A stretch of DNA of 64,000 nucleotides from Geomonas paludis (GTDB taxonomy: Bacteria; Desulfobacterota; Desulfuromonadia; Geobacterales; Geobacteraceae): the NCBI RefSeq assembly GCF_014193585.1, contig NZ_BLXY01000003.1:310001-374000 (forward strand). The letters are read 5' to 3'. Position numbers and translations under genes: made by a program. The notes under the pieces were generated by a model. The model made no database searches and was not told the origin of the DNA. It saw only the letters and a program-made list of their open reading frames with translations. This document shows, one piece after another, positions 1 through 64,000 of this stretch (position 1 is the stretch's first letter; every line of letters begins with the position of its first letter).

Positions 1-279
1 GAACTTCCTGAAAAAGGCCACGGCGTTGCCGGAGATCTCTTCCATGTCCTGGGCGTAGAAATCCACGGTGCGCTTCAGTGCCTGGTCCGCCTGCGCGGCC
101 TTGTTCAGCACCGGGTACAGTTGCGCGTCTTCCTTGCGCAGATGCGCGAGCAGCGTCGACTGCGCCGCCAGGAGGAGCCTGTGCGCCTCCTTGTTGGTGA
201 TGCTGGTATCCTTGACGCGGTTGAGCATATCCTCGATTGCCACGTGGTCCCGTTTCAACTCATCTATCAACCTTGCCAT
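1..279 (-). CDS. Hemerythrin-like HHE domain protein (partial, C-terminus off the left edge)
   Basis: The visible 93 residues begin MARLIDELKRDHVAIEDML and continue with LLAHLRKEDAQLYPVL. These are the two H-x-x-x-E type helices of the hemerythrin HHE family, which carry a di-iron centre that binds O2 or NO. The start ATG at 279 is preceded by a purine-rich ribosome site (GAGAGGTGGCAC). The reading frame is open to base 1, so the remaining helices are outside the window. The gene is divergent from the membrane protein at 590. A promoter with a -10 box TATACT and an FNR/HcpR-like palindrome lies upstream, which fits a role in oxygen or nitrosative stress. That role is inferred from family and promoter; the fold call is fairly safe. 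Confidence 0.85.
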   Translation of the reverse strand, partial: MARLIDELKRDHVAIEDMLNRVKDTSITNKEAHRLLLAAQSTLLAHLRKEDAQLYPVLNKAAQADQALKRTVDFYAQDMEEISGNAVAFFRKF

Positions 280-589
280 GTGCCACCTCTCCTACTCGGT
301 TTGTTTGTGGTCCGTCGGACTGTGTCCATGGATTCGAGTATAGACCGGTGCCCGGAAGGGGGGCTTGATGCAGGTCAAGAAAACGCGGAGCGCGTTGGGG
401 GAAGGAAGAACTCGTGGGGCCGGTCATCAGGGGGAGCCTGAAGTCACACCGGCACCGGCGCAATAAACATTGGAAAAGCGGTATTGGCATGCTAAAGTAC
501 CGCGCCTGTTAAGCAGTTCACATCCTTTTTTGAAGCGACCGGGCGTGCAACAAACCAGTTGATCCCAAGGCAGATGAGGTGTCGGAGCG
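280..589. other. Divergent intergenic region
   Basis: This 310-bp gap separates the hemerythrin gene (minus) from the membrane protein gene (plus). It holds the palindrome at 364-379 and the -10 box TATACT. On the plus side I see no convincing -35/-10 pair, only a Shine-Dalgarno-like GAGGTG a few bases before the GTG at 590. No small ORF with a credible ribosome site and no RNA gene was seen. Confidence 0.5.
364..379 (-). promoter_or_regulatory. FNR/HcpR-type palindrome upstream of the hemerythrin gene
   Basis: The palindrome CTTGATGCAGGTCAAG has perfect 5-bp arms (CTTGA/TCAAG). It differs by one base from the FNR consensus TTGAT-N4-ATCAA, and one half-site is TTGACC, as I recall for HcpR-like regulators. 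On the minus strand a -10 hexamer TATACT lies at 342-337, which puts the start of transcription near 330. The palindrome centre (371.5) is then at -41.5, the classical class II activator position of the CRP/FNR family. The regulator itself is not in the window. Confidence 0.5.
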
Positions 590-1999
590 GTGACGTCGGG
601 GAATGAAGTACAGGAGTTGCGAAGCAACAGGCTAACCGTCTGGATCATGCTGCTGTCAACAGCGGCCTACATCTGCGTATATATCATCCTGGGCTTCTAC
701 GCCCATCCTTCCGCTGACGATTTCAGTTTCGCCAACAAGGTGGTCAAGGAAGGCTTCATCGGCAGCCAGCGTTCCTGGTATCTTGCCTGGTGCGGACGCT
801 ACGCCAGCACTGCAGTTATCAGCGCTTTTCTGGCACTATTCACCATCCCTGAGAGCATTTGGCTGCTACCACTGTTCCTGATCGTGACGACCTGCGTCTC
901 GTTTGTCGTGCTGATGCTCACCATATGGGAGAGCCGGCAGGGGCTGCGGGTGCTGTGCGGCGGCTTGTTGCTGACCGCGCTCTATTTTTCCGGCCTTCCC
1001 TCCACGTCGGAAAACATGTACTGGCTGGCAGGGGGAATCACCTACCAACTGGGGAACGCGCTCTACGTCCTGCTGCTGGCGGCCCTGGTCAGACTGCACC
1101 GCTGTGACAAGGCGAACTGCATGAAACTCACGGTCGCTACCGGGGTTCTGGTCGCCATGATCGCGGGGATGAATGAGACCGTCATGCTGCTGCAGGCAGT
1201 CACCCTGATCGCCTCGTTGCTGATTTTCTTTGCCGGAAAAAGTCACCACCGGTACCACGTGCTGGTTCTTACCCTGATCAGCATCATGGGGGCGGCAATC
1301 GTCGCAGCAGCACCGGGGAATGCCGTGCGCTCCAGCTACTTTCCCATGGCGCATGACATCTTGTTCTCCCTCAGGGAATCGGCACGGTCGGCCGCGTCGA
1401 GCTTTCTTTCGTGGGGCAAGGCGCCAAGGCTATGGCTGGCAACCGTGCTGTGGATTGCAGGGACAGCTTCCGTCCCGCGCCGTACCGGGTTGAGAGTGCC
1501 TGCCATAGCCCCCGTTTCAGCAGGAGTTTTGTGGATTTCGGCTACGACCGCAACGTTCTTCCCGGCCTTTTGGAGCATGGGCTGCCCGCCGCCGGACCGG
1601 ACGCTGAGTATCTGTTACCTGCTGTTCGTCCTCGGCTGGTTTGCCACCGTGACTCTCATCGCCTATTGGCTCCCTCTTGATAAAGCGGATCTTCCCAGGG
1701 GCGGTTTCCACTTTATCGCCGCTCTCTTCGCCGCATACCTCTTCACGACCGGCAACGGCGCGAAAGCGCTCGGCGACCTGGCCATCGCTCCAGGTTACTC
1801 GAAACAGTTGAACGAGCGTTACCGGACCATGAGGATGTTTCGGGGGCAAAATGCCGAACTCGAGGTGCCCGTGCTGTCACACTATCCCCGCACGATCCAC
1901 ATTGCCGACATAGAACCTAAGAAGGAGGACTGGAAGAACATCGAATACGCGTCGTACTTCCACCTGAAGTCGATCGCGACGACGAAGCTAGCGCGGTGA
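590..1999 (+). CDS. Polytopic membrane protein, DUF6056/GT-C-like
   Basis: This 469-residue protein has about ten hydrophobic segments spread over its length. After the first one (near residues 15-32) comes YAHPSADDFSFAN. An acidic pair just after the first membrane segment is typical of GT-C glycosyltransferases and of the DUF6056 family, which is often found in polysaccharide loci. The start is GTG at 590 with GAGGTG upstream. The C-terminal 90 residues (from about FTTGNGAKALGDL) are soluble. It is the only plus-strand gene near the polysaccharide locus and converges on it, so it is not part of that operon. A role in adding sugars to a surface glycan is inference; no substrate can be named. 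Confidence 0.6.
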   Translation: MTSGNEVQELRSNRLTVWIMLLSTAAYICVYIILGFYAHPSADDFSFANKVVKEGFIGSQRSWYLAWCGRYASTAVISAFLALFTIPESIWLLPLFLIVTTCVSFVVLMLTIWESRQGLRVLCGGLLLTALYFSGLPSTSENMYWLAGGITYQLGNALYVLLLAALVRLHRCDKANCMKLTVATGVLVAMIAGMNETVMLLQAVTLIASLLIFFAGKSHHRYHVLVLTLISIMGAAIVAAAPGNAVRSSYFPMAHDILFSLRESARSAASSFLSWGKAPRLWLATVLWIAGTASVPRRTGLRVPAIAPVSAGVLWISATTATFFPAFWSMGCPPPDRTLSICYLLFVLGWFATVTLIAYWLPLDKADLPRGGFHFIAALFAAYLFTTGNGAKALGDLAIAPGYSKQLNERYRTMRMFRGQNAELEVPVLSHYPRTIHIADIEPKKEDWKNIEYASYFHLKSIATTKLAR

Positions 2000-2049
2000 T
2001 ACACGCCCCTCTTTCCATTAGAACCCGGCCGGGGTGACTTCCAGCCGGC

Positions 2050-3069
2050 TCACCGCGCCGGCCAACTCCTGTCGGAGTCGTAGCTGAGGCCGTTGTACGT
2101 GCGAAGATGCAGCAAAAGCAGTATCAGCTTGTCCAACTGGCTGGATAGAAGGCGCCGGAACCGCCCCCTGTTCTTCTGCGCAATGAGAAAGTTCTGCGCC
2201 CCGATGAGCGGTTCCAACCCGGGGTGCAGCAGCATCAGGTGGTAGGCGTAATCGCGCAGCCCGTAATTGATCAACAGCAACACGTACTTGGCCAGCCTTT
2301 CCGTGGCGATACCAGCCAGACAGTCCTCCCGCCGTCCGAACAGGGCATCCCCGAAGATGAGCTGCCCGCGCGACACCCCGTCGAAGACCGAAATTCTCTG
2401 CCCCATCACCCTGTTGAGGTACAGGAGATCGAACCCCTGGTCGTGCATGAATTTGAGCACGTCGTGGAACAGGGGCTGCCCCTGGTACATCTCCAGGAAC
2501 TCCACCTCGATCTCAACCATGCACGCCTTGGCAATGACGCCCTGTGCACCTTGCAGCACTTCCAGTTCCGATCCCTGGGTGTCCAGCTTCAGAAAGTCGG
2601 GAAGATCCATCCCCTCCCGTGCGTGCACTTCGTCCAGGGAGACGGTTTCCATCTCGATGGCAGCGTCGACCTCGAAGTCACCGCGGCGAAAGACGTCTTG
2701 GAACCTTTGCGCGGGCTTGTAACAGGAGCTCTCACCTCTTTCTTTAAAGAGGTTGAAGGGGGTCGTGCCGGAGCACCTGCCGATGAAGTAAGGAAGTGCA
2801 CGGAAACCGCGGTACGGATGCGGGAGGCGGTTCAGGCGCGCGCATTCCTCGGCGTCGGCGTCGAAGGCGTGGTAGAGGGTGCTGGAGAAAAACGGCGCCA
2901 ATTCATCGGGAGCGGAACCGCGAGCGCCCACATCGCACACCACCAGCGGGTGGTCCCGCAGGAATTTCTGTGCTCTCTCCCAAAGCCGTATCTGCCAGTT
3001 CAGGTTGTAGGGCAGCACGGCGCCGTAGTGATTGACGTGCCTGAACAGCGCATCGAATAGAAATTTCAT
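2050..3069 (-). CDS. FkbM-family SAM methyltransferase
   Basis: 339 residues. Motif I is VVCDVGARGSAPDEL near residues 43-57. The FkbM signature FLKLDTQGSELEVLQGA lies near residues 159-175 and is followed by an EIEVEF strand. FkbM enzymes O-methylate sugars or other small acceptors using S-adenosylmethionine. The C-terminal third, from about residue 230, is outside the core fold and may hold the acceptor-specific region. The ATG at 3069 overlaps the stop of the GT9 gene by 4 nt. It is the last gene of the long minus-strand polysaccharide operon. No T-rich terminator was recognised in the 50 bp between its stop and the convergent gene at 1999. It probably methylates a residue of the glycan, perhaps as a capping step; that is inference. 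Confidence 0.85.
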   Translation of the reverse strand: MKFLFDALFRHVNHYGAVLPYNLNWQIRLWERAQKFLRDHPLVVCDVGARGSAPDELAPFFSSTLYHAFDADAEECARLNRLPHPYRGFRALPYFIGRCSGTTPFNLFKERGESSCYKPAQRFQDVFRRGDFEVDAAIEMETVSLDEVHAREGMDLPDFLKLDTQGSELEVLQGAQGVIAKACMVEIEVEFLEMYQGQPLFHDVLKFMHDQGFDLLYLNRVMGQRISVFDGVSRGQLIFGDALFGRREDCLAGIATERLAKYVLLLINYGLRDYAYHLMLLHPGLEPLIGAQNFLIAQKNRGRFRRLLSSQLDKLILLLLHLRTYNGLSYDSDRSWPAR

Positions 3070-4247
3070 AACACCCCTTCCCGGTTAAGCAGCTCCCCGG
3101 CAGCCCGCCAGACCTCGTCCACCGTCACCCGCTCAAGACAGGGAGCGACCGTCCCCTGGCAGGGATGGATGCAGTCCCAGTTGCAGTTGAAACACTCCAT
3201 GCGCTGAAAGAGGGTGACCGGCAGCGCGCGGCGGTCGGCGTCCAGTTCGGGGTACGGCACGAAGCGCCCGAAGTGACCGCCGCCCGCCAGGCAGATGGAG
3301 CTGGTACCGACCGCAGCGGCTATGTGAATGGAACTGCTCTCATTGCCCAGCACCATGACCGCGTCCCTGATCAGGGCGCAGAATTCGGGAAGCGTGGTGA
3401 CGCCGGTGCGATCTTCCACCTCTGCCTGCCCCTGCAGCAGTTGCTGCAGTTGCCGCCCGACAGGCTCCTCGCCGGGAGCACCGCAGATGACCGCTTTCAA
3501 ACGGTAACGGTCCCAGATCATGCGCATCACCGCTGCAAAATTCTCCACCGGCCACTGTCTCATGGCGCGACCCGCGCCGGGAACCACGACGTAGTACGGC
3601 TGCGGGAACGCTACAGCAAGGGCAGGAACTTCCAGGCGCGAGAGCCGCGGGGAAAACTGGGCCAGGCCAAGCCCGCGCACGAACTCGGCATTGCGTTCCA
3701 ATTCCATCATGGTGCCGCGCCGGGCGGGAAGCAGGCGGGTGTACCAGCGGTTGCTGATGCGCTTTTCCCATTGCCTCTGGTTGGCGAGGTCGCCCTCGGA
3801 GCCGATGCGCTCACGGGCGCCGCAGACGCGGATCACGGCATCGTCATAGGGGAAATGCCGGGAACAGGTCGGGTTGATGGCAATGTCCCAGCGCCGGGAG
3901 CGGAGCCGGCGCCAGAGGTTGCAGCGATACCCCGGACTGTTGTGGAACTGCTTCAAATCGACCCCGATGACCTCGTCGAAACAGGGCTGCAGGGCGGCGA
4001 GATCGCTCCAGAGGGCGTTGCCCAGAAGGACCAGCCGGTAACGATCGGGGGGGAACAGCCGGCGCAGCGCGGCAGCGGCATCGAGCCAGAGCACGAAGTC
4101 GCCGATGGCATCGAGCCGAACCAGCAGCACCTCGGCCTTGTCCGGCTGCCGGGCCGCGCGCGGGGAGAGCGCCATCAGGCCATCGAGCAGGAAATTGCGC
4201 GCGAGGACGGCACGCTTGCGCCAGTTGTGGGAAGGGGAAGCTGTCAT
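3066..4247 (-). CDS. Glycosyltransferase family 9 (heptosyltransferase-like)
   Basis: 393 residues with the GT-B fold of ADP-heptose:LPS heptosyltransferases. The N-terminal motif is VLLVRLDAIGDFVLW. The middle motif is VVPGAGRAMRQWPVENFAAV, and the C-terminal donor-site region is LGNESSSIHIAAAVGTSSI followed by GGGHFGRFVPY. A cysteine-rich stretch near the C-terminus (ECFNCNWDC with two more Cys soon after) recurs in the GT9 module of the 1240-residue protein of this locus. The enzyme should transfer heptose or a related sugar from a nucleotide donor at the cytoplasmic face. It is followed by the FkbM gene with a 4-nt overlap and sits 39 bp after the GT2-like gene. Sugar specificity cannot be read from the sequence. 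Confidence 0.85.
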   Translation of the reverse strand: MTASPSHNWRKRAVLARNFLLDGLMALSPRAARQPDKAEVLLVRLDAIGDFVLWLDAAAALRRLFPPDRYRLVLLGNALWSDLAALQPCFDEVIGVDLKQFHNSPGYRCNLWRRLRSRRWDIAINPTCSRHFPYDDAVIRVCGARERIGSEGDLANQRQWEKRISNRWYTRLLPARRGTMMELERNAEFVRGLGLAQFSPRLSRLEVPALAVAFPQPYYVVVPGAGRAMRQWPVENFAAVMRMIWDRYRLKAVICGAPGEEPVGRQLQQLLQGQAEVEDRTGVTTLPEFCALIRDAVMVLGNESSSIHIAAAVGTSSICLAGGGHFGRFVPYPELDADRRALPVTLFQRMECFNCNWDCIHPCQGTVAPCLERVTVDEVWRAAGELLNREGVL

Positions 4248-4286
4248 ATCAATCCCGGCCTCGTGACCGTTGGTAGAGCACCTGGT

Positions 4287-5225
4287 TCACTCCCGTCCGG
4301 CCAGCTTGCGCAAGCGCGCCTTGACCGCGGCGAGCAGGCGAGCCAGGAAGGGATACTCGCGGTACTGCGTTTTCAGCGTGTAGGCGTCGGCGACGGCATC
4401 GGGCGCGATCACGGCTGGATGGACCAGGGGAAACCGGACCGCCTGCACCGGCATGTCGGCGTACTTGTTGGGGACCGGGGTATGGGTGGCGCCGGGACCA
4501 AAACCGATGTTGGAGACCAGGTTGACCGCCGGGATGACGGAGAGCAGACCGTGGCGCCAGCAGGAGAGCGTCCATTGGCAATCCCAGGTGTCGATCTCAC
4601 CCGACGCGACCCGGTCCAGCACGTCGCTCCAGTAGGCGGCCTGCTTGCGGCCGGAAAGGATCCCGTTCAGCGCTCCCGCGTCGCGGAATGCCGGCCAGTG
4701 GGCCATTTCTTTGTCATTTTGAAGCCACGCCCGCCGCCAGGTCGCCCACCCCCAGATATGGTTGAAACGGGAATAGTAGTAGCTCTCCGCGATGCGGTGA
4801 CGGCCGAACTGGAAGTTCACCCCGGCGATCTGGCCGATGCGGGGCTCATTGCGGTAGCGCGCCAGGAGCTCCCGGCAAAACGGGAAAAAGGAGGGGTGCG
4901 GGAGACAGTCGTCCTCGAGGATGATCGCCTCCTCGACCTGGCTGAAAACCCAGTCGAGACCGCTGGAGACCCGGCGCCGGCAGCCGAGATTTTCTTCGGA
5001 AAACTCGGTCCGCACCTCGCACTCCCAGTCGACCGCGTCGAACACCTGCCTCACCTGCGCGCAAAGCTCCGCCTCGCCGGCGCGGTCGCGGGGACCGTCG
5101 GCGATGACCAGCAGCTGACGGGGACGGGCCGCGCGCACGGCTTCGAAAACGAGGCTGGTGCAATCGGGGCGGTTGAAGACCATCATCACCACCGGCGTAT
5201 CCAGTTGCCAGGGAGTCATCGCCAT
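4287..5225 (-). CDS. GT-A glycosyltransferase, HlpA-like/GT2-like
   Basis: 312 residues. The N-terminus TPVVMMVFNRPDCTSLVFEA opens a GT-A fold. AIILEDDCLPHPSFF carries the acidic metal/nucleotide motif (EDD), and FNHIWGWATWRRAW is a conserved tryptophan-rich block. This architecture is often annotated as hemolytic protein HlpA-like and belongs to nucleotide-diphospho-sugar transferases. It lies between a methyltransferase gene (6 bp upstream) and the GT9 gene (39 bp downstream) in the same operon. It is likely a cytoplasmic sugar transferase building the exported glycan. Donor and acceptor are unknown. Confidence 0.75.
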   Translation of the reverse strand: MAMTPWQLDTPVVMMVFNRPDCTSLVFEAVRAARPRQLLVIADGPRDRAGEAELCAQVRQVFDAVDWECEVRTEFSEENLGCRRRVSSGLDWVFSQVEEAIILEDDCLPHPSFFPFCRELLARYRNEPRIGQIAGVNFQFGRHRIAESYYYSRFNHIWGWATWRRAWLQNDKEMAHWPAFRDAGALNGILSGRKQAAYWSDVLDRVASGEIDTWDCQWTLSCWRHGLLSVIPAVNLVSNIGFGPGATHTPVPNKYADMPVQAVRFPLVHPAVIAPDAVADAYTLKTQYREYPFLARLLAAVKARLRKLAGRE

Positions 5226-5231
5226 TGCAGG

Positions 5232-6071
5232 TTACCTCGACGCATCGCGGAAATGAAAGTCGGCCGCCATGTCGGCAGTTTTGCGGGCCGCCACGGTGAT
5301 GTTCCCCCTGAGCCGGGGAAAGATCCGGTACAACAGGCGCGCGGGGAAACTCGGGCGGTGCGTGGTGAAAAAACCGAGGCTTTCCACGGAGAAACCGCAG
5401 GTGAGCACCAGGTCCCTCAACTCCTCGGCGGTGTATTCACGCCAGTGGATGCCGACGATCATGTTGCGGTCGCGCCCCAGTTGCGCGGCGAAGTCGCCGA
5501 TGGGGTTGTGAATGGAGCGCCCGGCCATGAGCTTCACCCGGTTGACCAGGGACGCCTGGTTGGGAAGCGACAGGTAGAAGGCCCCTTCTCTGCGCAGCAC
5601 GCGGTTCACCTCGGCGACCACGGGGAGCGGGTTGAAATTGAGATGCTCCAGCGTCTCGCACATGATCACCGTGTCGAAGCTTGCGGAAGCGAGCGGCAGC
5701 GCATAGTCGCGCAGGTTGGCCGACGCCGTCGTCACGCCGTAGCGCCGGTAGCGCGCCAGCACCCGCTCGTTGCCCATGAATTCAGGGATGTCGAGCGCGG
5801 TGACCGAGAAGCCCAGCCGCGCCAGGGCACAGCTGACCACGCCCAGAAAGGCGCCGATCTCCAGGATCCGGATCTCCTGCCGGGGGCGCTGCGCCTTATC
5901 GGCCAGCGCCACGATGTCGTACAGGGTGCGCAGGTAGGAGCAGCGGGAATGCTCGAGGTAGACCGACTCCCCCTCCCCTTCTCCCAGGTCGAGCAGGTCC
6001 ACCGGCTCCGCGCGCAATTCGCGGATCACCGCATCGAGCGTACTCTCCACTTCTGGTTCCATCCGGTGCAT
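5232..6071 (-). CDS. Class I SAM-dependent methyltransferase
   Basis: 279 residues from the ATG at 6071. This start has AGGAG eight bases upstream; a longer reading to 6119 overlaps the GT4 gene and has no ribosome site, so it was rejected. Motif I is ILEIGAFLGVVSCAL, followed by TALDIPEF, and motif IV is FDTVIMCETLEHLNF. That is a Methyltransf_11-type enzyme. The C-terminal part has basic and hydrophobic residues (YRIFPRLRGNITVAARK). It starts a few bases after the GT4 stop and ends 6 bp before the HlpA-like gene. It probably methylates a sugar residue or lipid-linked intermediate of the glycan. Target unknown. Confidence 0.8.
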   Translation of the reverse strand: MHRMEPEVESTLDAVIRELRAEPVDLLDLGEGEGESVYLEHSRCSYLRTLYDIVALADKAQRPRQEIRILEIGAFLGVVSCALARLGFSVTALDIPEFMGNERVLARYRRYGVTTASANLRDYALPLASASFDTVIMCETLEHLNFNPLPVVAEVNRVLRREGAFYLSLPNQASLVNRVKLMAGRSIHNPIGDFAAQLGRDRNMIVGIHWREYTAEELRDLVLTCGFSVESLGFFTTHRPSFPARLLYRIFPRLRGNITVAARKTADMAADFHFRDASR

Positions 6072-6075
6072 ATCA

Positions 6076-7308
6076 TCAACTCCTGGCTGCAGGCGGGGCC
6101 TGGCAGCCGCAAAAATCAAGGTAACGATCGACGACCGCCGCGGCGGAAAAACGTTCTCGCGCCATCCGCAGCGCGTTGTGCCCCATCTCTTGGCAGGTAG
6201 CGGGGTCGAGCAAGCGGGCGGCGGCGTCGGTCAGCGCCGCCACGTCGGGACAGGGGACGCAGAAACCGTTGACGCCGTCGCTGACGATCTCTGCGTTGCC
6301 CCCCACGGCGAAAACGGCCATGGGGAGCCCGCAGAAGACCGCCTCCAGTATCGCCATGCTGAAGTTCTCGATCAGGGTGGGCGAGATGCCGAAGCTGCAC
6401 GACTTCAGATAGGCGACGTTGACCTCGTTGTCGACGTGACCGGGTGCCAAGATGCGGACGTTGTCCGGTAGCGCGAGCAGTTCACGGGACAGCTCGGGCG
6501 GGATGGCGCCGGACAGGTAGAAGCCGATGGCACCGGGGCAGCCCCGCCCCACCCTGCCGACGATGTCGGCGACGAAACGCGCGCCCTTGAGGACGCTCCC
6601 CGCGGAGGGTATGTACACCACCGGGGCATGCGCCGGCAATCCCATTTCCGGGCGCGGGTCGCGCGCCGGCACCCTCTCGACAAAGGCGGCGTCGAGCGGG
6701 TTGTGAATGGTGGTGACCGGCCCGTCGAAACGGAAGGTTTCCCTGAAGACGCGCTCCATGTAGGCCGAGGGCGCGACCACCCCGTCCACCTTGCGCAGGA
6801 CCCGCTGTTCCAGCGCGACCGCCCGCTGCACGTCGATGGGGCAGAAGTCGCCGATCAGGGGCGTTGCCATGAAGCGGGCGGGGTTGTGATGGGCGACCAT
6901 GGTGACCCGGGCATGCCCCTGGTCCAGAAACAGCCCCGGTGCGCAGTGGTCGGGGATGATGATCCGGTCCGGCCCGAGCCGGCGCAGCGCCCGGTTCATG
7001 CGCAGCACGCCGGGGACGGCGCACAGGATGTCGGCCAGGTGATAGGCGAGCCGCTTCGATCCCTGGCTTTTCAAGTACAGCGCCGAGCAGAGGGCCAGCA
7101 GGGAGCGCTCGCGCCGCGAGGCGCCAAAGCGCAGGATCTCGGGGTCCGGGATGTGCCTCTCCCGCTCGTCGAAGGTCAACAGCGTCGCGTCGAGCCCCCG
7201 CTCGCGCAGCAGGCGGTAGAGCTGGTAATGAGAGCTGGTGACGCCGCCGGCGCCGTGCGGCGGCGCGGTGGGAGCGACTACAGCTATTTTCATCGCGACC
7301 CGGCTCAT
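6076..7308 (-). CDS. Glycosyltransferase family 4
   Basis: 410 residues with a GT-B fold. The N-terminal glycine-rich loop is VVAPTAPPHGAGGVTSSH. The C-terminal donor-binding block has ISPTLIENFSMAILEA, the E-x7-E motif of retaining GT4 enzymes, followed by GNAEIVSDGVNGF. The ATG at 7308 overlaps the stop of the upstream GT2 gene by 4 nt; an internal ATG at 7293 is a possible alternative. It should transfer a sugar from a nucleotide donor to the growing lipid-linked chain in the cytoplasm. The sugar is not predictable. It belongs to the stretch 6076-10461, where a GT4, a GT2, a GT11 and a second GT4 gene all overlap, which suggests a co-translated assembly set. Confidence 0.88.
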   Translation of the reverse strand: MSRVAMKIAVVAPTAPPHGAGGVTSSHYQLYRLLRERGLDATLLTFDERERHIPDPEILRFGASRRERSLLALCSALYLKSQGSKRLAYHLADILCAVPGVLRMNRALRRLGPDRIIIPDHCAPGLFLDQGHARVTMVAHHNPARFMATPLIGDFCPIDVQRAVALEQRVLRKVDGVVAPSAYMERVFRETFRFDGPVTTIHNPLDAAFVERVPARDPRPEMGLPAHAPVVYIPSAGSVLKGARFVADIVGRVGRGCPGAIGFYLSGAIPPELSRELLALPDNVRILAPGHVDNEVNVAYLKSCSFGISPTLIENFSMAILEAVFCGLPMAVFAVGGNAEIVSDGVNGFCVPCPDVAALTDAAARLLDPATCQEMGHNALRMARERFSAAAVVDRYLDFCGCQAPPAARS

Positions 7309-8333
7309 CTCTCTCCCCGGCGCAGCAGCGCGCTCAACGCGAAAATCAGGCGGTCCCGCAGCGGCAGCTGCAGCGCACCCGCCAGGGGAGAGCGGAAGAA
7401 GCAGCGGTAGGCGGCCATGCCGGCCGGGGCGGCGATAAAGCAGACCTGGTACCAGCGTCTCGCCAGCACCGGTTCCAGTACCGCCGGCGGCACCAGTTGA
7501 CGCTCGCGGTTTGCCTGCAGCAGTTTCAGCAGCCAGGCCTGGGCCCGGTCCAGGAAGGCGGTATCGGCCTCGACCCGCCAGGAGGCGAGGGCTTCGTGCA
7601 GTGCAAGCTCGGCGTCGGTGACATCGAGGTGGAGCCCGGCCAGCAGGCGCCGGCGCACCCTCGCCCCTGTCTCCCTCTGTGTCGTGTTTTCCCGCTGTCC
7701 CACGCTCTGGTCATGCAGGCGGTAGCACAGCAGCACCTCGCCGAGATTCGCGAAGCGCCAGGTGTCCAGCATGCGCGTCCACAGTTCGTAGTCCTCCGCG
7801 TGCGGGAAGTCGCGGTCGTAGCGCACGGTCCCGTCGAGCAGCACGCTGCGGCGCAGCATCACCGTGGGATGGTAGATGACGTTCTCGAACAGGAACCAGG
7901 ACCTGATCTCGCTATCCTCGAGGGGCGCCTGCCACAGCGTGGCGCCGCGCCCGTCGAAGGCCTCCATCCACCCGCCGCAGACGTCGATGCCGGGATTGGC
8001 GTCCAGGAAATCGACCTGGCGCTGCAGCCGGTCGGGGAGACTGACATCGTCGGCGTCCATGCGCGCGACATACCGGCCGGCAGCGGCTGCGAAGCCGAGG
8101 TTGAGCGCACCGACCACGCCCCGGTTCACCCCGTCGCCCAGGAGCCTCATGCGGGGATCGCTGAAAGAGCGCAGCACCGCGGCGCTGTCGTCGGTCGAAC
8201 CGTCGTCTACCACGAGGAATTCGAAGTCGGTGAAGCTCTGCCGCAGGATGCTGTCGATCGCCTCGGCGACGAAGCGGCCGCCGTTGTAGACCGGCATCAC
8301 GACGCTGACTTTGGGCGCAGTGGTAGCCGTCAT
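7305..8333 (-). CDS. Glycosyltransferase family 2
   Basis: 342 residues from the ATG at 8333, which overlaps the GT11 stop by 4 nt. An N-terminal extension read further upstream is out-of-frame coding of GT11 and was rejected. KVSVVMPVYNGGRFVAEAID is the typical GT2 start. VVDDGSTDDSAAVL binds nucleotide, and VARMDADDVSLPDRL is the metal-binding DxD region. HAEDYELWTRML carries the catalytic-base block. This is an inverting GT-A enzyme working at the inner face of the membrane. The last 60 residues contain a hydrophobic basic region (FIAAPAGMAAYRCFFR) that may touch the membrane. It is part of the coupled glycosyltransferase set. Confidence 0.88.
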   Translation of the reverse strand: MTATTAPKVSVVMPVYNGGRFVAEAIDSILRQSFTDFEFLVVDDGSTDDSAAVLRSFSDPRMRLLGDGVNRGVVGALNLGFAAAAGRYVARMDADDVSLPDRLQRQVDFLDANPGIDVCGGWMEAFDGRGATLWQAPLEDSEIRSWFLFENVIYHPTVMLRRSVLLDGTVRYDRDFPHAEDYELWTRMLDTWRFANLGEVLLCYRLHDQSVGQRENTTQRETGARVRRRLLAGLHLDVTDAELALHEALASWRVEADTAFLDRAQAWLLKLLQANRERQLVPPAVLEPVLARRWYQVCFIAAPAGMAAYRCFFRSPLAGALQLPLRDRLIFALSALLRRGER

Positions 8334-9208
8334 AGCCGGTACCACCCGGCCGGGGTGACGTCGCTGGTGTCGATGGCGGGATCGTTGAACCACCGACTGG
8401 GGGCAACGACCACCTGCCCCCTGTTGGTCGCCAGCCAGGCGCCCCACCAGCTGAACGAGCTGTTGGCGATGACGTGGTGCCGGCACAGGCTCATCAGGCG
8501 CAGGTCTTCATGGGGGTGCGCGCCGTTGTGGCCGACGTAGGTGGCCGGGTGGCGCAGCTCCAGGTTTTCCCGGGCCCACTCCGGGTCGTCGGAAAAGACG
8601 AAGAAGTGCGGATTGTCCACCTCGCGGGCTATCACGTCTTCGGCGGCGCGGTAGTAGCCGGCATCGCAGACCTGGTGCAGCGCGCGGGTGGTGGGGTCGG
8701 CGGCATAGTCGCCACGGCGCACGTGCAGGGAAACCGCGTTCGCCTTGCCTATCTCCGCCGCCATTTCCAGGTTGCGCCCGGCGAGGTCTCCCTTCACGGC
8801 AAACTCTTTCCGGATCACGTCCCGGTGCCCGGCGAAGTAGCGCTCGGACTGCCAGTACCCCAGGAGGTGCACGTTGTCAGGCAGGGAGAAGAATTCCGGC
8901 ACCACCTGGAAATGCTTCTCCCGAAAGGCGACGCAGCCGCGGGCCCTGTGCACCAGGCGCGCCGCCACCCCCTGCACCAGGCCGGGCGCGGTTCCGGTAA
9001 GGACGGCAATCTCCCAGGGGGTGGCCTTGCCGGCAGCGATGCTGAGGCCATCGAGCGCGTAGCTGCGGGGCGTGTTGCCGCTCTGGTCCCCTTCCAGGAA
9101 GGAGAGATCCAGCTTCAACTCGACGCCCAGACGCAGCGCGAGGCTTCTGCCCGCGGCGTACTGGAACATCTGGTTGCCCAGTCCCCCCATGAGCCGGACC
9201 GCAATCAT
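8330..9208 (-). CDS. Alpha-1,2-fucosyltransferase-like, GT11
   Basis: 292 residues. The N-terminus MIAVRLMGGLGNQMFQYAAG is the hallmark of GT11. HVRRGDYAADPTT is the GDP-fucose binding HxRRxDY motif, and ANSSFSWWGAWLA is the conserved C-terminal block. Length is normal for the family. The enzyme adds L-fucose or a similar 6-deoxyhexose in alpha-1,2 linkage using a GDP-sugar. No GDP-fucose synthesis genes (gmd, fcl) lie in this window, so the donor must come from elsewhere. The ATG at 9208 overlaps the upstream GT4 stop by 4 nt. A second, more distant member of this fold is at 27711. Confidence 0.9.
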   Translation of the reverse strand: MIAVRLMGGLGNQMFQYAAGRSLALRLGVELKLDLSFLEGDQSGNTPRSYALDGLSIAAGKATPWEIAVLTGTAPGLVQGVAARLVHRARGCVAFREKHFQVVPEFFSLPDNVHLLGYWQSERYFAGHRDVIRKEFAVKGDLAGRNLEMAAEIGKANAVSLHVRRGDYAADPTTRALHQVCDAGYYRAAEDVIAREVDNPHFFVFSDDPEWARENLELRHPATYVGHNGAHPHEDLRLMSLCRHHVIANSSFSWWGAWLATNRGQVVVAPSRWFNDPAIDTSDVTPAGWYRL

Positions 9209-10461
9209 GGCGCACCTCCCGCCACCAGGGTGCGGTACAGCTCTTCGTACTGCTTTGCGATCTTCTCCCAGGTGAAACGCTCCTGCCAGGCGTCGAAGCC
9301 GGCCTCACCCATCCGGCGGCGCCGCTCGCCGTCACGGTAGATTTCAGAGAGAACGCGGGCGGAACCGCCACCATGCGCCCGCACCCCGGCATGGTCATCG
9401 GAGCGCCCGGTCATGATCCTCACCTTTTCCCTGATGCGTGCCACGATGCCGCCGTGACGGGGGAGCAGCGCGGGGCGGGCGGAAGGAAGGAGCACGCCGG
9501 CGCCGTTGGACCAGCGGATGATCTCGGCGCTGTTGCCGGCATCGGTGCACAGAAAGGGTGTCCGGGAGGCCATGCACTCGAAGAGGACCACCGGCGAGCA
9601 CTCGATGTTGGAAGGGAACAGGAACAGGTCTGCGCACTGGTAGGCGGCTACGGTATCGCGGCGGGAGAGCTCGACCACCATGATCCGCTTTCCCTGCCGG
9701 CGCATGCGCTCGCTGTCGTTGAGTCGCGCGGCACGGCGCCGGCATTCAGCGCCGCAGCCGCCGGGGAGCGACATCCCCACCATGAGCAGCGTGGCGCCGG
9801 TAAGGTCGGCCATGCGGAAGATCTCCATGGCATCGTCATGCCCCTTGAGCCAGGTATGGCTGCCGACGTGCAGGATGAGGAATTCATCGGCCGCAACACC
9901 GAGCTGCGGCCGGATGTCGGGGAGCGGCTCCAGGAATTCATCAGCCGCGGCGCCGTTGGGGATCAGGGCGAGCCTCTCGACCCCGTGCCTGCGTGCGAAG
10001 GTGATGTCGCGATACTCGTCGGAGAGGAACACGTTCATGTCGTAGAGCTTCATGTACCCCGGCATCTGCTCGAAGTAGTTGTGGAAGCTGGGCGAGAACA
10101 GCGAGGAGAAACCGGTGGGGACCAGGACCTTGCGCCCCCTGATGCGGGACAGCAGCGGCAGGGTCAGGTCGGTCGCCCACTGCTGGGCGGCAAAATTGAC
10201 GACGACGTCGAAGTCGGAATCGAGCAGAAACTGTTGGTAGGATGCGGCAGCACCGCAATAGCCGACGACGGCGTTGCCGGAAACCGGGAACTCGACCACC
10301 CTGACGCCGCGGGTATCGATCTCTCCCCTGCCGGCGGCGGCACTGGTCGCCACCGTCACGTCGTGCCCCGACTGGACCAGGCGTTCGGACAACTGCCTCA
10401 CGACCTCGGCCATCCCGTTCATGGCGGGCAGGTACGATTCAACGGTATGAAGTATCTTCAA
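9205..10461 (-). CDS. Glycosyltransferase family 4
   Basis: 418 residues. MKILHTVESYLPAMNGMAEV is a normal GT4 N-terminus. The C-terminal donor site has LFPSNIECSPVVLFECMASR with the paired glutamates. The start is unusual: the codon at 10461 is TTG, and the strong GGAGG lies 14 bases upstream, too far for it. An in-frame ATT three codons earlier sits 5 bases after the GGAGG. The true start may therefore be ATT or TTG. It lies 41 bp after the HAD gene and overlaps the GT11 gene by 4 nt. Role: cytoplasmic sugar transfer onto the lipid-linked glycan; sugar unknown. Confidence 0.85.
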   Translation of the reverse strand: MKILHTVESYLPAMNGMAEVVRQLSERLVQSGHDVTVATSAAAGRGEIDTRGVRVVEFPVSGNAVVGYCGAAASYQQFLLDSDFDVVVNFAAQQWATDLTLPLLSRIRGRKVLVPTGFSSLFSPSFHNYFEQMPGYMKLYDMNVFLSDEYRDITFARRHGVERLALIPNGAAADEFLEPLPDIRPQLGVAADEFLILHVGSHTWLKGHDDAMEIFRMADLTGATLLMVGMSLPGGCGAECRRRAARLNDSERMRRQGKRIMVVELSRRDTVAAYQCADLFLFPSNIECSPVVLFECMASRTPFLCTDAGNSAEIIRWSNGAGVLLPSARPALLPRHGGIVARIREKVRIMTGRSDDHAGVRAHGGGSARVLSEIYRDGERRRRMGEAGFDAWQERFTWEKIAKQYEELYRTLVAGGAP

Positions 10462-10502
10462 CTTCTGAATGGAATCCTCCGCGACAGCTACTGGCCAGTA
10501 TC

Positions 10503-11177
10503 TTATTGCATACCTTGGAACATCTGGTCAATGGTCTTGAACCTGAGCCCGCCGGGGACGACCAGGGACCTCATTCCCGCCCGGCGCGCGGCCTCGCCGT
10601 CGCGGTCGTCGCGATCACCGATGACGAGGCACGCCTGCGGCGCCACTTGCCACTGCCGGCAGATATGCAGCAGGCCGGCAGGATCGGGCTTGAGCCGGTC
10701 CACGGCAGGATCCTCGGCCGACCAGGAAGAAAGATGCTCCAGGCGCAGGGCCGCCAGTTTGTCGACGGCGTGATAATCGGAGCAGACGGCAACGTTGATG
10801 CGCCGCTGAGCCAAGGCGGCAAGGAGCACATCGACCAGGGGATAACGGAACCGTCCCAGGTGCCGCAAAGGACGGCGGTAGATCCACTCCTGCACCACAT
10901 CCCGCACCTGGTCGATCTCGCAGTCACAGGCTTGCGCCGTCAGCAGGTAGGATCGACTGGACACGTCGCCCGGTAGCGCGTCGGCCAACGCCTCGCGGAT
11001 GCGGCGGAACCGGAACAGGATGAGCGCCTCTTTGCAGCGCCAGGGGCGCAGCAGCAGGGTTGACGCCAGTTCGAGCGCCATCTGCAGCCGCAACCGTTTC
11101 TGGTCGTAGAGGGTGCCGTCGAGGTCGAGGATGACCCCTTCGACCCCTTCCAGCGCGGCGGGGAGAGGTATTTTCAT
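10503..11177 (-). CDS. HAD-family phosphatase adjacent to UbiA
   Basis: 224 residues. Motif I is GVILDLDGTLYDQKR, with the nucleophile and acid aspartates at D18 and D20. Motif IV is VIGDRDDRDGEAARRAGM. This is a soluble HAD phosphatase with a helical cap. Its ATG overlaps the stop of the UbiA gene by 4 nt. In many proteobacteria an HAD domain is fused to a UbiA-type polyprenyl-phosphate phosphoribosyltransferase. Here the two are separate but coupled. By analogy it would remove the 5-phosphate from polyprenyl-phosphoryl-ribose-5-phosphate or regenerate a precursor. That assignment is inference; other phosphosugars are possible. Confidence 0.8.
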   Translation of the reverse strand: MKIPLPAALEGVEGVILDLDGTLYDQKRLRLQMALELASTLLLRPWRCKEALILFRFRRIREALADALPGDVSSRSYLLTAQACDCEIDQVRDVVQEWIYRRPLRHLGRFRYPLVDVLLAALAQRRINVAVCSDYHAVDKLAALRLEHLSSWSAEDPAVDRLKPDPAGLLHICRQWQVAPQACLVIGDRDDRDGEAARRAGMRSLVVPGGLRFKTIDQMFQGMQ

Positions 11178-12106
11178 ATCGATATCAGGTCGGTCCTCAA
11201 GAAGGTGTGCAGGGCCTCGATCTCGCAGAAGGTGAGCACGAGCAAAAGCGCCACCAGGAAGACGCAGTACGAGAGGAGACCGTACTCCTTGTAGAGGCTT
11301 TCAGGGCGCTGCGCCACCGAGTTTTCCCGCAATCCCAGCTTGAGGTACCAGCAGAAGAGCAACGCGAAAAAGGGGACGCTGATGATGAACTCGATCTTGT
11401 ACTTCACCAGGAAGACGCCCCAGAAAAAGATGGAGACTATGGCGTAGAACAGGATGGAGATCAGGAGTTTCTCCTCGGTGTAGGACTTGAAGGAGAGCCG
11501 GTACAGGGCGGCGCTGTCGCGGTCGCCGATGTAGCGGTACTCCGCCAGCCGCTTGACCGCCATCAGGAAAGCGCCCCCCATCCAGTAGCTGATCAGGATG
11601 CTGGAACTGGGGAGGTAGACGGAGGTGATGGTGGACCATCCCAGCATGAACCTGATGATGTTGTTGACCGATTCGCTCAGCACGTCGAGGTAGGGCTTCT
11701 CCTTGGTGCGCAGGGGCTTCACGTTGTAGACCACCCCCATGAGCAGCAGCCAGACCACGTTGTAGAGAAACATCCTGTTGATCTGCGCGGCAAGCAGCAG
11801 AGATGCCACGCAGAGCAGCGCGTACTCCAGGTAGACCCCGCCGCGGGAGACCCGCCCGGTGACCGAGGGGCGGTCCTTCTTCAGGGGATGGTACTTGTCG
11901 AAGGGGGCGTCGAGCCACTCGTTGATGACGTAATTGGCCGAGGCGGCAAACCCCACCGCGAACAGCGCCATCAGCATGATGACGTGCCACGAGGGGGGCA
12001 TGGGGAGCCCCATCATCAGCGCGATCAGGATTCCGGGCAGGACGAGGATGTTCTTGATCCAGTGGGGAATCCTCGCCAACTCCAGGTACGGTGCGTAAGG
12101 CATCAT
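11174..12106 (-). CDS. UbiA-family polyprenyl-phosphate (phospho)pentosyltransferase-like protein
   Basis: 310 residues from the ATG at 12106; the ATG at 12103 is equally possible, and AGGA precedes both. Longer readings run into the upstream fusion gene and were rejected. RIPHWIKNILVLPG at the N-terminus, the Mg-binding motif NEWLDAPFD (N62, D66, D70) followed by HPLKKDRPSVTG, and DVLSESVNNIIRF form the two active-site regions of the UbiA fold. About nine membrane segments are visible. The pattern R-x-x-x-WxKN plus HPxKxxRP resembles decaprenylphosphoryl-phosphoribose synthase rather than quinone or heme UbiA enzymes. It would make a lipid-linked pentose donor for a GT-C enzyme. It is flanked by an HAD phosphatase and a GT-C/methyltransferase fusion. 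Confidence 0.75.
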   Translation of the reverse strand: MMPYAPYLELARIPHWIKNILVLPGILIALMMGLPMPPSWHVIMLMALFAVGFAASANYVINEWLDAPFDKYHPLKKDRPSVTGRVSRGGVYLEYALLCVASLLLAAQINRMFLYNVVWLLLMGVVYNVKPLRTKEKPYLDVLSESVNNIIRFMLGWSTITSVYLPSSSILISYWMGGAFLMAVKRLAEYRYIGDRDSAALYRLSFKSYTEEKLLISILFYAIVSIFFWGVFLVKYKIEFIISVPFFALLFCWYLKLGLRENSVAQRPESLYKEYGLLSYCVFLVALLLVLTFCEIEALHTFLRTDLISI

Positions 12107-14733
12107 CTTTTCCTGCATACGATCTGCATCGAATCGAAAAGGTTGAGGGGCACGACGGACTTGGCAAAGCGCGCCGGCAGCCGGAAGTTGACGCCGGGGA
12201 CGAAGGTCAGCAGTCGCTCGACGAGGTAGGCGAGCTCGAAGTACCAGGTCGGCCTGCTGACATGGACGATCTCGAAGCCGCAGCGCTGCAGCAAAAGCGA
12301 GATGGTGCGGCTGCTGAAATAGCTCACGTGGGCCAGGCGGAAGTGCCACCACCGCCTCCCCATCACCCGCGCAGCAACGGATTCGATGTCGGGGGTGGTG
12401 AGAAGCAGGTAGCCGCCGGGCTCGATGAGCCCGTGGACCTCGGCCAGCAGTTGCGCAGGATCGGTGACGTGCTCGATGACGTCGACCAGCGTAGCCGCCG
12501 CAAAGGGACCGGATACCCTCGGGTCAGGCAGCACGCCGTTTACCACGGGAAGCCCCATCTGTCGGGCCTGCGCGGACATCCACCGGGACGGCTCGATACC
12601 TTCGGCGTGGTAGCCGCAGGCAAGCGCCTCCTCGACCAGCATGCCGGTGCCGGCTCCCACGTCGAGCAGACGGCCGCTGGGCACGAAGCGGCCCAGGGTG
12701 CCGATCACGTCGCGGAACTGCCTGGTCCTGGCGATCCTGCCGGATTCGTATTCCGGGTCCTCCATGGCGCGATAGTACTCCAGCACGTCGCTGCTGCTCC
12801 CCTGGTAGAAACCGCACCCGGCGCAGCGCTCTATGGCGTAGGTGGTGCCGTAACTGCTGTCGGTCACCTTGAAGTGGTCGGCGCTGACCGCTTCGGGAAG
12901 GACATCACCATCCTTCCAGGTGCTGAAGCAGGTGCCGCCGCATACGCGGCAGACGCCGGAGTGGGAAACGGGCAACTCCAGGCGATGGCGGCCGCGCGAC
13001 AACAGCCAGAAGAAGACTCCATAGAGCAGGGAGATGGCGGCGGCCAACGGCAGGGAAACCCGACCGCCGAACAGTTCTTTCACCCGCTCCGACACCGGGG
13101 GGCGCCAGCTGTTGAACTTTGCCGCGGCAACCCGGGCCGCGACGGCCTTGGCGTCACCAGCGTTGGCGATCCGGACCAGGCTCGCGCTGCCCAGACGCGC
13201 GTTGTACTCGTAAAACCAGAGGTTCCCGTAGTTGGACTCCCAGTAGTCGAGCGCCACGCCGTCGGCGCGCACCTTGAACCGGGGCAGGCTCGACGGGTTC
13301 ACCGGCATGGCGCTCACGTTGATCGTTTTATCGGCAAACCAGAGTGCGGCACTGAAGTCCCAGGAGTCCTGAAAAACCACCTCCCCGTTGAGGTTGTCGG
13401 GCACATGCCACGGGACATGCCCGAGCAGGGTGGCGTGCTGCATGGGCACCCTGGCCGCCACCAGCTTGGAGGCCGCGGACGCGGCTATCTCGCGCTGCAG
13501 GGACCAGGAGACCGCGTACCGTTCGCGTTGCACCATGAAGCAGCAGAGGTTCAGGAAGATGAGCAAAAAGACCAGCACGGCCAACGGGAGGTCCCAGAAC
13601 AGGTCGGCGGTCACGGCAACCAGCAGTGCCAGGACGATCCAGGTCGAGGTCATGCCCCGGTTGGGGTACCCCGCCACCTGGGCGCCGGAACCGGACAGGA
13701 TGTACAGGAAGGAGGCCAGGAACAGGGCAAGGAGGATGATCCCCAGCAAATGGATCTTTTTTTCCCGCTGCGACGCGGTCCCTGCAGAGGTGGAGGTGTT
13801 GGCCCGCCCGACACCGTACAGCAGGACGGCGAACAAAAGGGCCAACAATAACGCGGCGCCCTTCAGGCTGGGGTCGCCGCTACGGAACTCGAACACGGTC
13901 TGCACGGAGTTGAGCAACAGCAGCGGGAGGTCCACCAGCAGGGCCCAGCACCACGTGAGGAAGTTGTGCAGGCAGTTGCTCAGCGGGCCCGGGGAAAACC
14001 TGGAGTACACCGTCATGAAGGCAGGCATGACCACCTTCTGAAGCAGCAGGATCAGGGTCACCACGCCGCCCATCGGCGCCAGGTAGAGCGCAAGGTGGCG
14101 CTTCACGGTCGTCCGGGACCAGGCCGGTTGAAAGAGGGCCGGGTAGAGAACGTTAAGGGCCAGGAGCGGCAGGGTGATCTCGTAGGTCAACAGGCTCAAC
14201 AGAACCAGGAAGTACGACCCGGCCAGGTAGAGCCGCCCCTTGCCGGCGAGGTGCCGGTCGAGCAGCAGGAAGGAGAGGCTCCAGAAGAAGATGCTGGCAA
14301 CGCCCACCAGTTGCGTGGCGATGGAAAAGATGACCGTGGACGCGATGGACGGAAAACTCGCCAGCGCGAGAAAGACCACCACGAAGCGCAGCGAGAGGAA
14401 CCTTTTCAGGACGTTGGCCAGGATGACCAGGCTGGAGAGCCAGAACGCGAGGCCGACCAGGATGTACCCCCTCGGGTCCGCCAGGGAGACCTTGGCGACC
14501 AGCGACAGCACCAGCGGGGCCACGGGACGGTTGGAGAACAGGGGGAACCAGGAACGGTACAGGTCCCAGAAGTCGGCAAAACCGAAGGCACTGCGCACCA
14601 CGCTCCAGTCATCGGATACGAACCCGCTGTTCACCAGGTGCGGGGTGAACACCAGCACCCAGGACAACAGCAGGGCACCCCAGGCCCAGGTGGTGCCGGA
14701 GAGCGTGATGCGGTTTTGTTTCAGGTTCTGCAT
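12103..14733 (-). CDS. Fusion: GT-C membrane glycosyltransferase + SAM methyltransferase
   Basis: 876 residues in one uninterrupted frame. Residues 1-400 carry about eleven hydrophobic segments. NSGFVSDDWSVVR places the acidic pair D41-D42 after the first segment, as in GT-C enzymes. Residues 400-560 are a predicted outward soluble domain, and a last membrane segment follows at about 560-580. From residue 590 a cytoplasmic module begins with a zinc-ribbon-like Cys set (C595, C598, C637, C640). Then come motif I LLDVGAGTGMLVEEAL and TLVDVIEHVTDP of a class I methyltransferase. The first half could transfer a lipid-linked sugar outside the membrane while the second methylates inside. The start has GAGGG upstream. 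The neighbouring UbiA gene could make its donor. Confidence 0.8.
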   Translation of the reverse strand: MQNLKQNRITLSGTTWAWGALLLSWVLVFTPHLVNSGFVSDDWSVVRSAFGFADFWDLYRSWFPLFSNRPVAPLVLSLVAKVSLADPRGYILVGLAFWLSSLVILANVLKRFLSLRFVVVFLALASFPSIASTVIFSIATQLVGVASIFFWSLSFLLLDRHLAGKGRLYLAGSYFLVLLSLLTYEITLPLLALNVLYPALFQPAWSRTTVKRHLALYLAPMGGVVTLILLLQKVVMPAFMTVYSRFSPGPLSNCLHNFLTWCWALLVDLPLLLLNSVQTVFEFRSGDPSLKGAALLLALLFAVLLYGVGRANTSTSAGTASQREKKIHLLGIILLALFLASFLYILSGSGAQVAGYPNRGMTSTWIVLALLVAVTADLFWDLPLAVLVFLLIFLNLCCFMVQRERYAVSWSLQREIAASAASKLVAARVPMQHATLLGHVPWHVPDNLNGEVVFQDSWDFSAALWFADKTINVSAMPVNPSSLPRFKVRADGVALDYWESNYGNLWFYEYNARLGSASLVRIANAGDAKAVAARVAAAKFNSWRPPVSERVKELFGGRVSLPLAAAISLLYGVFFWLLSRGRHRLELPVSHSGVCRVCGGTCFSTWKDGDVLPEAVSADHFKVTDSSYGTTYAIERCAGCGFYQGSSSDVLEYYRAMEDPEYESGRIARTRQFRDVIGTLGRFVPSGRLLDVGAGTGMLVEEALACGYHAEGIEPSRWMSAQARQMGLPVVNGVLPDPRVSGPFAAATLVDVIEHVTDPAQLLAEVHGLIEPGGYLLLTTPDIESVAARVMGRRWWHFRLAHVSYFSSRTISLLLQRCGFEIVHVSRPTWYFELAYLVERLLTFVPGVNFRLPARFAKSVVPLNLFDSMQIVCRKR

Positions 14734-14792
14734 CTAGGACCCTCGATGTAACCAGGGGGTAAAAGCTTCGGGGGATAGTCACAACGGTTCAA

Positions 14793-15575
14793 TTACTTGC
14801 CCAACATGTGGCGGACCTTTTCACGCAGCAAACAGGCCAACAGCCTGAGAGAGTTGGTCGAAATCCCGCCGGCTAGGCCCTTCCAGGCCAGGAAACTCTT
14901 CATGACCAACTGGCGCTGCTCGAACTCGGAGATGGAGTCCTTCCGGATGCTCCCTTGCGGGACGTCGGTGTAGTTCAGCAACGGGCGAGCCAGGTACGCT
15001 ATGTCGGTGGCGTCGGCAATCCTGAGCCACAGGGCGTAGTCCTCCAGCGCCCGCAGCCGCTCGTCCTCGGGGAACCCGGCGGCGGCAGCAACGACTTCGC
15101 GGCGCACCAGCATGGAACTGCAGATGACCCGGTTTTCCCGCAGCAGGTCCGGGAAGCGCAGCAGCGTGCTCTTGCCGCCGAGAAGCGCTTCGGCGCCGGG
15201 TGCCGCGCCCGGCCTTACCCGCCAGGCGTCCGAGCATACCGCGTCGCAGCGACTGGAATAAGCCTCGCGGAGCTGCAGCTCCAGCTTTTCCGGCAGCCAG
15301 ACGTCGTCGTCGTCGAGAAACGCCAGCCACTCCCCGCTGCTGCGACCGATGCCGCGGTTTCTCGGCACCGCCGGCCGCCCGGCCCGCTCGGCGGGGAGCC
15401 AGATGACGCGGCTGTCGCCGATGGCGTCGATCACCTCCCGGCTGTCATCGGTGCAGCCGTCGCCGCAGACCAGCACCTCCAGTGGGGAATGGCTCTGGGC
15501 CAGCGCGCTACGCACCGCGCGCTGCAGCGAGGCGGAACGGTTCCAGGTGGCGATGATGACCGAGACCGTGGTCAC
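14793..15575 (-). CDS. Glycosyltransferase family 2
   Basis: 260 residues from the GTG at 15575, which shares GTGA with the stop of the methyltransferase gene; a GTG at 15584 is less likely because its ribosome site would be too close. TVSVIIATWNRSASLQRAV, VCGDGCTDDSREV and LAFLDDDDVWLPEKL give the GT-A fold and its DxD metal site. ALEDYALWLRIA is the catalytic-base region. This is a cytoplasmic inverting sugar transferase of unknown specificity. The C-terminus is basic and could lie along the membrane. A 59-bp gap follows before the GT-C/methyltransferase fusion, without a clear promoter. Confidence 0.87.
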   Translation of the reverse strand: MTTVSVIIATWNRSASLQRAVRSALAQSHSPLEVLVCGDGCTDDSREVIDAIGDSRVIWLPAERAGRPAVPRNRGIGRSSGEWLAFLDDDDVWLPEKLELQLREAYSSRCDAVCSDAWRVRPGAAPGAEALLGGKSTLLRFPDLLRENRVICSSMLVRREVVAAAAGFPEDERLRALEDYALWLRIADATDIAYLARPLLNYTDVPQGSIRKDSISEFEQRQLVMKSFLAWKGLAGGISTNSLRLLACLLREKVRHMLGK

Positions 15576-16219
15576 GCCGCCCACCCTTTGTCCAACTGCC
15601 CGGCAAAGGCGGCCATCCAGACAGTGTGAATAGCCAGCTCGGATGTGCCGGAATCGACCAGGAAATGTTCCAGGAAAGCGGAGGCCCGGGCGACAACCTG
15701 GTCGCGGGAGAAGGATGCAGCGTCCCTGCGGGCGACGACCTCCAGGTTGTAGGTCCCTCCCCAGGCGCTTTTGGTGATCTTATCCACGGTGAAACCGAAT
15801 TCCCCGAGCATCGTCTGCAGCAGGCTGGCGGTGTACCCCTCGCAGTGCACAGCCCACGGGGCCTCGTGCGAGCCGAAAAGGTGGCGCTCGGCGATGGCGC
15901 GCTGCTTAAGGGAGTTGAACGGGTTCATGAGCGCCAGGGCCGTCCGGCGGAAATCGGGGACCTCGATGGTGAGGATGCCGCCGGGCTCAAGCCACGAGTA
16001 CCAGCAGGCGAGGAGCCCGCAGGCGACCGGCCGGGGGAAGTGCTCGAAGACATGATGCAGCCGGACCTCCGCCACGCTGCCGGCGGGATACCTGAGCGTG
16101 GTGATGTCGGCATGAAGGTCGGCCACACTGCTGGTCTGGGCCGTGTGGCAGGAGAGCGGGAAATCTATGTTCAGGTACCCGTCGAGGTACCTCTGGCCGC
16201 AGCCGAGGTGCAGCTTCAC
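15572..16219 (-). CDS. Class I SAM-dependent methyltransferase
   Basis: 215 residues. The short N-terminal motif KLHLGCGQRYLDGYLNIDF is typical of a methyltransferase family found in surface-polysaccharide loci, where the sequence opens directly with motif I. HHVFEHFPRP and LEPGGILTIEVPDF follow as motifs IV and VI. The start is GTG at 16219, overlapping the stop of the upstream GT2 as GTGA. It is cytoplasmic and sits between two GT2 genes. It probably methylates a sugar hydroxyl, but no acceptor can be named. Confidence 0.8.
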   Translation of the reverse strand: MKLHLGCGQRYLDGYLNIDFPLSCHTAQTSSVADLHADITTLRYPAGSVAEVRLHHVFEHFPRPVACGLLACWYSWLEPGGILTIEVPDFRRTALALMNPFNSLKQRAIAERHLFGSHEAPWAVHCEGYTASLLQTMLGEFGFTVDKITKSAWGGTYNLEVVARRDAASFSRDQVVARASAFLEHFLVDSGTSELAIHTVWMAAFAGQLDKGWAA

Positions 16220-17052
16220 GAGCGACCTCCAAACCAGGCGCGGGGAAATTTACGCACCGTGCGCGCCGGGTCCCGATATTCCCGCACCAGCCAATCCTGC
16301 TGCGGGACTCCCAACGATCCCCACGTCTGGACATAGCGCTCCCAATCGCCCTTCTGCACGGCGGCGTTGCTGTCTCGCACGCTGACGTTGGCGTGGGCGT
16401 GGTGCTCGACGTAGGAGTCGGGCGCATCGATGCAGGGATACCCGGCTTGCCACATCCTGAGGCAGAGATCGCCGTCGGCATGGTAGAAGAGGTAGTTCTC
16501 CTCGTCGGCGTACCCCACCGCCTCCAGCGCTTCCTTGAGGTAGAGGCCGTGGTTCACGAACATCCTCCCCCCGAAGGTGAGGCCGACCCGGTAGCGCTCC
16601 TCGTGCGGCCAGTCCCGCCAGTAGAAGGCAGCTGCCCCGATCCTCTCCCCCGCGGCACGCCTCTCATCGCACAACGTGACGCCATTGAGGATCGCCCCAG
16701 GCACCGCGAGGCAGTCGTCGCTCAGCATGCAGACGTACTCGCCCTGGGCGACCTTGAAGGCGAGGTTCATGAAGTAGCCCCAGGAGCGGCGCTCTATCGC
16801 CCTACCCTGCCACTCCCCGCGGTTATGCTGAACGATGGTCAGGATGTCTTTTTGCTTCAGGAGCCAGGCGAGGGAGCCGTCGGTCGAACCGCCGTCCACC
16901 ACGATGATCTCGGAGCGGAACGGGCAGCGCGCCAGTTCCTCGCGGATGCTGGCTACGGTGCCCTTGAGAAAACGCGCGCGGTTGTAGGAGCCGAGCACCA
17001 CCGAAACCTTCACGGCCGCAGCCGGCATGGGTCTTTGAGTCGCAGCGATCAT
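16216..17052 (-). CDS. Glycosyltransferase family 2
   Basis: 278 residues from the ATG at 17052, which overlaps the stop of the 1240-residue multidomain gene by 4 nt. A longer reading to 17679 only covers that gene out of frame. KVSVVLGSYNRARFLKGTV, VVDGGSTDGSLAWL and VCMLSDDCLAVPG give the GT-A signature and acidic motif. YHADGDLCLRMWQAGY is the catalytic region, and EHHAHAN follows. It probably acts after the multidomain enzyme, being translationally coupled to it. Sugar unknown. Confidence 0.87.
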   Translation of the reverse strand: MIAATQRPMPAAAVKVSVVLGSYNRARFLKGTVASIREELARCPFRSEIIVVDGGSTDGSLAWLLKQKDILTIVQHNRGEWQGRAIERRSWGYFMNLAFKVAQGEYVCMLSDDCLAVPGAILNGVTLCDERRAAGERIGAAAFYWRDWPHEERYRVGLTFGGRMFVNHGLYLKEALEAVGYADEENYLFYHADGDLCLRMWQAGYPCIDAPDSYVEHHAHANVSVRDSNAAVQKGDWERYVQTWGSLGVPQQDWLVREYRDPARTVRKFPRAWFGGRS

Positions 17053-20000
17053 GGCATTTGCTCCTGCCGCCAACGTTTGAGATAGGCGAGTCCCCGGCGG
17101 ACGGCCACAACCGCCCCCCCCTCCTGCTTCCGTCGGCTCCAGAGCTCCGGCAGGTATCGCGACGGCGGGATGCTTGCCTCGAGCCCCCAGCGGGTCAAAA
17201 GCTCCGACAGTTCCGCAGGGCCTGCGGGGGGCAGTCCGGCAGGGGGAGCAACGGCGCCATGCGCTTGGGGCTCCTGGACAAACTCCGACCGCGTCCCGTC
17301 CTGTTCCACGAGGGTCACCGCGACAGCCAGATCCAGTCCACGCAGCGCGGCCAGATCCCACCTGGGCATCCCCTCCCCGGCGGGCCAGCAGGACGAGCCC
17401 TGCGCGACGATGCGGGGATGGGGGCCAGCGGGCGCAAGCGACAGTTCCATGGCGACGGCAATGGTGCGGCTCCCCACGCCGCCGATACAGTGGTGGCGGG
17501 GATACCTGCATTTCCAGTTGCAGCCGAAACACTCCAGCGGCAGGACCGCGGCGGTGGTGGTGGCAGCGTAGGGCATGAAGCGGCCGAAGTGTCCGCCGCC
17601 GAGCAGCACCACGTGCGGCGTCCCCACCGCGGCCGCGGCGTGAGCGAGCCCGCTTTCCGCACCGACGGCCAGCGCGCACCGGGCGATCAGGGCGCAGGCC
17701 TGGCGGATGGTGGTCTTGCCGGAGAGGTCGACGAGGCGCACCGGGGCGTCCGGGGTATTGCTGCCGATAATGGCGCTGTCGGTGACGCCTCCCAGCGCCA
17801 GCACGGCAAAGCCGTGCCTGGTGCAGAACTCCTGCAGCGCCGCCCGGTACTCGAGCCCCTCGCGGTAGCTGTGCTGCGCCCCCGGGAAAAAGGCCACCGT
17901 CCGGGCCGGATCGAGCTGATGCTCATGCAACAGCCGCTCGGCGACATCGCGGTCTTCCGGGGTGAGCCAGACCGCCGGCTCGAGGTGATCGGATGCGATC
18001 CCCAGTGCAGACAGCAGCATAGGATGGGAGGCCGACTCGCGTCCCCCGGCTTCCTCCGCAATCTGGACCAGTTTCGTGTAGTGACGGTTGTTCTGGCGCA
18101 GGGTCTCCGCCGGCAGGTTGCAGTCGTTGCCGGAGAAGGCGACGCGCTCCCTGGCCCCGCTCCCCAGTGCGAAACAGTCGGTAAGCGCCTCGCGCGACAA
18201 CACCGGCGTCACGCACAGGTCGGCCTGCAGCTCGCGCAGCAGCGCGACGATGGTGTTGCGGTAGCGGGCGTCATCGTAGGCGCGGCGGCGCTCGAAGGTG
18301 ATCACCTCGTCGACGAACGGGCAGGCATCGTAGAGTTCCGCCACGTGTTCCTGGCAGAGCACCGTGATCCAGGCGGCGGGGTCGGCGGCAGCGATTCTAG
18401 CCAGCGCGGGAAGCGAGATGATGCTGTCGCCGATGGCGTCGGTCCTGATCCAGAGCAGCCGCCTCGGGCGCGCGCCGGACCCGGCCGGGACGAAGCGCGC
18501 GATGCAGAAACCGAATTTCTCCGGCGCGGCGACCGCCATGGTGAAACGGGGGTCCTTCTGCATCTGCCGGAAGCTCCTGGCGTGCTTGACGTGGTTGATG
18601 TCGTCGAGGGCGATGTAGCAGGGGGCGTACAGGCGCTCGACCAGGTAGTTGAACTCGATGTTGCCCATGTGGCCGCCGCTGTCCAGGAGCACGAAATCCG
18701 GGGCCCCGTCCAGAAGCGCCAGGCAGTGGTCGAGCCTGGCCTCCTCGATACCGGCGAAGTCGGTCTCGGCGAGATAGCGCTGAGTGCGCACGGCGGCGTC
18801 GTGGTCGACGTAGCCCGCCTTGCCGTTCAGGTTGTAGACCAGCTTTTCCCGTATCACGTCCCGGGAAGGGAGCAGCCTTCCCGGCACCGACAGGCCGTGC
18901 ACCAGCTGCACCCGCGCCGCCAGCCCGGCCTGCGCCAGGTTTTCGCCGGCGATGCGATGGTTTTCCGGATTGCACTCGATGGAGTAGAAACGGGCGTCGT
19001 CCAGCCCCAGGTCGCGCAGGCAGGAGGCGATGATGCGCGTGGTCCCCTCGCCGTGGAAGGTGCCGGTCTCGATGATGCGCGTCGGGCGCGCCTTTTCGAA
19101 AACCGCACGGATGCTTTCGGCAAAGGAGGAGTGCGTGTCGATGCTGGTGAGGGTCGTTTCCTGCGCCTGCTGCTCCTCGCCCGCCACCCGGACCGAGCGC
19201 GCGGCGAGCCTTAAGCCCCGCCCCAGGAGCTCCTCCACCGAGCCCCCCTTGAGGAAGATGGCGCAGCCGTCGCCCTGGGTCGAGTTAAGCAGCAGCTTGA
19301 AGTGCTGGTACCTCAGCATGAAGCGATGGCAAAGGGAGTACAGCTCGCGGTGCCCGGGGTGGTTGATGCCGTCGAAGACGATGGCGCCCCGGTCGGCGAC
19401 CAGCGCCGCGGCCGATGCCAGGTCGTTCCAGACGTCCTCGCGGGGCCGTCCGCCGGAGATGGAGATGAGGTCGAAGGACTCCCCTTGGGAGACCAGCCGC
19501 TCCATGATGCTGCGGCCGCTGCCGCGCCTGTGGCGCACGCGCGCGTCGCACCCGGCGCCGCGCCGGTAGTCGGCGAGGAGCTTGCGGACGTCGCGGGACA
19601 GCGAGGGGTCGACGCCTAAGAGGTAGCTTGGCGACGCGTTGTGCAGGACCTGGATCATGCTGCCGCTGTTGCCGGAGCCGACCTCCAGGTAGCGCTCGGG
19701 ACGGAGCATGGCCGCCAGGAAAGCGAGCGCGATCTGCCGGTCCCAGTAGGGCTCGCCTTCTCTGCCGTTGCCGCCACTGTCGAGGCCGTAGCGCTCGCGC
19801 GCCCCCCCGGCCAGGTACACCTGCTCCAGGGCCCTCAGGGCCATCTTGCGGAAGACCGGCGCGCCGATGACCCGCGCCGCCTCGGCCTCGGAAACCGCGG
19901 CAGGACCGGGGTCACCGCCCCGGTAGCGGGCCACCAGTTCCGCCACGGCGGGAGGATGCTCGCCGGTGAAGGGAACGGTGCGGGAGTCGGGATCGCCGGT

Positions 20001-20771
20001 CCAGACCGGGTAGCGGCTCTCCAGCTCCGCCCGCCGTTCCGGGCGCCACTGCAGGAAGAAGTCGCGATACCAGGCGTCGAGATCGAGCTCCCACTGTTTG
20101 CCCCAACCGTAGCGATGGTAGAGTTCCACCTTCTGGTAGACCTGGCTCCAGAGCACGTAGCTGTAATGGTAGGGGTAGACGTTGAGCGCCCTGGTTTCCG
20201 GCGCGCTCAGCACCCTCCCCTCCTGGACCGCCATGGTGGGGGGGCGGTGGGTGGTGAAACGCGCGCCGGGGTAGTTGCGGAAGACGCGGCGGCAGTGGAA
20301 CTCGCTCTCGGCGAACTTGTCCGAGTCGAAGATGTAGTCGAACCCCTTCCAGAAGTTGTCCAGGGTGACGTCGACCCGGGCGATGCCGGGGTCCCGGGCC
20401 AGCACGGCGCGCAGGCGCTCGATGTCCTCTTCCTTGTACACCTCGTCCGCATCGACCAGCCAGATGTAATCGCCGGTGGTGAACTGCAGGGCGTGGTTCT
20501 GCATCTCCAGCTTTTCGGCCCATTTCCCCTGGATGAGCCGGATCTTGCCCTGCGGGTCGGGGAAACTCCTGATCGCCTCCACCGTGCCGTCGCAGGAGCT
20601 CCCGTCGGGGTTGGCCGCGAACATGCAGTTTTCCACCGCCCCTTCGATGATGACGATGTCGTGCGCGGAGCGGTAGACGCTTTTCAGCACGCACTCGAGA
20701 AACGGCATGCCGTTCAACACGATCATCACGAAACTCAGGGTGGGCTGCGGTTGCGGGGACATCTCGGTCAT
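17049..20771 (-). CDS. Four-module protein: GT2 - methyltransferase-like - methyltransferase-like - GT9
   Basis: 1240 residues from the ATG at 20771 (AAGGA five bases upstream). Residues 11-240 are a WaaE-like GT2 domain: TLSFVMIVLNGMPFLECVLK, and IWLVDADEVYKEEDI with the acidic motif. Residues 345-510 hold a Rossmann module with YLEVGSGNSGSM and IVFDGINHPGH. Residues 545-760 hold a second with RIIETGTFHGEGTTRI, FVLLDSGGHMGN and IALDDINHVKH. Residues 770-1130 are a GT9 domain: LLWIRTDAIGDSIISLPALA, AVGAESGLAHAAAAVG, GGGHFGRFMPY and a Cys block ECFGCNWKC. A 110-residue tail follows. The frame is continuous and modules are of normal size, so this looks like a genuine fusion and not a sequencing artefact. 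It may add, methylate and extend one unit without release; that is inference. Confidence 0.85.
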   Translation of the reverse strand: MTEMSPQPQPTLSFVMIVLNGMPFLECVLKSVYRSAHDIVIIEGAVENCMFAANPDGSSCDGTVEAIRSFPDPQGKIRLIQGKWAEKLEMQNHALQFTTGDYIWLVDADEVYKEEDIERLRAVLARDPGIARVDVTLDNFWKGFDYIFDSDKFAESEFHCRRVFRNYPGARFTTHRPPTMAVQEGRVLSAPETRALNVYPYHYSYVLWSQVYQKVELYHRYGWGKQWELDLDAWYRDFFLQWRPERRAELESRYPVWTGDPDSRTVPFTGEHPPAVAELVARYRGGDPGPAAVSEAEAARVIGAPVFRKMALRALEQVYLAGGARERYGLDSGGNGREGEPYWDRQIALAFLAAMLRPERYLEVGSGNSGSMIQVLHNASPSYLLGVDPSLSRDVRKLLADYRRGAGCDARVRHRRGSGRSIMERLVSQGESFDLISISGGRPREDVWNDLASAAALVADRGAIVFDGINHPGHRELYSLCHRFMLRYQHFKLLLNSTQGDGCAIFLKGGSVEELLGRGLRLAARSVRVAGEEQQAQETTLTSIDTHSSFAESIRAVFEKARPTRIIETGTFHGEGTTRIIASCLRDLGLDDARFYSIECNPENHRIAGENLAQAGLAARVQLVHGLSVPGRLLPSRDVIREKLVYNLNGKAGYVDHDAAVRTQRYLAETDFAGIEEARLDHCLALLDGAPDFVLLDSGGHMGNIEFNYLVERLYAPCYIALDDINHVKHARSFRQMQKDPRFTMAVAAPEKFGFCIARFVPAGSGARPRRLLWIRTDAIGDSIISLPALARIAAADPAAWITVLCQEHVAELYDACPFVDEVITFERRRAYDDARYRNTIVALLRELQADLCVTPVLSREALTDCFALGSGARERVAFSGNDCNLPAETLRQNNRHYTKLVQIAEEAGGRESASHPMLLSALGIASDHLEPAVWLTPEDRDVAERLLHEHQLDPARTVAFFPGAQHSYREGLEYRAALQEFCTRHGFAVLALGGVTDSAIIGSNTPDAPVRLVDLSGKTTIRQACALIARCALAVGAESGLAHAAAAVGTPHVVLLGGGHFGRFMPYAATTTAAVLPLECFGCNWKCRYPRHHCIGGVGSRTIAVAMELSLAPAGPHPRIVAQGSSCWPAGEGMPRWDLAALRGLDLAVAVTLVEQDGTRSEFVQEPQAHGAVAPPAGLPPAGPAELSELLTRWGLEASIPPSRYLPELWSRRKQEGGAVVAVRRGLAYLKRWRQEQMP

Positions 20772-20808
20772 GCGGTTCCTTTTATGGCCAAACGTGCGGC
20801 AGGTGCGG

Positions 20809-21723
20809 TCAGCGGCGCAAGGCAGCGGCGACTCCGAACACAAAGTAGCGCAGGTCGTCGCGCAGGTTGAAGACGCCGCACCTGGCGTTGTTGAACAGGT
20901 AGTTGGAGAAGGTCCCTGCGAATTTGCCGACCTTTTTCTCGTCCTTGTAAAGTTCCATCAATTCCCGGTAGCTCCACTGGATCTCGGGGAGCAGGACGGC
21001 CCGGTAACGGGTGCCGAACCGGTGCAGCAGTGCCTGCCTGGTCAAAAGCGTGTTCAGCTTCTGGTAGGCCTCCGGCTTGTAGGACCAGATCCCGCCGGCG
21101 TGGGATCGGTAGGCGGCGGTATGCCGGTCGATGAAAGCGGCGTCGCCGTACTCCGTCAGCACGCTGAACAGCAGCGAGTCGCCGTTGACGCAGCGGTAAA
21201 ACGAGCGCGGGAAGCTGCGCACCAAGCCGTTTCTGAAGACCACGGTATTGGTGGGGGGGACCAGGCCGTTGATGATGTCCGCCTGGGACAGGTTGCGGCT
21301 GCGATCCGCCTCCAGCCGGCTGGGTCTGATGGTGGCGCCCTCCTCGTCGACCACCAGGCTGTTGGTGAAACAGATCACAAACTGGTGATTGCGGCGCAGG
21401 AAATCGACCTGCTCCTGTAGCTTCTCCGGACAGGTCCAGTAATCGTCCCCCTCCAACATGGCGACGAACTGGCCGCGGCAGGCGGCGAAGACGCGCAGCA
21501 GGTTGCGCACCGGCCCCAAGTTCTTTTCCGGCGGCAGCAGCCTGATCAGGTCGGGGAACCTCCGCTGGTACAGCTCGAGGATGCTCCTGGTGCCGTCGGT
21601 GGAGCAGTCGTCCCCGATCACGATCTCGTAGGGGAAATCCACCTGCTGCATCAGGATGCTGTCCAAGGCCTGGGCGACGTACCGCTCCTGGTTGTAGGTG
21701 ATCATAAGGACGCTGAGGGTCAT
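20809..21723 (-). CDS. Glycosyltransferase family 2
   Basis: 304 residues from the ATG at 21723 (AGGGA upstream); the upstream extension overlaps the DegT gene and was rejected. LSVLMITYNQERYVAQALDS, VIGDDCSTDGTRSILELYQR and AMLEGDDYWTCPEKLQEQV give the GT-A fold and metal motif. CVNGDSLLFSVL marks the acceptor side. Enzymes of this type are common in O-antigen and capsule loci. It lies 4 bp after the aminotransferase gene and 37 bp before the 1240-residue gene. It may transfer the amino sugar made by the DegT enzyme, which is inference from adjacency. Confidence 0.87.
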   Translation of the reverse strand: MTLSVLMITYNQERYVAQALDSILMQQVDFPYEIVIGDDCSTDGTRSILELYQRRFPDLIRLLPPEKNLGPVRNLLRVFAACRGQFVAMLEGDDYWTCPEKLQEQVDFLRRNHQFVICFTNSLVVDEEGATIRPSRLEADRSRNLSQADIINGLVPPTNTVVFRNGLVRSFPRSFYRCVNGDSLLFSVLTEYGDAAFIDRHTAAYRSHAGGIWSYKPEAYQKLNTLLTRQALLHRFGTRYRAVLLPEIQWSYRELMELYKDEKKVGKFAGTFSNYLFNNARCGVFNLRDDLRYFVFGVAAALRR

Positions 21724-21727
21724 CAGG

Positions 21728-22954
21728 TCATCCCTGCAGTTCCTGCCGATGCGCGATGGCGGGCGCATTGGCGACGGCAAATGCGATGATGCGGCAGATC
21801 CGGTCAATCTCGGCACCCCCCACGGCAGTGCCCGTCGGCAGCAGCAAGACCCGCTGGGAAAGCCGCTCCGTCTCGGGCAGCAGCAGCCCCGCATGCGGGA
21901 AGTAGGAGCGGTAGGGCTCCATCCGGTGGCACCCCGGGTAGAAGTAGCGGCGTGCAATGACGTTCTCGGCATGCAGGACCTTCAACAGTGCGTCGCGCCC
22001 AAGACCCGCAGCAACCTCATCGATCTCGCAGACGATGTACTGGTAGTTGCACTTCTCTTCCCGGTACGGCAGCAACGTCACTCCGGGGATCCCGCGCAGC
22101 CCGTCCTGGTAACTGCGGTAATTGTCCATGTTGGCAGCGATGAACTGTTCGAGACTTTCCAGCCCGGTCAGTCCCATGGCGGCAGAAAACTCGTTCATTT
22201 TGCCGTTGGTGCCAATGTAGATGACGTTGTCGTAACCGGCGAAGCCGAAGTTCTTCATCAGGCGGATCTTGGCGGCCAGCTCGTCGTCGTCGGTGGTGAC
22301 CGCACCCCCCTCGAGGGTGTTGAAGAACTTGGTGGCGTGGAAGCTGAACACCTCGGCGTTGCCGAAGCCGCCGATCATGCGCCCCTTGTGGGAACAGCCG
22401 AAGGCATGGGCCGCGTCGAACATGAGCTTCAGGTCGTGGCGCCGCGCGATGTCGGTCAGCGCCTCCACGTCACAGGGCCTACCCCAGAGGTGGACGCCGA
22501 TGATGCCGCTGGAGCGCGGGGTGATCATCCGCTCCACCTGGGCCGGGTCGATGTGGTGCGTGGCCGGATCGATGTCGCAGAAAACCGGGGTGATCTCCTG
22601 CCATTGCAGCGAGTGCGCGGTCGCGACAAAAGTGAAGGAGGGGACGATGACCTCCCCCTGTAGGCCGAGCGCACGGATGGTGATCTCGAGGGCGATGGTG
22701 GCGTTGCACATGGCGATCACGTGCTTCACCCCGAGCAGCTCGGCAAGCTTCTGTTCGAACTCCTGCACGTAGCGCCCATTGTTGGTCAGCCAGCGCCGGT
22801 CGAGAATGTCGCCGATGCGCGCCATCAGCTGGTCGCGGTCCCCTATATTGGGGCGGCCGACGTGGAGCTGGTCGCTGAAGGCGGGTTGGCCGCCGAACAG
22901 CGCCAGTTCCTGGATTTCAGGTGTCTGCTTAATGGGCATGTGCAGCGTCCTCAT
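21728..22954 (-). CDS. DegT/DnrJ/EryC1/StrS-family sugar aminotransferase
   Basis: 408 residues. RRWLTNNGRYVQEFEQKLAE opens the domain, MFDAAHAFG has the PLP-contacting aspartate D180, and FHATKFFNTLEGGAV has the Schiff-base lysine K209. These PLP enzymes make 3- or 4-amino sugars from nucleotide-linked keto sugars. The start is ATG at 22954, overlapping the methyltransferase stop by 4 nt. No nucleotide-sugar dehydratase is in the window, so the keto-sugar substrate comes from elsewhere. The neighbouring ATP-grasp-HAD and methyltransferase genes suggest the amino group or sugar may be further modified. The exact sugar is unknown. Confidence 0.88.
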   Translation of the reverse strand: MRTLHMPIKQTPEIQELALFGGQPAFSDQLHVGRPNIGDRDQLMARIGDILDRRWLTNNGRYVQEFEQKLAELLGVKHVIAMCNATIALEITIRALGLQGEVIVPSFTFVATAHSLQWQEITPVFCDIDPATHHIDPAQVERMITPRSSGIIGVHLWGRPCDVEALTDIARRHDLKLMFDAAHAFGCSHKGRMIGGFGNAEVFSFHATKFFNTLEGGAVTTDDDELAAKIRLMKNFGFAGYDNVIYIGTNGKMNEFSAAMGLTGLESLEQFIAANMDNYRSYQDGLRGIPGVTLLPYREEKCNYQYIVCEIDEVAAGLGRDALLKVLHAENVIARRYFYPGCHRMEPYRSYFPHAGLLLPETERLSQRVLLLPTGTAVGGAEIDRICRIIAFAVANAPAIAHRQELQG

Positions 22955-23493
22955 ATCTTCCTGGCCACCACCGTGTACTGGATCGGCATCAGCGGCCGGT
23001 CCTCAGTCTCGAGAGCATTAAGTTCCACTACCTCGAACTCGCTCAATAGGGCCCTCAGACCGTGCTCCGTGAAACGCCAGCAGTCGGGCAAGGGACCATG
23101 GATGCGAAAGTTGAACGGGACGCTGAGCAGCAACATCCCCCCGGGTTTGAGCATCCTGCGCATCTCAGCCACGGCATTGAAAGGGTGCAAAGTATGCTCC
23201 AACACCTCGGTGCAGACGACAAGGTCGAAGCTGTCGTCCGGGATAGAGGTGTTTTGATCACAGATGTCCCCAATATACGTGCATCCCGAATGGGGATCGA
23301 TATCCAGCGTCTCCACCGCCACTTCCGCAGGAAAAAAGGCTCTGGCACCTTCGTGCACCTGTGGCGCTATATCAAGCAGGCGAGCAGCGCCGCTGCCGTA
23401 AGTAACTGCAGCCTGCCGCAGAAACGCGTTGATATTGCCACGGATCATCCGGATGAATTCCTGGTCCATCAGACTGGGAACAAGGGCCGACAT
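22951..23493 (-). CDS. Small class I SAM-dependent methyltransferase
   Basis: 180 residues from the ATG at 23493 (GAGAGG upstream). RLLDIAPQVHEGARAFF is a divergent motif I, AVETLDIDPHSGCTYIGD binds the ribose, and FDLVVCTEVLEHTLHPF is motif IV. It is followed by LKPGGMLLLSVPFNFRIHGP. This arrangement is typical of Methyltransf_11 enzymes from sugar clusters. It is packed between the ATP-grasp-HAD gene (2 bp upstream) and the DegT gene (4-nt overlap). Methylation of the amino sugar is a reasonable guess. Confidence 0.8.
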   Translation of the reverse strand: MSALVPSLMDQEFIRMIRGNINAFLRQAAVTYGSGAARLLDIAPQVHEGARAFFPAEVAVETLDIDPHSGCTYIGDICDQNTSIPDDSFDLVVCTEVLEHTLHPFNAVAEMRRMLKPGGMLLLSVPFNFRIHGPLPDCWRFTEHGLRALLSEFEVVELNALETEDRPLMPIQYTVVARKI

Positions 23494-23495
23494 CA

Positions 23496-24782
23496 CTATA
23501 TCCTCTCGTCCATGAGCAGTTCCAGCATGCTGCAGTCGAAGGTGCTGATACCGAGCCGGTCGCTCACCGCCTTTCTCTCGCTGAAGCTGTCGTCGATAAA
23601 GATGGCGTCGGGCTCGGTAATGTAGCGCGCCTTGGTGTCGTCCTTGCCCACGTGAACCACGGCATCGAACAGGTGCGCCAGGCGGAACCTGGCCAGTGTC
23701 GCGTCCAGGTCGCCGGCGTGCCTGGTGAGCAGCACGATCTTCTTGCCCTGGTTCAGGCATTGGTACAAAAAGGCAGCCAGTTGGACATTGACCTTGCCGT
23801 GCAGGATCAAGGTGTCGTCCAGATCGACGTAGACGGTGCCGAAGTTTATCTGGTGGCGGTAACGGTTGACCAGGGCCCGGTCCACGCTCACCACACCCCG
23901 GTTCACCAGCAGCGAGAGCGGAAAGCGCTCCTGCTCGTAGATGCTCAGCAGCGGGAAATTGACCCCCTGGACCCGGTGCAGCGCCATGGTCCCGGCGATG
24001 CGCGGCGCCACCTCGAGCAGCTTCAGGACGCCGTGCCGGTCGCGCTTCACCTGGAAGAACCAGGCGCCGTGAAAGGCGAGCCTCTCGGCGATGCGGGCGG
24101 CGTAGTCGGCGAAGGTCTCCTGCGCAGGGGCAACCTCACTGCTCATGGAGATGCCGCTCTTGGTGCGCACCCTTTGCCTGGCGCCGCAGAAGAGGAGCCC
24201 GGCGTCGCGGTCGGAGAAGCAGTCCACGGTGTACTCTTCGCCGGGAAGGTACTCAAGGGCGATCCGCTCCGGATCCGCCTGCAAAAGCGCTAGCAACTGC
24301 GACTCACAATGCACCAGGTGCGTGTCGCGGGATCCCTCGCCCCGGTCCGGCTTGACGAACACGGGATAGCTGGAGACGTCGGCCGCGCAGCGGAAACGTT
24401 CCGGCACCGGCACTACTCCGTCCAGGACGCGGTAGGTCTCGGACTTGGAGCGGGTCACGGTGCAGGTCTCCAAAGGCGAAGAGACGATGCCGGCCTTGAT
24501 CGCCCCGGCGTGCTGCGCCAGGGCCACGATGACGTCATCGAAGGCAGGGAAGATGTAATCGATCGACTCCGCCTCGACCACCCGGTTCAGCGCCTCGATC
24601 CAGCCCGGCTCGTGGATGCTCGGCAGCACGAAATGGCGGGCGAAGACGAAGGGGGCGTGGTTGGAGACGTCGGAGCCGGCGGAGAAGAGCCGGACCTCCT
24701 TGCAGGGCGCGAGCGCCTTCTGGATCTCGAGCCCGATCTCGGTCCCCCCCGGGAATACCAGGATGTGGAACGGTTTCTTCAA
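23496..24782 (-). CDS. Fusion: ATP-grasp ligase + HAD-like phosphatase
   Basis: 428 residues. Residues 1-100 form a Rossmann-like pre-ATP-grasp part (ILVFPGGTEIGLEIQ). Residues 100-280 are an ATP-grasp domain with YPVFVKPDRGEGSRDTHLV, ALEYLPGEEYTVDCF and LKLLEVAPRIAG, where E257 would help bind Mg-ATP. Residues 315-428 are an HAD-like module with TVYVDLDDTLILHG (D320, D322) and AIFIDDSFSERKAV. The start is TTG at 24782 with GAGG eight bases upstream; the nearby ATG is out of frame. ATP-grasp enzymes join a carboxylate to an amine through an acyl phosphate. Next to a sugar aminotransferase it could attach an amino acid or small acid to an amino sugar. Substrates are inferred only. Confidence 0.8.
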   Translation of the reverse strand: MKKPFHILVFPGGTEIGLEIQKALAPCKEVRLFSAGSDVSNHAPFVFARHFVLPSIHEPGWIEALNRVVEAESIDYIFPAFDDVIVALAQHAGAIKAGIVSSPLETCTVTRSKSETYRVLDGVVPVPERFRCAADVSSYPVFVKPDRGEGSRDTHLVHCESQLLALLQADPERIALEYLPGEEYTVDCFSDRDAGLLFCGARQRVRTKSGISMSSEVAPAQETFADYAARIAERLAFHGAWFFQVKRDRHGVLKLLEVAPRIAGTMALHRVQGVNFPLLSIYEQERFPLSLLVNRGVVSVDRALVNRYRHQINFGTVYVDLDDTLILHGKVNVQLAAFLYQCLNQGKKIVLLTRHAGDLDATLARFRLAHLFDAVVHVGKDDTKARYITEPDAIFIDDSFSERKAVSDRLGISTFDCSMLELLMDERI

Positions 24783-24821
24783 ATCTTCATCCTCGTGCGC
24801 GGCGGGCGTCTGCGCCCGCCG

Positions 24822-26102
24822 TCAAAGCTGCCTATCTCCGGGCGCGGCGGTTTCAATCTCCCAGGCAAGGTCCGGGCGGACCACCCCGGCCCACTTGCCG
24901 AACCAGGCGCCGTCCCGTTCCACGTCGCTCACCTCGAACACCAGGGCGTCCTTTGCCTCGAACAGCGGCAGCGACTTGTCCCTGACCACCATAATCTTCA
25001 CCCGGTACACCTCGGCGTTGAGAAGGTTGGCCGGGATGTGGCAGACCCCCTTGACCCGCGAGCGCTGCGCGATGAAGGAGCGCGACGCGGAATTGAAGAC
25101 GCAGGTGCCGTCAAGTGAGTAAAGGTGCATGCTGTAGTTCAACTCCACGCCGGGGAGGTCGTTCTCCAGCGTGAATTCGACGGCGAGCGGCGTGGCGACG
25201 GTGGCATGCCCGGTCTGGCCGCAGTCGAGCCGTGCCGAGCACAGCCGCACCTGCCCGTTGCCCGGAGCCGACGCAGGGTCGTCCCAGCTCTGTTCCAGGA
25301 CCATCTGCGAGGTCCTTTGCAGGTAGCGGGCAACAACGGCGCCGCTGTCGCCGTCGTCCACCACCCTGCCCTGGTCCAGCCAGATGGAGCGGTCGCACAG
25401 CGACTGCAGCGCGATCATATTGTGGCTCACGAAGAGCACGGTCCGCCCCTGCCGGCCCACCTCCTCCATCTTGCCCAGGCACTTTTTCTGGAACTGGGTG
25501 TCCCCCACCGCCAGCACCTCGTCCACGATCAGGATTTCCGGCTCCAGGTGCGCCGCCACCGCGAAGGCGAGACGCACGTACATCCCGGAGGAGTAGCGCT
25601 TCACCGGCGTGTCCAGGAACTTCTCCACCTCGGAAAAGGCGACGATCTCGTCAAACTTGCGCCGGATCTCCTGCCGGTTCATGCCGAGGATGGCGCCGTT
25701 CAGGAAGATGTTCTCCCGCCCGGTCAGCTCCGGGTGGAAACCGGTGCCGACCTCGAGCAGGCTCGCCACCCGTCCCTTGATGCGCACGCTGCCGCTGGTA
25801 GGCTCGGTGATCCGGGACAGGATCTTGAGCAGCGTCGATTTGCCGGCGCCGTTCTTGCCGATGATGCCAACCCTCTCCCCCTCGCGGATCCCGATGGAGA
25901 CGTCGTCGAGCGCCCAGAACTCCTCCCGGGCAGGCGCCGAGGCCGGGACGGGGCGCAGCATGAGCCTTGCGCCGACATTGGCGATGCTGCGGGAGAGCGC
26001 GTCGCGCAGCGAGGAGCGGTCCTCGGGGGCGCCGCGGGTGATGCTGTAGCGCTTGCCGAGCCCCTTGATGTCGATGACGGTGCAGGTAGAGGCGCTGTTC
26101 AT
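24822..26102 (-). CDS. wzt: Polysaccharide ABC exporter ATPase with C-terminal carbohydrate-binding domain (Wzt)
   Basis: 426 residues from the ATG at 26102, which overlaps the Wzm stop by 4 nt. Walker A is GIIGKNGAGKST (residues 79-90), the signature region is RYSSGMYVRLAFAVAAHL, Walker B is ILIVDEVLAVGDTQF, and the switch His is in LFVSHNM. These match the O-antigen/teichoic-acid exporter subfamily. Residues 270-426 form an extra beta-rich domain (Wzt_C) that in O-antigen exporters recognises the finished, end-modified chain. That fits the methyltransferases in this locus, since methyl caps commonly serve as the export signal. With Wzm it moves undecaprenyl-linked glycan across the inner membrane. 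Confidence 0.92.
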   Translation of the reverse strand: MNSASTCTVIDIKGLGKRYSITRGAPEDRSSLRDALSRSIANVGARLMLRPVPASAPAREEFWALDDVSIGIREGERVGIIGKNGAGKSTLLKILSRITEPTSGSVRIKGRVASLLEVGTGFHPELTGRENIFLNGAILGMNRQEIRRKFDEIVAFSEVEKFLDTPVKRYSSGMYVRLAFAVAAHLEPEILIVDEVLAVGDTQFQKKCLGKMEEVGRQGRTVLFVSHNMIALQSLCDRSIWLDQGRVVDDGDSGAVVARYLQRTSQMVLEQSWDDPASAPGNGQVRLCSARLDCGQTGHATVATPLAVEFTLENDLPGVELNYSMHLYSLDGTCVFNSASRSFIAQRSRVKGVCHIPANLLNAEVYRVKIMVVRDKSLPLFEAKDALVFEVSDVERDGAWFGKWAGVVRPDLAWEIETAAPGDRQL

Positions 26103-26932
26103 ATCACGTCCGCCAGTACGCGCTCGGTTTTGCGGAAGTACCACAGCCCCGACAGCAGCAGGGCCGCCGAAAGCGCAGTGGAAACCAGCAGTCCCGGCCA
26201 GTAGATCTCGGTTTTCCCCGTCAGGAGCGCCCAGCGGAAGCCATCGATCACCCCCACCATCGGATTGAACGAGTAGATAAGGCGCCACTTTTCCGGCACC
26301 ATGCTGCTGGCGAAACCGACCGGGGAGACGTAGAGGCCGAACTGGAGCAGGAACGGCACCAGGAACCTGAAGTCGCGGTAGCGTACGTTGAGCGCGGCGC
26401 ACCACAGGGCGCACCCCGCCACCGCCAGCATGGCCAGGGCCAGGAACAGCGGCAGGGTCACGATGCGCCACCCCGGGAGATAGCCGTACCAGAGCATCAT
26501 CCCGGCCATGATCGCCATGGAGATGGCGAAGTCGATCAGGCTCACCACCAGGGTGCTGGCGGGGATGATGATCCGGGGGAAGTAGATCTTGGTCAGGAGG
26601 TTCGCGTTGCCGATCAGCGAGTTGGACCCTTCGCTGAGAGCATTGGCGAAGAAGTTCCAGGGAAGCATGGCGGCAAAGACCAAGAGCGGGTACGGCGTCC
26701 CGTCGGAGGGGAGCTTGGCGAGCAGTCCGAAAACGAGGGTGAAGGCGAGCATGGTCAAAAGCGGGCGCAACACGCTCCAGGAGACGCCGACCACGGTCTG
26801 CTTGTAGCGCACCAGGATGTCGCGCCATACCAGGAAGTAGAAGAGCTCGCGATAGCGCCAGGCATCGCGCCAGTAGTGGAGCGCGGGGCGGTTGGGCTCG
26901 ATGAGCAGTTCGTGCGGCACGGTCTCTTCCAT
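26099..26932 (-). CDS. wzm: Polysaccharide ABC exporter permease (Wzm)
   Basis: 277 residues, ABC-2 type. The cytoplasmic N-terminus YRELFYFLVWRDILVRYKQT is the gate/amphipathic helix region typical of Wzm/TagG. About six membrane segments follow, with FPRIIIPASTLVVSLIDF and SPVGFASSMVPEKWRLIYSF as conserved loops. Length is normal. It is directly coupled to wzt and lies 5 bp after the GT2 gene stop region on the far side. It forms the membrane channel for the finished glycan. Presence of this pair means the polymer is exported by the ABC route and not by Wzx/Wzy. Confidence 0.92.
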   Translation of the reverse strand: MEETVPHELLIEPNRPALHYWRDAWRYRELFYFLVWRDILVRYKQTVVGVSWSVLRPLLTMLAFTLVFGLLAKLPSDGTPYPLLVFAAMLPWNFFANALSEGSNSLIGNANLLTKIYFPRIIIPASTLVVSLIDFAISMAIMAGMMLWYGYLPGWRIVTLPLFLALAMLAVAGCALWCAALNVRYRDFRFLVPFLLQFGLYVSPVGFASSMVPEKWRLIYSFNPMVGVIDGFRWALLTGKTEIYWPGLLVSTALSAALLLSGLWYFRKTERVLADVI

Positions 26933-26937
26933 ACTCG

Positions 26938-27696
26938 TCAGGTTCCTTTATTCGTTAAAGCGGCGTTTTCCACCAGCCCCCACAAGGCCGACGGGGAGCG
27001 CAGGTAGTCCGTCCAGTGCCGCGCCAGCATGAGCAGCATCATGGCCCCTTTCTGCCAGAGCGCCATGGAGCGGTCCCGGGAGGTGGAGCGGATCCGGTAT
27101 TTCAAGAGCGGCTCGGCGATGCGCGCCACCTGCAGCGGGCTCTTGGTCAGGGCGATCCAGAAGTCCCAGTCCTCCCAGCCGTACCTGAACCCGGTGCAGT
27201 ACCCCCCTGCCCTTTGCCAGTCGCTCTTTCTAAAGAGCGTGGTGGCGAAAAAGAGGTTCCGGCTCAAGAGGGTCCGGCGCGAATACCGCGGCAGGGTGAG
27301 CACGCCGGTGCGGGCGCCGAACAGTTCCGCGTCGGTGCCCACGATGGCGATGCCGGGGTCGTGCTCCAAAAGGCCCAGCGCCTTTTCCAGGAACTCGGGC
27401 GCCAGGAGGTCGTCCGCGTCCAGCGGCAGCACGTGGCTCCCCCGCGCCGCCTCTATGCCGCGGTTGCGGGCGCGGGCCACGCCGCCGCGCCCTCCCCTGA
27501 TCACGCAAGTGGTCCCGGCCGCGGCGATGCGCTCCAGCGCCGCCTGCGTGCCGGCATCGTCGGAGCCGTCGTCGACCACGATGACCTCCAGCGGGGGACG
27601 GGTCTGCGCCAGAGCCGAGGCCACCGCCTCCTCCACGAAGGCTCCCATGTTGAAGCACGGGATGACGACGCTCACCGTGGCGCCCATGTCAGGCAT
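26938..27696 (-). CDS. Glycosyltransferase family 2
   Basis: 252 residues from the ATG at 27696 (GAGGTG upstream); the much longer open frame behind it is a shadow of neighbouring genes. TVSVVIPCFNMGAFVEEAVA, VVDDGSDDAGTQAAL and LPLDADDLLAPEFLEKA show the GT-A fold with its metal site. YGWEDWDFWIAL holds the ED catalytic-base motif. It sits just before wzm in the operon. It is likely a cytoplasmic sugar transferase with unknown donor. Confidence 0.87.
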   Translation of the reverse strand: MPDMGATVSVVIPCFNMGAFVEEAVASALAQTRPPLEVIVVDDGSDDAGTQAALERIAAAGTTCVIRGGRGGVARARNRGIEAARGSHVLPLDADDLLAPEFLEKALGLLEHDPGIAIVGTDAELFGARTGVLTLPRYSRRTLLSRNLFFATTLFRKSDWQRAGGYCTGFRYGWEDWDFWIALTKSPLQVARIAEPLLKYRIRSTSRDRSMALWQKGAMMLLMLARHWTDYLRSPSALWGLVENAALTNKGT

Positions 27697-27710
27697 GGTG
27701 AACACCTCGC

Positions 27711-28523
27711 TCACGCCCCGGCCGCCGCGGCCAGTTTCTCGATGCCGTGCACCGGGACGTTGCCGTAAAAGGAGGCCCAGGCCGAAAAGGAGCTCTGCGG
27801 CCCGTAGATCTCGTCGCACTGCGCCAGCACGTACATGTCCTCCACCGCGCTCCCCGGCGCCGGGAGGTAGTCCAAGCCGGCGAAGAGCTCCCACCGCTGC
27901 GGTTCGCTGGCGGCAACGATGAACCTGACCGGCATGTCCCGGTGTGCCTTCGCTACCTGCGCCATGACCGCTGCGTACTGCTCCGAGGTGAAGTAGTGTT
28001 TCCCGTCCTGCCACTGCCGGTAATCGCCCTGCCGGATGTGCACGCCGACCAGGTAGTGCCCCCCGCTGCGGGCGGCCGCGATGAAGGACGAGACCTTGGC
28101 GGCAATGGCTGCGGCCGGGCGGAACAGCTCCCGTATCCTCTGGTCGTGCTTCAGGACGATGTTCCAGTCGATCACCGGCCAGCCGTCGTGGATGAGCACG
28201 TTCCCCTGCCGGCACCTGCGCGCGATGTCGGCATCGACCAGCCTTACCTCGCCGGCGGCGTCCGCGTCGAGCGCGGGGAGAAACGGCGTGCCGCGGCGCA
28301 ACAGCCCCAGCCGCACCATGAGCTGCAGCCCCCGGCGCAGCAGGGCCGAACAGGGAGCGGGCAGCCGCACCACCTGCGCGCCGGAGCAGTCGAAGTACTG
28401 CCGGTACTCGTCGAAGCTCAGGTCGAGCACCGTGACGCCGTGCTCCAGGGCGAAGGAGAGGTAGACCCGGAGGTAGGCAAGCCGGTTGCCGAGCTGTCCG
28501 TATTTGTGGGCCAGGACGATCAT
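27711..28523 (-). CDS. GT11-like/fucosyltransferase-fold glycosyltransferase
   Basis: 270 residues. The N-terminus VLAHKYGQLGNRLAYLRVYL resembles the GxGN block of fucosyltransferases. VGVHIRQGDYRQWQDGK is the HxRxGDY nucleotide-binding motif, and IYGPQSSFSAWASFYG is the C-terminal block equivalent to NSSFSWW in GT11. Identity to the clear GT11 gene at 8330 looks low, so it may be a separate subfamily. The ATG directly follows the TAG stop of the upstream GT2. It probably uses a GDP-6-deoxy sugar. The family is plausible; the sugar is unproven. Confidence 0.75.
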   Translation of the reverse strand: MIVLAHKYGQLGNRLAYLRVYLSFALEHGVTVLDLSFDEYRQYFDCSGAQVVRLPAPCSALLRRGLQLMVRLGLLRRGTPFLPALDADAAGEVRLVDADIARRCRQGNVLIHDGWPVIDWNIVLKHDQRIRELFRPAAAIAAKVSSFIAAARSGGHYLVGVHIRQGDYRQWQDGKHYFTSEQYAAVMAQVAKAHRDMPVRFIVAASEPQRWELFAGLDYLPAPGSAVEDMYVLAQCDEIYGPQSSFSAWASFYGNVPVHGIEKLAAAAGA

Positions 28524-29291
28524 CTAGCCGTTCCTGCCGGCCACGCTCAGCCGGTTGGGGAAGAACTTCAGGGCGTAGTAGATGCCGTGCAGCAGCCTCT
28601 GCACCGGTTTGCCCTGCAGATGGTTCAAGCGCACCTGGAACTCCTCCCGGAAGGCGGCATCGGCGTTTCGCACCGAGGTGCTCTGCGGATGCAGCCTGAA
28701 ACACGCCAGCGGCGTGTCGATGCGGCAGGGCGCCCCGCGTCTGCCCAGCCTGAGCCAGAGGTCGTAGTCCATGACGTAGCGCAGGGCCGTGTCGAAACCT
28801 CCCGCCGCCGCCAGCGCCTCGCGCGCCACGAAGGTGGAGGGGTGAAAGATGATGTTGCCGCGCAGGAGCCTGCGGTAGGACCAGCGCCGGGGGCGGTAGC
28901 TCCTGAGCGGGCGCCCCTCCTGGTCGATGTAGCTGATGCCGCCGGTGACCCATTCGGCGCCCGGGTGGTCCCGGAAGGCCCGGGCGACCCGGGTCAGCAC
29001 GTCCGGGTCGGGGTAGAGGTCGTCGGCGTGCAGAAAGGCGATCACGTCGCCGGTGGCGAGGGCGATCCCCTTGTTCATGGCGTCGCTGATGCCCCGGTCC
29101 GGGCCGCTCACCAGGCGCAGGCGCGGGTTGTTCCGTGCCGCGGCCTCGACGATGGCCAGCGTGCCGTCGCTGGAACCGCCGTCGACCACGATCTGCTCCA
29201 GGTCGTCCCAACGCTGCGCAGCCACCGAATCCAGCTGTTGCTGGAGGTAGCGCTCGGCGTTGAGGCAGATGGTGACGATGGAGAACTTCAT
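28524..29291 (-). CDS. Glycosyltransferase family 2
   Basis: 255 residues from the ATG at 29291, which overlaps the stop of the next GT2 by 4 nt. KFSIVTICLNAERYLQQQLD, VVDGGSSDGTLAIVE and AFLHADDLYPDPDVLTRVA are typical of the WcaA/WbbL-like subgroup of GT2. MDYDLWLRLGRRG marks the catalytic region. It works in the cytoplasm on the lipid-linked glycan. The donor sugar cannot be read. Confidence 0.87.
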   Translation of the reverse strand: MKFSIVTICLNAERYLQQQLDSVAAQRWDDLEQIVVDGGSSDGTLAIVEAAARNNPRLRLVSGPDRGISDAMNKGIALATGDVIAFLHADDLYPDPDVLTRVARAFRDHPGAEWVTGGISYIDQEGRPLRSYRPRRWSYRRLLRGNIIFHPSTFVAREALAAAGGFDTALRYVMDYDLWLRLGRRGAPCRIDTPLACFRLHPQSTSVRNADAAFREEFQVRLNHLQGKPVQRLLHGIYYALKFFPNRLSVAGRNG

Positions 29292-30313
29292 GGCTTCACC
29301 GCGCCGCAGTTGCCCGCGCTCAGCATGAGCCGCGCGATCATGATGCCCCGGTCCCACTTGCCGCACAAAAAGCGCAGCATAAGTTCCGCCCCCAGCACCA
29401 GGTACACGGTCGGGAGCGTGACCGGGTGGTGGCGCCGGGCAAAGAGGATCCGGTTGCGGATGTTGTAGAAATCGCAGACCGTGCTCTTTTTGGCCGGGTT
29501 GCTGCTGGTGCCGATACTCTGGCCGACCTTGTGGTAGACCACGCTCCCCGGTGCGTACCCCAGGGTGAAGCGCCCCCGGGCCCGCTCGGCCCAGTCCGCC
29601 TCCTCGAAAAAGAGGAAGTAATCCTCGCAGAGCAGGCCGACCTCGAGCAGGAACCGGCGCGAGACCAGCATGGAGGCCCCCTCGACGTAGTTCATGCGCG
29701 CCTCGGCGCGCCCCCCCGCTGCGGAGCCACCGCGGGTGAAACGGCCATGGTGCCAGGGAAGCCCGATCCAGCGGCAGTAATAGCCGCCGCCCAGGGCCTG
29801 GACCCGGTCACGGTCCTGGTAGTAGCGGATGGTCGAGCCGCACATGCCGATGCCGGGATCCGCCTCCATCCTGGCGCAGAGTTGACTGAGGGCGTCGGGT
29901 TCCACCACGGTGTCGTTGTTCAGGAGCCAGCAAAAAGAGGCGCCGCGCGCCAGGGCGTAGCGCAGGCCGACATTGTTGCCGCCGGCAAAGCCCAGGTTGG
30001 CGCCGGTATGGATCAGCGTGACCTTCGGGGACTGGCTCCGCCAGGCGCCTGTACCCCTTTCGTTGCAGGTGCCCGTCCCACCTTCCTGGTAGCCATCGCC
30101 GCCCCCCTCGGCGGCCTGGCGATCGTATTCCGCGAAGGTCACCTGCCGGGAAGCCGCCCACTCCCGGATCCGCGCCGCGGAGTCGTCACCGGAGGCGTTG
30201 TCGCAGACCGCGATATCGAAATCCGGGTAATCGAGACCAAGCAGACTGTCCAGGCATTCCAGCGTGTCCCGCCACCCGTTCCAGTTGACCAGGATGACAC
30301 TGACCCGGCTCAC
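29288..30313 (-). CDS. Glycosyltransferase family 2, rhamnosyltransferase-like, with in-frame repeat insertion
   Basis: 341 residues from a GTG overlapping the UbiA stop as GTGA. VSVILVNWNGWRDTLECLDS, NLGFAGGNNVGLRYAL and CWLLNNDTVVEPDAL define the WbbL/RfbF-like GT2 group. YFLFFEEADWAERAR is the catalytic part. Between residues about 68 and 97 there is a glycine-rich stretch (GGDGYQEGGTGTCNERGTG) that interrupts the loop before the NLGFAGGN motif. Its DNA contains a palindromic repeat also found between genes at 47356. The insertion keeps frame, and all catalytic motifs survive, so the enzyme is probably active. Confidence 0.87.
   Translation of the reverse strand: MSRVSVILVNWNGWRDTLECLDSLLGLDYPDFDIAVCDNASGDDSAARIREWAASRQVTFAEYDRQAAEGGGDGYQEGGTGTCNERGTGAWRSQSPKVTLIHTGANLGFAGGNNVGLRYALARGASFCWLLNNDTVVEPDALSQLCARMEADPGIGMCGSTIRYYQDRDRVQALGGGYYCRWIGLPWHHGRFTRGGSAAGGRAEARMNYVEGASMLVSRRFLLEVGLLCEDYFLFFEEADWAERARGRFTLGYAPGSVVYHKVGQSIGTSSNPAKKSTVCDFYNIRNRILFARRHHPVTLPTVYLVLGAELMLRFLCGKWDRGIMIARLMLSAGNCGAVKP
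30027..30057. repeat. REP-like palindrome inside a coding region
   Basis: The core reads GGGGACTGGCTCCGCCAGG and continues GCGCCTGTACCCC. It matches the intergenic copy at 47356-47385 except for two small differences. The ends GGGGAC and GTCCCC form a stem, and an inner TGGC/GCCA stem is nested within it. Downstream similarity (a TTT-x-CGTTG stretch) extends the match to about 30085. It lies in frame within the GT2 gene. Confidence 0.8.
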
Positions 30314-31152
30314 CGGTAAACGCTCCAGATCACCACGGCCGCCCAGGCGAGGCTCACCAGGAACAGGACCCAGTCCTTCAAAAGGGAGTCGGTGGGGTCG
30401 CCGTTGGCCCCGGAGGCCACCCTGATGGTGTAGCGCAAAAGGCCGAACAGGCAGAGCGGCACGGTGTAGACCAGCCGCGGCCGCGACACGACGTACATGG
30501 TGTAGGTGACCAGCACGGCACTGCCGGTCATGTACATGGTGCCGGCCAGGAAACCCGGGGGATAGCCGGCGAGGCTGGCCCGGTGGTCACCCGCGGCATC
30601 CCCCAGCGAGAAGGACTCCCCCAGGCGCTTGCCGGTGCTGAGAAAGATGGCGAGCAGAAAGACGGTCAGGAAGAGCCAGGGCGAGATGGGGATGGCGAAG
30701 GCTTCCGCGCCGGCGTAGAGCCGGATCAGGAACCCCGCCGAGATGCAGAACAGGTCCATCAGCGCGACCGACTTGAAGATGAGGGAGTACGACAGCGTGA
30801 CCCCGATGTAGGACAGGATGAGCCACCACACCCCGGCGGGGAAGCGCGAGGCGATGGCGATCCCGGCCGCGAGCAGGACCGCGCCGCAGAGGGCGGCGCC
30901 CTGGGCGCTCACCTTGCCGGAGGGGATGGGTCGGTTGCTTTTTTTGGGGTGGAAGGTGTCCCGCTCCCGGTCCAGGAGGTCGTTGAAGACATAGCCCGCG
31001 CTGGAAACCAGGCAGAAGGAGACAAAAGCCAGCCCGCCGCGCACCACGACGTCCTGCGTCAGTAGTTGCCCGGACAACACCAGGGGAAAGAAAAGCATAA
31101 GGTTTTTCAACCACTGCGTCGGGCGAAGCATGATCAGGTAGTGCGTCATCAT
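30310..31152 (-). CDS. UbiA-family polyprenyl-phosphate phosphoribosyltransferase (DPPR synthase-like)
   Basis: 280 residues. LRPTQWLKNLMLFFPLVLSG, NDLLDRERD (N57, D61, D65) with FHPKKSNRPIPSGK directly after it, and LFCISAGFLIRLYAG match the decaprenylphosphoryl-5-phosphoribose synthase group very well (mycobacterial Rv3806c type). About nine membrane segments are visible. The reaction is transfer of 5-phosphoribose from PRPP to polyprenyl phosphate, giving a lipid donor for ribofuranosyl or arabinofuranosyl units. The start ATG follows the TPR gene stop immediately, with AGGA eight bases upstream. The epimerase partners (DprE1/E2 type) are not in the window. This is the second UbiA gene of the locus, and the closer match. 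Confidence 0.85.
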   Translation of the reverse strand: MMTHYLIMLRPTQWLKNLMLFFPLVLSGQLLTQDVVVRGGLAFVSFCLVSSAGYVFNDLLDRERDTFHPKKSNRPIPSGKVSAQGAALCGAVLLAAGIAIASRFPAGVWWLILSYIGVTLSYSLIFKSVALMDLFCISAGFLIRLYAGAEAFAIPISPWLFLTVFLLAIFLSTGKRLGESFSLGDAAGDHRASLAGYPPGFLAGTMYMTGSAVLVTYTMYVVSRPRLVYTVPLCLFGLLRYTIRVASGANGDPTDSLLKDWVLFLVSLAWAAVVIWSVYR

Positions 31153-32886
31153 TCACTGCTTCCTAAGTTTGCGCAGGTAGAGTTCAGTCGATTTCACGTA
31201 GTGCGCATCGGGCGGTGCGGCTCGATAGGCGCGGTTGAAATAGTCCAGGGCGCGGGCTTTGTCACCGATTTCGAGGCTCAGTTGGCCGCTGCGGTACAAC
31301 CAGTAGGGATCATAACGTTTTTGGTTAAGCAAATCCAGCGTTTCCAGTATGTCCCTGGCGAGGGCGACCTTCACCGCGCCGTGCAGGGCGGGCAGTCTCC
31401 TGCCGTCCGCCCGCTGCAGCAGTTCCAGGAACTCGGCCCCGGCCTCCTTCTTCTCCTTGAAGAGCCTGAAGAACTGGCGGCGCACGCCCAGGTAATCCTC
31501 CTGGGTGAAGGCCACCGACATGAGGTTGGCCTTGATCAGCATGCGCATGGATTCGCGCTGGTTGAGCCGGTCCGCGATGGCAAAGGCCTTGGCGGCCTGG
31601 TCGAACCGTTTCTGCTGCAGGAGCACCACCCCGAGGTCGTTATAGAGCGTGCCAAAGCCGGGGGACTTGCTGATGGCGTCCTGGCAAAAGGCGATCTTGT
31701 CCCGCCACAACAGGGTGCGCTGCAGGCTCGCCACGGCGAAAAAGAGCAGGAGCGGGACCAGCACGGCGACCAGCACCGTTCGCAGCGGCTTCAGACGCTC
31801 CGTCGCGAGCGACGCGATGCCGAGGGCGAAGAAGGCCGAGGGAAGGTAGAGGTAGCGCTCCGCGATCGGGGTCCAGGCCACCTGCCTCACGGCCACCAGC
31901 ACGGCCGGCAGCAGCACCAGGAGCGCCGAGGCGAACAAGGCCGCAGTCAGGCGGCGGCGCAGGAACAGCAGGGAGATGGCGGCGACGACCACCGCTCCCG
32001 CGACGGCGTAGCAGGGGTCCACCGCCGTGATGGCGAAGTTGAGCGGGAGCGGGAGCACGAGCTTCTTGAAGTAGAAGCCGCAGGCCGCCAGTGCATCCCC
32101 CACCGCCTTGCCCGCGTCCAATCCGCCCGTGGCGATGAACCGGCTCAAGCCGCTCGTGCCGCTGCGGATGGCCAGGGCGAAGATCACCAGCACCAGCGCC
32201 GGAACGGCGACGAGGCCCAGGGCGCCGGCGCGCTGGCGCACCGTGGCGCCGCCGCGCCACACCAGGGCGAGGAGCGCAGCCACCCCCCCGGCGGCCAGCG
32301 CGGTTTCCTTGGTAAGCAGGGCCGCCGAGAACAAGAGCAGCGCCGCGACCAGGTCGCGCCAGGATGGCTGCGTGAGCCAGTTGAGCCAGAACCAGCAGGC
32401 GGAGAGCACGAAGAGGGACAACAGGGGATCGGAGCGGCCGGCAAGCCAGGCCACCGCCTCGACGTTGACCGGATGCAGGGCGAAGAAGGAGGCGGCCAGC
32501 AGCGCGCCCCAAAACGGTCCCCTCCCCTCGCCGCCGCTCGGGCTCCCCTGGTCGAGCACCTTGCGCCCCAGAAGGAAAACCAGCAGGGAGTTGGCGCAGT
32601 GCAGCAACACGTTCTCCAGGTGCATGACCCGCGGTTCCATGGACCAGAAGAAATTGTCCAGCCAGAAGGTGAGTTCGAGGATGGGGCGGTAGTAATACCC
32701 CTGCCCGGGAAGCAGCGCCAGGGACAGGCGCGGCGAGGTGCCGTACAACGACACGATCCCGGGGTCGTCTACCATGTGGATGCCGGAGAGCATCGCGGGG
32801 TAGTAGACCGCCAGGATCGCGGAGAAAAGCAGGAGAACAGCCAGCTGCGCGTGACGTGCGGGTGTGTTATCGCGCCACGATCTCAA
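31153..32886 (-). CDS. Membrane protein with TPR C-terminus, TMTC/GT-C-like
   Basis: 577 residues. The N-terminal two thirds have about ten membrane segments. An acidic pair occurs in MLSGIHMVDDPGIVSLYG, and FFALHPVNVEAVAWLAGRSD is the signature block of TMTC-type O-mannosyltransferases. From about residue 395 the chain is soluble with tetratricopeptide-like helices (LYNDLGVVLLQQKRFDQAA; ALDYFNRAYRAAPPDAHYV). The start is probably TTG at 32886, nine bases after GGAGG, which overlaps the ABC ATPase gene by 20 nt. It may transfer a lipid-linked sugar to protein or polymer on the outer face. Its DPPR-synthase neighbour could supply the donor; that link is inference. Confidence 0.75.
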   Translation of the reverse strand: MRSWRDNTPARHAQLAVLLLFSAILAVYYPAMLSGIHMVDDPGIVSLYGTSPRLSLALLPGQGYYYRPILELTFWLDNFFWSMEPRVMHLENVLLHCANSLLVFLLGRKVLDQGSPSGGEGRGPFWGALLAASFFALHPVNVEAVAWLAGRSDPLLSLFVLSACWFWLNWLTQPSWRDLVAALLLFSAALLTKETALAAGGVAALLALVWRGGATVRQRAGALGLVAVPALVLVIFALAIRSGTSGLSRFIATGGLDAGKAVGDALAACGFYFKKLVLPLPLNFAITAVDPCYAVAGAVVVAAISLLFLRRRLTAALFASALLVLLPAVLVAVRQVAWTPIAERYLYLPSAFFALGIASLATERLKPLRTVLVAVLVPLLLFFAVASLQRTLLWRDKIAFCQDAISKSPGFGTLYNDLGVVLLQQKRFDQAAKAFAIADRLNQRESMRMLIKANLMSVAFTQEDYLGVRRQFFRLFKEKKEAGAEFLELLQRADGRRLPALHGAVKVALARDILETLDLLNQKRYDPYWLYRSGQLSLEIGDKARALDYFNRAYRAAPPDAHYVKSTELYLRKLRKQ

Positions 32887-33730
32887 GGAAAAACGCCTCC
32901 ATGTCCTTGCGGCGCGGCTCGATCTTCTCGATGGAGCGGGACTCTCCGGCGGCGTCGCGGATGAACGACTGCAGCCGGTCGGTCGTGACGAAGACCTCCT
33001 CGCGGCGGCCGTCGCCGGCGACGACGGTGACCGTGTACCCCTCGGTCCCCTGCTGCAGGATGTTCTGCACGGAGTCGACCACGAGCAGCTGCCCCTTGTT
33101 GATCACCGCGACGCGATCGCAGATCTTCTCGACGTCGTCGGTGATGTGGGTGCTGAAGAAGACGCACTTGCCACGTTTTTTCAAGTCGAGGATGATCTCC
33201 TTGACCAGGGCGCGGCCGATGGGATCGAGACCGCTCATCGGCTCGTCGAGGATGTAGATGTCCGGGTCGTGCAGCAGCACCTGGGCGAGCCCCACCCGCT
33301 GCACCATCCCCTTGCTGTAGGTGCGGATCAGGCGCTTTCTGTGCTCCCAGAGCTCGAGCAGCTTGAGCATCTCTTCGGTGCGCTGCGCCAGGAGTTCGGG
33401 CGCCATGCCGAAGGCCCTCCCCACGAACAGCAGGTACTCTTCCGCGTTGAGGTAGTCGTAGAAGGCGGGGTTTTCCGGGAGGTACCCCACGCTCCTGCGC
33501 GCCTCGGCCGAGGAGATGTCCCGCCCCTGGATGGTGGCGCTCCCCCGCGTGGGGCGGAGCAGCCCCATCAGGCACTTGATGGTGGTACTCTTGCCGGCGC
33601 CGTTGGGGCCGAGAAAGCCGAGCACTTCCCCCGGCTCGACGCAGAGGTTCAGCCCCTTGAGAGCCTCGACCGTCCGCATCTTCTTTCCCTTGAACGTCTT
33701 GGCCAGTCCACAGATCTCCAAAGCGTACAT
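32867..33730 (-). CDS. ABC transporter ATP-binding protein
   Basis: 287 residues from the ATG at 33730, which has GAGGG five bases upstream; a GTG at 33742 is the alternative. Walker A is GFLGPNGAGKSTTIKCLMGL, the signature region is RTYSKGMVQRVGLAQVL, and Walker B is IYILDEPMSGLDP. The switch His is in FFSTHITDD. This is a DRA/NatA-type ATPase that pairs with ABC-2 permeases such as the one at 34599. It forms a three-gene set with the TPR protein and the permease just downstream of pilA/spc. In G. sulfurreducens I recall an ABC exporter at the corresponding place in the xap locus. Substrate unknown. Confidence 0.88.
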   Translation of the reverse strand: MYALEICGLAKTFKGKKMRTVEALKGLNLCVEPGEVLGFLGPNGAGKSTTIKCLMGLLRPTRGSATIQGRDISSAEARRSVGYLPENPAFYDYLNAEEYLLFVGRAFGMAPELLAQRTEEMLKLLELWEHRKRLIRTYSKGMVQRVGLAQVLLHDPDIYILDEPMSGLDPIGRALVKEIILDLKKRGKCVFFSTHITDDVEKICDRVAVINKGQLLVVDSVQNILQQGTEGYTVTVVAGDGRREEVFVTTDRLQSFIRDAAGESRSIEKIEPRRKDMEAFFLEIVAR

Positions 33731-33738
33731 CGCAACCC

Positions 33739-34602
33739 TCACTTCTTTTTTGCGCCAAAGGCGAATTTGCTGGTGGTGGCGACCTTGCCGTCAGGCTCGA
33801 GGTAGAAGGTCCCGCCATAGGGATCGACCGGCGCCGGTTTCAGGTAACCCGACCGGACCAGGTCCTCGAGGGAGGCGGGCATCCCGCCCCGCTCACGCGC
33901 GAAGCGGTCCCGCGCCTTTTCGATGCGGCTCACCTCCAGGAACGCCTGCAGGCGCAACTGGTAGCTTTTGCGCACCGCGTCGTTCTTGGCGGTCTTCACC
34001 ATGCCGCTCAGATAAGCGATGGCCAGATCGGTCTGACCGGACTCCTGCATGTAGCGGCTGGCGAGGCTCTTGTACAGAGGCTCTCCGCTCAGGTCGCCGG
34101 CCAAGTCGTAGTAGTGCGCCGCCTTCTTGTAATCCTTGAGGAAGTAGGCGTTGTTGAAACCGGCGAAGAAGGGCAGGAACCAGTCCCAGTTCCGGTACTT
34201 CATGCCGTAGTCGAGCAGGGCGTTGGCCACCTGGTACTGGTGCGCGTCCCAAGTGAGAATGCCCTGGGCGAAGTAGTAGGCGTCCATGTTGTAGGGGTCG
34301 AGCTGGACCGCACCGTGCAACAGGCGGGACATCCCCTGCAGGTCGCCCGGGTCCTTGAGGATGGTCCCCTTGGGCGCCTGCCCCATCAGGGTGCCGTAGT
34401 ACATGAGCACCTTGAAGACCAGCGACGCGCCCGCCAGCTCCTTCTGGTCCACGCTGACCGACTTCATCACCTTGACGCTCGGGACGTAACCGAGTTTCTC
34501 CTCCATCGGCTTGTCGCGCATGTAGGCCGTGAAAGGACCGATCACCGCGGCGTAGGCGAGCAGACCGGCAACCAGTAGCGCCATGGGAACCCGAGCGCTC
34601 AC
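33739..34602 (-). CDS. Membrane-anchored helical-repeat protein with GspG-like C-terminal motif
   Basis: 287 residues from the GTG at 34602 (GGGAG five bases upstream), which shares GTGA with the permease stop. Residues 5-22 are a single hydrophobic anchor (MALLVAGLLAYAAVIGPF). The rest appears extracytoplasmic, with TPR-like helices from about residue 80 to 220. The C-terminal 45 residues contain PASLEDLVRSGYLKPAPVDP followed by Y-G-G-T-F. This resembles the C-terminal part of type II secretion major pseudopilin GspG, but without any pilin N-terminus. It lies between the permease and ATPase genes. It could link the exporter to the pilus or the polymer; no function is established from the sequence. 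Confidence 0.65.
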   Translation of the reverse strand: MSARVPMALLVAGLLAYAAVIGPFTAYMRDKPMEEKLGYVPSVKVMKSVSVDQKELAGASLVFKVLMYYGTLMGQAPKGTILKDPGDLQGMSRLLHGAVQLDPYNMDAYYFAQGILTWDAHQYQVANALLDYGMKYRNWDWFLPFFAGFNNAYFLKDYKKAAHYYDLAGDLSGEPLYKSLASRYMQESGQTDLAIAYLSGMVKTAKNDAVRKSYQLRLQAFLEVSRIEKARDRFARERGGMPASLEDLVRSGYLKPAPVDPYGGTFYLEPDGKVATTSKFAFGAKKK

Positions 34603-35393
34603 TTCATCTCCCTGCGGTTGAACAGGAAGATGGAGCCTGCCAGCAGGATGGCGGTGTAGGCCAGGAAGTAGCACGCGGTAAGGGCCAGCCCGCGGGGGTT
34701 GGGCGCCACGCTGTAGATGGCGTTGATCTTCAGGTCGAAGCCGGCGAGATTGGGGATCAGGTAGTACACGGCGGTGACCACCTGCCGAAACAGCGGGGAG
34801 ACGGTCTGCACGGCGGCCGCGGAATGCACGTACTCGTACACCTGCTGCGAGATGCCGCTGGCCAGGAAGGTGCAGATGGTCCCGAAAACGGGGAGAAAGA
34901 ACGAGGTGCTCACGGTGGAGAGCAAAAGGGCTACCGCCACCAGCAGGATGTACTTGAGCGTCGCGTAGACCAGGGCCAGGGCAACAAAGCTCCAGACCAC
35001 CGGCCGGTCCGCCGGGTAGAGGGACGAAGCCACGTTGACGGCGACGCAGGCGGCCACGCCCAGGACCACCGAGACCAGCACCAGGAACAGCGCAAGCCCC
35101 AAGAAGCGCCCCAGGATGTAGGAACTGCGGCTCAGCGGCAGGCTGAGCACGCCGAAGGTATAGCGGCGCTCGATGTCCCGCCACAGCGAGGTTCCACCCA
35201 GGAACACCGACAACAGCAGCAGGATGAAGGAAATCAGGGAAAGCGAGAGGGTCACCGAGAGCTCGGTCACCTGGCGCATGGAAAGCGAAGCTGCCGACGG
35301 GATGAAAAGAAACAGGACTGCCAGCGCCATGATTCCTTGAAAGACGCGGTCGCGGAAAACCCCTTTGAGGGTGATCCTCATCATGTTGAGCAT
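34599..35393 (-). CDS. ABC-2 type transporter permease
   Basis: 264 residues from the ATG at 35393; a GTG at 35405 is possible but its ribosome site is poor. It has about six membrane segments. The N-terminal RITLKGVFRDRVFQGIMAL and SLWRDIERRYTFGVLSLPLS regions are typical of NatB/ABC-2 permeases that pair with a DRA-type ATPase. It is the first gene after the spc terminator, so it may need its own promoter or read-through. With the ATPase at 32867 it forms an exporter distinct from Wzm/Wzt. Substrate unknown. Confidence 0.85.
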   Translation of the reverse strand: MLNMMRITLKGVFRDRVFQGIMALAVLFLFIPSAASLSMRQVTELSVTLSLSLISFILLLLSVFLGGTSLWRDIERRYTFGVLSLPLSRSSYILGRFLGLALFLVLVSVVLGVAACVAVNVASSLYPADRPVVWSFVALALVYATLKYILLVAVALLLSTVSTSFFLPVFGTICTFLASGISQQVYEYVHSAAAVQTVSPLFRQVVTAVYYLIPNLAGFDLKINAIYSVAPNPRGLALTACYFLAYTAILLAGSIFLFNRREMK

Positions 35394-35479
35394 AGGCGGT
35401 TGCACCTCTAGGTTCTCGGGTGGTACTGCGGGTGTTGCAGGGGCAGCTTTTCACTCTTAAGACGTTGCGGAGTGAAAAT

Positions 35480-35512
35480 AAAAAAAACGAGATGCCGAAA
35501 CATCTCGTTTTT
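35480..35512 (-). terminator. Rho-independent terminator after spc
   Basis: A 7-bp stem (CGAGATG / CATCTCG) with a 6-base loop is followed on the minus strand by eight T (plus-strand A at 35480-35487). It lies 23 bp after the spc stop. Five T on the other side make it partly bidirectional. It separates the pilA-spc transcript from the ABC/polysaccharide genes. Confidence 0.9.
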
Positions 35513-35534
35513 CGGTTTGCAGTGCAAGAGACAA

Positions 35535-35906
35535 TTACATTGCGGTCCAGCTGGAGAACGCGCCGGAGTCGGCGGTGGTCGGAGCCGCGTCGAGTGCGCC
35601 GGTGGAGGTCTCCTGCTTGTAGATCGCGGTAGCGTCGAAGGCGGTACCGTACTTGGTGTTGCCGGAGGTGTGCTTGGTGTCCAGCGCGTAGGTGGTGGTG
35701 GTGTACCTTACGCCGACCTTGACGCTCTTGGAGAGCTTGCCGATCAGGGTGCCGGAAGCGCTGGCAGCGTCGGTAGCGTCAACGCCGCCGTAGATGGTGG
35801 CGGACTCGTGGGAAATACCGCCGGTGTTCAGGGCAGCGTTGGCAGCAAAAGCCATGCTGGAGGAAACCATTATGAGGCAAGCAGAAAGTGCGATGATTTT
35901 CTTCAT
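35535..35906 (-). CDS. spc: Spc/PilA-C: secreted partner of the short pilin
   Basis: 123 residues from the ATG at 35906, eight bases after AGGAG; an ATG at 35912 is too close to it. A signal peptide KKIIALSACLIMVSSSMAFA ends near AFA-AN, leaving about 100 residues rich in Thr, Ser and Ala (GVRYTTTTYALDTKH, YGTAFDATAIYKQ). It matches in position, size and composition the short pilin chaperone Spc (PilA-C, GSU1497) of G. sulfurreducens. There, Spc is needed for pilin stability, and PilA-N and PilA-C together form a filament. The pair corresponds to a normal pilin split into N- and C-terminal parts. It lies 31 bp after pilA and shares its promoter. Confidence 0.85.
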   Translation of the reverse strand: MKKIIALSACLIMVSSSMAFAANAALNTGGISHESATIYGGVDATDAASASGTLIGKLSKSVKVGVRYTTTTYALDTKHTSGNTKYGTAFDATAIYKQETSTGALDAAPTTADSGAFSSWTAM

Positions 35907-35937
35907 AGTCATATCTCCTTTAGATCAGTCAGTTCGA

Positions 35938-36165
35938 TTAGTATCTCTCGTCCATGCCGCCCGGGTAAGACTGACGGTCAGCCATGTAGGCTTCCATGCC
36001 GGTCTTCAGGTTCTTCAGGTCGCTGTTGGCGGCGCTGTTGTAGGCCTTGGCACGGTACGCGGAGAACTGCGGGATGGCGATGGCGGCGAGGATGCCGATG
36101 ATCGCGACGACGATCAAGAGCTCGATCAGGGTGAAGCCTTTGTTGCTTCTGATTTTGTTTAACAT
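35938..36165 (-). CDS. pilA: Type IV pilin PilA, short Geobacter type (PilA-N)
   Basis: 75 residues. The leader MLNKIRSNKG is cut by prepilin peptidase before FTLIELLIVVAIIGILAAIA, with the conserved Glu5 of the mature form. The mature chain is only 65 residues and lacks the C-terminal globular domain of normal pilins. Aromatic residues of the mature form are F1, F24, Y27, Y32, Y50, Y57 and Y65. G. sulfurreducens has the same set except Phe at 51 and no Y65. These aromatic residues have been linked to conductive pili, while others see PilA-N as half of a PilA-N/C pseudopilus. AGGAG lies six bases before the ATG. A sigma-54 promoter sits about 80 bp upstream. Confidence 0.97.
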   Translation of the reverse strand: MLNKIRSNKGFTLIELLIVVAIIGILAAIAIPQFSAYRAKAYNSAANSDLKNLKTGMEAYMADRQSYPGGMDERY

Positions 36166-36243
36166 CTGTTTCTCCTTTTCGTTGGTGGATTGCCGAATTG
36201 AAGATCTGGTTAGATCATCGGTACCGCAAGACGAATGCTATAG

Positions 36244-36259
36244 AGCAACATGTGGGCCA
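36244..36259 (-). promoter_or_regulatory. Sigma-54-type promoter of pilA
   Basis: On the minus strand the sequence TGGCCC-ACATG-TTGCT matches the RpoN consensus TGGCAC-N5-TTGCA with GG and GC at the required spacing. Transcription would start near 36233, giving a leader of about 68 nt. This agrees with the adjacent PilR gene, a sigma-54 activator, and with known RpoN/PilR control of pilA in Geobacter. Confidence 0.8.
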
Positions 36260-36332
36260 AAGTAACGAAACAGACATAAGCAGATTAAATACAACAGTTT
36301 TCAGACAGGAGGGCTCTTCTGAGACAGAAACC

Positions 36333-36378
36333 AAAAACGTCACTGCGACAATTTAGGCAACCTGGAAGTGACGTTTTT
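36333..36378 (-). terminator. Terminator between pilR and pilA
   Basis: An inverted repeat with 12-bp arms (AAAAACGTCACT / AGTGACGTTTTT) spans a 22-base loop and lies directly after the pilR stop. T runs are present on either strand. The loop is long, so strength is uncertain. It would isolate pilA transcription from pilR. Confidence 0.7.
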
Positions 36379-36380
36379 TG

Positions 36381-37757
<1,377 letters not shown>

Positions 37758-37800
37758 CTATAACTCCTTGGATTGTTTCTACCTTAACCTCAACCTGCCT

Positions 37801-39423
37801 TTACGCCGGCAGGTGCAGGGTGACCGTGGTCCCCTTGCCCAGGGTGCTGTTGATCGACATCCTGCCGCCGTTGGTCTCCACGATGCGGTAGACGGTGGCG
37901 AGCCCGAGCCCGGTGCCCCCCTTCTTGGTGGTGAAGAACGGCTCGAAGACCTGCTTGACGTCCTCCTGACTCATGCCCGACCCGTTGTCGCGGATGCGGA
38001 TGCGCACCTCCTGGCGGCCGTCGCTGGTGACCAGGGCGCCGTCTATGCCGATGCTGCCGGGGCCGGGCATGGCTTCAGCGGCATTGACCAGGAGGTTCCA
38101 GAACACCTGGGAACACTGGTCCTTGTCGAACTGCACCACCAGGTCGCCGGGGAGCCCGTTGTCGACCTCCACCCCCTCCATCCGGGGATCGGTGGCCAGC
38201 AGCGCACAGAGGTCGGTGATCACCTTGTGCAGGTTCAGGGCGACCTTGCTGGGCTGGTTGGGCTTGGCGTAGAGCAGGAAATCGCGCAGCAGCCCGTCCA
38301 GGCGGTCGGTTTCCCTGATGATGATGGAAAAAAGGCGCTCGTCCTTCTCGTCCACCCAGGGCCTCAGGGCGACCAACTGCACCGAGCCGCTGATGGCGGC
38401 CAGGGGGTTGCGGATCTCGTGCGCCATGCGCGCCGAGAGCTCCCCGAGGGCGGCCAGGCGGTCGGCCCGTTTCAGGTCCGCTGCCATGCGCTTGATCTCG
38501 GTCAGGTCATGCAGGTCGATGATGGCCCCGACCGTCTCGCCGTGCTTGCCCAGCAGCGGGACCGACTTGTAGGAGAGCAGCAACTCCCTGCCGTCGCGCC
38601 CACGGTGCTGGAACTCCCCCTGCCCCGACTCGAGGCAGGTAGGCCCGAAGCAGGCGCACCCGGGCAGAATCTCCGCCAGGGGGCGGTCGTAGGCCTCCTG
38701 CTGCGAAACGCCGGTCAGCAGTTCGGCGTAGCGGTTGAAGACCCGGATCCGGCCCGACGCGTTGATGGTCAACAGCCCGCTGTCGATGGTGGACACGATG
38801 CAGGAGTTGAGGCGCTCCAGCTCCTCGTAGTCGATCACCTTTTCCTGCAGGGCGCTCTCGGAGACCCGGGCCCGCTCGGCCAGGTGACCGGCCAGGAACG
38901 CGGTCAGGAAGAAGGCGGCGCAGTGGAGAAAGATCAGGTAGAAGAGGTACTCCGCCCCCCACTGCTGCGCCGGGTAGGCGGTGAGCCCCAGGGGGGCCAG
39001 CTTGCCGTAGTACTGGAAGTCCAGGATGGCGCCGTAGAGGATGACGCACAGCGAGGCGGTGTAGTAGGCCTGGGAGCGGGCCAAGAGCACGCTGGCGCTG
39101 ATGATGGTGAGGAAGTAGAGAAAGGCGTAGTGGGACGTCACCCCGCCGGAGACCAGGATCAGCACCGTGACCAGGATCAGGTCCCAGACGATCTGCAGAT
39201 GGGTCAGGGTGCGGACCGTGAGCGCCGTCGCCTTGCGCAGCACCCAAAGGGAAAGCAGCGAGAAAAGGTAAGTGGCGCCGATCAACCGGAGCAGTACTCT
39301 CCCGGCGACCTCGCCACTTACGTCGTAGGTGTGAACGTCAAGGTAAACGGTGGTGACCAGGAACACGGACACCACCAGCAGTCTTAGCAGTATGAACCAG
39401 AAGACTTTTTTCTTTTCAATCAT
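37801..39423 (-). CDS. pilS: Sensor histidine kinase PilS
   Basis: 540 residues from the ATG at 39423; an extension upstream overlaps pilC and was rejected. Six membrane segments lie in residues 1-190. A PAS domain follows (LNSCIVSTIDSGLLTINASG) with a Cys cluster GCACFGPTC, then HisKA with phospho-His in ARMAHEIRNPLAAISGSVQ. The ATPase part has N and G boxes LVNAAEAM and KKGGTGLGLATVYRIV. In Pseudomonas PilS senses unassembled pilin in the membrane. It pairs with PilR 43 bp downstream. Confidence 0.93.
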   Translation of the reverse strand: MIEKKKVFWFILLRLLVVSVFLVTTVYLDVHTYDVSGEVAGRVLLRLIGATYLFSLLSLWVLRKATALTVRTLTHLQIVWDLILVTVLILVSGGVTSHYAFLYFLTIISASVLLARSQAYYTASLCVILYGAILDFQYYGKLAPLGLTAYPAQQWGAEYLFYLIFLHCAAFFLTAFLAGHLAERARVSESALQEKVIDYEELERLNSCIVSTIDSGLLTINASGRIRVFNRYAELLTGVSQQEAYDRPLAEILPGCACFGPTCLESGQGEFQHRGRDGRELLLSYKSVPLLGKHGETVGAIIDLHDLTEIKRMAADLKRADRLAALGELSARMAHEIRNPLAAISGSVQLVALRPWVDEKDERLFSIIIRETDRLDGLLRDFLLYAKPNQPSKVALNLHKVITDLCALLATDPRMEGVEVDNGLPGDLVVQFDKDQCSQVFWNLLVNAAEAMPGPGSIGIDGALVTSDGRQEVRIRIRDNGSGMSQEDVKQVFEPFFTTKKGGTGLGLATVYRIVETNGGRMSINSTLGKGTTVTLHLPA

Positions 39424-39427
39424 CCAC

Positions 39428-40651
39428 TTAACCGCCGACTGTGCCTGCCAGCTTGAAGATCGGCAGATACATGGCGATAACCAGGCCACCGACCGTGGTG
39501 CCCAGGAACACCATGAGCAACGGCTCCATCATCGAGGTGAGCGCACCGACGGCGTCGTCGACCTCGTCGTCGTAGAAATCGGCGATCTTGTTGAGCATGG
39601 CGTCCATGGCGCCGGTCGCCTCGCCGACGGAGATCATCTGCACCACCATGGGGGGGAAGACGCCGCTTTCCGCGAGCGGTTCCGCGATGGTCTTGCCCTC
39701 GGAGATGGACTGGCGCACGTTGTAGATCGCCTCTTCCACGATCTTGTTGCCGGCGGTCTTGGCGACGATCTCGAGGCCGTCCATGATCGGGACGCCGGAG
39801 CTGATCATGGTGCCCAGGGTACGGGTGAACTTGGCGACGGAGACCTTGCGGACCAGGGGACCGATGACCGGTGCCTTGAGCGCCAGGGCATCGATCATCT
39901 TCCTGCCGGCGGGGGTCTGGTAGTACTTGCCGATGGCGTACTTGATGCCGAACATGGCGGCGATGATCACCACGATGTACTTGACCAGGAAGTTGGACAG
40001 GGCGATGACGAACTTGGTCGGCGCCGGCAGCTCGCCGCCGAAGTCGGCGAACATCTTGGCGAAGGTCGGTATGACGAAGACCAGGATGACGCCCACCACG
40101 ATGACCGCGATGGACATGATGGTCATCGGGTAGACCATGGCGCCCTTGACCTGCTTCTTGAGCTTCATGGCCTTTTCGATGTAGGCCGCAAGGCGCGCCA
40201 GGATGGTGTCGAGGATACCGCCCACCTCACCCGCGGCCACCAGGTTGACGTAGAGCTGGTCGAAGGCCTTGGGGTGCTTGGCGAGCGCGTCGGCGAAGGT
40301 GGAGCCGCTCTCCACGCTCTCCTTGACCCTCACCAGGATATCCTTGAAGGTCTTGTTTTCCTGCTGGCTGGAGAGGATGTCCAGACACTGCACCAGCGGC
40401 AGGCCGGAATCGATCATGGTGGCGAACTGGCGGGTGAAGACGACCAGGTCCTTGGTCTCGATCTTCTTGGGACCGCCCATTCCCGGGATCTTGAGCTCCA
40501 TGGAAAAGCCCTTGCCCTGCTCCCGGACCGTGATGCCGTTGAAACCGTATTTCTTGAGCTGCGCCTCCACCATGGCGGCGCTGGCGGCTTCCATGACGCC
40601 CTTTTGGACGCTCCCCGCCTTGCTCCTTGCTTCCCAATCGAACTTTGCCAT
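39428..40651 (-). CDS. pilC: Type IV pilus inner-membrane platform protein PilC
   Basis: 407 residues of the GspF/PilC family. Two repeated cytoplasmic domains are visible: FTRQFATMIDSGLPLVQCLD and FTRTLGTMISSGVPIMDGLE. Each is followed by an AGEVGGILD or VGEATGAMD-type block. Three hydrophobic stretches follow the usual positions (YPMTIMSIAVIVVGVILVFV; FLVKYIVVIIAAMFGI; a C-terminal one). It anchors the PilB and PilT motors to the pilus base. It is 40 bp after pilT and 4 bp before pilS. Confidence 0.96.
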   Translation of the reverse strand: MAKFDWEARSKAGSVQKGVMEAASAAMVEAQLKKYGFNGITVREQGKGFSMELKIPGMGGPKKIETKDLVVFTRQFATMIDSGLPLVQCLDILSSQQENKTFKDILVRVKESVESGSTFADALAKHPKAFDQLYVNLVAAGEVGGILDTILARLAAYIEKAMKLKKQVKGAMVYPMTIMSIAVIVVGVILVFVIPTFAKMFADFGGELPAPTKFVIALSNFLVKYIVVIIAAMFGIKYAIGKYYQTPAGRKMIDALALKAPVIGPLVRKVSVAKFTRTLGTMISSGVPIMDGLEIVAKTAGNKIVEEAIYNVRQSISEGKTIAEPLAESGVFPPMVVQMISVGEATGAMDAMLNKIADFYDDEVDDAVGALTSMMEPLLMVFLGTTVGGLVIAMYLPIFKLAGTVGG

Positions 40652-40691
40652 CTAGGTACTCCTTTCCCGGCAACACCGGGACTGGCTGATG

Positions 40692-41795
40692 CTATCTTTG
40701 CGGCGGGCGCCGGATCTGCGCCGCGCCCGAGCCCCCCGGGGCCAGCATCTGCTTCAGCTCGTCCGGTTCGGAGGAGCGGCCCAGGGCATCGTCCACGGTG
40801 ATGAGGCGCCGCGACAGAAGCCCCATCAGACACTGGTTCATGGTCTGCATGCCGAACTTCTCCTGTCCGACCTGCATCTGCGAGTAGATCTGGTGCACCT
40901 TGTCTTCACGGATCAGGTTCCTGATCGCCGGGTTGGGAACCATGACCTCGAGCGCCAGGGCACGTCCCGGCCCGGTCGCCCTCGGTATCAGGGTCTGGGA
41001 CATGACCCCTTCCAGCACGAAGGAGAGCTGGGTCCTCACCTGGGTCTGCTGGTAGGGAGGGAAGACGTCGATGATCCTGTTGATGGTCTGGGCGCAGGAG
41101 TTGGTGTGCAGCGTGGCGAAGCAGAGGTGGCCGGTCTCGGCGAGAGTCAGCGCCGCCTCGATGGTCTCCAGGTCGCGCAACTCGCCGATCAGGACCACGT
41201 CCGGGTCCTGGCGCAGCACGTACTTCAGGGCGTGCTTGAAGCTCTTGGTGTCGGCGCCGACTTCGCGCTGGTTCACGATGCACCCCTTGTGCGGGTGCAG
41301 GTACTCGATCGGGTCCTCCACGGTCACGATGTGGTCGTGGCGGTTGATGTTGATGTGGTCGATCATGGAGGCGAGCGTGGTCGACTTGCCGGAGCCGGTA
41401 GGCCCGGTGACCAGGATCAGGCCGCGCGGCTTGTCGCACAGGGCCCTGGCGACCGGGGGAAGCCCCAGTTCCTCGAAGGTGAGGATCTTGTAGGGGATCA
41501 CCCTGAAGACGCCGGCGACCGCGCCGCGCTGCACGAAGATGTTCCCCCTGAAACGCGACAGCCCCTTCACGCCGAAGGAGAGGTCCAGCTCGTTTTCCTC
41601 TTCGAACCTGTGCTTCTGCGCATCGGTCAGGATGCTGTAGCAGAGCTGCTTGGTCTCGATGGCGGTGAGCGGCGGGACGTCCATCGGGGTGAGTCTACCG
41701 TCGATGCGGATCTGCGGCGAGGTATTGGTGGTGATGTGGAGGTCGGAGCCGCCCCTCTCCACCAGTTCCTTGAGCATTTGATGAAAGTTGATCAT
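40692..41795 (-). CDS. pilT: Type IV pilus retraction ATPase PilT
   Basis: 367 residues. The Walker A is VTGPTGSGKSTTLASMID, the Asp box is HIVTVEDPIEYLH, Walker B is DPDVVLIGELRDLETIEAAL, and the His box is TGHLCFATLHTNSC. The AIRNLIRE motif of PilT, needed for retraction, is present near the C-terminus (NPAIRNLIREDKVHQIYSQM). This is likely the equivalent of PilT4 of G. sulfurreducens. The last 30 residues are rich in Pro, Gly and Arg. The gene sits between pilB and pilC. The ATG has GAGG upstream. Confidence 0.95.
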   Translation of the reverse strand: MINFHQMLKELVERGGSDLHITTNTSPQIRIDGRLTPMDVPPLTAIETKQLCYSILTDAQKHRFEEENELDLSFGVKGLSRFRGNIFVQRGAVAGVFRVIPYKILTFEELGLPPVARALCDKPRGLILVTGPTGSGKSTTLASMIDHININRHDHIVTVEDPIEYLHPHKGCIVNQREVGADTKSFKHALKYVLRQDPDVVLIGELRDLETIEAALTLAETGHLCFATLHTNSCAQTINRIIDVFPPYQQTQVRTQLSFVLEGVMSQTLIPRATGPGRALALEVMVPNPAIRNLIREDKVHQIYSQMQVGQEKFGMQTMNQCLMGLLSRRLITVDDALGRSSEPDELKQMLAPGGSGAAQIRRPPQR

Positions 41796-41827
41796 GAATA
41801 CCTCGTCTCCGTTACCCTTTGGTGGCG

Positions 41828-43534
<1,707 letters not shown>

Positions 43535-43563
43535 AGCTACCTCAGGGGTTAAATATCCTGTGA

Positions 43564-43592
43564 ATGGTATTTTGTAATCGCTTTAATGTCAA
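43564..43592 (-). promoter_or_regulatory. Sigma-70-type promoter of the pil operon
   Basis: On the minus strand TTGACA (43592-43587) is perfect. After 17 bp follows TACCAT (43569-43564), 4 of 6 to TATAAT. Transcription would start near 43557, with a 23-nt leader to pilB. The 72-bp gap after aroE supports a separate start here. Confidence 0.65.
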
Positions 43593-43606
43593 GGAATAGC
43601 TGCAGG

Positions 43607-44461
43607 TTACAGAACCGCTGCCAGCGCCCCTTCCATGCACCCCCCGGGCGGGGTTACCCCGGTCCAGATCCGGAACGCCGCCTCGCCCTGGGCGACCAGC
43701 ATGGCGAAGCCGTTGGCGCAGGGGATGCCAAGCGCCCGGGCCTGGGCCAGAAGCGGCGTGACCGGGGGCGCGTACACCATGTCGTACAGGCATCCCCCCG
43801 GCTTCAGGGAGGAGAGCGCGAGCCCCGGGAAAGAGTCGCCGGCCATCCCCACCGAGGTGGTGTTGACCACCAGGTCGAAGCCCGCCATGAGGCCGGCATC
43901 GGAGAGGCAGTCCAGCCCGCGGGTGACGAAGCGGGTCTGGGGCAGCCGCGCGGCAACCAGTTGCGCCAGCGCCGCGGCTGAATCCTGCGAGCGGTTGGCG
44001 ATGGTGACCCCGGCGGCCCCGGCCAGGGCCAGCGAGACCACGGCGCTGCGGGCCGCTCCCCCGGCACCGAGCACCAGGATGTTCTTCCCGGCCGGATCGA
44101 AAGAGAGTTTGTCGCGCACGGCGGCGATGAGGCCGATGCCGTCGGTGTTGTAGCCGGTGAGCTTCCCTTCCCGCGCCACCACGGTGTTGACCGCGCCGAT
44201 CAGTTCGGCCTCCGGGGTCACCTGGTCCAAAAGCGGGATGATGGCCACCTTGTGGGGAATGGTGACGCTGAAACCGGCCACGCCGACCGACTTGAGCCCC
44301 GCGATCCCCTCGGCCAGGCGCTCCGGCGCCACCGGGAAGGGAACGTAGATCCAGTCCAGGCCCAGCGCCTGGAAGGCGGCGTTGTGCAGTACCGGCGACA
44401 GCGAATGGGACACCGGCCAGCCGATGATCCCGGTTACCGTGGTCTTCCCGGTGATGGCCAT
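43607..44461 (-). CDS. aroE: Shikimate dehydrogenase AroE
   Basis: 284 residues from the ATG at 44461; a GTG one codon earlier is possible. The substrate-binding motif SHSLSPVLHNAAF, catalytic Lys in VTIPHKVAIIPLLD, GYNTDGIGLI with the conserved Asp, the NADP loop VLGAGGAARSAVV followed by IANRS, and FAMLVAQGEAAF are all present. It reduces 3-dehydroshikimate to shikimate with NADPH in aromatic amino acid synthesis. It overlaps the DUF2723 gene end, so it is part of that transcript, and has no functional link to pili. Confidence 0.95.
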   Translation of the reverse strand: MAITGKTTVTGIIGWPVSHSLSPVLHNAAFQALGLDWIYVPFPVAPERLAEGIAGLKSVGVAGFSVTIPHKVAIIPLLDQVTPEAELIGAVNTVVAREGKLTGYNTDGIGLIAAVRDKLSFDPAGKNILVLGAGGAARSAVVSLALAGAAGVTIANRSQDSAAALAQLVAARLPQTRFVTRGLDCLSDAGLMAGFDLVVNTTSVGMAGDSFPGLALSSLKPGGCLYDMVYAPPVTPLLAQARALGIPCANGFAMLVAQGEAAFRIWTGVTPPGGCMEGALAAVL

Positions 44462-46317
44462 CACTGCACCCCGCTCGCCTTCAGGATGGCGTCGATCTGC
44501 GGCTTGTTTTCCGGCGAGATGGCCGCCGCGATCTGCAGGTCGCGCACCGCCGCCTCCTTCTGCCCCATGCGCAGCCGGGTCTGGCCGGACTCGATCAGGG
44601 CCGCGGCGTAGATCAGGATCGCCTTGCCGGTGTCGAGGTCGCGGAAGAACATGTCGTGGTCACCCAGCACGCCGCGCAGCGAGTAGATGGGCCAGCTGTC
44701 CAGGTCGGGCGGGGACTGCGGCACCGCAGGGTTGTCCAGCCGGAAGGTGATGCCGCGCTGGTGCAGCACGAAATTCTTGAAGTCGATCGAGTACTTGGTG
44801 GAGAAGTCCACGAAGACCGGGCGGCGGTTGTACTGCTCGGAGACCGAGGTGAGCAGCGTGTTGTCCGGCGAGCGGTAATCCATGGGGAGCTTGTACAGCT
44901 GGCTCCCCTTGAACATGCGGGGCATGCTGTCCAGGTACCAGTCGAACACCAGGTGCGGGGTATGCGGCAGGTCGAGGTCTTCGCGCATCCGCTCCACCCC
45001 CTGCAGGTACCACAGCGGGAAGGCGCCGGAATCGCCCCAGGTGTACATCACCGCGTTCTGCGGCAGCGAGCGGAGCGTGTTGCTGGCGTAGTCGAAGGCG
45101 ATGTAGTTCTCGTGCTGGTCGTTCTCCACGAAGTTGCGGGCGAAGATGTTCACCGGGAGCATGAACAGCAGCACCAGCAGCGCCAGGCGCAGCGGCGCCG
45201 AGTCGGGCAGGCGCTGGGCCGCCTCCTTGAGCAGGGTGAAGAGCCCGACGCCGATGAAGACGGCGGAGAGGCAGTAGAGCGGGGTGAAGAACTCCTCGGT
45301 AAGGAAGATCAGCTCGCCCGGGGTGTTGAAGTAGCCGACGATCACCGCCAGGAACGAGCCCAGCGCGATCAGGTAGCCCAGCACCAGTTCACGCTTCTTG
45401 AAGCAGAGGTAACCAAGGCCGATGATCAAGAGCGCCATCCCCACCACGGTGAACTCGTAAGGGACGTTGAAGGCGTTCAGCTGCGACCAGAGCAGGTTCA
45501 GGTCGCGGTTGGGCTTCTCGGTCGGGTACCCCTTGCGCAGTATGTTCCAGAGGAACTGTTCCAGGTTTTTCGAGTCGCCCCAGTTGAGCACCGGGTGCTG
45601 GAAGGCGCGCACCACCAGGTGCAGGTGGATGCCGAAGCCGAGCACGCCGAAGGCGAAGGCGATGAAGAACTCCTTGAAGCGCAGGATGACGCGGTGATCC
45701 GCGGACCAGAGCAGGAAGGCGTAGGTCGGGATCATGAGCACCATGATCTGGTGCGCGCCGGCGCCGAGGCCGCAGAGAAAGGCGCCCAGGTAGACGTAGG
45801 CGGGGCGCTCGTCGCCGGAGAGGAAGCTCTCCCGCCACAAAAGCATCAGGTAGAAGACCACCGCGCAGATGAAGGCCAGCAGCGGATAGGGCTTGTCGTG
45901 GTTGGACTGCAGCCAGAGCCTCGCGGTGCAGGCGAAGGTGACGGCGGCGGCCAGGGCGGAGAGCTTCACCGGCAGCCCGCGGAAGCGCCCCTGCCAGGAG
46001 GTCTCTTCCCCTTCCAGGAACTTCACCGTCAACAGGTAGACGCCGTAGCAGGCAAGGGCCGCCGAAACCGCGGTGGCGAAGTTGACCCTTAAGGCGATGC
46101 TGCCGATGGGGAGGAAGGTGAAGGGCTTGGCGTAGTTGATGAACAGCGGATACCCCGGGGAGTGCGCCACGCCCAGGGACGCGATGGCGGTCAGGAACTC
46201 GCCGCTGTCGAAGAAGGTCACCGTGGGGGCCAGTGTCAAAAGGTAGATGAACAAGGGGATGCTGAAGGCCAGGATGGCGAAGTGGTCCAGCCTGCCGAGG
46301 ATTCCGTTATTGTTCAC
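44461..46317 (-). CDS. DUF2723 membrane protein (GT117-like) with TPR tail
   Basis: 618 residues from the GTG at 46317, seven bases after AGGAG; this overlaps the upstream gene by 11 nt. VTFFDSGEFLTAIASLGVAH followed by S-P-G-Y-P-L-F is the DUF2723 signature, with an acidic residue after the first membrane segment as in GT-C enzymes. About eleven membrane segments follow to residue 400. The last 60 residues form a TPR-like unit (SGQTRLRMGQKEAAVRDLQI). DUF2723 proteins are thought to be O-mannosyltransferase-like. It is coupled to a flippase-like protein, which suggests a lipid-linked sugar system separate from the main locus. Confidence 0.8.
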   Translation of the reverse strand: MNNNGILGRLDHFAILAFSIPLFIYLLTLAPTVTFFDSGEFLTAIASLGVAHSPGYPLFINYAKPFTFLPIGSIALRVNFATAVSAALACYGVYLLTVKFLEGEETSWQGRFRGLPVKLSALAAAVTFACTARLWLQSNHDKPYPLLAFICAVVFYLMLLWRESFLSGDERPAYVYLGAFLCGLGAGAHQIMVLMIPTYAFLLWSADHRVILRFKEFFIAFAFGVLGFGIHLHLVVRAFQHPVLNWGDSKNLEQFLWNILRKGYPTEKPNRDLNLLWSQLNAFNVPYEFTVVGMALLIIGLGYLCFKKRELVLGYLIALGSFLAVIVGYFNTPGELIFLTEEFFTPLYCLSAVFIGVGLFTLLKEAAQRLPDSAPLRLALLVLLFMLPVNIFARNFVENDQHENYIAFDYASNTLRSLPQNAVMYTWGDSGAFPLWYLQGVERMREDLDLPHTPHLVFDWYLDSMPRMFKGSQLYKLPMDYRSPDNTLLTSVSEQYNRRPVFVDFSTKYSIDFKNFVLHQRGITFRLDNPAVPQSPPDLDSWPIYSLRGVLGDHDMFFRDLDTGKAILIYAAALIESGQTRLRMGQKEAAVRDLQIAAAISPENKPQIDAILKASGVQ

Positions 46318-47335
46318 GCAGTTGCTCCTGAGAGGTATTTTCGCTGATGTTCCTGATGGAAAGCTTGTCCCGCCACAGGCAGCCCAGCCCGGCGACGGTG
46401 ACCGGGAAAAAGCCCATGGCGTGGATGACGATGGCAATGCTCAGGGCCCTTTCGCTGCCGATCTCGAAGGCGGACAGGGCGGTGACGCAGGCCAGGTGAT
46501 GGGTCCCGATGAACCCGGGAGAAGCCGGCACCATGACCGCAAAGACCAGGAAGACCATGATGAACATGGCCGCGGTCGGCGGCAGGTGCACGCCGAAGGC
46601 GCGCAGCATCAGGTCCACGGGCCAGATGGCGGTGGCCCAGACCAGGAGCGAGCTGACCAGGATGCCCATGATGCTGCCGGCATCGCCCGGGAAGCGGATG
46701 CCCGAGATGAACGAGCGCAGCATGCCGTCGATCTTCTCGCCCAGGTGCGGGGCCAGCGGGCGCACCAGGCGCGCCACCAGGGAAAGTGTGAACCCGGTGT
46801 GCCGCCTAAGCAGGAACAAGAAGGCGAGCACGCCGACATAGAGCGCGAAGGTGACGTAGCCGCCGGTCACCATGGCGTGCTCGACACCTTCCATCCCGGC
46901 AGGCAGCCTGATGGTGAAGAAGGTGACCAGGAGCACCAGGAGGATGGTGAAGCCGTCGCAAAGCCGGTCCAGGACCAGCGATGCGAAGACGGCGCTGGTG
47001 CCGATCCCCTCCTTGCTCCCCAGCGAGTAGGCACGCACCAGTTCCCCCAGCCGGGCCGGCAGCAGGTTGTTGGCCATGTAGCCGATCAGTGTGGAAGGGA
47101 AAAGGTTGCCCAGGCTGGTCTTCTTGATGGGCAAGAGCAGGAACTTCCAGCGCACCGCGCGCAGGTAGTAGCTGGCGAAGGTAAGCACGAGCGCCGGCGC
47201 CAGGTAGCGGTAGTCCAGCCCGGCGAACGCCTCGGCCATCTTGTGGAAGTCGATCTTCCGGAACAGCAGAAGGAGACAGACGGCGCTGATGACGAGGCCG
47301 AGCAAGAGCTTTTTATCGAGTTTTCGTGTGAACAA
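46307..47335 (-). CDS. UPF0104/lysylphosphatidylglycerol-synthase-type membrane protein (flippase-like)
   Basis: 342 residues with about eight membrane segments. RAVRWKFLLLPIKKTSLGNL and NLLPARLGELVRAYSLGSKE are the conserved blocks of the UPF0104/LPG_synthase_TM family, followed by FASLVLDRLCDGFTILL and VPASPGFIGTHH. Members are like the flippase part of MprF and are often placed next to glycosyltransferases. The start is TTG at 47335, five bases after AGGAG. It is overlapped by the DUF2723 gene. It may move a lipid-linked sugar across the membrane; this is inference. Confidence 0.75.
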   Translation of the reverse strand: MFTRKLDKKLLLGLVISAVCLLLLFRKIDFHKMAEAFAGLDYRYLAPALVLTFASYYLRAVRWKFLLLPIKKTSLGNLFPSTLIGYMANNLLPARLGELVRAYSLGSKEGIGTSAVFASLVLDRLCDGFTILLVLLVTFFTIRLPAGMEGVEHAMVTGGYVTFALYVGVLAFLFLLRRHTGFTLSLVARLVRPLAPHLGEKIDGMLRSFISGIRFPGDAGSIMGILVSSLLVWATAIWPVDLMLRAFGVHLPPTAAMFIMVFLVFAVMVPASPGFIGTHHLACVTALSAFEIGSERALSIAIVIHAMGFFPVTVAGLGCLWRDKLSIRNISENTSQEQLREQ

Positions 47336-47355
47336 TCCGGCTCCTGTCTTGGCAT

Positions 47356-47385
47356 GGGGACTGGCTCCGCCAGGTGCCTGTCCCC
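47356..47385. repeat. REP-like palindrome, intergenic copy
   Basis: A 30-bp imperfect palindrome (GGGGACTGGCTCCGCCAGG then TGCCTGTCCCC) with terminal stem GGGGAC/GTCCCC and nested TGGC/GCCA. A further GTCCCC follows at 47395-47400. It lies in the 66-bp gap between ribF and the UPF0104 gene. A near copy sits inside the gene at 29288, and a related element at 59043. Such elements are common in Geobacter genomes, as I recall. Confidence 0.8.
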
Positions 47386-47401
47386 TTTAGCGTTGTCCCC
47401 T

Positions 47402-48388
47402 TCAGCGCTTGGTGGGCCGGGCGACGCAGTCCCAGTCGCCGCCGCTCTCCGAGGCGACCGGCCGGGCCTCCCGGAGGATGTCGCGGCAGCGCTCCACGTC
47501 GGCCGCGATGGCACTTTTCAGTTCGTCCAGGCTCGCGAACCTCTTCTCCCCGCGCAGCCGCTCGATGAAGAAGAGCGTGATCTCGCGGCCGTACAGGTCC
47601 TCCTCGAAGTCGAGCAGGAACACCTCGATGGAGAGGCGGTCGTTGCCGAAGGTGGGGTTCGGGCCGATGTTGCAGGCGCCGTCCAGGAGCCGGTCGCCCA
47701 GGCAGACCTTGACCGCGTAGACCCCGACCGACGGGATCAGGTCCTTGTCGGTGTCGATGTTGGCGGTGGGAAAGCCGAGCCCCCGTCCCCGCTCGTGGCC
47801 GTGCACCACGGTGCCGGTGATGGAGAAGTGCCGCCCCAGAAGCTGCGCCGCGGCGGCGACGTCGCCGGCGCTCACCAGCCTGCGCACGGCGGTGGAGCTG
47901 TAGACCGTGGCGCCGTCGGAGATGGGCTGCAGCTCCTCTACGCTGTAGCCGTAGCGCGTGCCCAGTTCCCGCAACAGCCCCACGTCCCCTTCCCTGCCGC
48001 GCCCGAAGGCGTAGTCGTAGCCGATCACCAGCCGCTCCGTCCCGATCGCCTCGACCAGGACCCGCTGCACGAATTCGGCCGCGGGCAAGGCGGCAAAGGT
48101 CTCATCGAACGGAATCTCAAGGAGATAGTCGATGCCGGAGCCCTCGATGAGGGATTCCTTCTCCTGGCTGGTGGTGATCAGCCGCACCTCCTTGTGGGCC
48201 GCCACCACCTTGAGAGGATGCGGCACGAAGGTGATCACCACGGAAACGCCGTCGAGCTCGCGGGCGAGATCCCTCACTGTGCGGAAGATCTCGCGGTGCC
48301 CCAGGTGTACGCCGTCGAAGTTGCCGATGGTGACTACCGGGCGGCGCAGTTTGCCCTTGATGTCCGAGACGCTTCTGAAAATGACCAT
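47402..48388 (-). CDS. ribF: Bifunctional riboflavin kinase/FMN adenylyltransferase RibF
   Basis: 328 residues. The N-terminal adenylyltransferase part has VTIGNFDGVHLGHREIF and YDYAFGRGREGDVGLL. The C-terminal kinase part (from about residue 185) has VVHGHERGRGLGFPTANID, NIGPNPTFGNDRLSIEVFLL and YGREITLFFIERLR. It converts riboflavin to FMN and then FAD. Length is as usual. The final 20 residues are an extension of low conservation. It is 15 bp after tatC and shares its transcript. Confidence 0.95.
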   Translation of the reverse strand: MVIFRSVSDIKGKLRRPVVTIGNFDGVHLGHREIFRTVRDLARELDGVSVVITFVPHPLKVVAAHKEVRLITTSQEKESLIEGSGIDYLLEIPFDETFAALPAAEFVQRVLVEAIGTERLVIGYDYAFGRGREGDVGLLRELGTRYGYSVEELQPISDGATVYSSTAVRRLVSAGDVAAAAQLLGRHFSITGTVVHGHERGRGLGFPTANIDTDKDLIPSVGVYAVKVCLGDRLLDGACNIGPNPTFGNDRLSIEVFLLDFEEDLYGREITLFFIERLRGEKRFASLDELKSAIAADVERCRDILREARPVASESGGDWDCVARPTKR

Positions 48389-48403
48389 GGATGGAGGGGA
48401 TCC

Positions 48404-49252
48404 TTACGCCTCGACCGGCTCGACGTCCGTCTTGGGCACCTTCTTCTTCCCGAAGAGGAGCGCGACCCAGATGCTGATCTCGTACATGAGATAGAGCGGG
48501 ATCATGATGACGAACATGGTCACCAGGTCCGCGTGGAAGGCGGCGACGATGGAGCTGACCAGGAGCGCGTATTTCCTGCGGGTGGCCAGCATGCGGTAGT
48601 TGACGATGCCGAAACGGGCCAGAAGCAGCGCCAGGATCGGGAGCTCGAAAATGAGTCCGAACATGAGGATCAGGCGCAGGCAGAAGTTGATGTAGGCCGA
48701 GATGTTGTACCAGCTTTGCAGCCCGCTCGCCTCGTAGGAGAGCGAGAAGTTGATGATCACCGGCCAGATGATGATCAAGAAGAACATGGCCCCGGCGCAA
48801 AAGGCGAGGGTTGCCGTGGTGACGAACGGGACCACCAGGCGCCGCTCCTTGCGCGTCAGCCCCGGCGCCACGAAGAGCCAGAACTGGTGGAACAGGACCG
48901 GGAGCACGATGACCAGGCCGGCCAGCATGGAGATCTTGCACTGCACGAAGAACGGCTCCAGCGGCGCGCTGTAGTTGAGCATGCGCGGCTTTTCCGCGAC
49001 CTGGTGCTCCTCGCCCAGCTTCATGCGCTGGTACGCCTCCGGGTAGCTCTGCTTCACCTTTTCGTAGAGGGATTTCTTTATGTCCGACAGGTAGGTCTTG
49101 CCGGTCAGCGGCTGCTCGACGAACTTCAAGAGGTCGGTGGAAAAGTTCCAGGCGACCCCCATGCCGACGACGATGGCGAAAACGCAGACGATCAGCCGTT
49201 TCCGGAGTTCCACCAGGTGCTCCATGAACGGCAGTACCTTTTCTTCAACCAT
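48404..49252 (-). CDS. tatC: Sec-independent protein translocase TatC
   Basis: 282 residues with six membrane segments. The N-terminal MEHLVELRKRLIVCVFAIVV is the signal-binding cytoplasmic region, and APLEPFFVQCKISMLAGLVI and MFGLIFELPILALLL (conserved Glu) are the hallmark blocks. The first periplasmic loop (residues about 50-95) is longer than in E. coli and strongly charged. With TatA/TatB, which are not in the window, it exports folded proteins with twin-arginine signals. Its promoter may lie at 49298-49327. Confidence 0.93.
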   Translation of the reverse strand: MVEEKVLPFMEHLVELRKRLIVCVFAIVVGMGVAWNFSTDLLKFVEQPLTGKTYLSDIKKSLYEKVKQSYPEAYQRMKLGEEHQVAEKPRMLNYSAPLEPFFVQCKISMLAGLVIVLPVLFHQFWLFVAPGLTRKERRLVVPFVTTATLAFCAGAMFFLIIIWPVIINFSLSYEASGLQSWYNISAYINFCLRLILMFGLIFELPILALLLARFGIVNYRMLATRRKYALLVSSIVAAFHADLVTMFVIMIPLYLMYEISIWVALLFGKKKVPKTDVEPVEA

Positions 49253-49297
49253 AAAACGTGTATCTCCTAATTAATGCCGCGCAGAGCTCAAACTAAC

Positions 49298-49327
49298 TCT
49301 ATACCACAGCGCGGAAAGCCAGCGCAA
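49298..49327 (-). promoter_or_regulatory. Possible promoter of tatC-ribF
   Basis: On the minus strand TTGCGC, an 18-bp spacer and TATAGA precede tatC, with AGGAG near the start codon. Both hexamers are imperfect, so the call is weak. Position in the 81-bp gap after rnr is reasonable. Confidence 0.3.
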
Positions 49328-49333
49328 CAGCTT

Positions 49334-51547
49334 TCAACGGCGCCTGGGCTTGGGGCGTTTCCCCTTGATGGGGATGCGCTGGTAGGCGTTGCGCACGTCG
49401 GCGATGGGCTCGATGGGGCGCTTCTCCAGGGTCCCCACCAGGGCGAACTCCACCTGCTTGCGCGGCTCGTTGACCGCCGCCACCTTGACCCTGATCTTGT
49501 CGGCGATGCGGTACATGGCGCGGCTGCGCTCCCCGACCAGGGCGTGGCTCTTCTCCAGGTGCACGTAGTAGTCCTGGGGGAGGGTCGCGACCGGCACCAT
49601 CCCCTCCACGAAGAGGTCGACCAGTTCCACGAACAGGCCGAAGGGGGCGACGCCGGTAATGAAGCCGTCGTACTCCTCGCCGATCTTGTCGCGCATGAAC
49701 TGCATCTTCTTCAGATCGACCATCTCGCGTTCCGCCTCCATGGCGATGCGCTCGCGCTTGCTGGTGTGCAGGGCCGTTTCCGGCAGCCGCGCCTCCAGCC
49801 GGTCCTTGTCGACCCCCTTCATCTTCCCGGCCAAGACCCTCTTAAGGATGCGGTGCACCACGAGGTCCGGATAGCGCCGGATGGGCGAGGTGAAGTGGGT
49901 ATAGGACGAGGCGGCCAGGCCGAAGTGCCCCATGTTTTCGGCGCTGTAGCGCGCCTGCTTCATGCAGCGCAGGAGCACCTCGTTGATGAGCCGCTCCTCG
50001 GGCTTGCCCGCCACCTCGGCCAGAAGCTTCTGCAGGGCGACCGGGCTCACCTTCTCTTCCACCACCTTGAGGATGTAGCCGAAGCCGAAGACGAACTCCG
50101 AGAGGTCCTGCAGCTTGACCGGGTCGGGGTTCTCGTGGATGCGATACAGCGACGGGACGGGAGTCGACTCCAGGAAGTGCGCCACCGCCTCGTTGGCGGC
50201 CAGCATGAATTCCTCGATGATGCGGTGGGCCAGGTTACGCTCGGCGCGCACGATGGCCGTGGTCTCCCCCTGCAGGTCCAGGATGATCTGCGGCTCGGGG
50301 AGGTCGAAGTCGATGCTCCCCCTCCCCTTGCGCACCGCGTTCAGCCGGAGGGACAGCTCCTCCATCACCTTCAGGTCCGCGACCAGGTGCCGGTTCGCCT
50401 CGATGGCCCCGGCGTCAATATCCACCAGGATCTTTTTCACCGTGGTGTAGGTGAGCCGCGCCGCGCTTTTGATCACGCTGGTATAGAACTTCTGCTCCAC
50501 CCGGGCGCCGGCCGCGTCGAAGAGCATCTCGGCGGTCATGGTCAGGCGGTCCACCTGCGGGTTCAACGAGCAGATGCCGTTGGAGAGCTGCTCGGGGAGC
50601 ATGGGGATGCAGCGGTCCGGGAAATAGACCGAGGTGCCGCGCAGGTAGGCTTCCGTGTCCAGGCGCGAGCCCTCGGCGACGTAGTGCGAGACGTCGGCGA
50701 TGGAGACCCAGAGGCGGATCTTGTCCCCCTCGCGGACGACCGAGACCGCGTCGTCGAAGTCGCGGGCGGTCTCGCCGTCGATGGTGACGGTGAGCCGTTC
50801 GCGCAGGTCCACCCGCCCCTGGATGGCCTCCTCGGTCACCTGCTGGGGCTGCTGTTCCGCCTCGGCCATGACCTTCTCGTCGAAGACGTGCGGCAGCTCG
50901 TACTTCTTGATGACGGTAAGCGCCTCGACTTCCGGGTCGTTCGCCTCGCCCAGCACCTCGACGATGCGCCCCTCCAGCGGGCGCGCGCCTGCGGGGTAGG
51001 AGGTGATCTGCGCCAGCACGATCTGGCCGTTCTTCGCCTTGGAGGCGCCGCCTGCGAGGCCAGGCGTCACAAAGAGGTCGCGCCCGAGCTTGGGGTCGTC
51101 CGGGATCACCCGTCCCGCCTTGCCGACCGCCTCGAAGCGGCCGACGATCTCGGTGACGCCGCGCTGCACCAGCGCCGTGATGCGCCCTTCCCGCTTGCCG
51201 TCGCGCCGGGTCGAGACCACCTGCGCCTCGACGGTGTCGCCGTTCATGTATTCCGAGAGGTAGCGCGCCGGCACGAAGAGGTCCTCGCCGCCGTCCTCGG
51301 GCATGACGAAGCCGTAGCCGTCCCGGTGCGTGGAGAGCTTGCCGCGCACGGTGTCGCCCGCCCCGGCCACCGTGTAGATCCGTCCCGGCAGCTTGGCGAT
51401 CTCCCCGGTCTCCACCAGGTAGTCGAGCATGTCGTCGAGTCGGCCCCGCTCGTGCCGGGATACGTTGAGAGCCTTCAGCATCTGCCGGTACGGTACCGGC
51501 TCCCCCTTGCCGAGCAGCCTCAGGATGGCGTCTTTACCTTTACGCAT
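49334..51547 (-). CDS. rnr: Ribonuclease R
   Basis: 737 residues from the ATG at 51547 (AAGGGG upstream). The N-terminal helix-turn-helix (GKDAILRLLGKGEPVPYRQM) and two cold-shock-like OB domains are followed by the RNB domain with TIDGETARDFDDAVSVVREG (catalytic Asp cluster) and LSNGICSLNPQVDRLTMT. A C-terminal S1 domain (YDGFITGVAPFGLFVELV) and a basic tail with KGKRPKPRRR complete the family layout. It is a processive 3'-5' exoribonuclease that degrades structured RNA. The open frame upstream of the ATG runs through repeats and is not coding. Confidence 0.95.
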   Translation of the reverse strand: MRKGKDAILRLLGKGEPVPYRQMLKALNVSRHERGRLDDMLDYLVETGEIAKLPGRIYTVAGAGDTVRGKLSTHRDGYGFVMPEDGGEDLFVPARYLSEYMNGDTVEAQVVSTRRDGKREGRITALVQRGVTEIVGRFEAVGKAGRVIPDDPKLGRDLFVTPGLAGGASKAKNGQIVLAQITSYPAGARPLEGRIVEVLGEANDPEVEALTVIKKYELPHVFDEKVMAEAEQQPQQVTEEAIQGRVDLRERLTVTIDGETARDFDDAVSVVREGDKIRLWVSIADVSHYVAEGSRLDTEAYLRGTSVYFPDRCIPMLPEQLSNGICSLNPQVDRLTMTAEMLFDAAGARVEQKFYTSVIKSAARLTYTTVKKILVDIDAGAIEANRHLVADLKVMEELSLRLNAVRKGRGSIDFDLPEPQIILDLQGETTAIVRAERNLAHRIIEEFMLAANEAVAHFLESTPVPSLYRIHENPDPVKLQDLSEFVFGFGYILKVVEEKVSPVALQKLLAEVAGKPEERLINEVLLRCMKQARYSAENMGHFGLAASSYTHFTSPIRRYPDLVVHRILKRVLAGKMKGVDKDRLEARLPETALHTSKRERIAMEAEREMVDLKKMQFMRDKIGEEYDGFITGVAPFGLFVELVDLFVEGMVPVATLPQDYYVHLEKSHALVGERSRAMYRIADKIRVKVAAVNEPRKQVEFALVGTLEKRPIEPIADVRNAYQRIPIKGKRPKPRRR

Positions 51548-51589
51548 GTAATAGCCCCTTCGGGAAATTGTTGAAATCAGTACCGTTGG

Positions 51590-51618
51590 ATAATGCAGAA
51601 GGGGCAGGAGAAAGTCAA
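51590..51618 (-). promoter_or_regulatory. Sigma-70-type promoter of rnr
   Basis: On the minus strand TTGACT (51618-51613), 17 bp, and CATTAT (51595-51590). Transcription would start near 51583, with a leader of about 36 nt. It lies between the palindromic repeats and the gene. Confidence 0.55.
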
Positions 51619-51639
51619 GGAGAGCAGGCGGCATTGTCC

Positions 51640-51914
51640 CCCTCTCCCCCTGGGAGAGGGTGCCCGAAGGGCGGGTGAGGGCTTTGCCCACTACGGTCAT
51701 TTTGCCCTTGGCAACGCCCTCACCCCTGCCCCTCTCCCGGAGGGCGAGGGGGTGGACGGGCACGCTGAAACTGCTGCGCGTTGGTGGTCTGTGAGTACCC
51801 TCTCCCTCCGGGAGAGGGTGCCCGAAGGGCGGGTGAGGGCGCTGCCGGCTGCGATCTTTTTGCCCCTGGCAACACCCTCACCCCTGCCCCTCTCCCGGAG
51901 GGCGAGGGGGTGTG
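51640..51914. repeat. Two copies of a ~115-bp composite palindromic repeat
   Basis: Copy one spans about 51640-51752 and copy two about 51800-51914, with about 47 bp of other sequence between. Each begins with a CCCTCTCCC...GGGAGAGGG hairpin followed by TGCCCGAAGGGCGGGTGAGG. Each then has a variable 30-40 bp, and ends with CCTCACCCCTGCCCCTCTCC and a GGAGGGCGAGGGGGTG stretch. The two ends are themselves roughly inverted relative to each other. They fill the gap between the divergent rnr and slt genes. Related CCCTCTCCC elements occur at 63271-63430. Confidence 0.85.
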
Positions 51915-51959
51915 GACGGATGCGGGGTAAGAACACACAGAATGACGGCAGCTTTTGCA

Positions 51960-51988
51960 TTGCCTTTTCCGCTCCGCTTCGGTACAAA
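51960..51988 (+). promoter_or_regulatory. Possible promoter of slt
   Basis: TTGCCT (51960-51965), a 17-bp spacer, and TACAAA (51983-51988) precede the gene with a leader of about 28 nt. Each hexamer matches consensus at 4 of 6 positions. Confidence 0.45.
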
Positions 51989-52022
51989 TACGGGTTAGCT
52001 TTTGAAACGACAGGGAGTAGCC

Positions 52023-54152
52023 ATGTTTTGCCGTACCATTGCAGCAGCCGCGATCGTGTTGTACGCCACCCTTCCCGCCTCAGCCGTCAACCTCAACAAA
52101 GCCGACACATCGCTCAGCGCAGCAGCCCAACGCATGCAGGTCAAGGATTTTCGTGGCGCCCGCGAGGCGGCCGCGACCATCAACGACCCGGCCCTGCGCT
52201 CCTTCATGGCGGGCATGGCCGCCGCCAAGATGGAACAGTGGGAAGAGGCCGCCGCGCAGCTTCCCACCGCCGCAGACGGCTATCCGCTCCTGGCCGACTA
52301 CGCCCTCTACTACCAGGGGCTCGCCCTGTCCAAACTGCAGCGCCACGACCAGGCCCTGGCTCCCCTGTACAAACTGCTCAAGGACCACGCCGACAGCCGC
52401 CTGGCGCGCCAGGCCCTGATCCTCTACGCCGACACCCTCGCCGCAGCCGGCCACCCCAAGGAAGCGCAGCAAAGCTACGCCACCTTCGTGGAACGCTACC
52501 CGTCCGGCAACGACTCCATATCCGCCATCTTCGGTTCCGCCCTGTGCAAGATCAAGCTGGGCGATGCTGCCGCCGCCGCGGCGGTCCTGCGCAACATCTA
52601 CCTGGTCTACCCGGCCTCCCCCTACGGGGACAAGGCGGCGCAGGAACTGCAGGGCCTTGCCGCCCAAGGGATCAAGGTCGATCCCTACAGCAGCGCCGAA
52701 CTGTACAAGCGCGCCGGCACCCTGTCCGACCTCGGTCGGCACCTCAAGGCGGCAGAGGCGTACGCGGAGATCCCGCTCGCCGGTGAAAGCGACGACTTCG
52801 TACGCAAGGTGAAGTTCAAAAAGGGACAGGCCCTGTACAAGTCCAAGCGCTACCAGCAGGCGCAAAGCACCTTCAGCTCGCTTGCCGGGAATACCGAGGC
52901 GGAACTCTGGCTCGCGCGCACGCTCGACAAGGCGGGCAAGGGGGACGAAGCCTTCCAGCTCTTCCAGAAACTCGGCCAGGACCCCAAAGGTGGCACAGTG
53001 GCCCAGGAGGCGATGCTGGAGGCGGCCTACCTGAAACGGTTCCAAAGACAGTGGAGCCAGGCGGTACCGCTGTTCAAGAAGTACCTCGCCATGGCGCCCA
53101 GCCAGAAAAACGGCAACGTGCTGTGGGAAGCCGCGTGGTGCAGCTACCAGGCGCATGACTACCAGGAGGCGGCCGCGCAGTTCAGGAAACTGGCCGAGCG
53201 CGAGGATCTGCGCGACAAGGCGCTCTACTGGCTGGCCAGGACCCTCACCCTCACCGGTGACGACAAGGGCGCGCAGTCGGTGCTGGCCACCCTGGCCGCC
53301 GAGTTCCCGCTCGGATACTACGCGCTGATCAGCAATCAGTTCCAAGGTTCAGAGGCGCTGCCGCAGCCCCCGAAAAACATGGCCGAGGTGCTCCCCATGC
53401 CCTCCGGTTTCGAGCGGGAGAAGGCGCTGATCACGCTCGGACTTTTCGAGGAGGCCGCACGGGAACTCTCTCTTTCCAAAAAGGGGAAGAACCCGGCGGG
53501 GATCGCCAGGCTGTACCTGGAAATGGGCAACTACAACGGGGCCTACCACACCATGGCCAACGACAAGCCCAGGCGCGGCGACAAGGACAACGCCACCGTG
53601 CTCGGCGTGACCTTCCCGCTCGCCTTCCGCGACGATGTCGCCAAAAACGCCGCGGCCCACGCCGTCCCCGAAAGCCTGGTGTACGCGGTGATGCGCACCG
53701 AGAGCAACTATTTCCCGGCGGCCCTCTCGCCGGTGGGCGCGGTAGGCCTGATGCAGATCATGCCCGCCACCGCCGAGGCCATGTCCAAGGGCGACTCCAA
53801 AAGGCTCACCAGTCCGGACCTGAACATCAAGCTGGGGACCCGGCACCTGAAGGACCTCTTGGAGCTGTACGACCGCAACCTCACCCTGACCGTCGCCGCC
53901 TACAACGCCGGTTCCGGCAACGTCAAACGGTGGCAGAAAGCCTACGGCGACCTGCCCCAGGACGAGTTCGTGGAAAGCATCCCGTTCAGGGAGACACGCG
54001 AGTACGTGAAGAAAGTGGTGAGCAGCATGCAGATGTACCAGAGACTGTACCGGCTCCCCCCTTTCAAGCAGCCGGAGCAGCAGAAAGGGGCGCCCAAGGA
54101 AAACAAGGGGGGCGGCCAGCAGAAGGTCGCCATGCGGGCGGGGTGGGAATAA
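52023..54152 (+). CDS. slt: Soluble lytic murein transglycosylase, Slt70-like
   Basis: 709 residues from the ATG at 52023 (AGGGAG upstream). The signal peptide is FCRTIAAAAIVLYATLPASA, cut before VNLNK. Residues 30-500 form an alpha-superhelix of TPR-like repeats. The C-terminal SLT domain has VYAVMRTESNYFPAALSPVG (catalytic Glu), GLMQIMPATAEAM and VAAYNAGSGNVKRWQ. It cleaves peptidoglycan glycan strands to 1,6-anhydro products in the periplasm. The C-terminus is a Gln/Lys/Gly-rich tail. It is alone on the plus strand between divergent rnr and the convergent kinase gene. Confidence 0.93.
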   Translation: MFCRTIAAAAIVLYATLPASAVNLNKADTSLSAAAQRMQVKDFRGAREAAATINDPALRSFMAGMAAAKMEQWEEAAAQLPTAADGYPLLADYALYYQGLALSKLQRHDQALAPLYKLLKDHADSRLARQALILYADTLAAAGHPKEAQQSYATFVERYPSGNDSISAIFGSALCKIKLGDAAAAAAVLRNIYLVYPASPYGDKAAQELQGLAAQGIKVDPYSSAELYKRAGTLSDLGRHLKAAEAYAEIPLAGESDDFVRKVKFKKGQALYKSKRYQQAQSTFSSLAGNTEAELWLARTLDKAGKGDEAFQLFQKLGQDPKGGTVAQEAMLEAAYLKRFQRQWSQAVPLFKKYLAMAPSQKNGNVLWEAAWCSYQAHDYQEAAAQFRKLAEREDLRDKALYWLARTLTLTGDDKGAQSVLATLAAEFPLGYYALISNQFQGSEALPQPPKNMAEVLPMPSGFEREKALITLGLFEEAARELSLSKKGKNPAGIARLYLEMGNYNGAYHTMANDKPRRGDKDNATVLGVTFPLAFRDDVAKNAAAHAVPESLVYAVMRTESNYFPAALSPVGAVGLMQIMPATAEAMSKGDSKRLTSPDLNIKLGTRHLKDLLELYDRNLTLTVAAYNAGSGNVKRWQKAYGDLPQDEFVESIPFRETREYVKKVVSSMQMYQRLYRLPPFKQPEQQKGAPKENKGGGQQKVAMRAGWE

Positions 54153-54245
54153 CCAGGACACGGACACGGTGAAATGATGTGGTGTCGGATGGCCCGCTGA
54201 ATCGCCGGCTGCCAACCTGGGATGGTAACGTGAGATGGACCGGTA

Positions 54246-55871
54246 TCACCGGGAAGGTTCATCCTCGGCTGCCCGTGTCAAAGGAACGGTGAAATAGAAG
54301 GTGCTTCCTGCGCCTTCGCAACTTTCCGCCCAGATCCTCCCTCCCAGCTTCTCGACGATCTGACGGGTCAGCGCAAGCCCCAGCCCGGTCCCACCGTGTT
54401 GCCGGGTCAGGGAGGAGTCGACCTGGGTGAACCTGCCGAAAATCCTCTCCAACTGGTCCTCGGGAATGCCGATACCGGTATCCCGCACCGCGAACAGAAT
54501 CATCCCCTCCTCGCCGAGTCGGTCCCCCGGCATCACCTTCAGCTCGACCTCGCCCTGCTCCGTGAATTTCAGGGCATTGCCCAGCAGATTCACCAGTACC
54601 TGCCGCAAACGCCCCTCGTCCCCGACCATGGCTTCAGGGACGCTCCCGTCGATCCGGGAGGTAAGCTGCAGCTTCTTTTCCCTGGCCACCACACAGACGA
54701 CTTCCAATGCCGATTTCACCACCCCCGCCACGGCAAATGGCTTGTGCTCGAACGTCATCATCCCTGCTTCCAGGCGGGAGAAGTCCAATACGTCCGAGAT
54801 GATCCGCACCAGCGAGTCGGTCGAACGTTTCGCCATTTCCAGCAGGGCCCGCTCCTCCGGGCCTATGTCCATGTCCAGCACCAGCTTCATCATCCCCAGC
54901 GCCCCCGCCAGCGGCGTGCGCATTTCGTGGCTCATGTTGGCCAGGAACTCGGTCTTGGCCCTGTTGGCGGCCTCGGCCTTGCCCTGGGCGATGACGAGGT
55001 GCTTGCCGGTCTCCAGCAGGGCCTTTTCATACTGCTTCCTCTCCTCAATCTCTTTCAGCAACAGCTGGTTGCTCTCGCGCAGTGCCGCGGTCCGGTCCTC
55101 CACCTCTTGTTCCAGTTGCTCCTGCTGGGCTCTGAGTTGCTCTTCTGCGACCGCCCTGGCCGTGATCTCGGCCATCAGCTGCGCGTTCAGGTGCTCCACC
55201 CGCTCCTTGGACCGCTCCAAGGTGTCTATCACCTCCCGGTTCTCGTACTTCAAAAGCAATGACGAGGTATTGAGGTTGTAGTTGTGCAGGGAAATGCGCC
55301 ACAGCAGGAGGTAGAACACCAGGACCATGGTTGCCATGACCAGGTGAAAGGTGTCGCCGATCAGGATGAAGTGTACGGCGAGCGGCACCAGTATTGGTGC
55401 TGCGAAAGCGGAATAAGCGTGCTTCACCGTGGCAAAGGTGGTGGAGGCCCCGGCAGCCATGCCTCCCAGTACGAATGCGATGAAAACCTGGTACGCCAGT
55501 GCGCTGTCGCTGTACGGAAGCACCCCGATGCCTCCCCAGCACACACCGACCACTACCAGTCCGGTCAGGAACCGGGTGGCCCAGCGCGGAGCCAGCGCCG
55601 GATCACGGCTGCTTTTCAGGTAGCACAGGACAAGCAACATCCGCACCCCCGTTACCACGACCACAAGCGCCAGCCACCCGGCAACATAGCTCAGCCGCAT
55701 GACGTTCTTCAGCACAAAAAACACCAGCACCGCGTTCACGACCGCGGCCAGCATACCGTATGGTGCAAGCCGGTACAGTTGATCCACCTGTTCGGCAAAG
55801 ATCTGTTCCCGGAAACGCTCGTAGGTCGGCGAGCCGCTGCCAGGTTCGTCGTTCCAGCCATCCTTACTCAT
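54246..55871 (-). CDS. Membrane sensor histidine kinase
   Basis: 541 residues from the ATG at 55871 (GGAGG five bases upstream). Six membrane segments lie in about residues 38-200. A long coiled coil (EHLNAQLMAEITARAVAEEQ to about residue 310) connects to HisKA with EFLANMSHEMRTPLAGALGM and an ATPase domain with VNLLGNALKFTEQ, DTGIGIPEDQLERIFGRFTQ and GGTGLGLALTRQIVEKLG. There is no receiver domain of its own. A receiver-only protein is encoded 199 bp upstream in the same direction, so phosphotransfer to it is likely. The stimulus is unknown. Confidence 0.9.
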   Translation of the reverse strand: MSKDGWNDEPGSGSPTYERFREQIFAEQVDQLYRLAPYGMLAAVVNAVLVFFVLKNVMRLSYVAGWLALVVVVTGVRMLLVLCYLKSSRDPALAPRWATRFLTGLVVVGVCWGGIGVLPYSDSALAYQVFIAFVLGGMAAGASTTFATVKHAYSAFAAPILVPLAVHFILIGDTFHLVMATMVLVFYLLLWRISLHNYNLNTSSLLLKYENREVIDTLERSKERVEHLNAQLMAEITARAVAEEQLRAQQEQLEQEVEDRTAALRESNQLLLKEIEERKQYEKALLETGKHLVIAQGKAEAANRAKTEFLANMSHEMRTPLAGALGMMKLVLDMDIGPEERALLEMAKRSTDSLVRIISDVLDFSRLEAGMMTFEHKPFAVAGVVKSALEVVCVVAREKKLQLTSRIDGSVPEAMVGDEGRLRQVLVNLLGNALKFTEQGEVELKVMPGDRLGEEGMILFAVRDTGIGIPEDQLERIFGRFTQVDSSLTRQHGGTGLGLALTRQIVEKLGGRIWAESCEGAGSTFYFTVPLTRAAEDEPSR

Positions 55872-56070
55872 GTGCACCTCCGCCGCGCAGGTTAATCAAA
55901 CCGCCGGACAACATTAAGATACCATAATGCGGTTTTACATGAAAGGACCGGCGAACGAGGAGACGCCGCGGTCTGCACTGAAGACGCCGAGCCGGATATG
56001 GCGGGCAGGTATGGTGCGGCGGTGATGGAAGGATGCAGGTGGTCGAGTCGGGGAGAGGTGCCGGTGAATG

Positions 56071-56436
56071 TTACGGGTAGCTCCGCTGCAGCAGGGAAAG
56101 GAGTAAATCGAGGTCGATCGGCTTGGAGAGATAGTCATCCATGCCGGCGACGAGGCATTGCTGCTTGTCTTCGTCCATGGCATGTGCGGTAAGGGCAATG
56201 ATCGGCACGTGCCCTCCCCTTGCCGCCTCCTGCTCCCTGATCGCCCTGGTGGCGCTCAGGCCGTCCATGATCGGCATCTGGACATCCATGAAGATGAAAT
56301 CGAAGTCCCCCTGCTCCCACATTTCCACGGCCTTTCGCCCGTTGTCGACGCCGTGGCAGTCGTGGTCCAAACGCCTCAAGAGGGTCACCATCATCTGGCG
56401 TATGGTGGGGTCATCTTCGGCTATCAGTATCCGCAT
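56071..56436 (-). CDS. Stand-alone receiver domain protein
   Basis: 121 residues from the ATG at 56436 (GGGAGG upstream). A single CheY-like fold: MRILIAEDDPTIRQMMVTLL with the acidic pocket, FDFIFMDVQMPIMDGLSATR with the phospho-Asp, VPIIALTAHAMDEDK with the Thr, and DDYLSKPIDL with the Lys. The sequence style (DVQMPIMDG, LTAHAM) is that of receivers found in hybrid kinases. With no output domain it should act by protein contact. It and the kinase downstream could be a split hybrid kinase. Confidence 0.92.
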   Translation of the reverse strand: MRILIAEDDPTIRQMMVTLLRRLDHDCHGVDNGRKAVEMWEQGDFDFIFMDVQMPIMDGLSATRAIREQEAARGGHVPIIALTAHAMDEDKQQCLVAGMDDYLSKPIDLDLLLSLLQRSYP

Positions 56437-56594
56437 CGCGCCTCCCGAGCAGGGAGAACACTCCCCCCTCAGCCCGTTACAAGATAGCATCGGGGGCAAG
56501 AAAGTAAAGATCGCCGATGTTGTGACAATGACAAGGAAGTACTGCTGCAGACAGGATCGGTGACGACTTCAGCCGTTTCCTGTGCCTGGGTCGG

Positions 56595-57428
56595 CTAATC
56601 CTGATGCGGGGCGACCGGGCCCGTAGCTGTGATCACCACGTTCCAGCAGAGCAACCCGAGGAAAGGGAATATCCCGAGCAGGAATCGATCAAGCTTCTCG
56701 AGAGGACGATACAGAGGCGCCCAGCGATCGGCTTCCTCAACGACCTTCTTCCAGTACCTTTCCTTGTTGGGATTGCGCAACTGGACCAGCGCCATGATGA
56801 TGAAGATGATGAGCGTGCTGAACCAGAAGTACCTGGTCTCGACATGGCGGAAGTGTTCTCTGAAGGTGTCCAGGTCGGCGACGGTGATGGGATGCTCGTC
56901 CGCGGTACGGACATCGGTTGCGATGCGACGGTAAACGTTGATCAAGGGGTTGTAGGCAACCGGGTCCCAACTCACGAGGACGCCTTCGGGCTTGAGCAGG
57001 GCGCACAACCTCTCCAGGGTCGACGCGATGTCCACGTGGTGGAACAGGTTGCCGACATAAATCACGTCGAACTGTTGGTCGTCCGGCAGAGACAGTGACT
57101 CAGCCGCGGCCTTGTGAGTCGTAACGGCAACGCCGTGCAACCTTGCCAGCCTTTGTGCAACGGCCAGCATCGTTTCGGACAGATCGGTGACGGTAACGTC
57201 GGCGCCTTTGAGCGCGAAATAGACGCCGGCTTCGCCCAGCCCGCACCCCACGTCGAGCACCCTCTTTCCCTTGAGGTCACCCAGCGAGCTGACGATATAG
57301 CGCATTTCCGGCGCCGTCAGCGCCTCGTTCATGCCGATGACGTCGATGGCAGCGACGTCGATACCGGAGGCCCAGTCGTCATGGAACCGCTCCTCGGCGG
57401 CAAGCCTCTTCTCCTCCTCAGTCAACAC
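56595..57428 (-). CDS. SAM methyltransferase with C-terminal membrane segments
   Basis: 277 residues. The GTG start at 57428 overlaps the GT2 end by 11 nt. KGKRVLDVGCGLGEAGVYFA is motif I, ADVTVTDLSETMLAVAQRLA is motif II, and FDVIYVGNLFHHVD is motif IV, as in UbiE-type enzymes. Two hydrophobic segments follow (WFSTLIIFIIMALVQL and FLLGIFPFLGLLCWNVVI), so the enzyme is membrane-associated. This suggests a lipid-linked substrate, probably the polyprenyl-phosphate sugar made by the adjacent GtrB-like enzyme. It ends the three-gene module 60089-56595. Confidence 0.8.
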   Translation of the reverse strand: MLTEEEKRLAAEERFHDDWASGIDVAAIDVIGMNEALTAPEMRYIVSSLGDLKGKRVLDVGCGLGEAGVYFALKGADVTVTDLSETMLAVAQRLARLHGVAVTTHKAAAESLSLPDDQQFDVIYVGNLFHHVDIASTLERLCALLKPEGVLVSWDPVAYNPLINVYRRIATDVRTADEHPITVADLDTFREHFRHVETRYFWFSTLIIFIIMALVQLRNPNKERYWKKVVEEADRWAPLYRPLEKLDRFLLGIFPFLGLLCWNVVITATGPVAPHQD

Positions 57429-58398
57429 GCTCGCCCCCGACGACTTCCTCGACGATGAAACGCGGCCGCTGTTTCACTTCCGAATAGATCTTGCCGATGT
57501 ACTCGCCGATGATGCCGATGCCGAGCAACTGGATCCCGCCCAGGAAGTACATGGGGAGTACGATCGATGACCAACCAGGAACCGCTCCCAGTGCCAGGTA
57601 CGAATAAAGAGCATAGCCGCAGAGCAGAAGGCATATCAGGAACAGGGAGAACCCCATGGCGCTGATCAGGCGAAGCGGCTTGATACTGAACGATGTCACA
57701 CCATCCCAAGCCAGAGAGAGCATTTTGGACAATGGATACTTCGACTCCCCCTCGGTGCGCTTCTGCCGGTCATAAACCACGCAGGTGGTCCGGAAACCAA
57801 GCAGCGGGAACATCCCTCTCAGGAAAAGGTTCACCTCCCGGAACCGGACCAGTTCTTTCAGGGTCCGGCGGCTCGCCAGGCGAAAGTCGGCGTGGTTATA
57901 AACCAGGTGAACGCCGAGCAACTCCATGAAGCGATAGAAGCCGAGGGCGGTGAAGCGCTTGAAGAAGGAATCGGAGCTCCTTTCTTTGCGAACGCCATAC
58001 ACTATCTGGAACCCTTCCCGAAAACGCGCCAACATCTCCTCGATGACAGAGAGATCGTCCTGCAGGTCGGCATCGATGGAAACGAGACAGTCCGCTTGCG
58101 TATAAAAGGTCTCGATACCGGCCAGGACAGCTTTCTGGTGGCCGTAATTGCGTGACAGTTTCACCCCTTTCACCTTTGCCGACGCCGCGCCCTCGATCAG
58201 GCCCCAGGTGCGGTCGGTACTGCCGTCATCGACAAAGGCGATGAAGCTCCCCTCACCGATGTCTCCCTGCTGCTCCAGCCTCTGGAGCAGGGAAAGAAGC
58301 GAGGGAACCGTTTTCACCAGAACGGCCTCTTCGTTGTAGCAGGGCACGATGATGCCGACGACGGTAGACGTAGTGCTGCGAGAGGCGTCGTGATTCAT
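57418..58398 (-). CDS. GtrB/DPM1-like polyprenyl-phosphate glycosyltransferase
   Basis: 326 residues from the ATG at 58398, which overlaps the GT-C stop by 4 nt. VGIIVPCYNEEAVLVKTVPS, AFVDDGSTDRTWGLIEG and CLVSIDADLQDDLSVIEEML, with GVRKERSSDSFFKR, define the DPM1-like GT2 subgroup. Two C-terminal membrane segments (AMGFSLFLICLLLCGYALYS and YFLGGIQLLGIGIIGEYIGK) match GtrB/ArnC. It transfers a sugar from a nucleotide to polyprenyl phosphate. The product would be used by the GT-C enzyme encoded upstream. Confidence 0.9.
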   Translation of the reverse strand: MNHDASRSTTSTVVGIIVPCYNEEAVLVKTVPSLLSLLQRLEQQGDIGEGSFIAFVDDGSTDRTWGLIEGAASAKVKGVKLSRNYGHQKAVLAGIETFYTQADCLVSIDADLQDDLSVIEEMLARFREGFQIVYGVRKERSSDSFFKRFTALGFYRFMELLGVHLVYNHADFRLASRRTLKELVRFREVNLFLRGMFPLLGFRTTCVVYDRQKRTEGESKYPLSKMLSLAWDGVTSFSIKPLRLISAMGFSLFLICLLLCGYALYSYLALGAVPGWSSIVLPMYFLGGIQLLGIGIIGEYIGKIYSEVKQRPRFIVEEVVGGERVD

Positions 58399-60089
58399 TG
58401 CTTGGGCTCCCATATGTCGATCTGCCAGTGATATCCCATGTGCGGCATGTAGAGAGTGACGACATCACGGTGGGTATAGTATTGGGGAAACAGTTCCTCA
58501 GGGGCGATCCACTTGCTGAAGGAGCGGTCCAGCATGAGAAGGTCGAACTTCTTTGCCTTGATCGCCGCGACGATGTCCTCCCGGTACCTGGCACTCTGCC
58601 CCCTGACCTCCTCCACGCGCGGGAAAAGAAAACCAAACGGCGGCGGTTGTTCCAGTCCGCAGCTGAAATACTGGGATTGGCCCGAGTCGTAGAGGGGCTT
58701 GCCCTGGGCAAACAGCAGTGGCGCTACGGCTGCGGAATTGAGGACGTTGCGATGAGATGAGACGTAAGTCGCGGCCTTTTCCCAGTTGGCCCTGTCTTTG
58801 GGGCCGAAGGCGTTGTCCAGGTCACTGTACGCTGCCGAGGTACGCAGAAGGTTCAACGCAAGCAGCGGCAGGATCAGGTAGCTCCACGCTCCCGCCCGGT
58901 CCAGTAGCGGGAATACCGACAGCACGAACAGCGGTGCCACCAACTGGTACAGGTAGGTCATGTAAGCACCGTCGTGAAGTCCCAGTTTGAATGTGAACAC
59001 GCAGGCAACCAGTACCAGTGCGAAGAGCGGCAGGGAGACGATGACCGGGGACTGGCCCGTGCCGGGGACGTCCCCCCCATGGCCAAGGTTCATCAGAGAA
59101 TTACGGGGAGTCAGCGTCTCCTCCATCCAGTGAGGAGACAAGGGCCTTACGTCCCCCCCTTTGCGAAGGGGGGACAGGGGGGATTTGCCCTGCCCATCGG
59201 CCGCGGGGGCACCAACTCTCCCCCTTCTGGCAGCCAAGACCGAGAGGGCCATGGCACAAACTGCTATCGACAAAGCGGCCAACACCTCAGTCAACTGCCT
59301 GCCGAAGGTCGCCCACTGCATCAGCATGAGGTTCACATCCTTGCCCGCTACGTTGCGGTGGATCAGGAATGTGTTGTAGAAGTAGGTCTCGCAAAGGGCG
59401 CTCACTGCCACTGCGCTCAGGATAAAGGCCGAGGCGGTACCTATGGTGTACAGGATCCCCTTCTTCCTGTTCACGAAGAGCACCAGATAGAACGCGACAA
59501 GAGGGATGCCCAAGATGAAGTACGGCTTGGTGTAGAAGCCGGCTATGCCGGCCAGGCCACTGGCTGCCAGGCCCCACCTGGAAAAGTTGCAACGAACCGC
59601 AATGGCAATGGTCAGCAGATAGAAGAAAAGCCCGAGACTGTCAGGCTCGGCAAGCGAGGTCTTTCCCACCAGCAGCGCGATGTAGACCACCAGGGATCCA
59701 CTCCAGCTAAGAGTGCGGGTAACTCCCCCGCCTCTCAACATCCAGTAGGTCACCAGGCAACAACCAAGGGTAAAGACGCCGGCGACTGATTTGTGCACGG
59801 CGAGAGTAGGTCCGAACAGGGCCGCCACAGGATAGGTGACCAGGTTGTACAAGAGCCCGTAAACGTTGGTGTAGAGGGGCTGATTGACCAGGGCGTACGG
59901 GTTGCCGCCCTTCAACAGCAGAGACGTTGAAAGCAGGTTTGCCGTCTCTCTCAGTTGTATCGGCCAAGGGAAAAGAACGAGGTTGAGGTGGTAGGCAAGC
60001 AGTTTGAAAGTGACGAAGCCGCAGACGGCCGCAAAAGCTGCCGTGAGGATCTGTGGTGGAAACGTTGACACAACCTTCTTTAAATCCAA
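58395..60089 (-). CDS. GT-C-like membrane glycosyltransferase with repeat-derived loop
   Basis: 564 residues with about eleven membrane segments. After the first segment comes PIQLRETANLLSTSLLLKGG followed by N-P-Y, with the catalytic-type acidic residue (RE) as in ArnT-like GT-C proteins, and VNQPLYTNVYGLLYNLV. Residues 300-349 are a soluble insertion (SPLSPLRKGGDVRPLSPHWM onward, ending VPGTGQSPV) translated from palindromic repeats at 59043-59189. The C-terminal 110 residues are soluble and probably periplasmic. It likely moves the sugar made by the GtrB-like enzyme onto an acceptor outside the membrane. The acceptor is unknown. Confidence 0.8.
   Translation of the reverse strand: MDLKKVVSTFPPQILTAAFAAVCGFVTFKLLAYHLNLVLFPWPIQLRETANLLSTSLLLKGGNPYALVNQPLYTNVYGLLYNLVTYPVAALFGPTLAVHKSVAGVFTLGCCLVTYWMLRGGGVTRTLSWSGSLVVYIALLVGKTSLAEPDSLGLFFYLLTIAIAVRCNFSRWGLAASGLAGIAGFYTKPYFILGIPLVAFYLVLFVNRKKGILYTIGTASAFILSAVAVSALCETYFYNTFLIHRNVAGKDVNLMLMQWATFGRQLTEVLAALSIAVCAMALSVLAARRGRVGAPAADGQGKSPLSPLRKGGDVRPLSPHWMEETLTPRNSLMNLGHGGDVPGTGQSPVIVSLPLFALVLVACVFTFKLGLHDGAYMTYLYQLVAPLFVLSVFPLLDRAGAWSYLILPLLALNLLRTSAAYSDLDNAFGPKDRANWEKAATYVSSHRNVLNSAAVAPLLFAQGKPLYDSGQSQYFSCGLEQPPPFGFLFPRVEEVRGQSARYREDIVAAIKAKKFDLLMLDRSFSKWIAPEELFPQYYTHRDVVTLYMPHMGYHWQIDIWEPKQ
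59043..59189. repeat. Palindromic repeats inside a coding region
   Basis: One end (59047-59077) carries a GGGGACTGGCCCGTGCC element with GGGGACGTCCCC, related in form to the REP at 47356. The other end (about 59150-59185) carries CCCCCCCTTTGCGAAGGGGG followed by GGACAGGGGGGATTT, a palindrome common between genes in Geobacter as I recall. The DNA stays in frame over 147 bp and codes for residues 300-349 of the GT-C protein. Confidence 0.7.
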
Positions 60090-60263
60090 GCCTTTGCCTC
60101 GCTCAGGGAATCGCCGGAATTATACACCGTGGCGCTGTCGCAGTACAAATAGAACCTGCATCGACTCTTGTTATCTCAATATCCTTCCTTTGTAAATTAA
60201 AATAGCCACAAGGGACAACTTGATCCCTCGTCGTAAAAGATGGGGCACCCTTTTTGGGGGCAA

Positions 60264-60291
60264 TTGACAGCATACTGATTATATGCATAAT
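60264..60291 (+). promoter_or_regulatory. Promoter and candidate operator of the marR-emrAB operon
   Basis: TTGACA (60264-60269), a 16-bp spacer and CATAAT (60286-60291) make a strong promoter with a leader of about 48 nt. Between the boxes lies the inverted repeat GCATA-N7-TATGC (60270-60286), overlapping both core elements, as expected for MarR autorepression. The rest of the 256-bp divergent gap has one weaker inverted repeat AGGGA-N8-TCCCT at 60211-60228. Confidence 0.6.
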
Positions 60292-60345
60292 GACTGGTTC
60301 ACCACGAAAGCATGTGGACGGTTGCACGGGACACAGGAACGGGAC

Positions 60346-60777
60346 ATGGCAAAAGAAAATCTACCGATGGACATCGAAAAGACGGTGGGGTTCCTGCTGG
60401 CCAAGGCCTACCAGCGCGCCTGCCTCATCTTCAAGGAACAGTTCGAAGAGCACGACCTAACTCCGCAGCAGTTCGGCCTGCTCGGGTTTCTCTGGCGCGA
60501 GGACGGTCTCAGCCAGGCGCTGCTTTCAGCCAAGAGCCAGATAGACCGCACCACCATGGGCGGGCTTATCGACCGCCTGCAGAAAGAAGGTCTCGTGGTG
60601 CGCAAGACCGACCCCGACGATCGCCGCGCCTACCGCATCTGCCTCACCGAGAAGGGCAAGGCGCTGCAGCCGGTCCTGACTCCCATTGCGCAGCGAGCCC
60701 AGGAGATGTTCATCGCCAAGCTCGAGCCGCAGGAAGTGGAAACGTTGAAATCCCTGCTGGAGAAGATCCGCACCTGA
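60346..60777 (+). CDS. MarR-family transcriptional regulator
   Basis: 143 residues from the ATG at 60346 (AGGA seven bases upstream); an upstream ATG at 60283 lacks a ribosome site. The winged helix is LTPQQFGLLGFLWREDGLSQ, SQIDRTTMGGLIDRLQKEGL (recognition helix) and KTDPDDRRAYRICLTEKGKA (wing). It probably represses its own operon with the tolC-emrA-emrB genes, released by a toxic ligand. It lies 13 bp before the TolC-like gene. Confidence 0.93.
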   Translation: MAKENLPMDIEKTVGFLLAKAYQRACLIFKEQFEEHDLTPQQFGLLGFLWREDGLSQALLSAKSQIDRTTMGGLIDRLQKEGLVVRKTDPDDRRAYRICLTEKGKALQPVLTPIAQRAQEMFIAKLEPQEVETLKSLLEKIRT

Positions 60778-60790
60778 TTCAGGAGCTTTC

Positions 60791-62056
60791 ATGCACTTAG
60801 TTATAGTTTTGCTCGCACTGCTCTTGGGTGCGCTCACCGGCACGGCTTGCGCCGAGCCCCTTACCCTGAGGGAGGCCCTGGAGCGCGCCGCCGCCACCAG
60901 CCAAGGCCTCAGATCGGCCTTGCGCGAGGTGGAGATCGCCCGCGAGCAGGTGAACGTGGCCCGCTCCACCAGGCTCCCCCGCATCGACCTGCAAGGGGGC
61001 TACGTCGCCCAGGCCAAGGCCCAGGCCTTCAAGTTCGGCAACCAGTCGCAGGAGACCCAGGACCCGCGCTATCCCTTCTTCAACTTCAGCGTCTACCAGA
61101 CCCTGTACGACTTCGGCCGCACCCGGGACCAGGAGGGGATGGCGAGGCTGCGCGGCGAGGCCGCCCAGTACTCCTACTCCGGCAATCAGCAGGACCTCTT
61201 TCTGCAGGTCGTGCAGGCGTACTACGGCATCCTGACCGCCCAGAAACTGGTGCAGGCCGCAGCGGACGAGGTGGTGCAGATGGAATCGCACCGCAAGACG
61301 GCCCAGGCCATGTTCGACGAGGGGGTGGTCACCCGGAACGATCTGCTGCAGGCGGAGGTGCGGGTCGCCTCCAGCCGGCAGAACGTCCTGAGTGCCGAGA
61401 ACGAGGTGGCCAACGGTTGGCTGCTCCTGAATTACCTCACCGGCGCGGCCCCGGACTTCCGCGCCGAGTTGAAGGACGAGTCGCAACGCCCGCAGCTATC
61501 GGCGGACAACGGCGCTCCCGACCTCTCCCGGCGCGGGGAACTCTCCGCGCTCAAGGCACTGGTCGGCGCCGACGAATACGCAGTCAAAGAGGCCAAGACC
61601 AGCCACTACCCCGAGTTCTTCGCCAAGTTCGGCGTGGATTACCTCTCCAACAGCAAGGTGCGTGAACAGGCCATCACCGCGCTGACGGTCGGCTTCAAGG
61701 TGAACCTTTTCGACGGCCCCGCTTCCGCCGCCCGGGTGAGGCAGGCGGTCCAGGCCCGTTCCCGGGACGAGGAGAGGCTGAGGGATCTCGAGGAGCGGAC
61801 CCGGCTGGAATACAGCATGGCCGTGAACGACCTGAAGGTCGCCGACGCCCGCATCCGCGTGGCAGAAAAGGCCATCACCCAGGGGGTTGAGAACCTCCGC
61901 ATCACCAAGGACCGCTACCAGGAGCACGTCGGCACCGCGACCGAGGTCGTGGATGCCCAGACACTGTTGACCAAGACCAGGACCGACTACTATCGCAGCA
62001 TGTTCGACCTGCAGGTCGCCGCGGCGAGGGTCAAGAGGGCAACGGGCGAACTGTAA
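60791..62056 (+). CDS. TolC-family outer membrane efflux protein
   Basis: 421 residues. The signal peptide HLVIVLLALLLGALTGTACA is cut before EPLTL. Two OEP repeats are visible: PLTLREALERAAATSQGLRS with YQTLYDFGRTRDQEG, and TLTKTRTDYYRSMFDLQVAA at the end. Long coiled-coil helices lie between. It forms the trimeric outer-membrane channel of a tripartite pump. AGGAG precedes the ATG. Neighbouring emrA and emrB genes complete the pump. Confidence 0.92.
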   Translation: MHLVIVLLALLLGALTGTACAEPLTLREALERAAATSQGLRSALREVEIAREQVNVARSTRLPRIDLQGGYVAQAKAQAFKFGNQSQETQDPRYPFFNFSVYQTLYDFGRTRDQEGMARLRGEAAQYSYSGNQQDLFLQVVQAYYGILTAQKLVQAAADEVVQMESHRKTAQAMFDEGVVTRNDLLQAEVRVASSRQNVLSAENEVANGWLLLNYLTGAAPDFRAELKDESQRPQLSADNGAPDLSRRGELSALKALVGADEYAVKEAKTSHYPEFFAKFGVDYLSNSKVREQAITALTVGFKVNLFDGPASAARVRQAVQARSRDEERLRDLEERTRLEYSMAVNDLKVADARIRVAEKAITQGVENLRITKDRYQEHVGTATEVVDAQTLLTKTRTDYYRSMFDLQVAAARVKRATGEL

Positions 62057-62123
62057 GCGACTCACACCACCAACCACGGGACAGCGCCCGGTCACCCGGC
62101 CGCACCCGATACCGGAGCTACAC

Positions 62124-63206
62124 ATGGCAGACGAAACCACAACCACTGAACCGACCACGCCCCCCGCAAAAGGCGGACTCACCAAGAAACAGCGCGGCGC
62201 CATCATCCTCATAATCCTCATCCTGGTTGGCTCACTGTTCGGCCTGCGCCAGTGGGTGCGCAGCAAGACCCACATCGAGACCGACAATGCCTTCGTCGAG
62301 GCCCATGTCCATTCGGTCGCGAGCCGGATACCGGCGCTGGTGCAGCGGGTCGCCGTGGCGGACAACCAGTTCGTGCACAAGGGCGACCTGCTGGTCGAGC
62401 TGGACCCGGCCGATTACCAGGCGCGGCTGAAGAGCGCCGCCGCCTCCCTGGAAATGGCCAAGAACGAAACCTCCGGCGACTACGCCGAGGTCGAGAGCGC
62501 CCGCGCCAACGTCGGCCTTGCCTTAGCCCGGCTGGAACAGGCCAGCCTCGACCTGAAACGCGCCGAGGCGCTCTACGCCAAGGAAGTGATCCCGAGGGAG
62601 CAGTTGGACCGCGCCCGGACGGCGCACAAGGTGGCCCAGGCCCAGGTGAGAGAGGCGCAGGAAGCGGAAAACCGCGCCAAGGCCATGATCGGCATGTCCG
62701 GCAGCGGCTCCAAGGATGCCAGGGTCGCCCAGAAGCAAGGTGACCTGGAGGCGGCCAAGCTGAACCTCTCCTATACCCGCATCGTCGCCCCCAGTGACGG
62801 TTTCGTCACCAGGAAAGGGGTCGAGGTCGGCAACTACGTGCAGCCCGGACAGGCGCTCATGGCCATCGTCCCGCTCGAGGACGCCTGGATCACCGCCAAC
62901 TACAAGGAAAGCCAGCTGACCAACGTGCGCCCGGGGCAGGAGGTTGATTTCACCGTGGACGGCTATCCCGGCCGGCATTTCACCGGCAAGGTCGAGAGCA
63001 TCATGGCCGGCACGGGCGCCGCCTTCTCGCTGCTCCCCCCTGAGAACGCCACCGGCAACTACGTCAAGGTGACCCAGAGGATCCCGGTGCGCATCGCCAT
63101 CGACAAGAGGAGCGATCCCGAGCATCTGCTGCGCGTCGGCATGAGCGTGGTTCCCACCATCCTCACCGGGCAGACCTTCGGGCAGGTTTTAGGGTTCGGG
63201 CATTAA
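62124..63206 (+). CDS. emrA: EmrA/HlyD-type membrane fusion protein
   Basis: 360 residues. One N-terminal membrane segment (GAIILIILILVGSLFGLRQW) follows a short cytoplasmic part. The lipoyl halves (HIETDNAFVEAHVHSVASRI; VVAPSDGFVTRKGVEVGNYV) flank a helical hairpin of about 100 residues. The DNAFVxA motif is typical of EmrA. It links the inner-membrane transporter EmrB to the TolC channel. It is 67 bp after the TolC-like gene. Confidence 0.94.
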   Translation: MADETTTTEPTTPPAKGGLTKKQRGAIILIILILVGSLFGLRQWVRSKTHIETDNAFVEAHVHSVASRIPALVQRVAVADNQFVHKGDLLVELDPADYQARLKSAAASLEMAKNETSGDYAEVESARANVGLALARLEQASLDLKRAEALYAKEVIPREQLDRARTAHKVAQAQVREAQEAENRAKAMIGMSGSGSKDARVAQKQGDLEAAKLNLSYTRIVAPSDGFVTRKGVEVGNYVQPGQALMAIVPLEDAWITANYKESQLTNVRPGQEVDFTVDGYPGRHFTGKVESIMAGTGAAFSLLPPENATGNYVKVTQRIPVRIAIDKRSDPEHLLRVGMSVVPTILTGQTFGQVLGFGH

Positions 63207-63270
63207 CGCTAGCCGTACCCTTTTCCGCCATGCACACGCGGCTGGGCGAATGATTATTCGCCCCTACAGC

Positions 63271-63430
63271 CCCCCTCTCCCTCTGGGAGAGGGTTGGGGT
63301 GAGGGCGCCCCTCCCCTCTGAAGATGTTGCTGCCCCGGCGACAGCACCCCCCCACCCGGCCTGCGGCCACCCTCTCCCACCTGCGGGCCGAAGCCCTACG
63401 GTGGGCGAATGCCCGCAGGGAGAGGGTATG
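63271..63430. repeat. CCCTCTCCC-type palindromic repeats between emrA and emrB
   Basis: A hairpin CCCTCTCCCTCTGGGAGAGG lies at about 63274-63294 and is followed by a GGTGAGGGCGCCCC stretch. A longer composite element from about 63350 to 63428 holds CCACCCTCTCCCACCTGCGG and ends GCAGGGAGAGGGT. They resemble the elements at 51640-51914. The last arm falls directly before the ATG at 63428 and can serve as a ribosome site. Confidence 0.7.
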
Positions 63431-64000
63431 GATGGCGAACGTAACTCAACTGGCGGTTCGATGAAAAAGAGCGCTGAAGAAAAAAACGTCAACAAGTGGC
63501 TGATCACCATCACGGTGATGCTGCCCGCTATCATGGAGATCGTCGACACCTCCGTCGCGAACGTGGCGCTCCCGCACATGCAGGGGAGCCTCAACGCCGG
63601 CACCGACGAGATCACCTGGGTGCTCACCTCCTACCTGGTGAGTAACGCCGTGGTGCTCCCCATGACCGGGTGGCTGGCGCGCATGTTCGGCCGCAAGCGC
63701 TTCCTCATCACCTGCATCACCCTCTTCACCCTCGCCTCCCTCATGTGCGGCGCCGCGCCCTCGCTGGGGCTGCTCATCTTCTTCCGGGTGCTGCAGGGAG
63801 CAGCCGGCGGCGCACTCATCCCGATGAGCCAGGCCATCATGATGGAGACCTTCCCTCCCTATCAGCAGGGGATGGCGATGGCGATCTTCGGCGTCGGCGC
63901 CATGTTCGGCCCCATCATCGGCCCGGCGCTCGGCGGATGGATCACCGACAACATGAGCTGGCGCTGGATCTTCTACATCAACATCCCCATCGGCATCATC
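63428..64000 (+). CDS. emrB: EmrB-type multidrug MFS transporter (DHA2 family), partial
   Basis: At least 191 residues; the C-terminus lies beyond the window. Membrane segments start at WLITITVMLPAIMEIVDTSV, the DHA2 motif in segment 1 (IVDTSVANVALPHM). Motif A-like GWLARMFGRKRFL and motif C-like AMFGPIIGPALGGWI are present, then WRWIFYINIPIG. This identifies the 14-segment EmrB group. The start is uncertain: ATG 63428 has GGGAGAGGGT just before it, supplied by a repeat, while ATG 63461 (MKKSAEEK) has a weak site. It uses the proton gradient to expel hydrophobic toxins through EmrA and TolC. Confidence 0.9.
   Translation, partial: MDGERNSTGGSMKKSAEEKNVNKWLITITVMLPAIMEIVDTSVANVALPHMQGSLNAGTDEITWVLTSYLVSNAVVLPMTGWLARMFGRKRFLITCITLFTLASLMCGAAPSLGLLIFFRVLQGAAGGALIPMSQAIMMETFPPYQQGMAMAIFGVGAMFGPIIGPALGGWITDNMSWRWIFYINIPIGII

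Follow-up and report, generated by a model that had tools for sequence, protein, structure and literature searches.

A protein of 1240 residues, encoded on the minus strand of the analysed window (a stretch of 64,000 nucleotides of a Geomonas paludis contig), joins a GT2 glycosyltransferase, two different SAM-type folds and a GT9 glycosyltransferase in a single polypeptide. We read this mosaic as a module-shuffled glycan-assembly enzyme of flagellin-island stock that would now serve an ABC-exported polysaccharide, a reading to which we give a probability of about 0.55 and under which its activity, its substrates, the order of its steps and the direction of its transfer are what we infer. What the analysis establishes is the anatomy of the protein, its predicted folds, its relatives, the loci in which these lie and the residues lost from M2. 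The positions of its modules (M1 to M4) and of neighbouring genes are given in Table 1.

Table 1. Modules of the mosaic protein and genes of its neighbourhood (positions in the window)
Feature	Residues	Position	Strand	Remark
GT2 gene downstream		16216..17052	(-)	ATG overlaps the mosaic stop by 4 bases
Four-module mosaic protein	1240 aa	17049..20771	(-)	one frame
C-terminal tail	1126-1240 (115 residues)	17049..17396	(-)	
M4, GT9, GT-B fold	764-1125	17397..18482	(-)	subfamily fused to methyltransferase modules
M3, COMT-like SAM fold	538-760	18492..19160	(-)	
M2, Methyltransf_24-type SAM fold	300-532	19176..19874	(-)	fold predicted
M1, GT2 glycosyltransferase, GT-A fold	1-285	19917..20771	(-)	DxD present (VDAD)
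GT2 gene upstream		20809..21720	(-)	same strand as the mosaic, gap 37 bases
DegT/DnrJ/EryC1/StrS-family sugar aminotransferase		21728..22954	(-)	
Wzt-like ABC ATPase		24822..26105	(-)	
Wzm-like ABC-2 membrane protein		26099..26932	(-)	

Four modules in a single frame

The reading frame runs from an ATG at 20771 to a stop at 17049 with no internal stop, and encodes in order the GT2 module (M1), a Methyltransf_24-type module (M2), a second SAM fold (M3), the GT9 module (M4) and a tail. A preliminary description of this DNA had proposed four modules in one polypeptide, two of them SAM-type and different from one another. Both proposals held: a GT2, two SAM folds and a GT9 were found in one frame, M2 being of the Methyltransf_24 type and M3 COMT-like, both with predicted class-I methyltransferase folds. 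Mean pLDDT of the predicted models was 87.7 for M3 and M4 together and 75.5 for M1 and M2 together. The tail gave no significant match among the 13 relatives' loci compared.

Module M1 shares 51-58% identity with the other six sequences in its alignment. When its model was compared with solved structures (Foldseek), the first glycosyltransferase, at rank 29, was the peptide S-glycosyltransferase SunS, which is its best solved relative; since the NCBIfam matches included no WaaE model either, the 'WaaE-like' label originally attached to this module was dropped.

The two SAM-type modules

M2 passes the Pfam model Methyltransf_24 (PF13578) with 59 bits against a cut-off of 26.3, counted over the full protein and best at residues 362-467, and its model matches class-I methyltransferases. 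However, the acidic DGDH/FDD signature of its nearest Methyltransf_24 relatives is missing: VDGDH is replaced by ISGGR near residues 438-442 and FDD by FDG near 466-468, and the loop after VD is shortened, whereas VDGDH or IDGDH, FDD and the full loop are kept in all four close M2 relatives (L006, L010, L011 and L071; the Methyltransf_24 module of L009, 13% identical, and two from phages, all without DGDH, were left out of this count as too distant). Because of these replacements and the shortened loop, M2 is probably a catalytically inactive methyltransferase fold, and at most three active steps are therefore likely in the mosaic. The 'assembly line' suggested by the preliminary description stays plausible in outline, but its M2 stage lacks residues that the close relatives keep. 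That M2 might instead be active by a metal-free mechanism, the two SAM modules methylating different positions, would agree with its predicted fold and with its retained SAM-binding region (EVGSGNSGS, VD); it is made very unlikely by the loss of precisely those acids and of the full loop. A close kinship between M2 and a phage Methyltransf_24 gene was also considered and rejected, the identity being just 14-15%.

The predicted model of M3 also matches class-I methyltransferases. Conserved in this module are ETGT, ExN, LLDSxGH, LDDxxHxKH and EKFG; 37 positions are invariant across 18 sequences, the window's included, among them acids at two strand ends, at the places that we take to be those of the Mg ligands of COMT. 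M3 would accordingly act as a Mg-type O-methyltransferase, its use of the metal being suggested by the positions of these motifs. It has the fold and motif positions of COMT and related O-methyltransferases, and differs from them in that three additional helices are inserted between strands 3 and 4 of its predicted structure and that no curated model of its own was found. Among the 18 members, no NCBIfam match was better than 4.2e-4, and Pfam at 0.01 or better recovered Methyltransf_24 in 9/18, Methyltransf_3 in two and CmcI in one. From these scattered matches M3 is placed, on sequence grounds, in the wide Methyltransf_24/COMT superfamily, without its own model in the libraries searched. In PHROGs, of three M3 proteins only that of the window was matched, and weakly (0.0053).

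The branch leading to the window's M3 is long (1.14, versus a median of 0.38 for end branches), which could reflect relaxed constraint. Together with the lost acids of M2, this long branch might indicate a decaying or only partly active mosaic, with a dead M2 and drift in the remainder. We consider such decay decidedly unlikely, since all 1240 codons are open with a coding-type third-position GC of 0.88, the DxD of M1, the motifs of M3 and the GD motif of the GT9 are all retained, and the gene keeps its 4-base overlap with the downstream gene.

A GT9 clade tied to methyltransferases

M4 passes Glyco_transf_9 (PF01075) with 52.8 bits (cut-off 22), its predicted model matches the GT-B fold of GT9 enzymes, and it stays below the NCBIfam equivalog cut-offs for LPS heptosyltransferases I (51.2 against 185.3 bits), II (59.9 against 134.6) and III (49.6 against 170.2). 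The donors of GT9 enzymes are often ADP-heptoses, and the genome of the window carries an ADP-heptose synthesis gene; a heptose-like donor for M4 is a guess made at the level of the fold.

A profile of M4, built mostly from fused members, separated two groups when matches in the order were counted down to an E value of 1e-50. All 15 matches above 440 bits were in fused frames of 678-2163 aa, and all 13 matches below 331 bits were in frames of at most 437 aa, the ordinary size of a GT9. Adding L006, L007, L008, L009 and L071 to the 15 from the order gave 20 fused proteins (L011 was excluded, its M4 being a separate gene; contig ends truncate L007, L009 and L083). The module directly N-terminal of M4 was M3 in 12 of them, Methyltransf_23 in six and an M1-like GT2 in two, so that a methyltransferase directly precedes M4 in 18/20. 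Both exceptions have a methyltransferase-type match further up: in L083 a Methyltransf_24 cut by the contig end, and in L103 a stretch that resembles M3 weakly, at 1e-9 to its profile, and is not matched by Pfam. The fusion seen in L006-L009 was partly selected for, because these loci were found by their likeness to the whole window protein. This M4 clade differs from the GT9 heptosyltransferases WaaF, WaaC and that of Veillonella (3tov) in its fusion to methyltransferases, a combination of which no description was found among the literature matches listed from a limited library.

M4 also carries a four-Cys motif, C-x2-C-x3-C-x6-C. In TibC, one of the BAHT autotransporter heptosyltransferases, the iron-finger cysteines are 339, 342, 358 and 370 (PMC4358343). 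A link between the two was rejected, since the spacing differs; it is further undercut by the finding of the four-Cys pattern in 6/9 frames outside the fused subfamily (14 loci compared, four without a frame; the tenth frame, L018, is the fused copy of genome G001 and was excluded). The window encodes, at 3066-4247, another GT9 that stands alone, has the ordinary size and carries a similar four-Cys motif.

Relatives: shuffled modules, often close to flagellin genes

Judged by its relatives' sequences, the mosaic is not a lone oddity, and its modules turn up in other proteins in shuffled arrangements. Seven loci came out of a scan of genome contigs, and six of these had more than the GT9. Among 141 genomes of the order, seven had nine M3 copies between them, each within an open frame of 1023-2163 residues. 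M3 occurred in one of 395 evenly drawn genomes of the phylum, the window's own, and in four of 395 genomes of the phylum to which an Ignavibacteria locus belongs, one of these four being that known locus itself and another a weak match in a 253-residue frame. The relatives reach 4710 residues and add TPR, GT4-type, GT11, FkbM or B12-radical-SAM modules. The preliminary description knew of no standard family with this order of modules; that stands for the curated libraries consulted, but L006, L010 and L071 have M1-M2-M3-M4 in the same order, with extra modules. On an Omnitrophota contig (L011), three neighbouring genes that overlap encode M1, M2 with Methyltransf_23, and M4, respectively; M3 was not found in that genome.

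PF00669, a model that covers flagellin and also the hook-associated FlgL, was mapped in 21 genomes, 18 of which carry a fused M4. A match lay within 25 kb of the mosaic in 12/18, at distances of 165 to 24578 bases; the chance expectation is 0.74 (P 2e-13, assuming even gene placement). The 25-kb limit was chosen after the distances were known, the farthest being 24.6 kb; within 15 kb the count is 11/18. The matches beside the mosaics of G488, G458, G459, G043, G601 and G003 were flagellin-like by eye, a reading that covered these six of the twelve (the others being G001, G011, G045, G490, G527 and G529). As a control, none of 11 other GT9 matches in G003, G011, G001, G043 and G045 (for G003, G043 and G045, among the matches listed) lay within 25 kb of PF00669. 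Six of the 18 genomes had no PF00669 match on the contig of the mosaic. Five of these contigs are of 3.8-30.5 kb and little informative; on the window's own contig (C3, 475 kb) the absence is true, the four matches of this genome being on contigs C1, C2 and C8. The proximity in 12/18 genomes points to flagellin glycosylation, and the relatives at flagellin genes most likely elongate and O-methylate flagellin sugars.

Flagellar and polysaccharide loci in the same genus

The mosaic gene of the window lies in a conserved polysaccharide locus of the Wzm/Wzt kind, within its variable part. The ATPase part of the Wzt-like protein is 70-85% identical to that in the corresponding loci of G011 and of G003, a member of the same genus, while its C-terminal part had no match there; the Wzm-like protein is 62-65% identical. 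The framework of the locus is common to all three genomes up to and including this ATPase part, and the polysaccharide loci of G003 and G011 showed neither M3 nor a fused M4. Among the 12 genomes mapped, only that of the window had an ABC2_membrane match close to the mosaic. A Wzt_C domain (PF14524) in the Wzt-like protein was looked for and rejected: the model missed this protein and matched elsewhere in the genome at two places, at one of them below its cut-off.

Other genes of the locus include two for UbiA-type prenyltransferases (window 11174-12109 and 30310-31152), the first adjoined by a HAD hydrolase gene, and one for an ATP-grasp protein (PF15632, with a PylC-like N part; window 23496-24782). 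Window 12103-14733 encodes a protein of 876 residues that begins with a long stretch judged hydrophobic by eye and has a Methyltransf_23 module at its C-terminus.

In G003, the mosaic gene is flagellar and shares 4 bases with the gene encoding a 1298-aa protein. The genome of the window has the same flagellar island, including putative FlgK and FlgL (94% and 92% identical, and named by size, place and sequence) and a counterpart of the 1298-aa protein (79% identical) that matches GmaR (2.7e-20), TPR and other glycosyltransferase structures. The slot of the mosaic is taken there by a 693-residue protein that has in common with the G003 mosaic only its C-terminal GT2 part (76%), which matches GT2 structures. 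The 34 kb of this island that were read showed no convincing sign of M1, of M3 or of a fused M4. The module set thus occupies two kinds of locus within one genus, flagellar in G003 and polysaccharide in the window. It would have moved from the flagellar to the polysaccharide locus rather than the reverse, with few well-supported forks in the trees limiting how far they speak to the direction of transfer.

In the same island of the window genome (L124:720-8042), the interval from the FlgL-like gene to flagellin codes for two large proteins, of 990 and 1448 residues. They are 81-84% identical in G003 and ∼40% identical to each other.

Despite the place of its gene, the window mosaic might glycosylate and methylate flagellin in trans. 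The frequent neighbourhood of fused proteins and flagellin matches would suit such a role, as would the flagellar island of this genome, which has a GmaR-like glycosyltransferase and lacks M1-M3-M4, so that their function could have moved out. This is nevertheless unlikely, since the gene lies among glycosyltransferase genes of the same strand, overlaps the next of them and is ∼4 kb from Wzt; moreover, the flagellar slot has kept its GT2, and the island may therefore be complete without the mosaic.

Phage copies of M3

Thirteen viral loci gave an M3 match, eight of them near full length (L052-L059; five distinct by sequence) and the others incomplete or weak. L052 carries M3 as a gene by itself, grouped with B12-radical-SAM, M1-like, methyltransferase (one Methyltransf_24) and GT4-type genes; this group adjoins head-tail genes, and in L058 a tail-fibre gene is close to M3. 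At 0.01, Pfam did not match the M1-like gene of L052; its likeness to M1-type modules (26-28% to that of the window) suggests a GT2. A B12-radical-SAM and an M1-like gene accompany the phage M3 in L052, L055 and L057. Against the fused protein of L035, where the same order precedes M3, identity is 48-50% for the phage B12-radical-SAM parts and 51-54% for the M1-like ones, the latter reaching 56% in L034 and L036. Tentatively, M3, the M1-like GT2 and the B12-radical-SAM may form a mobile glycan kit passing between phages, flagellin islands and O-polysaccharide loci. In phages the kit would consist of separate or partly fused genes close to those for head-tail or tail-fibre proteins. In bacteria it would be joined to a dedicated GT9, and its place, flagellar or polysaccharide, would differ between related species of the same genus. 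We consider this wider picture possible, with the odds somewhat against it.

Proposed function and comparison with known systems

Returning to the mosaic as an enzyme of polysaccharide assembly, its core would be M3, with its O-methyltransferase fold, directly followed by the GT9, with the GT2 of M1 at the N-terminus. M1 would add a sugar, M3 would O-methylate that sugar or the acceptor, and M4 would add a further sugar, M2 probably being kept as a spacer or an acceptor-binding part. By analogy with WsaE, the net result would most likely be two sugars and one O-methyl group placed on the polysaccharide in the cytoplasm, before export by Wzm/Wzt. The fused proteins make up a defined family, open to testing, that ties a single GT9 clade to methyltransferases. 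They link the glycan systems of flagellin and of exported polysaccharides, which are usually studied apart, and point to an O-methyltransferase family shared with phages that has no curated model. If active, the modules would be a natural set for building methylated glycans.

Glycosyltransferase-methyltransferase fusions are known both for ABC-exported glycans and in flagellin islands, and the class is therefore familiar. WsaE of the Geobacillus stearothermophilus S-layer glycan has a methyltransferase and two glycosyltransferase domains, and is encoded in a Wzm/Wzt cluster with overlapping genes (PMC2943079). The window mosaic is likewise one multifunctional methyltransferase/glycosyltransferase protein sited in a Wzm/Wzt locus, the two being likened by domain content and locus. 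WsaE differs in having one methyltransferase, N-terminal to both glycosyltransferases, against the order GT2-methyltransferase-methyltransferase-GT9 of the window protein, whose relatives are mostly at flagellin genes. Klebsiella pneumoniae O7 ORF6 and the WbdD-type terminators similarly carry methyltransferase modules (O7 also a glycosyltransferase) in one protein of an ABC-dependent O-polysaccharide pathway (PMC11231755); those proteins also carry a coiled-coil molecular ruler and a kinase, neither of which is among the Pfam matches of the window protein. Finally, enterobacterial flagellin glycosylation islands contain GT41-methyltransferase and GT2-methyltransferase fusions (PMC4875605), and so resemble the relatives of the mosaic in having such fusions at flagellin loci. 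The proteins described here differ from them in the GT9 core with M3, in the phyla concerned and in the location of the window copy, outside the flagellar island.
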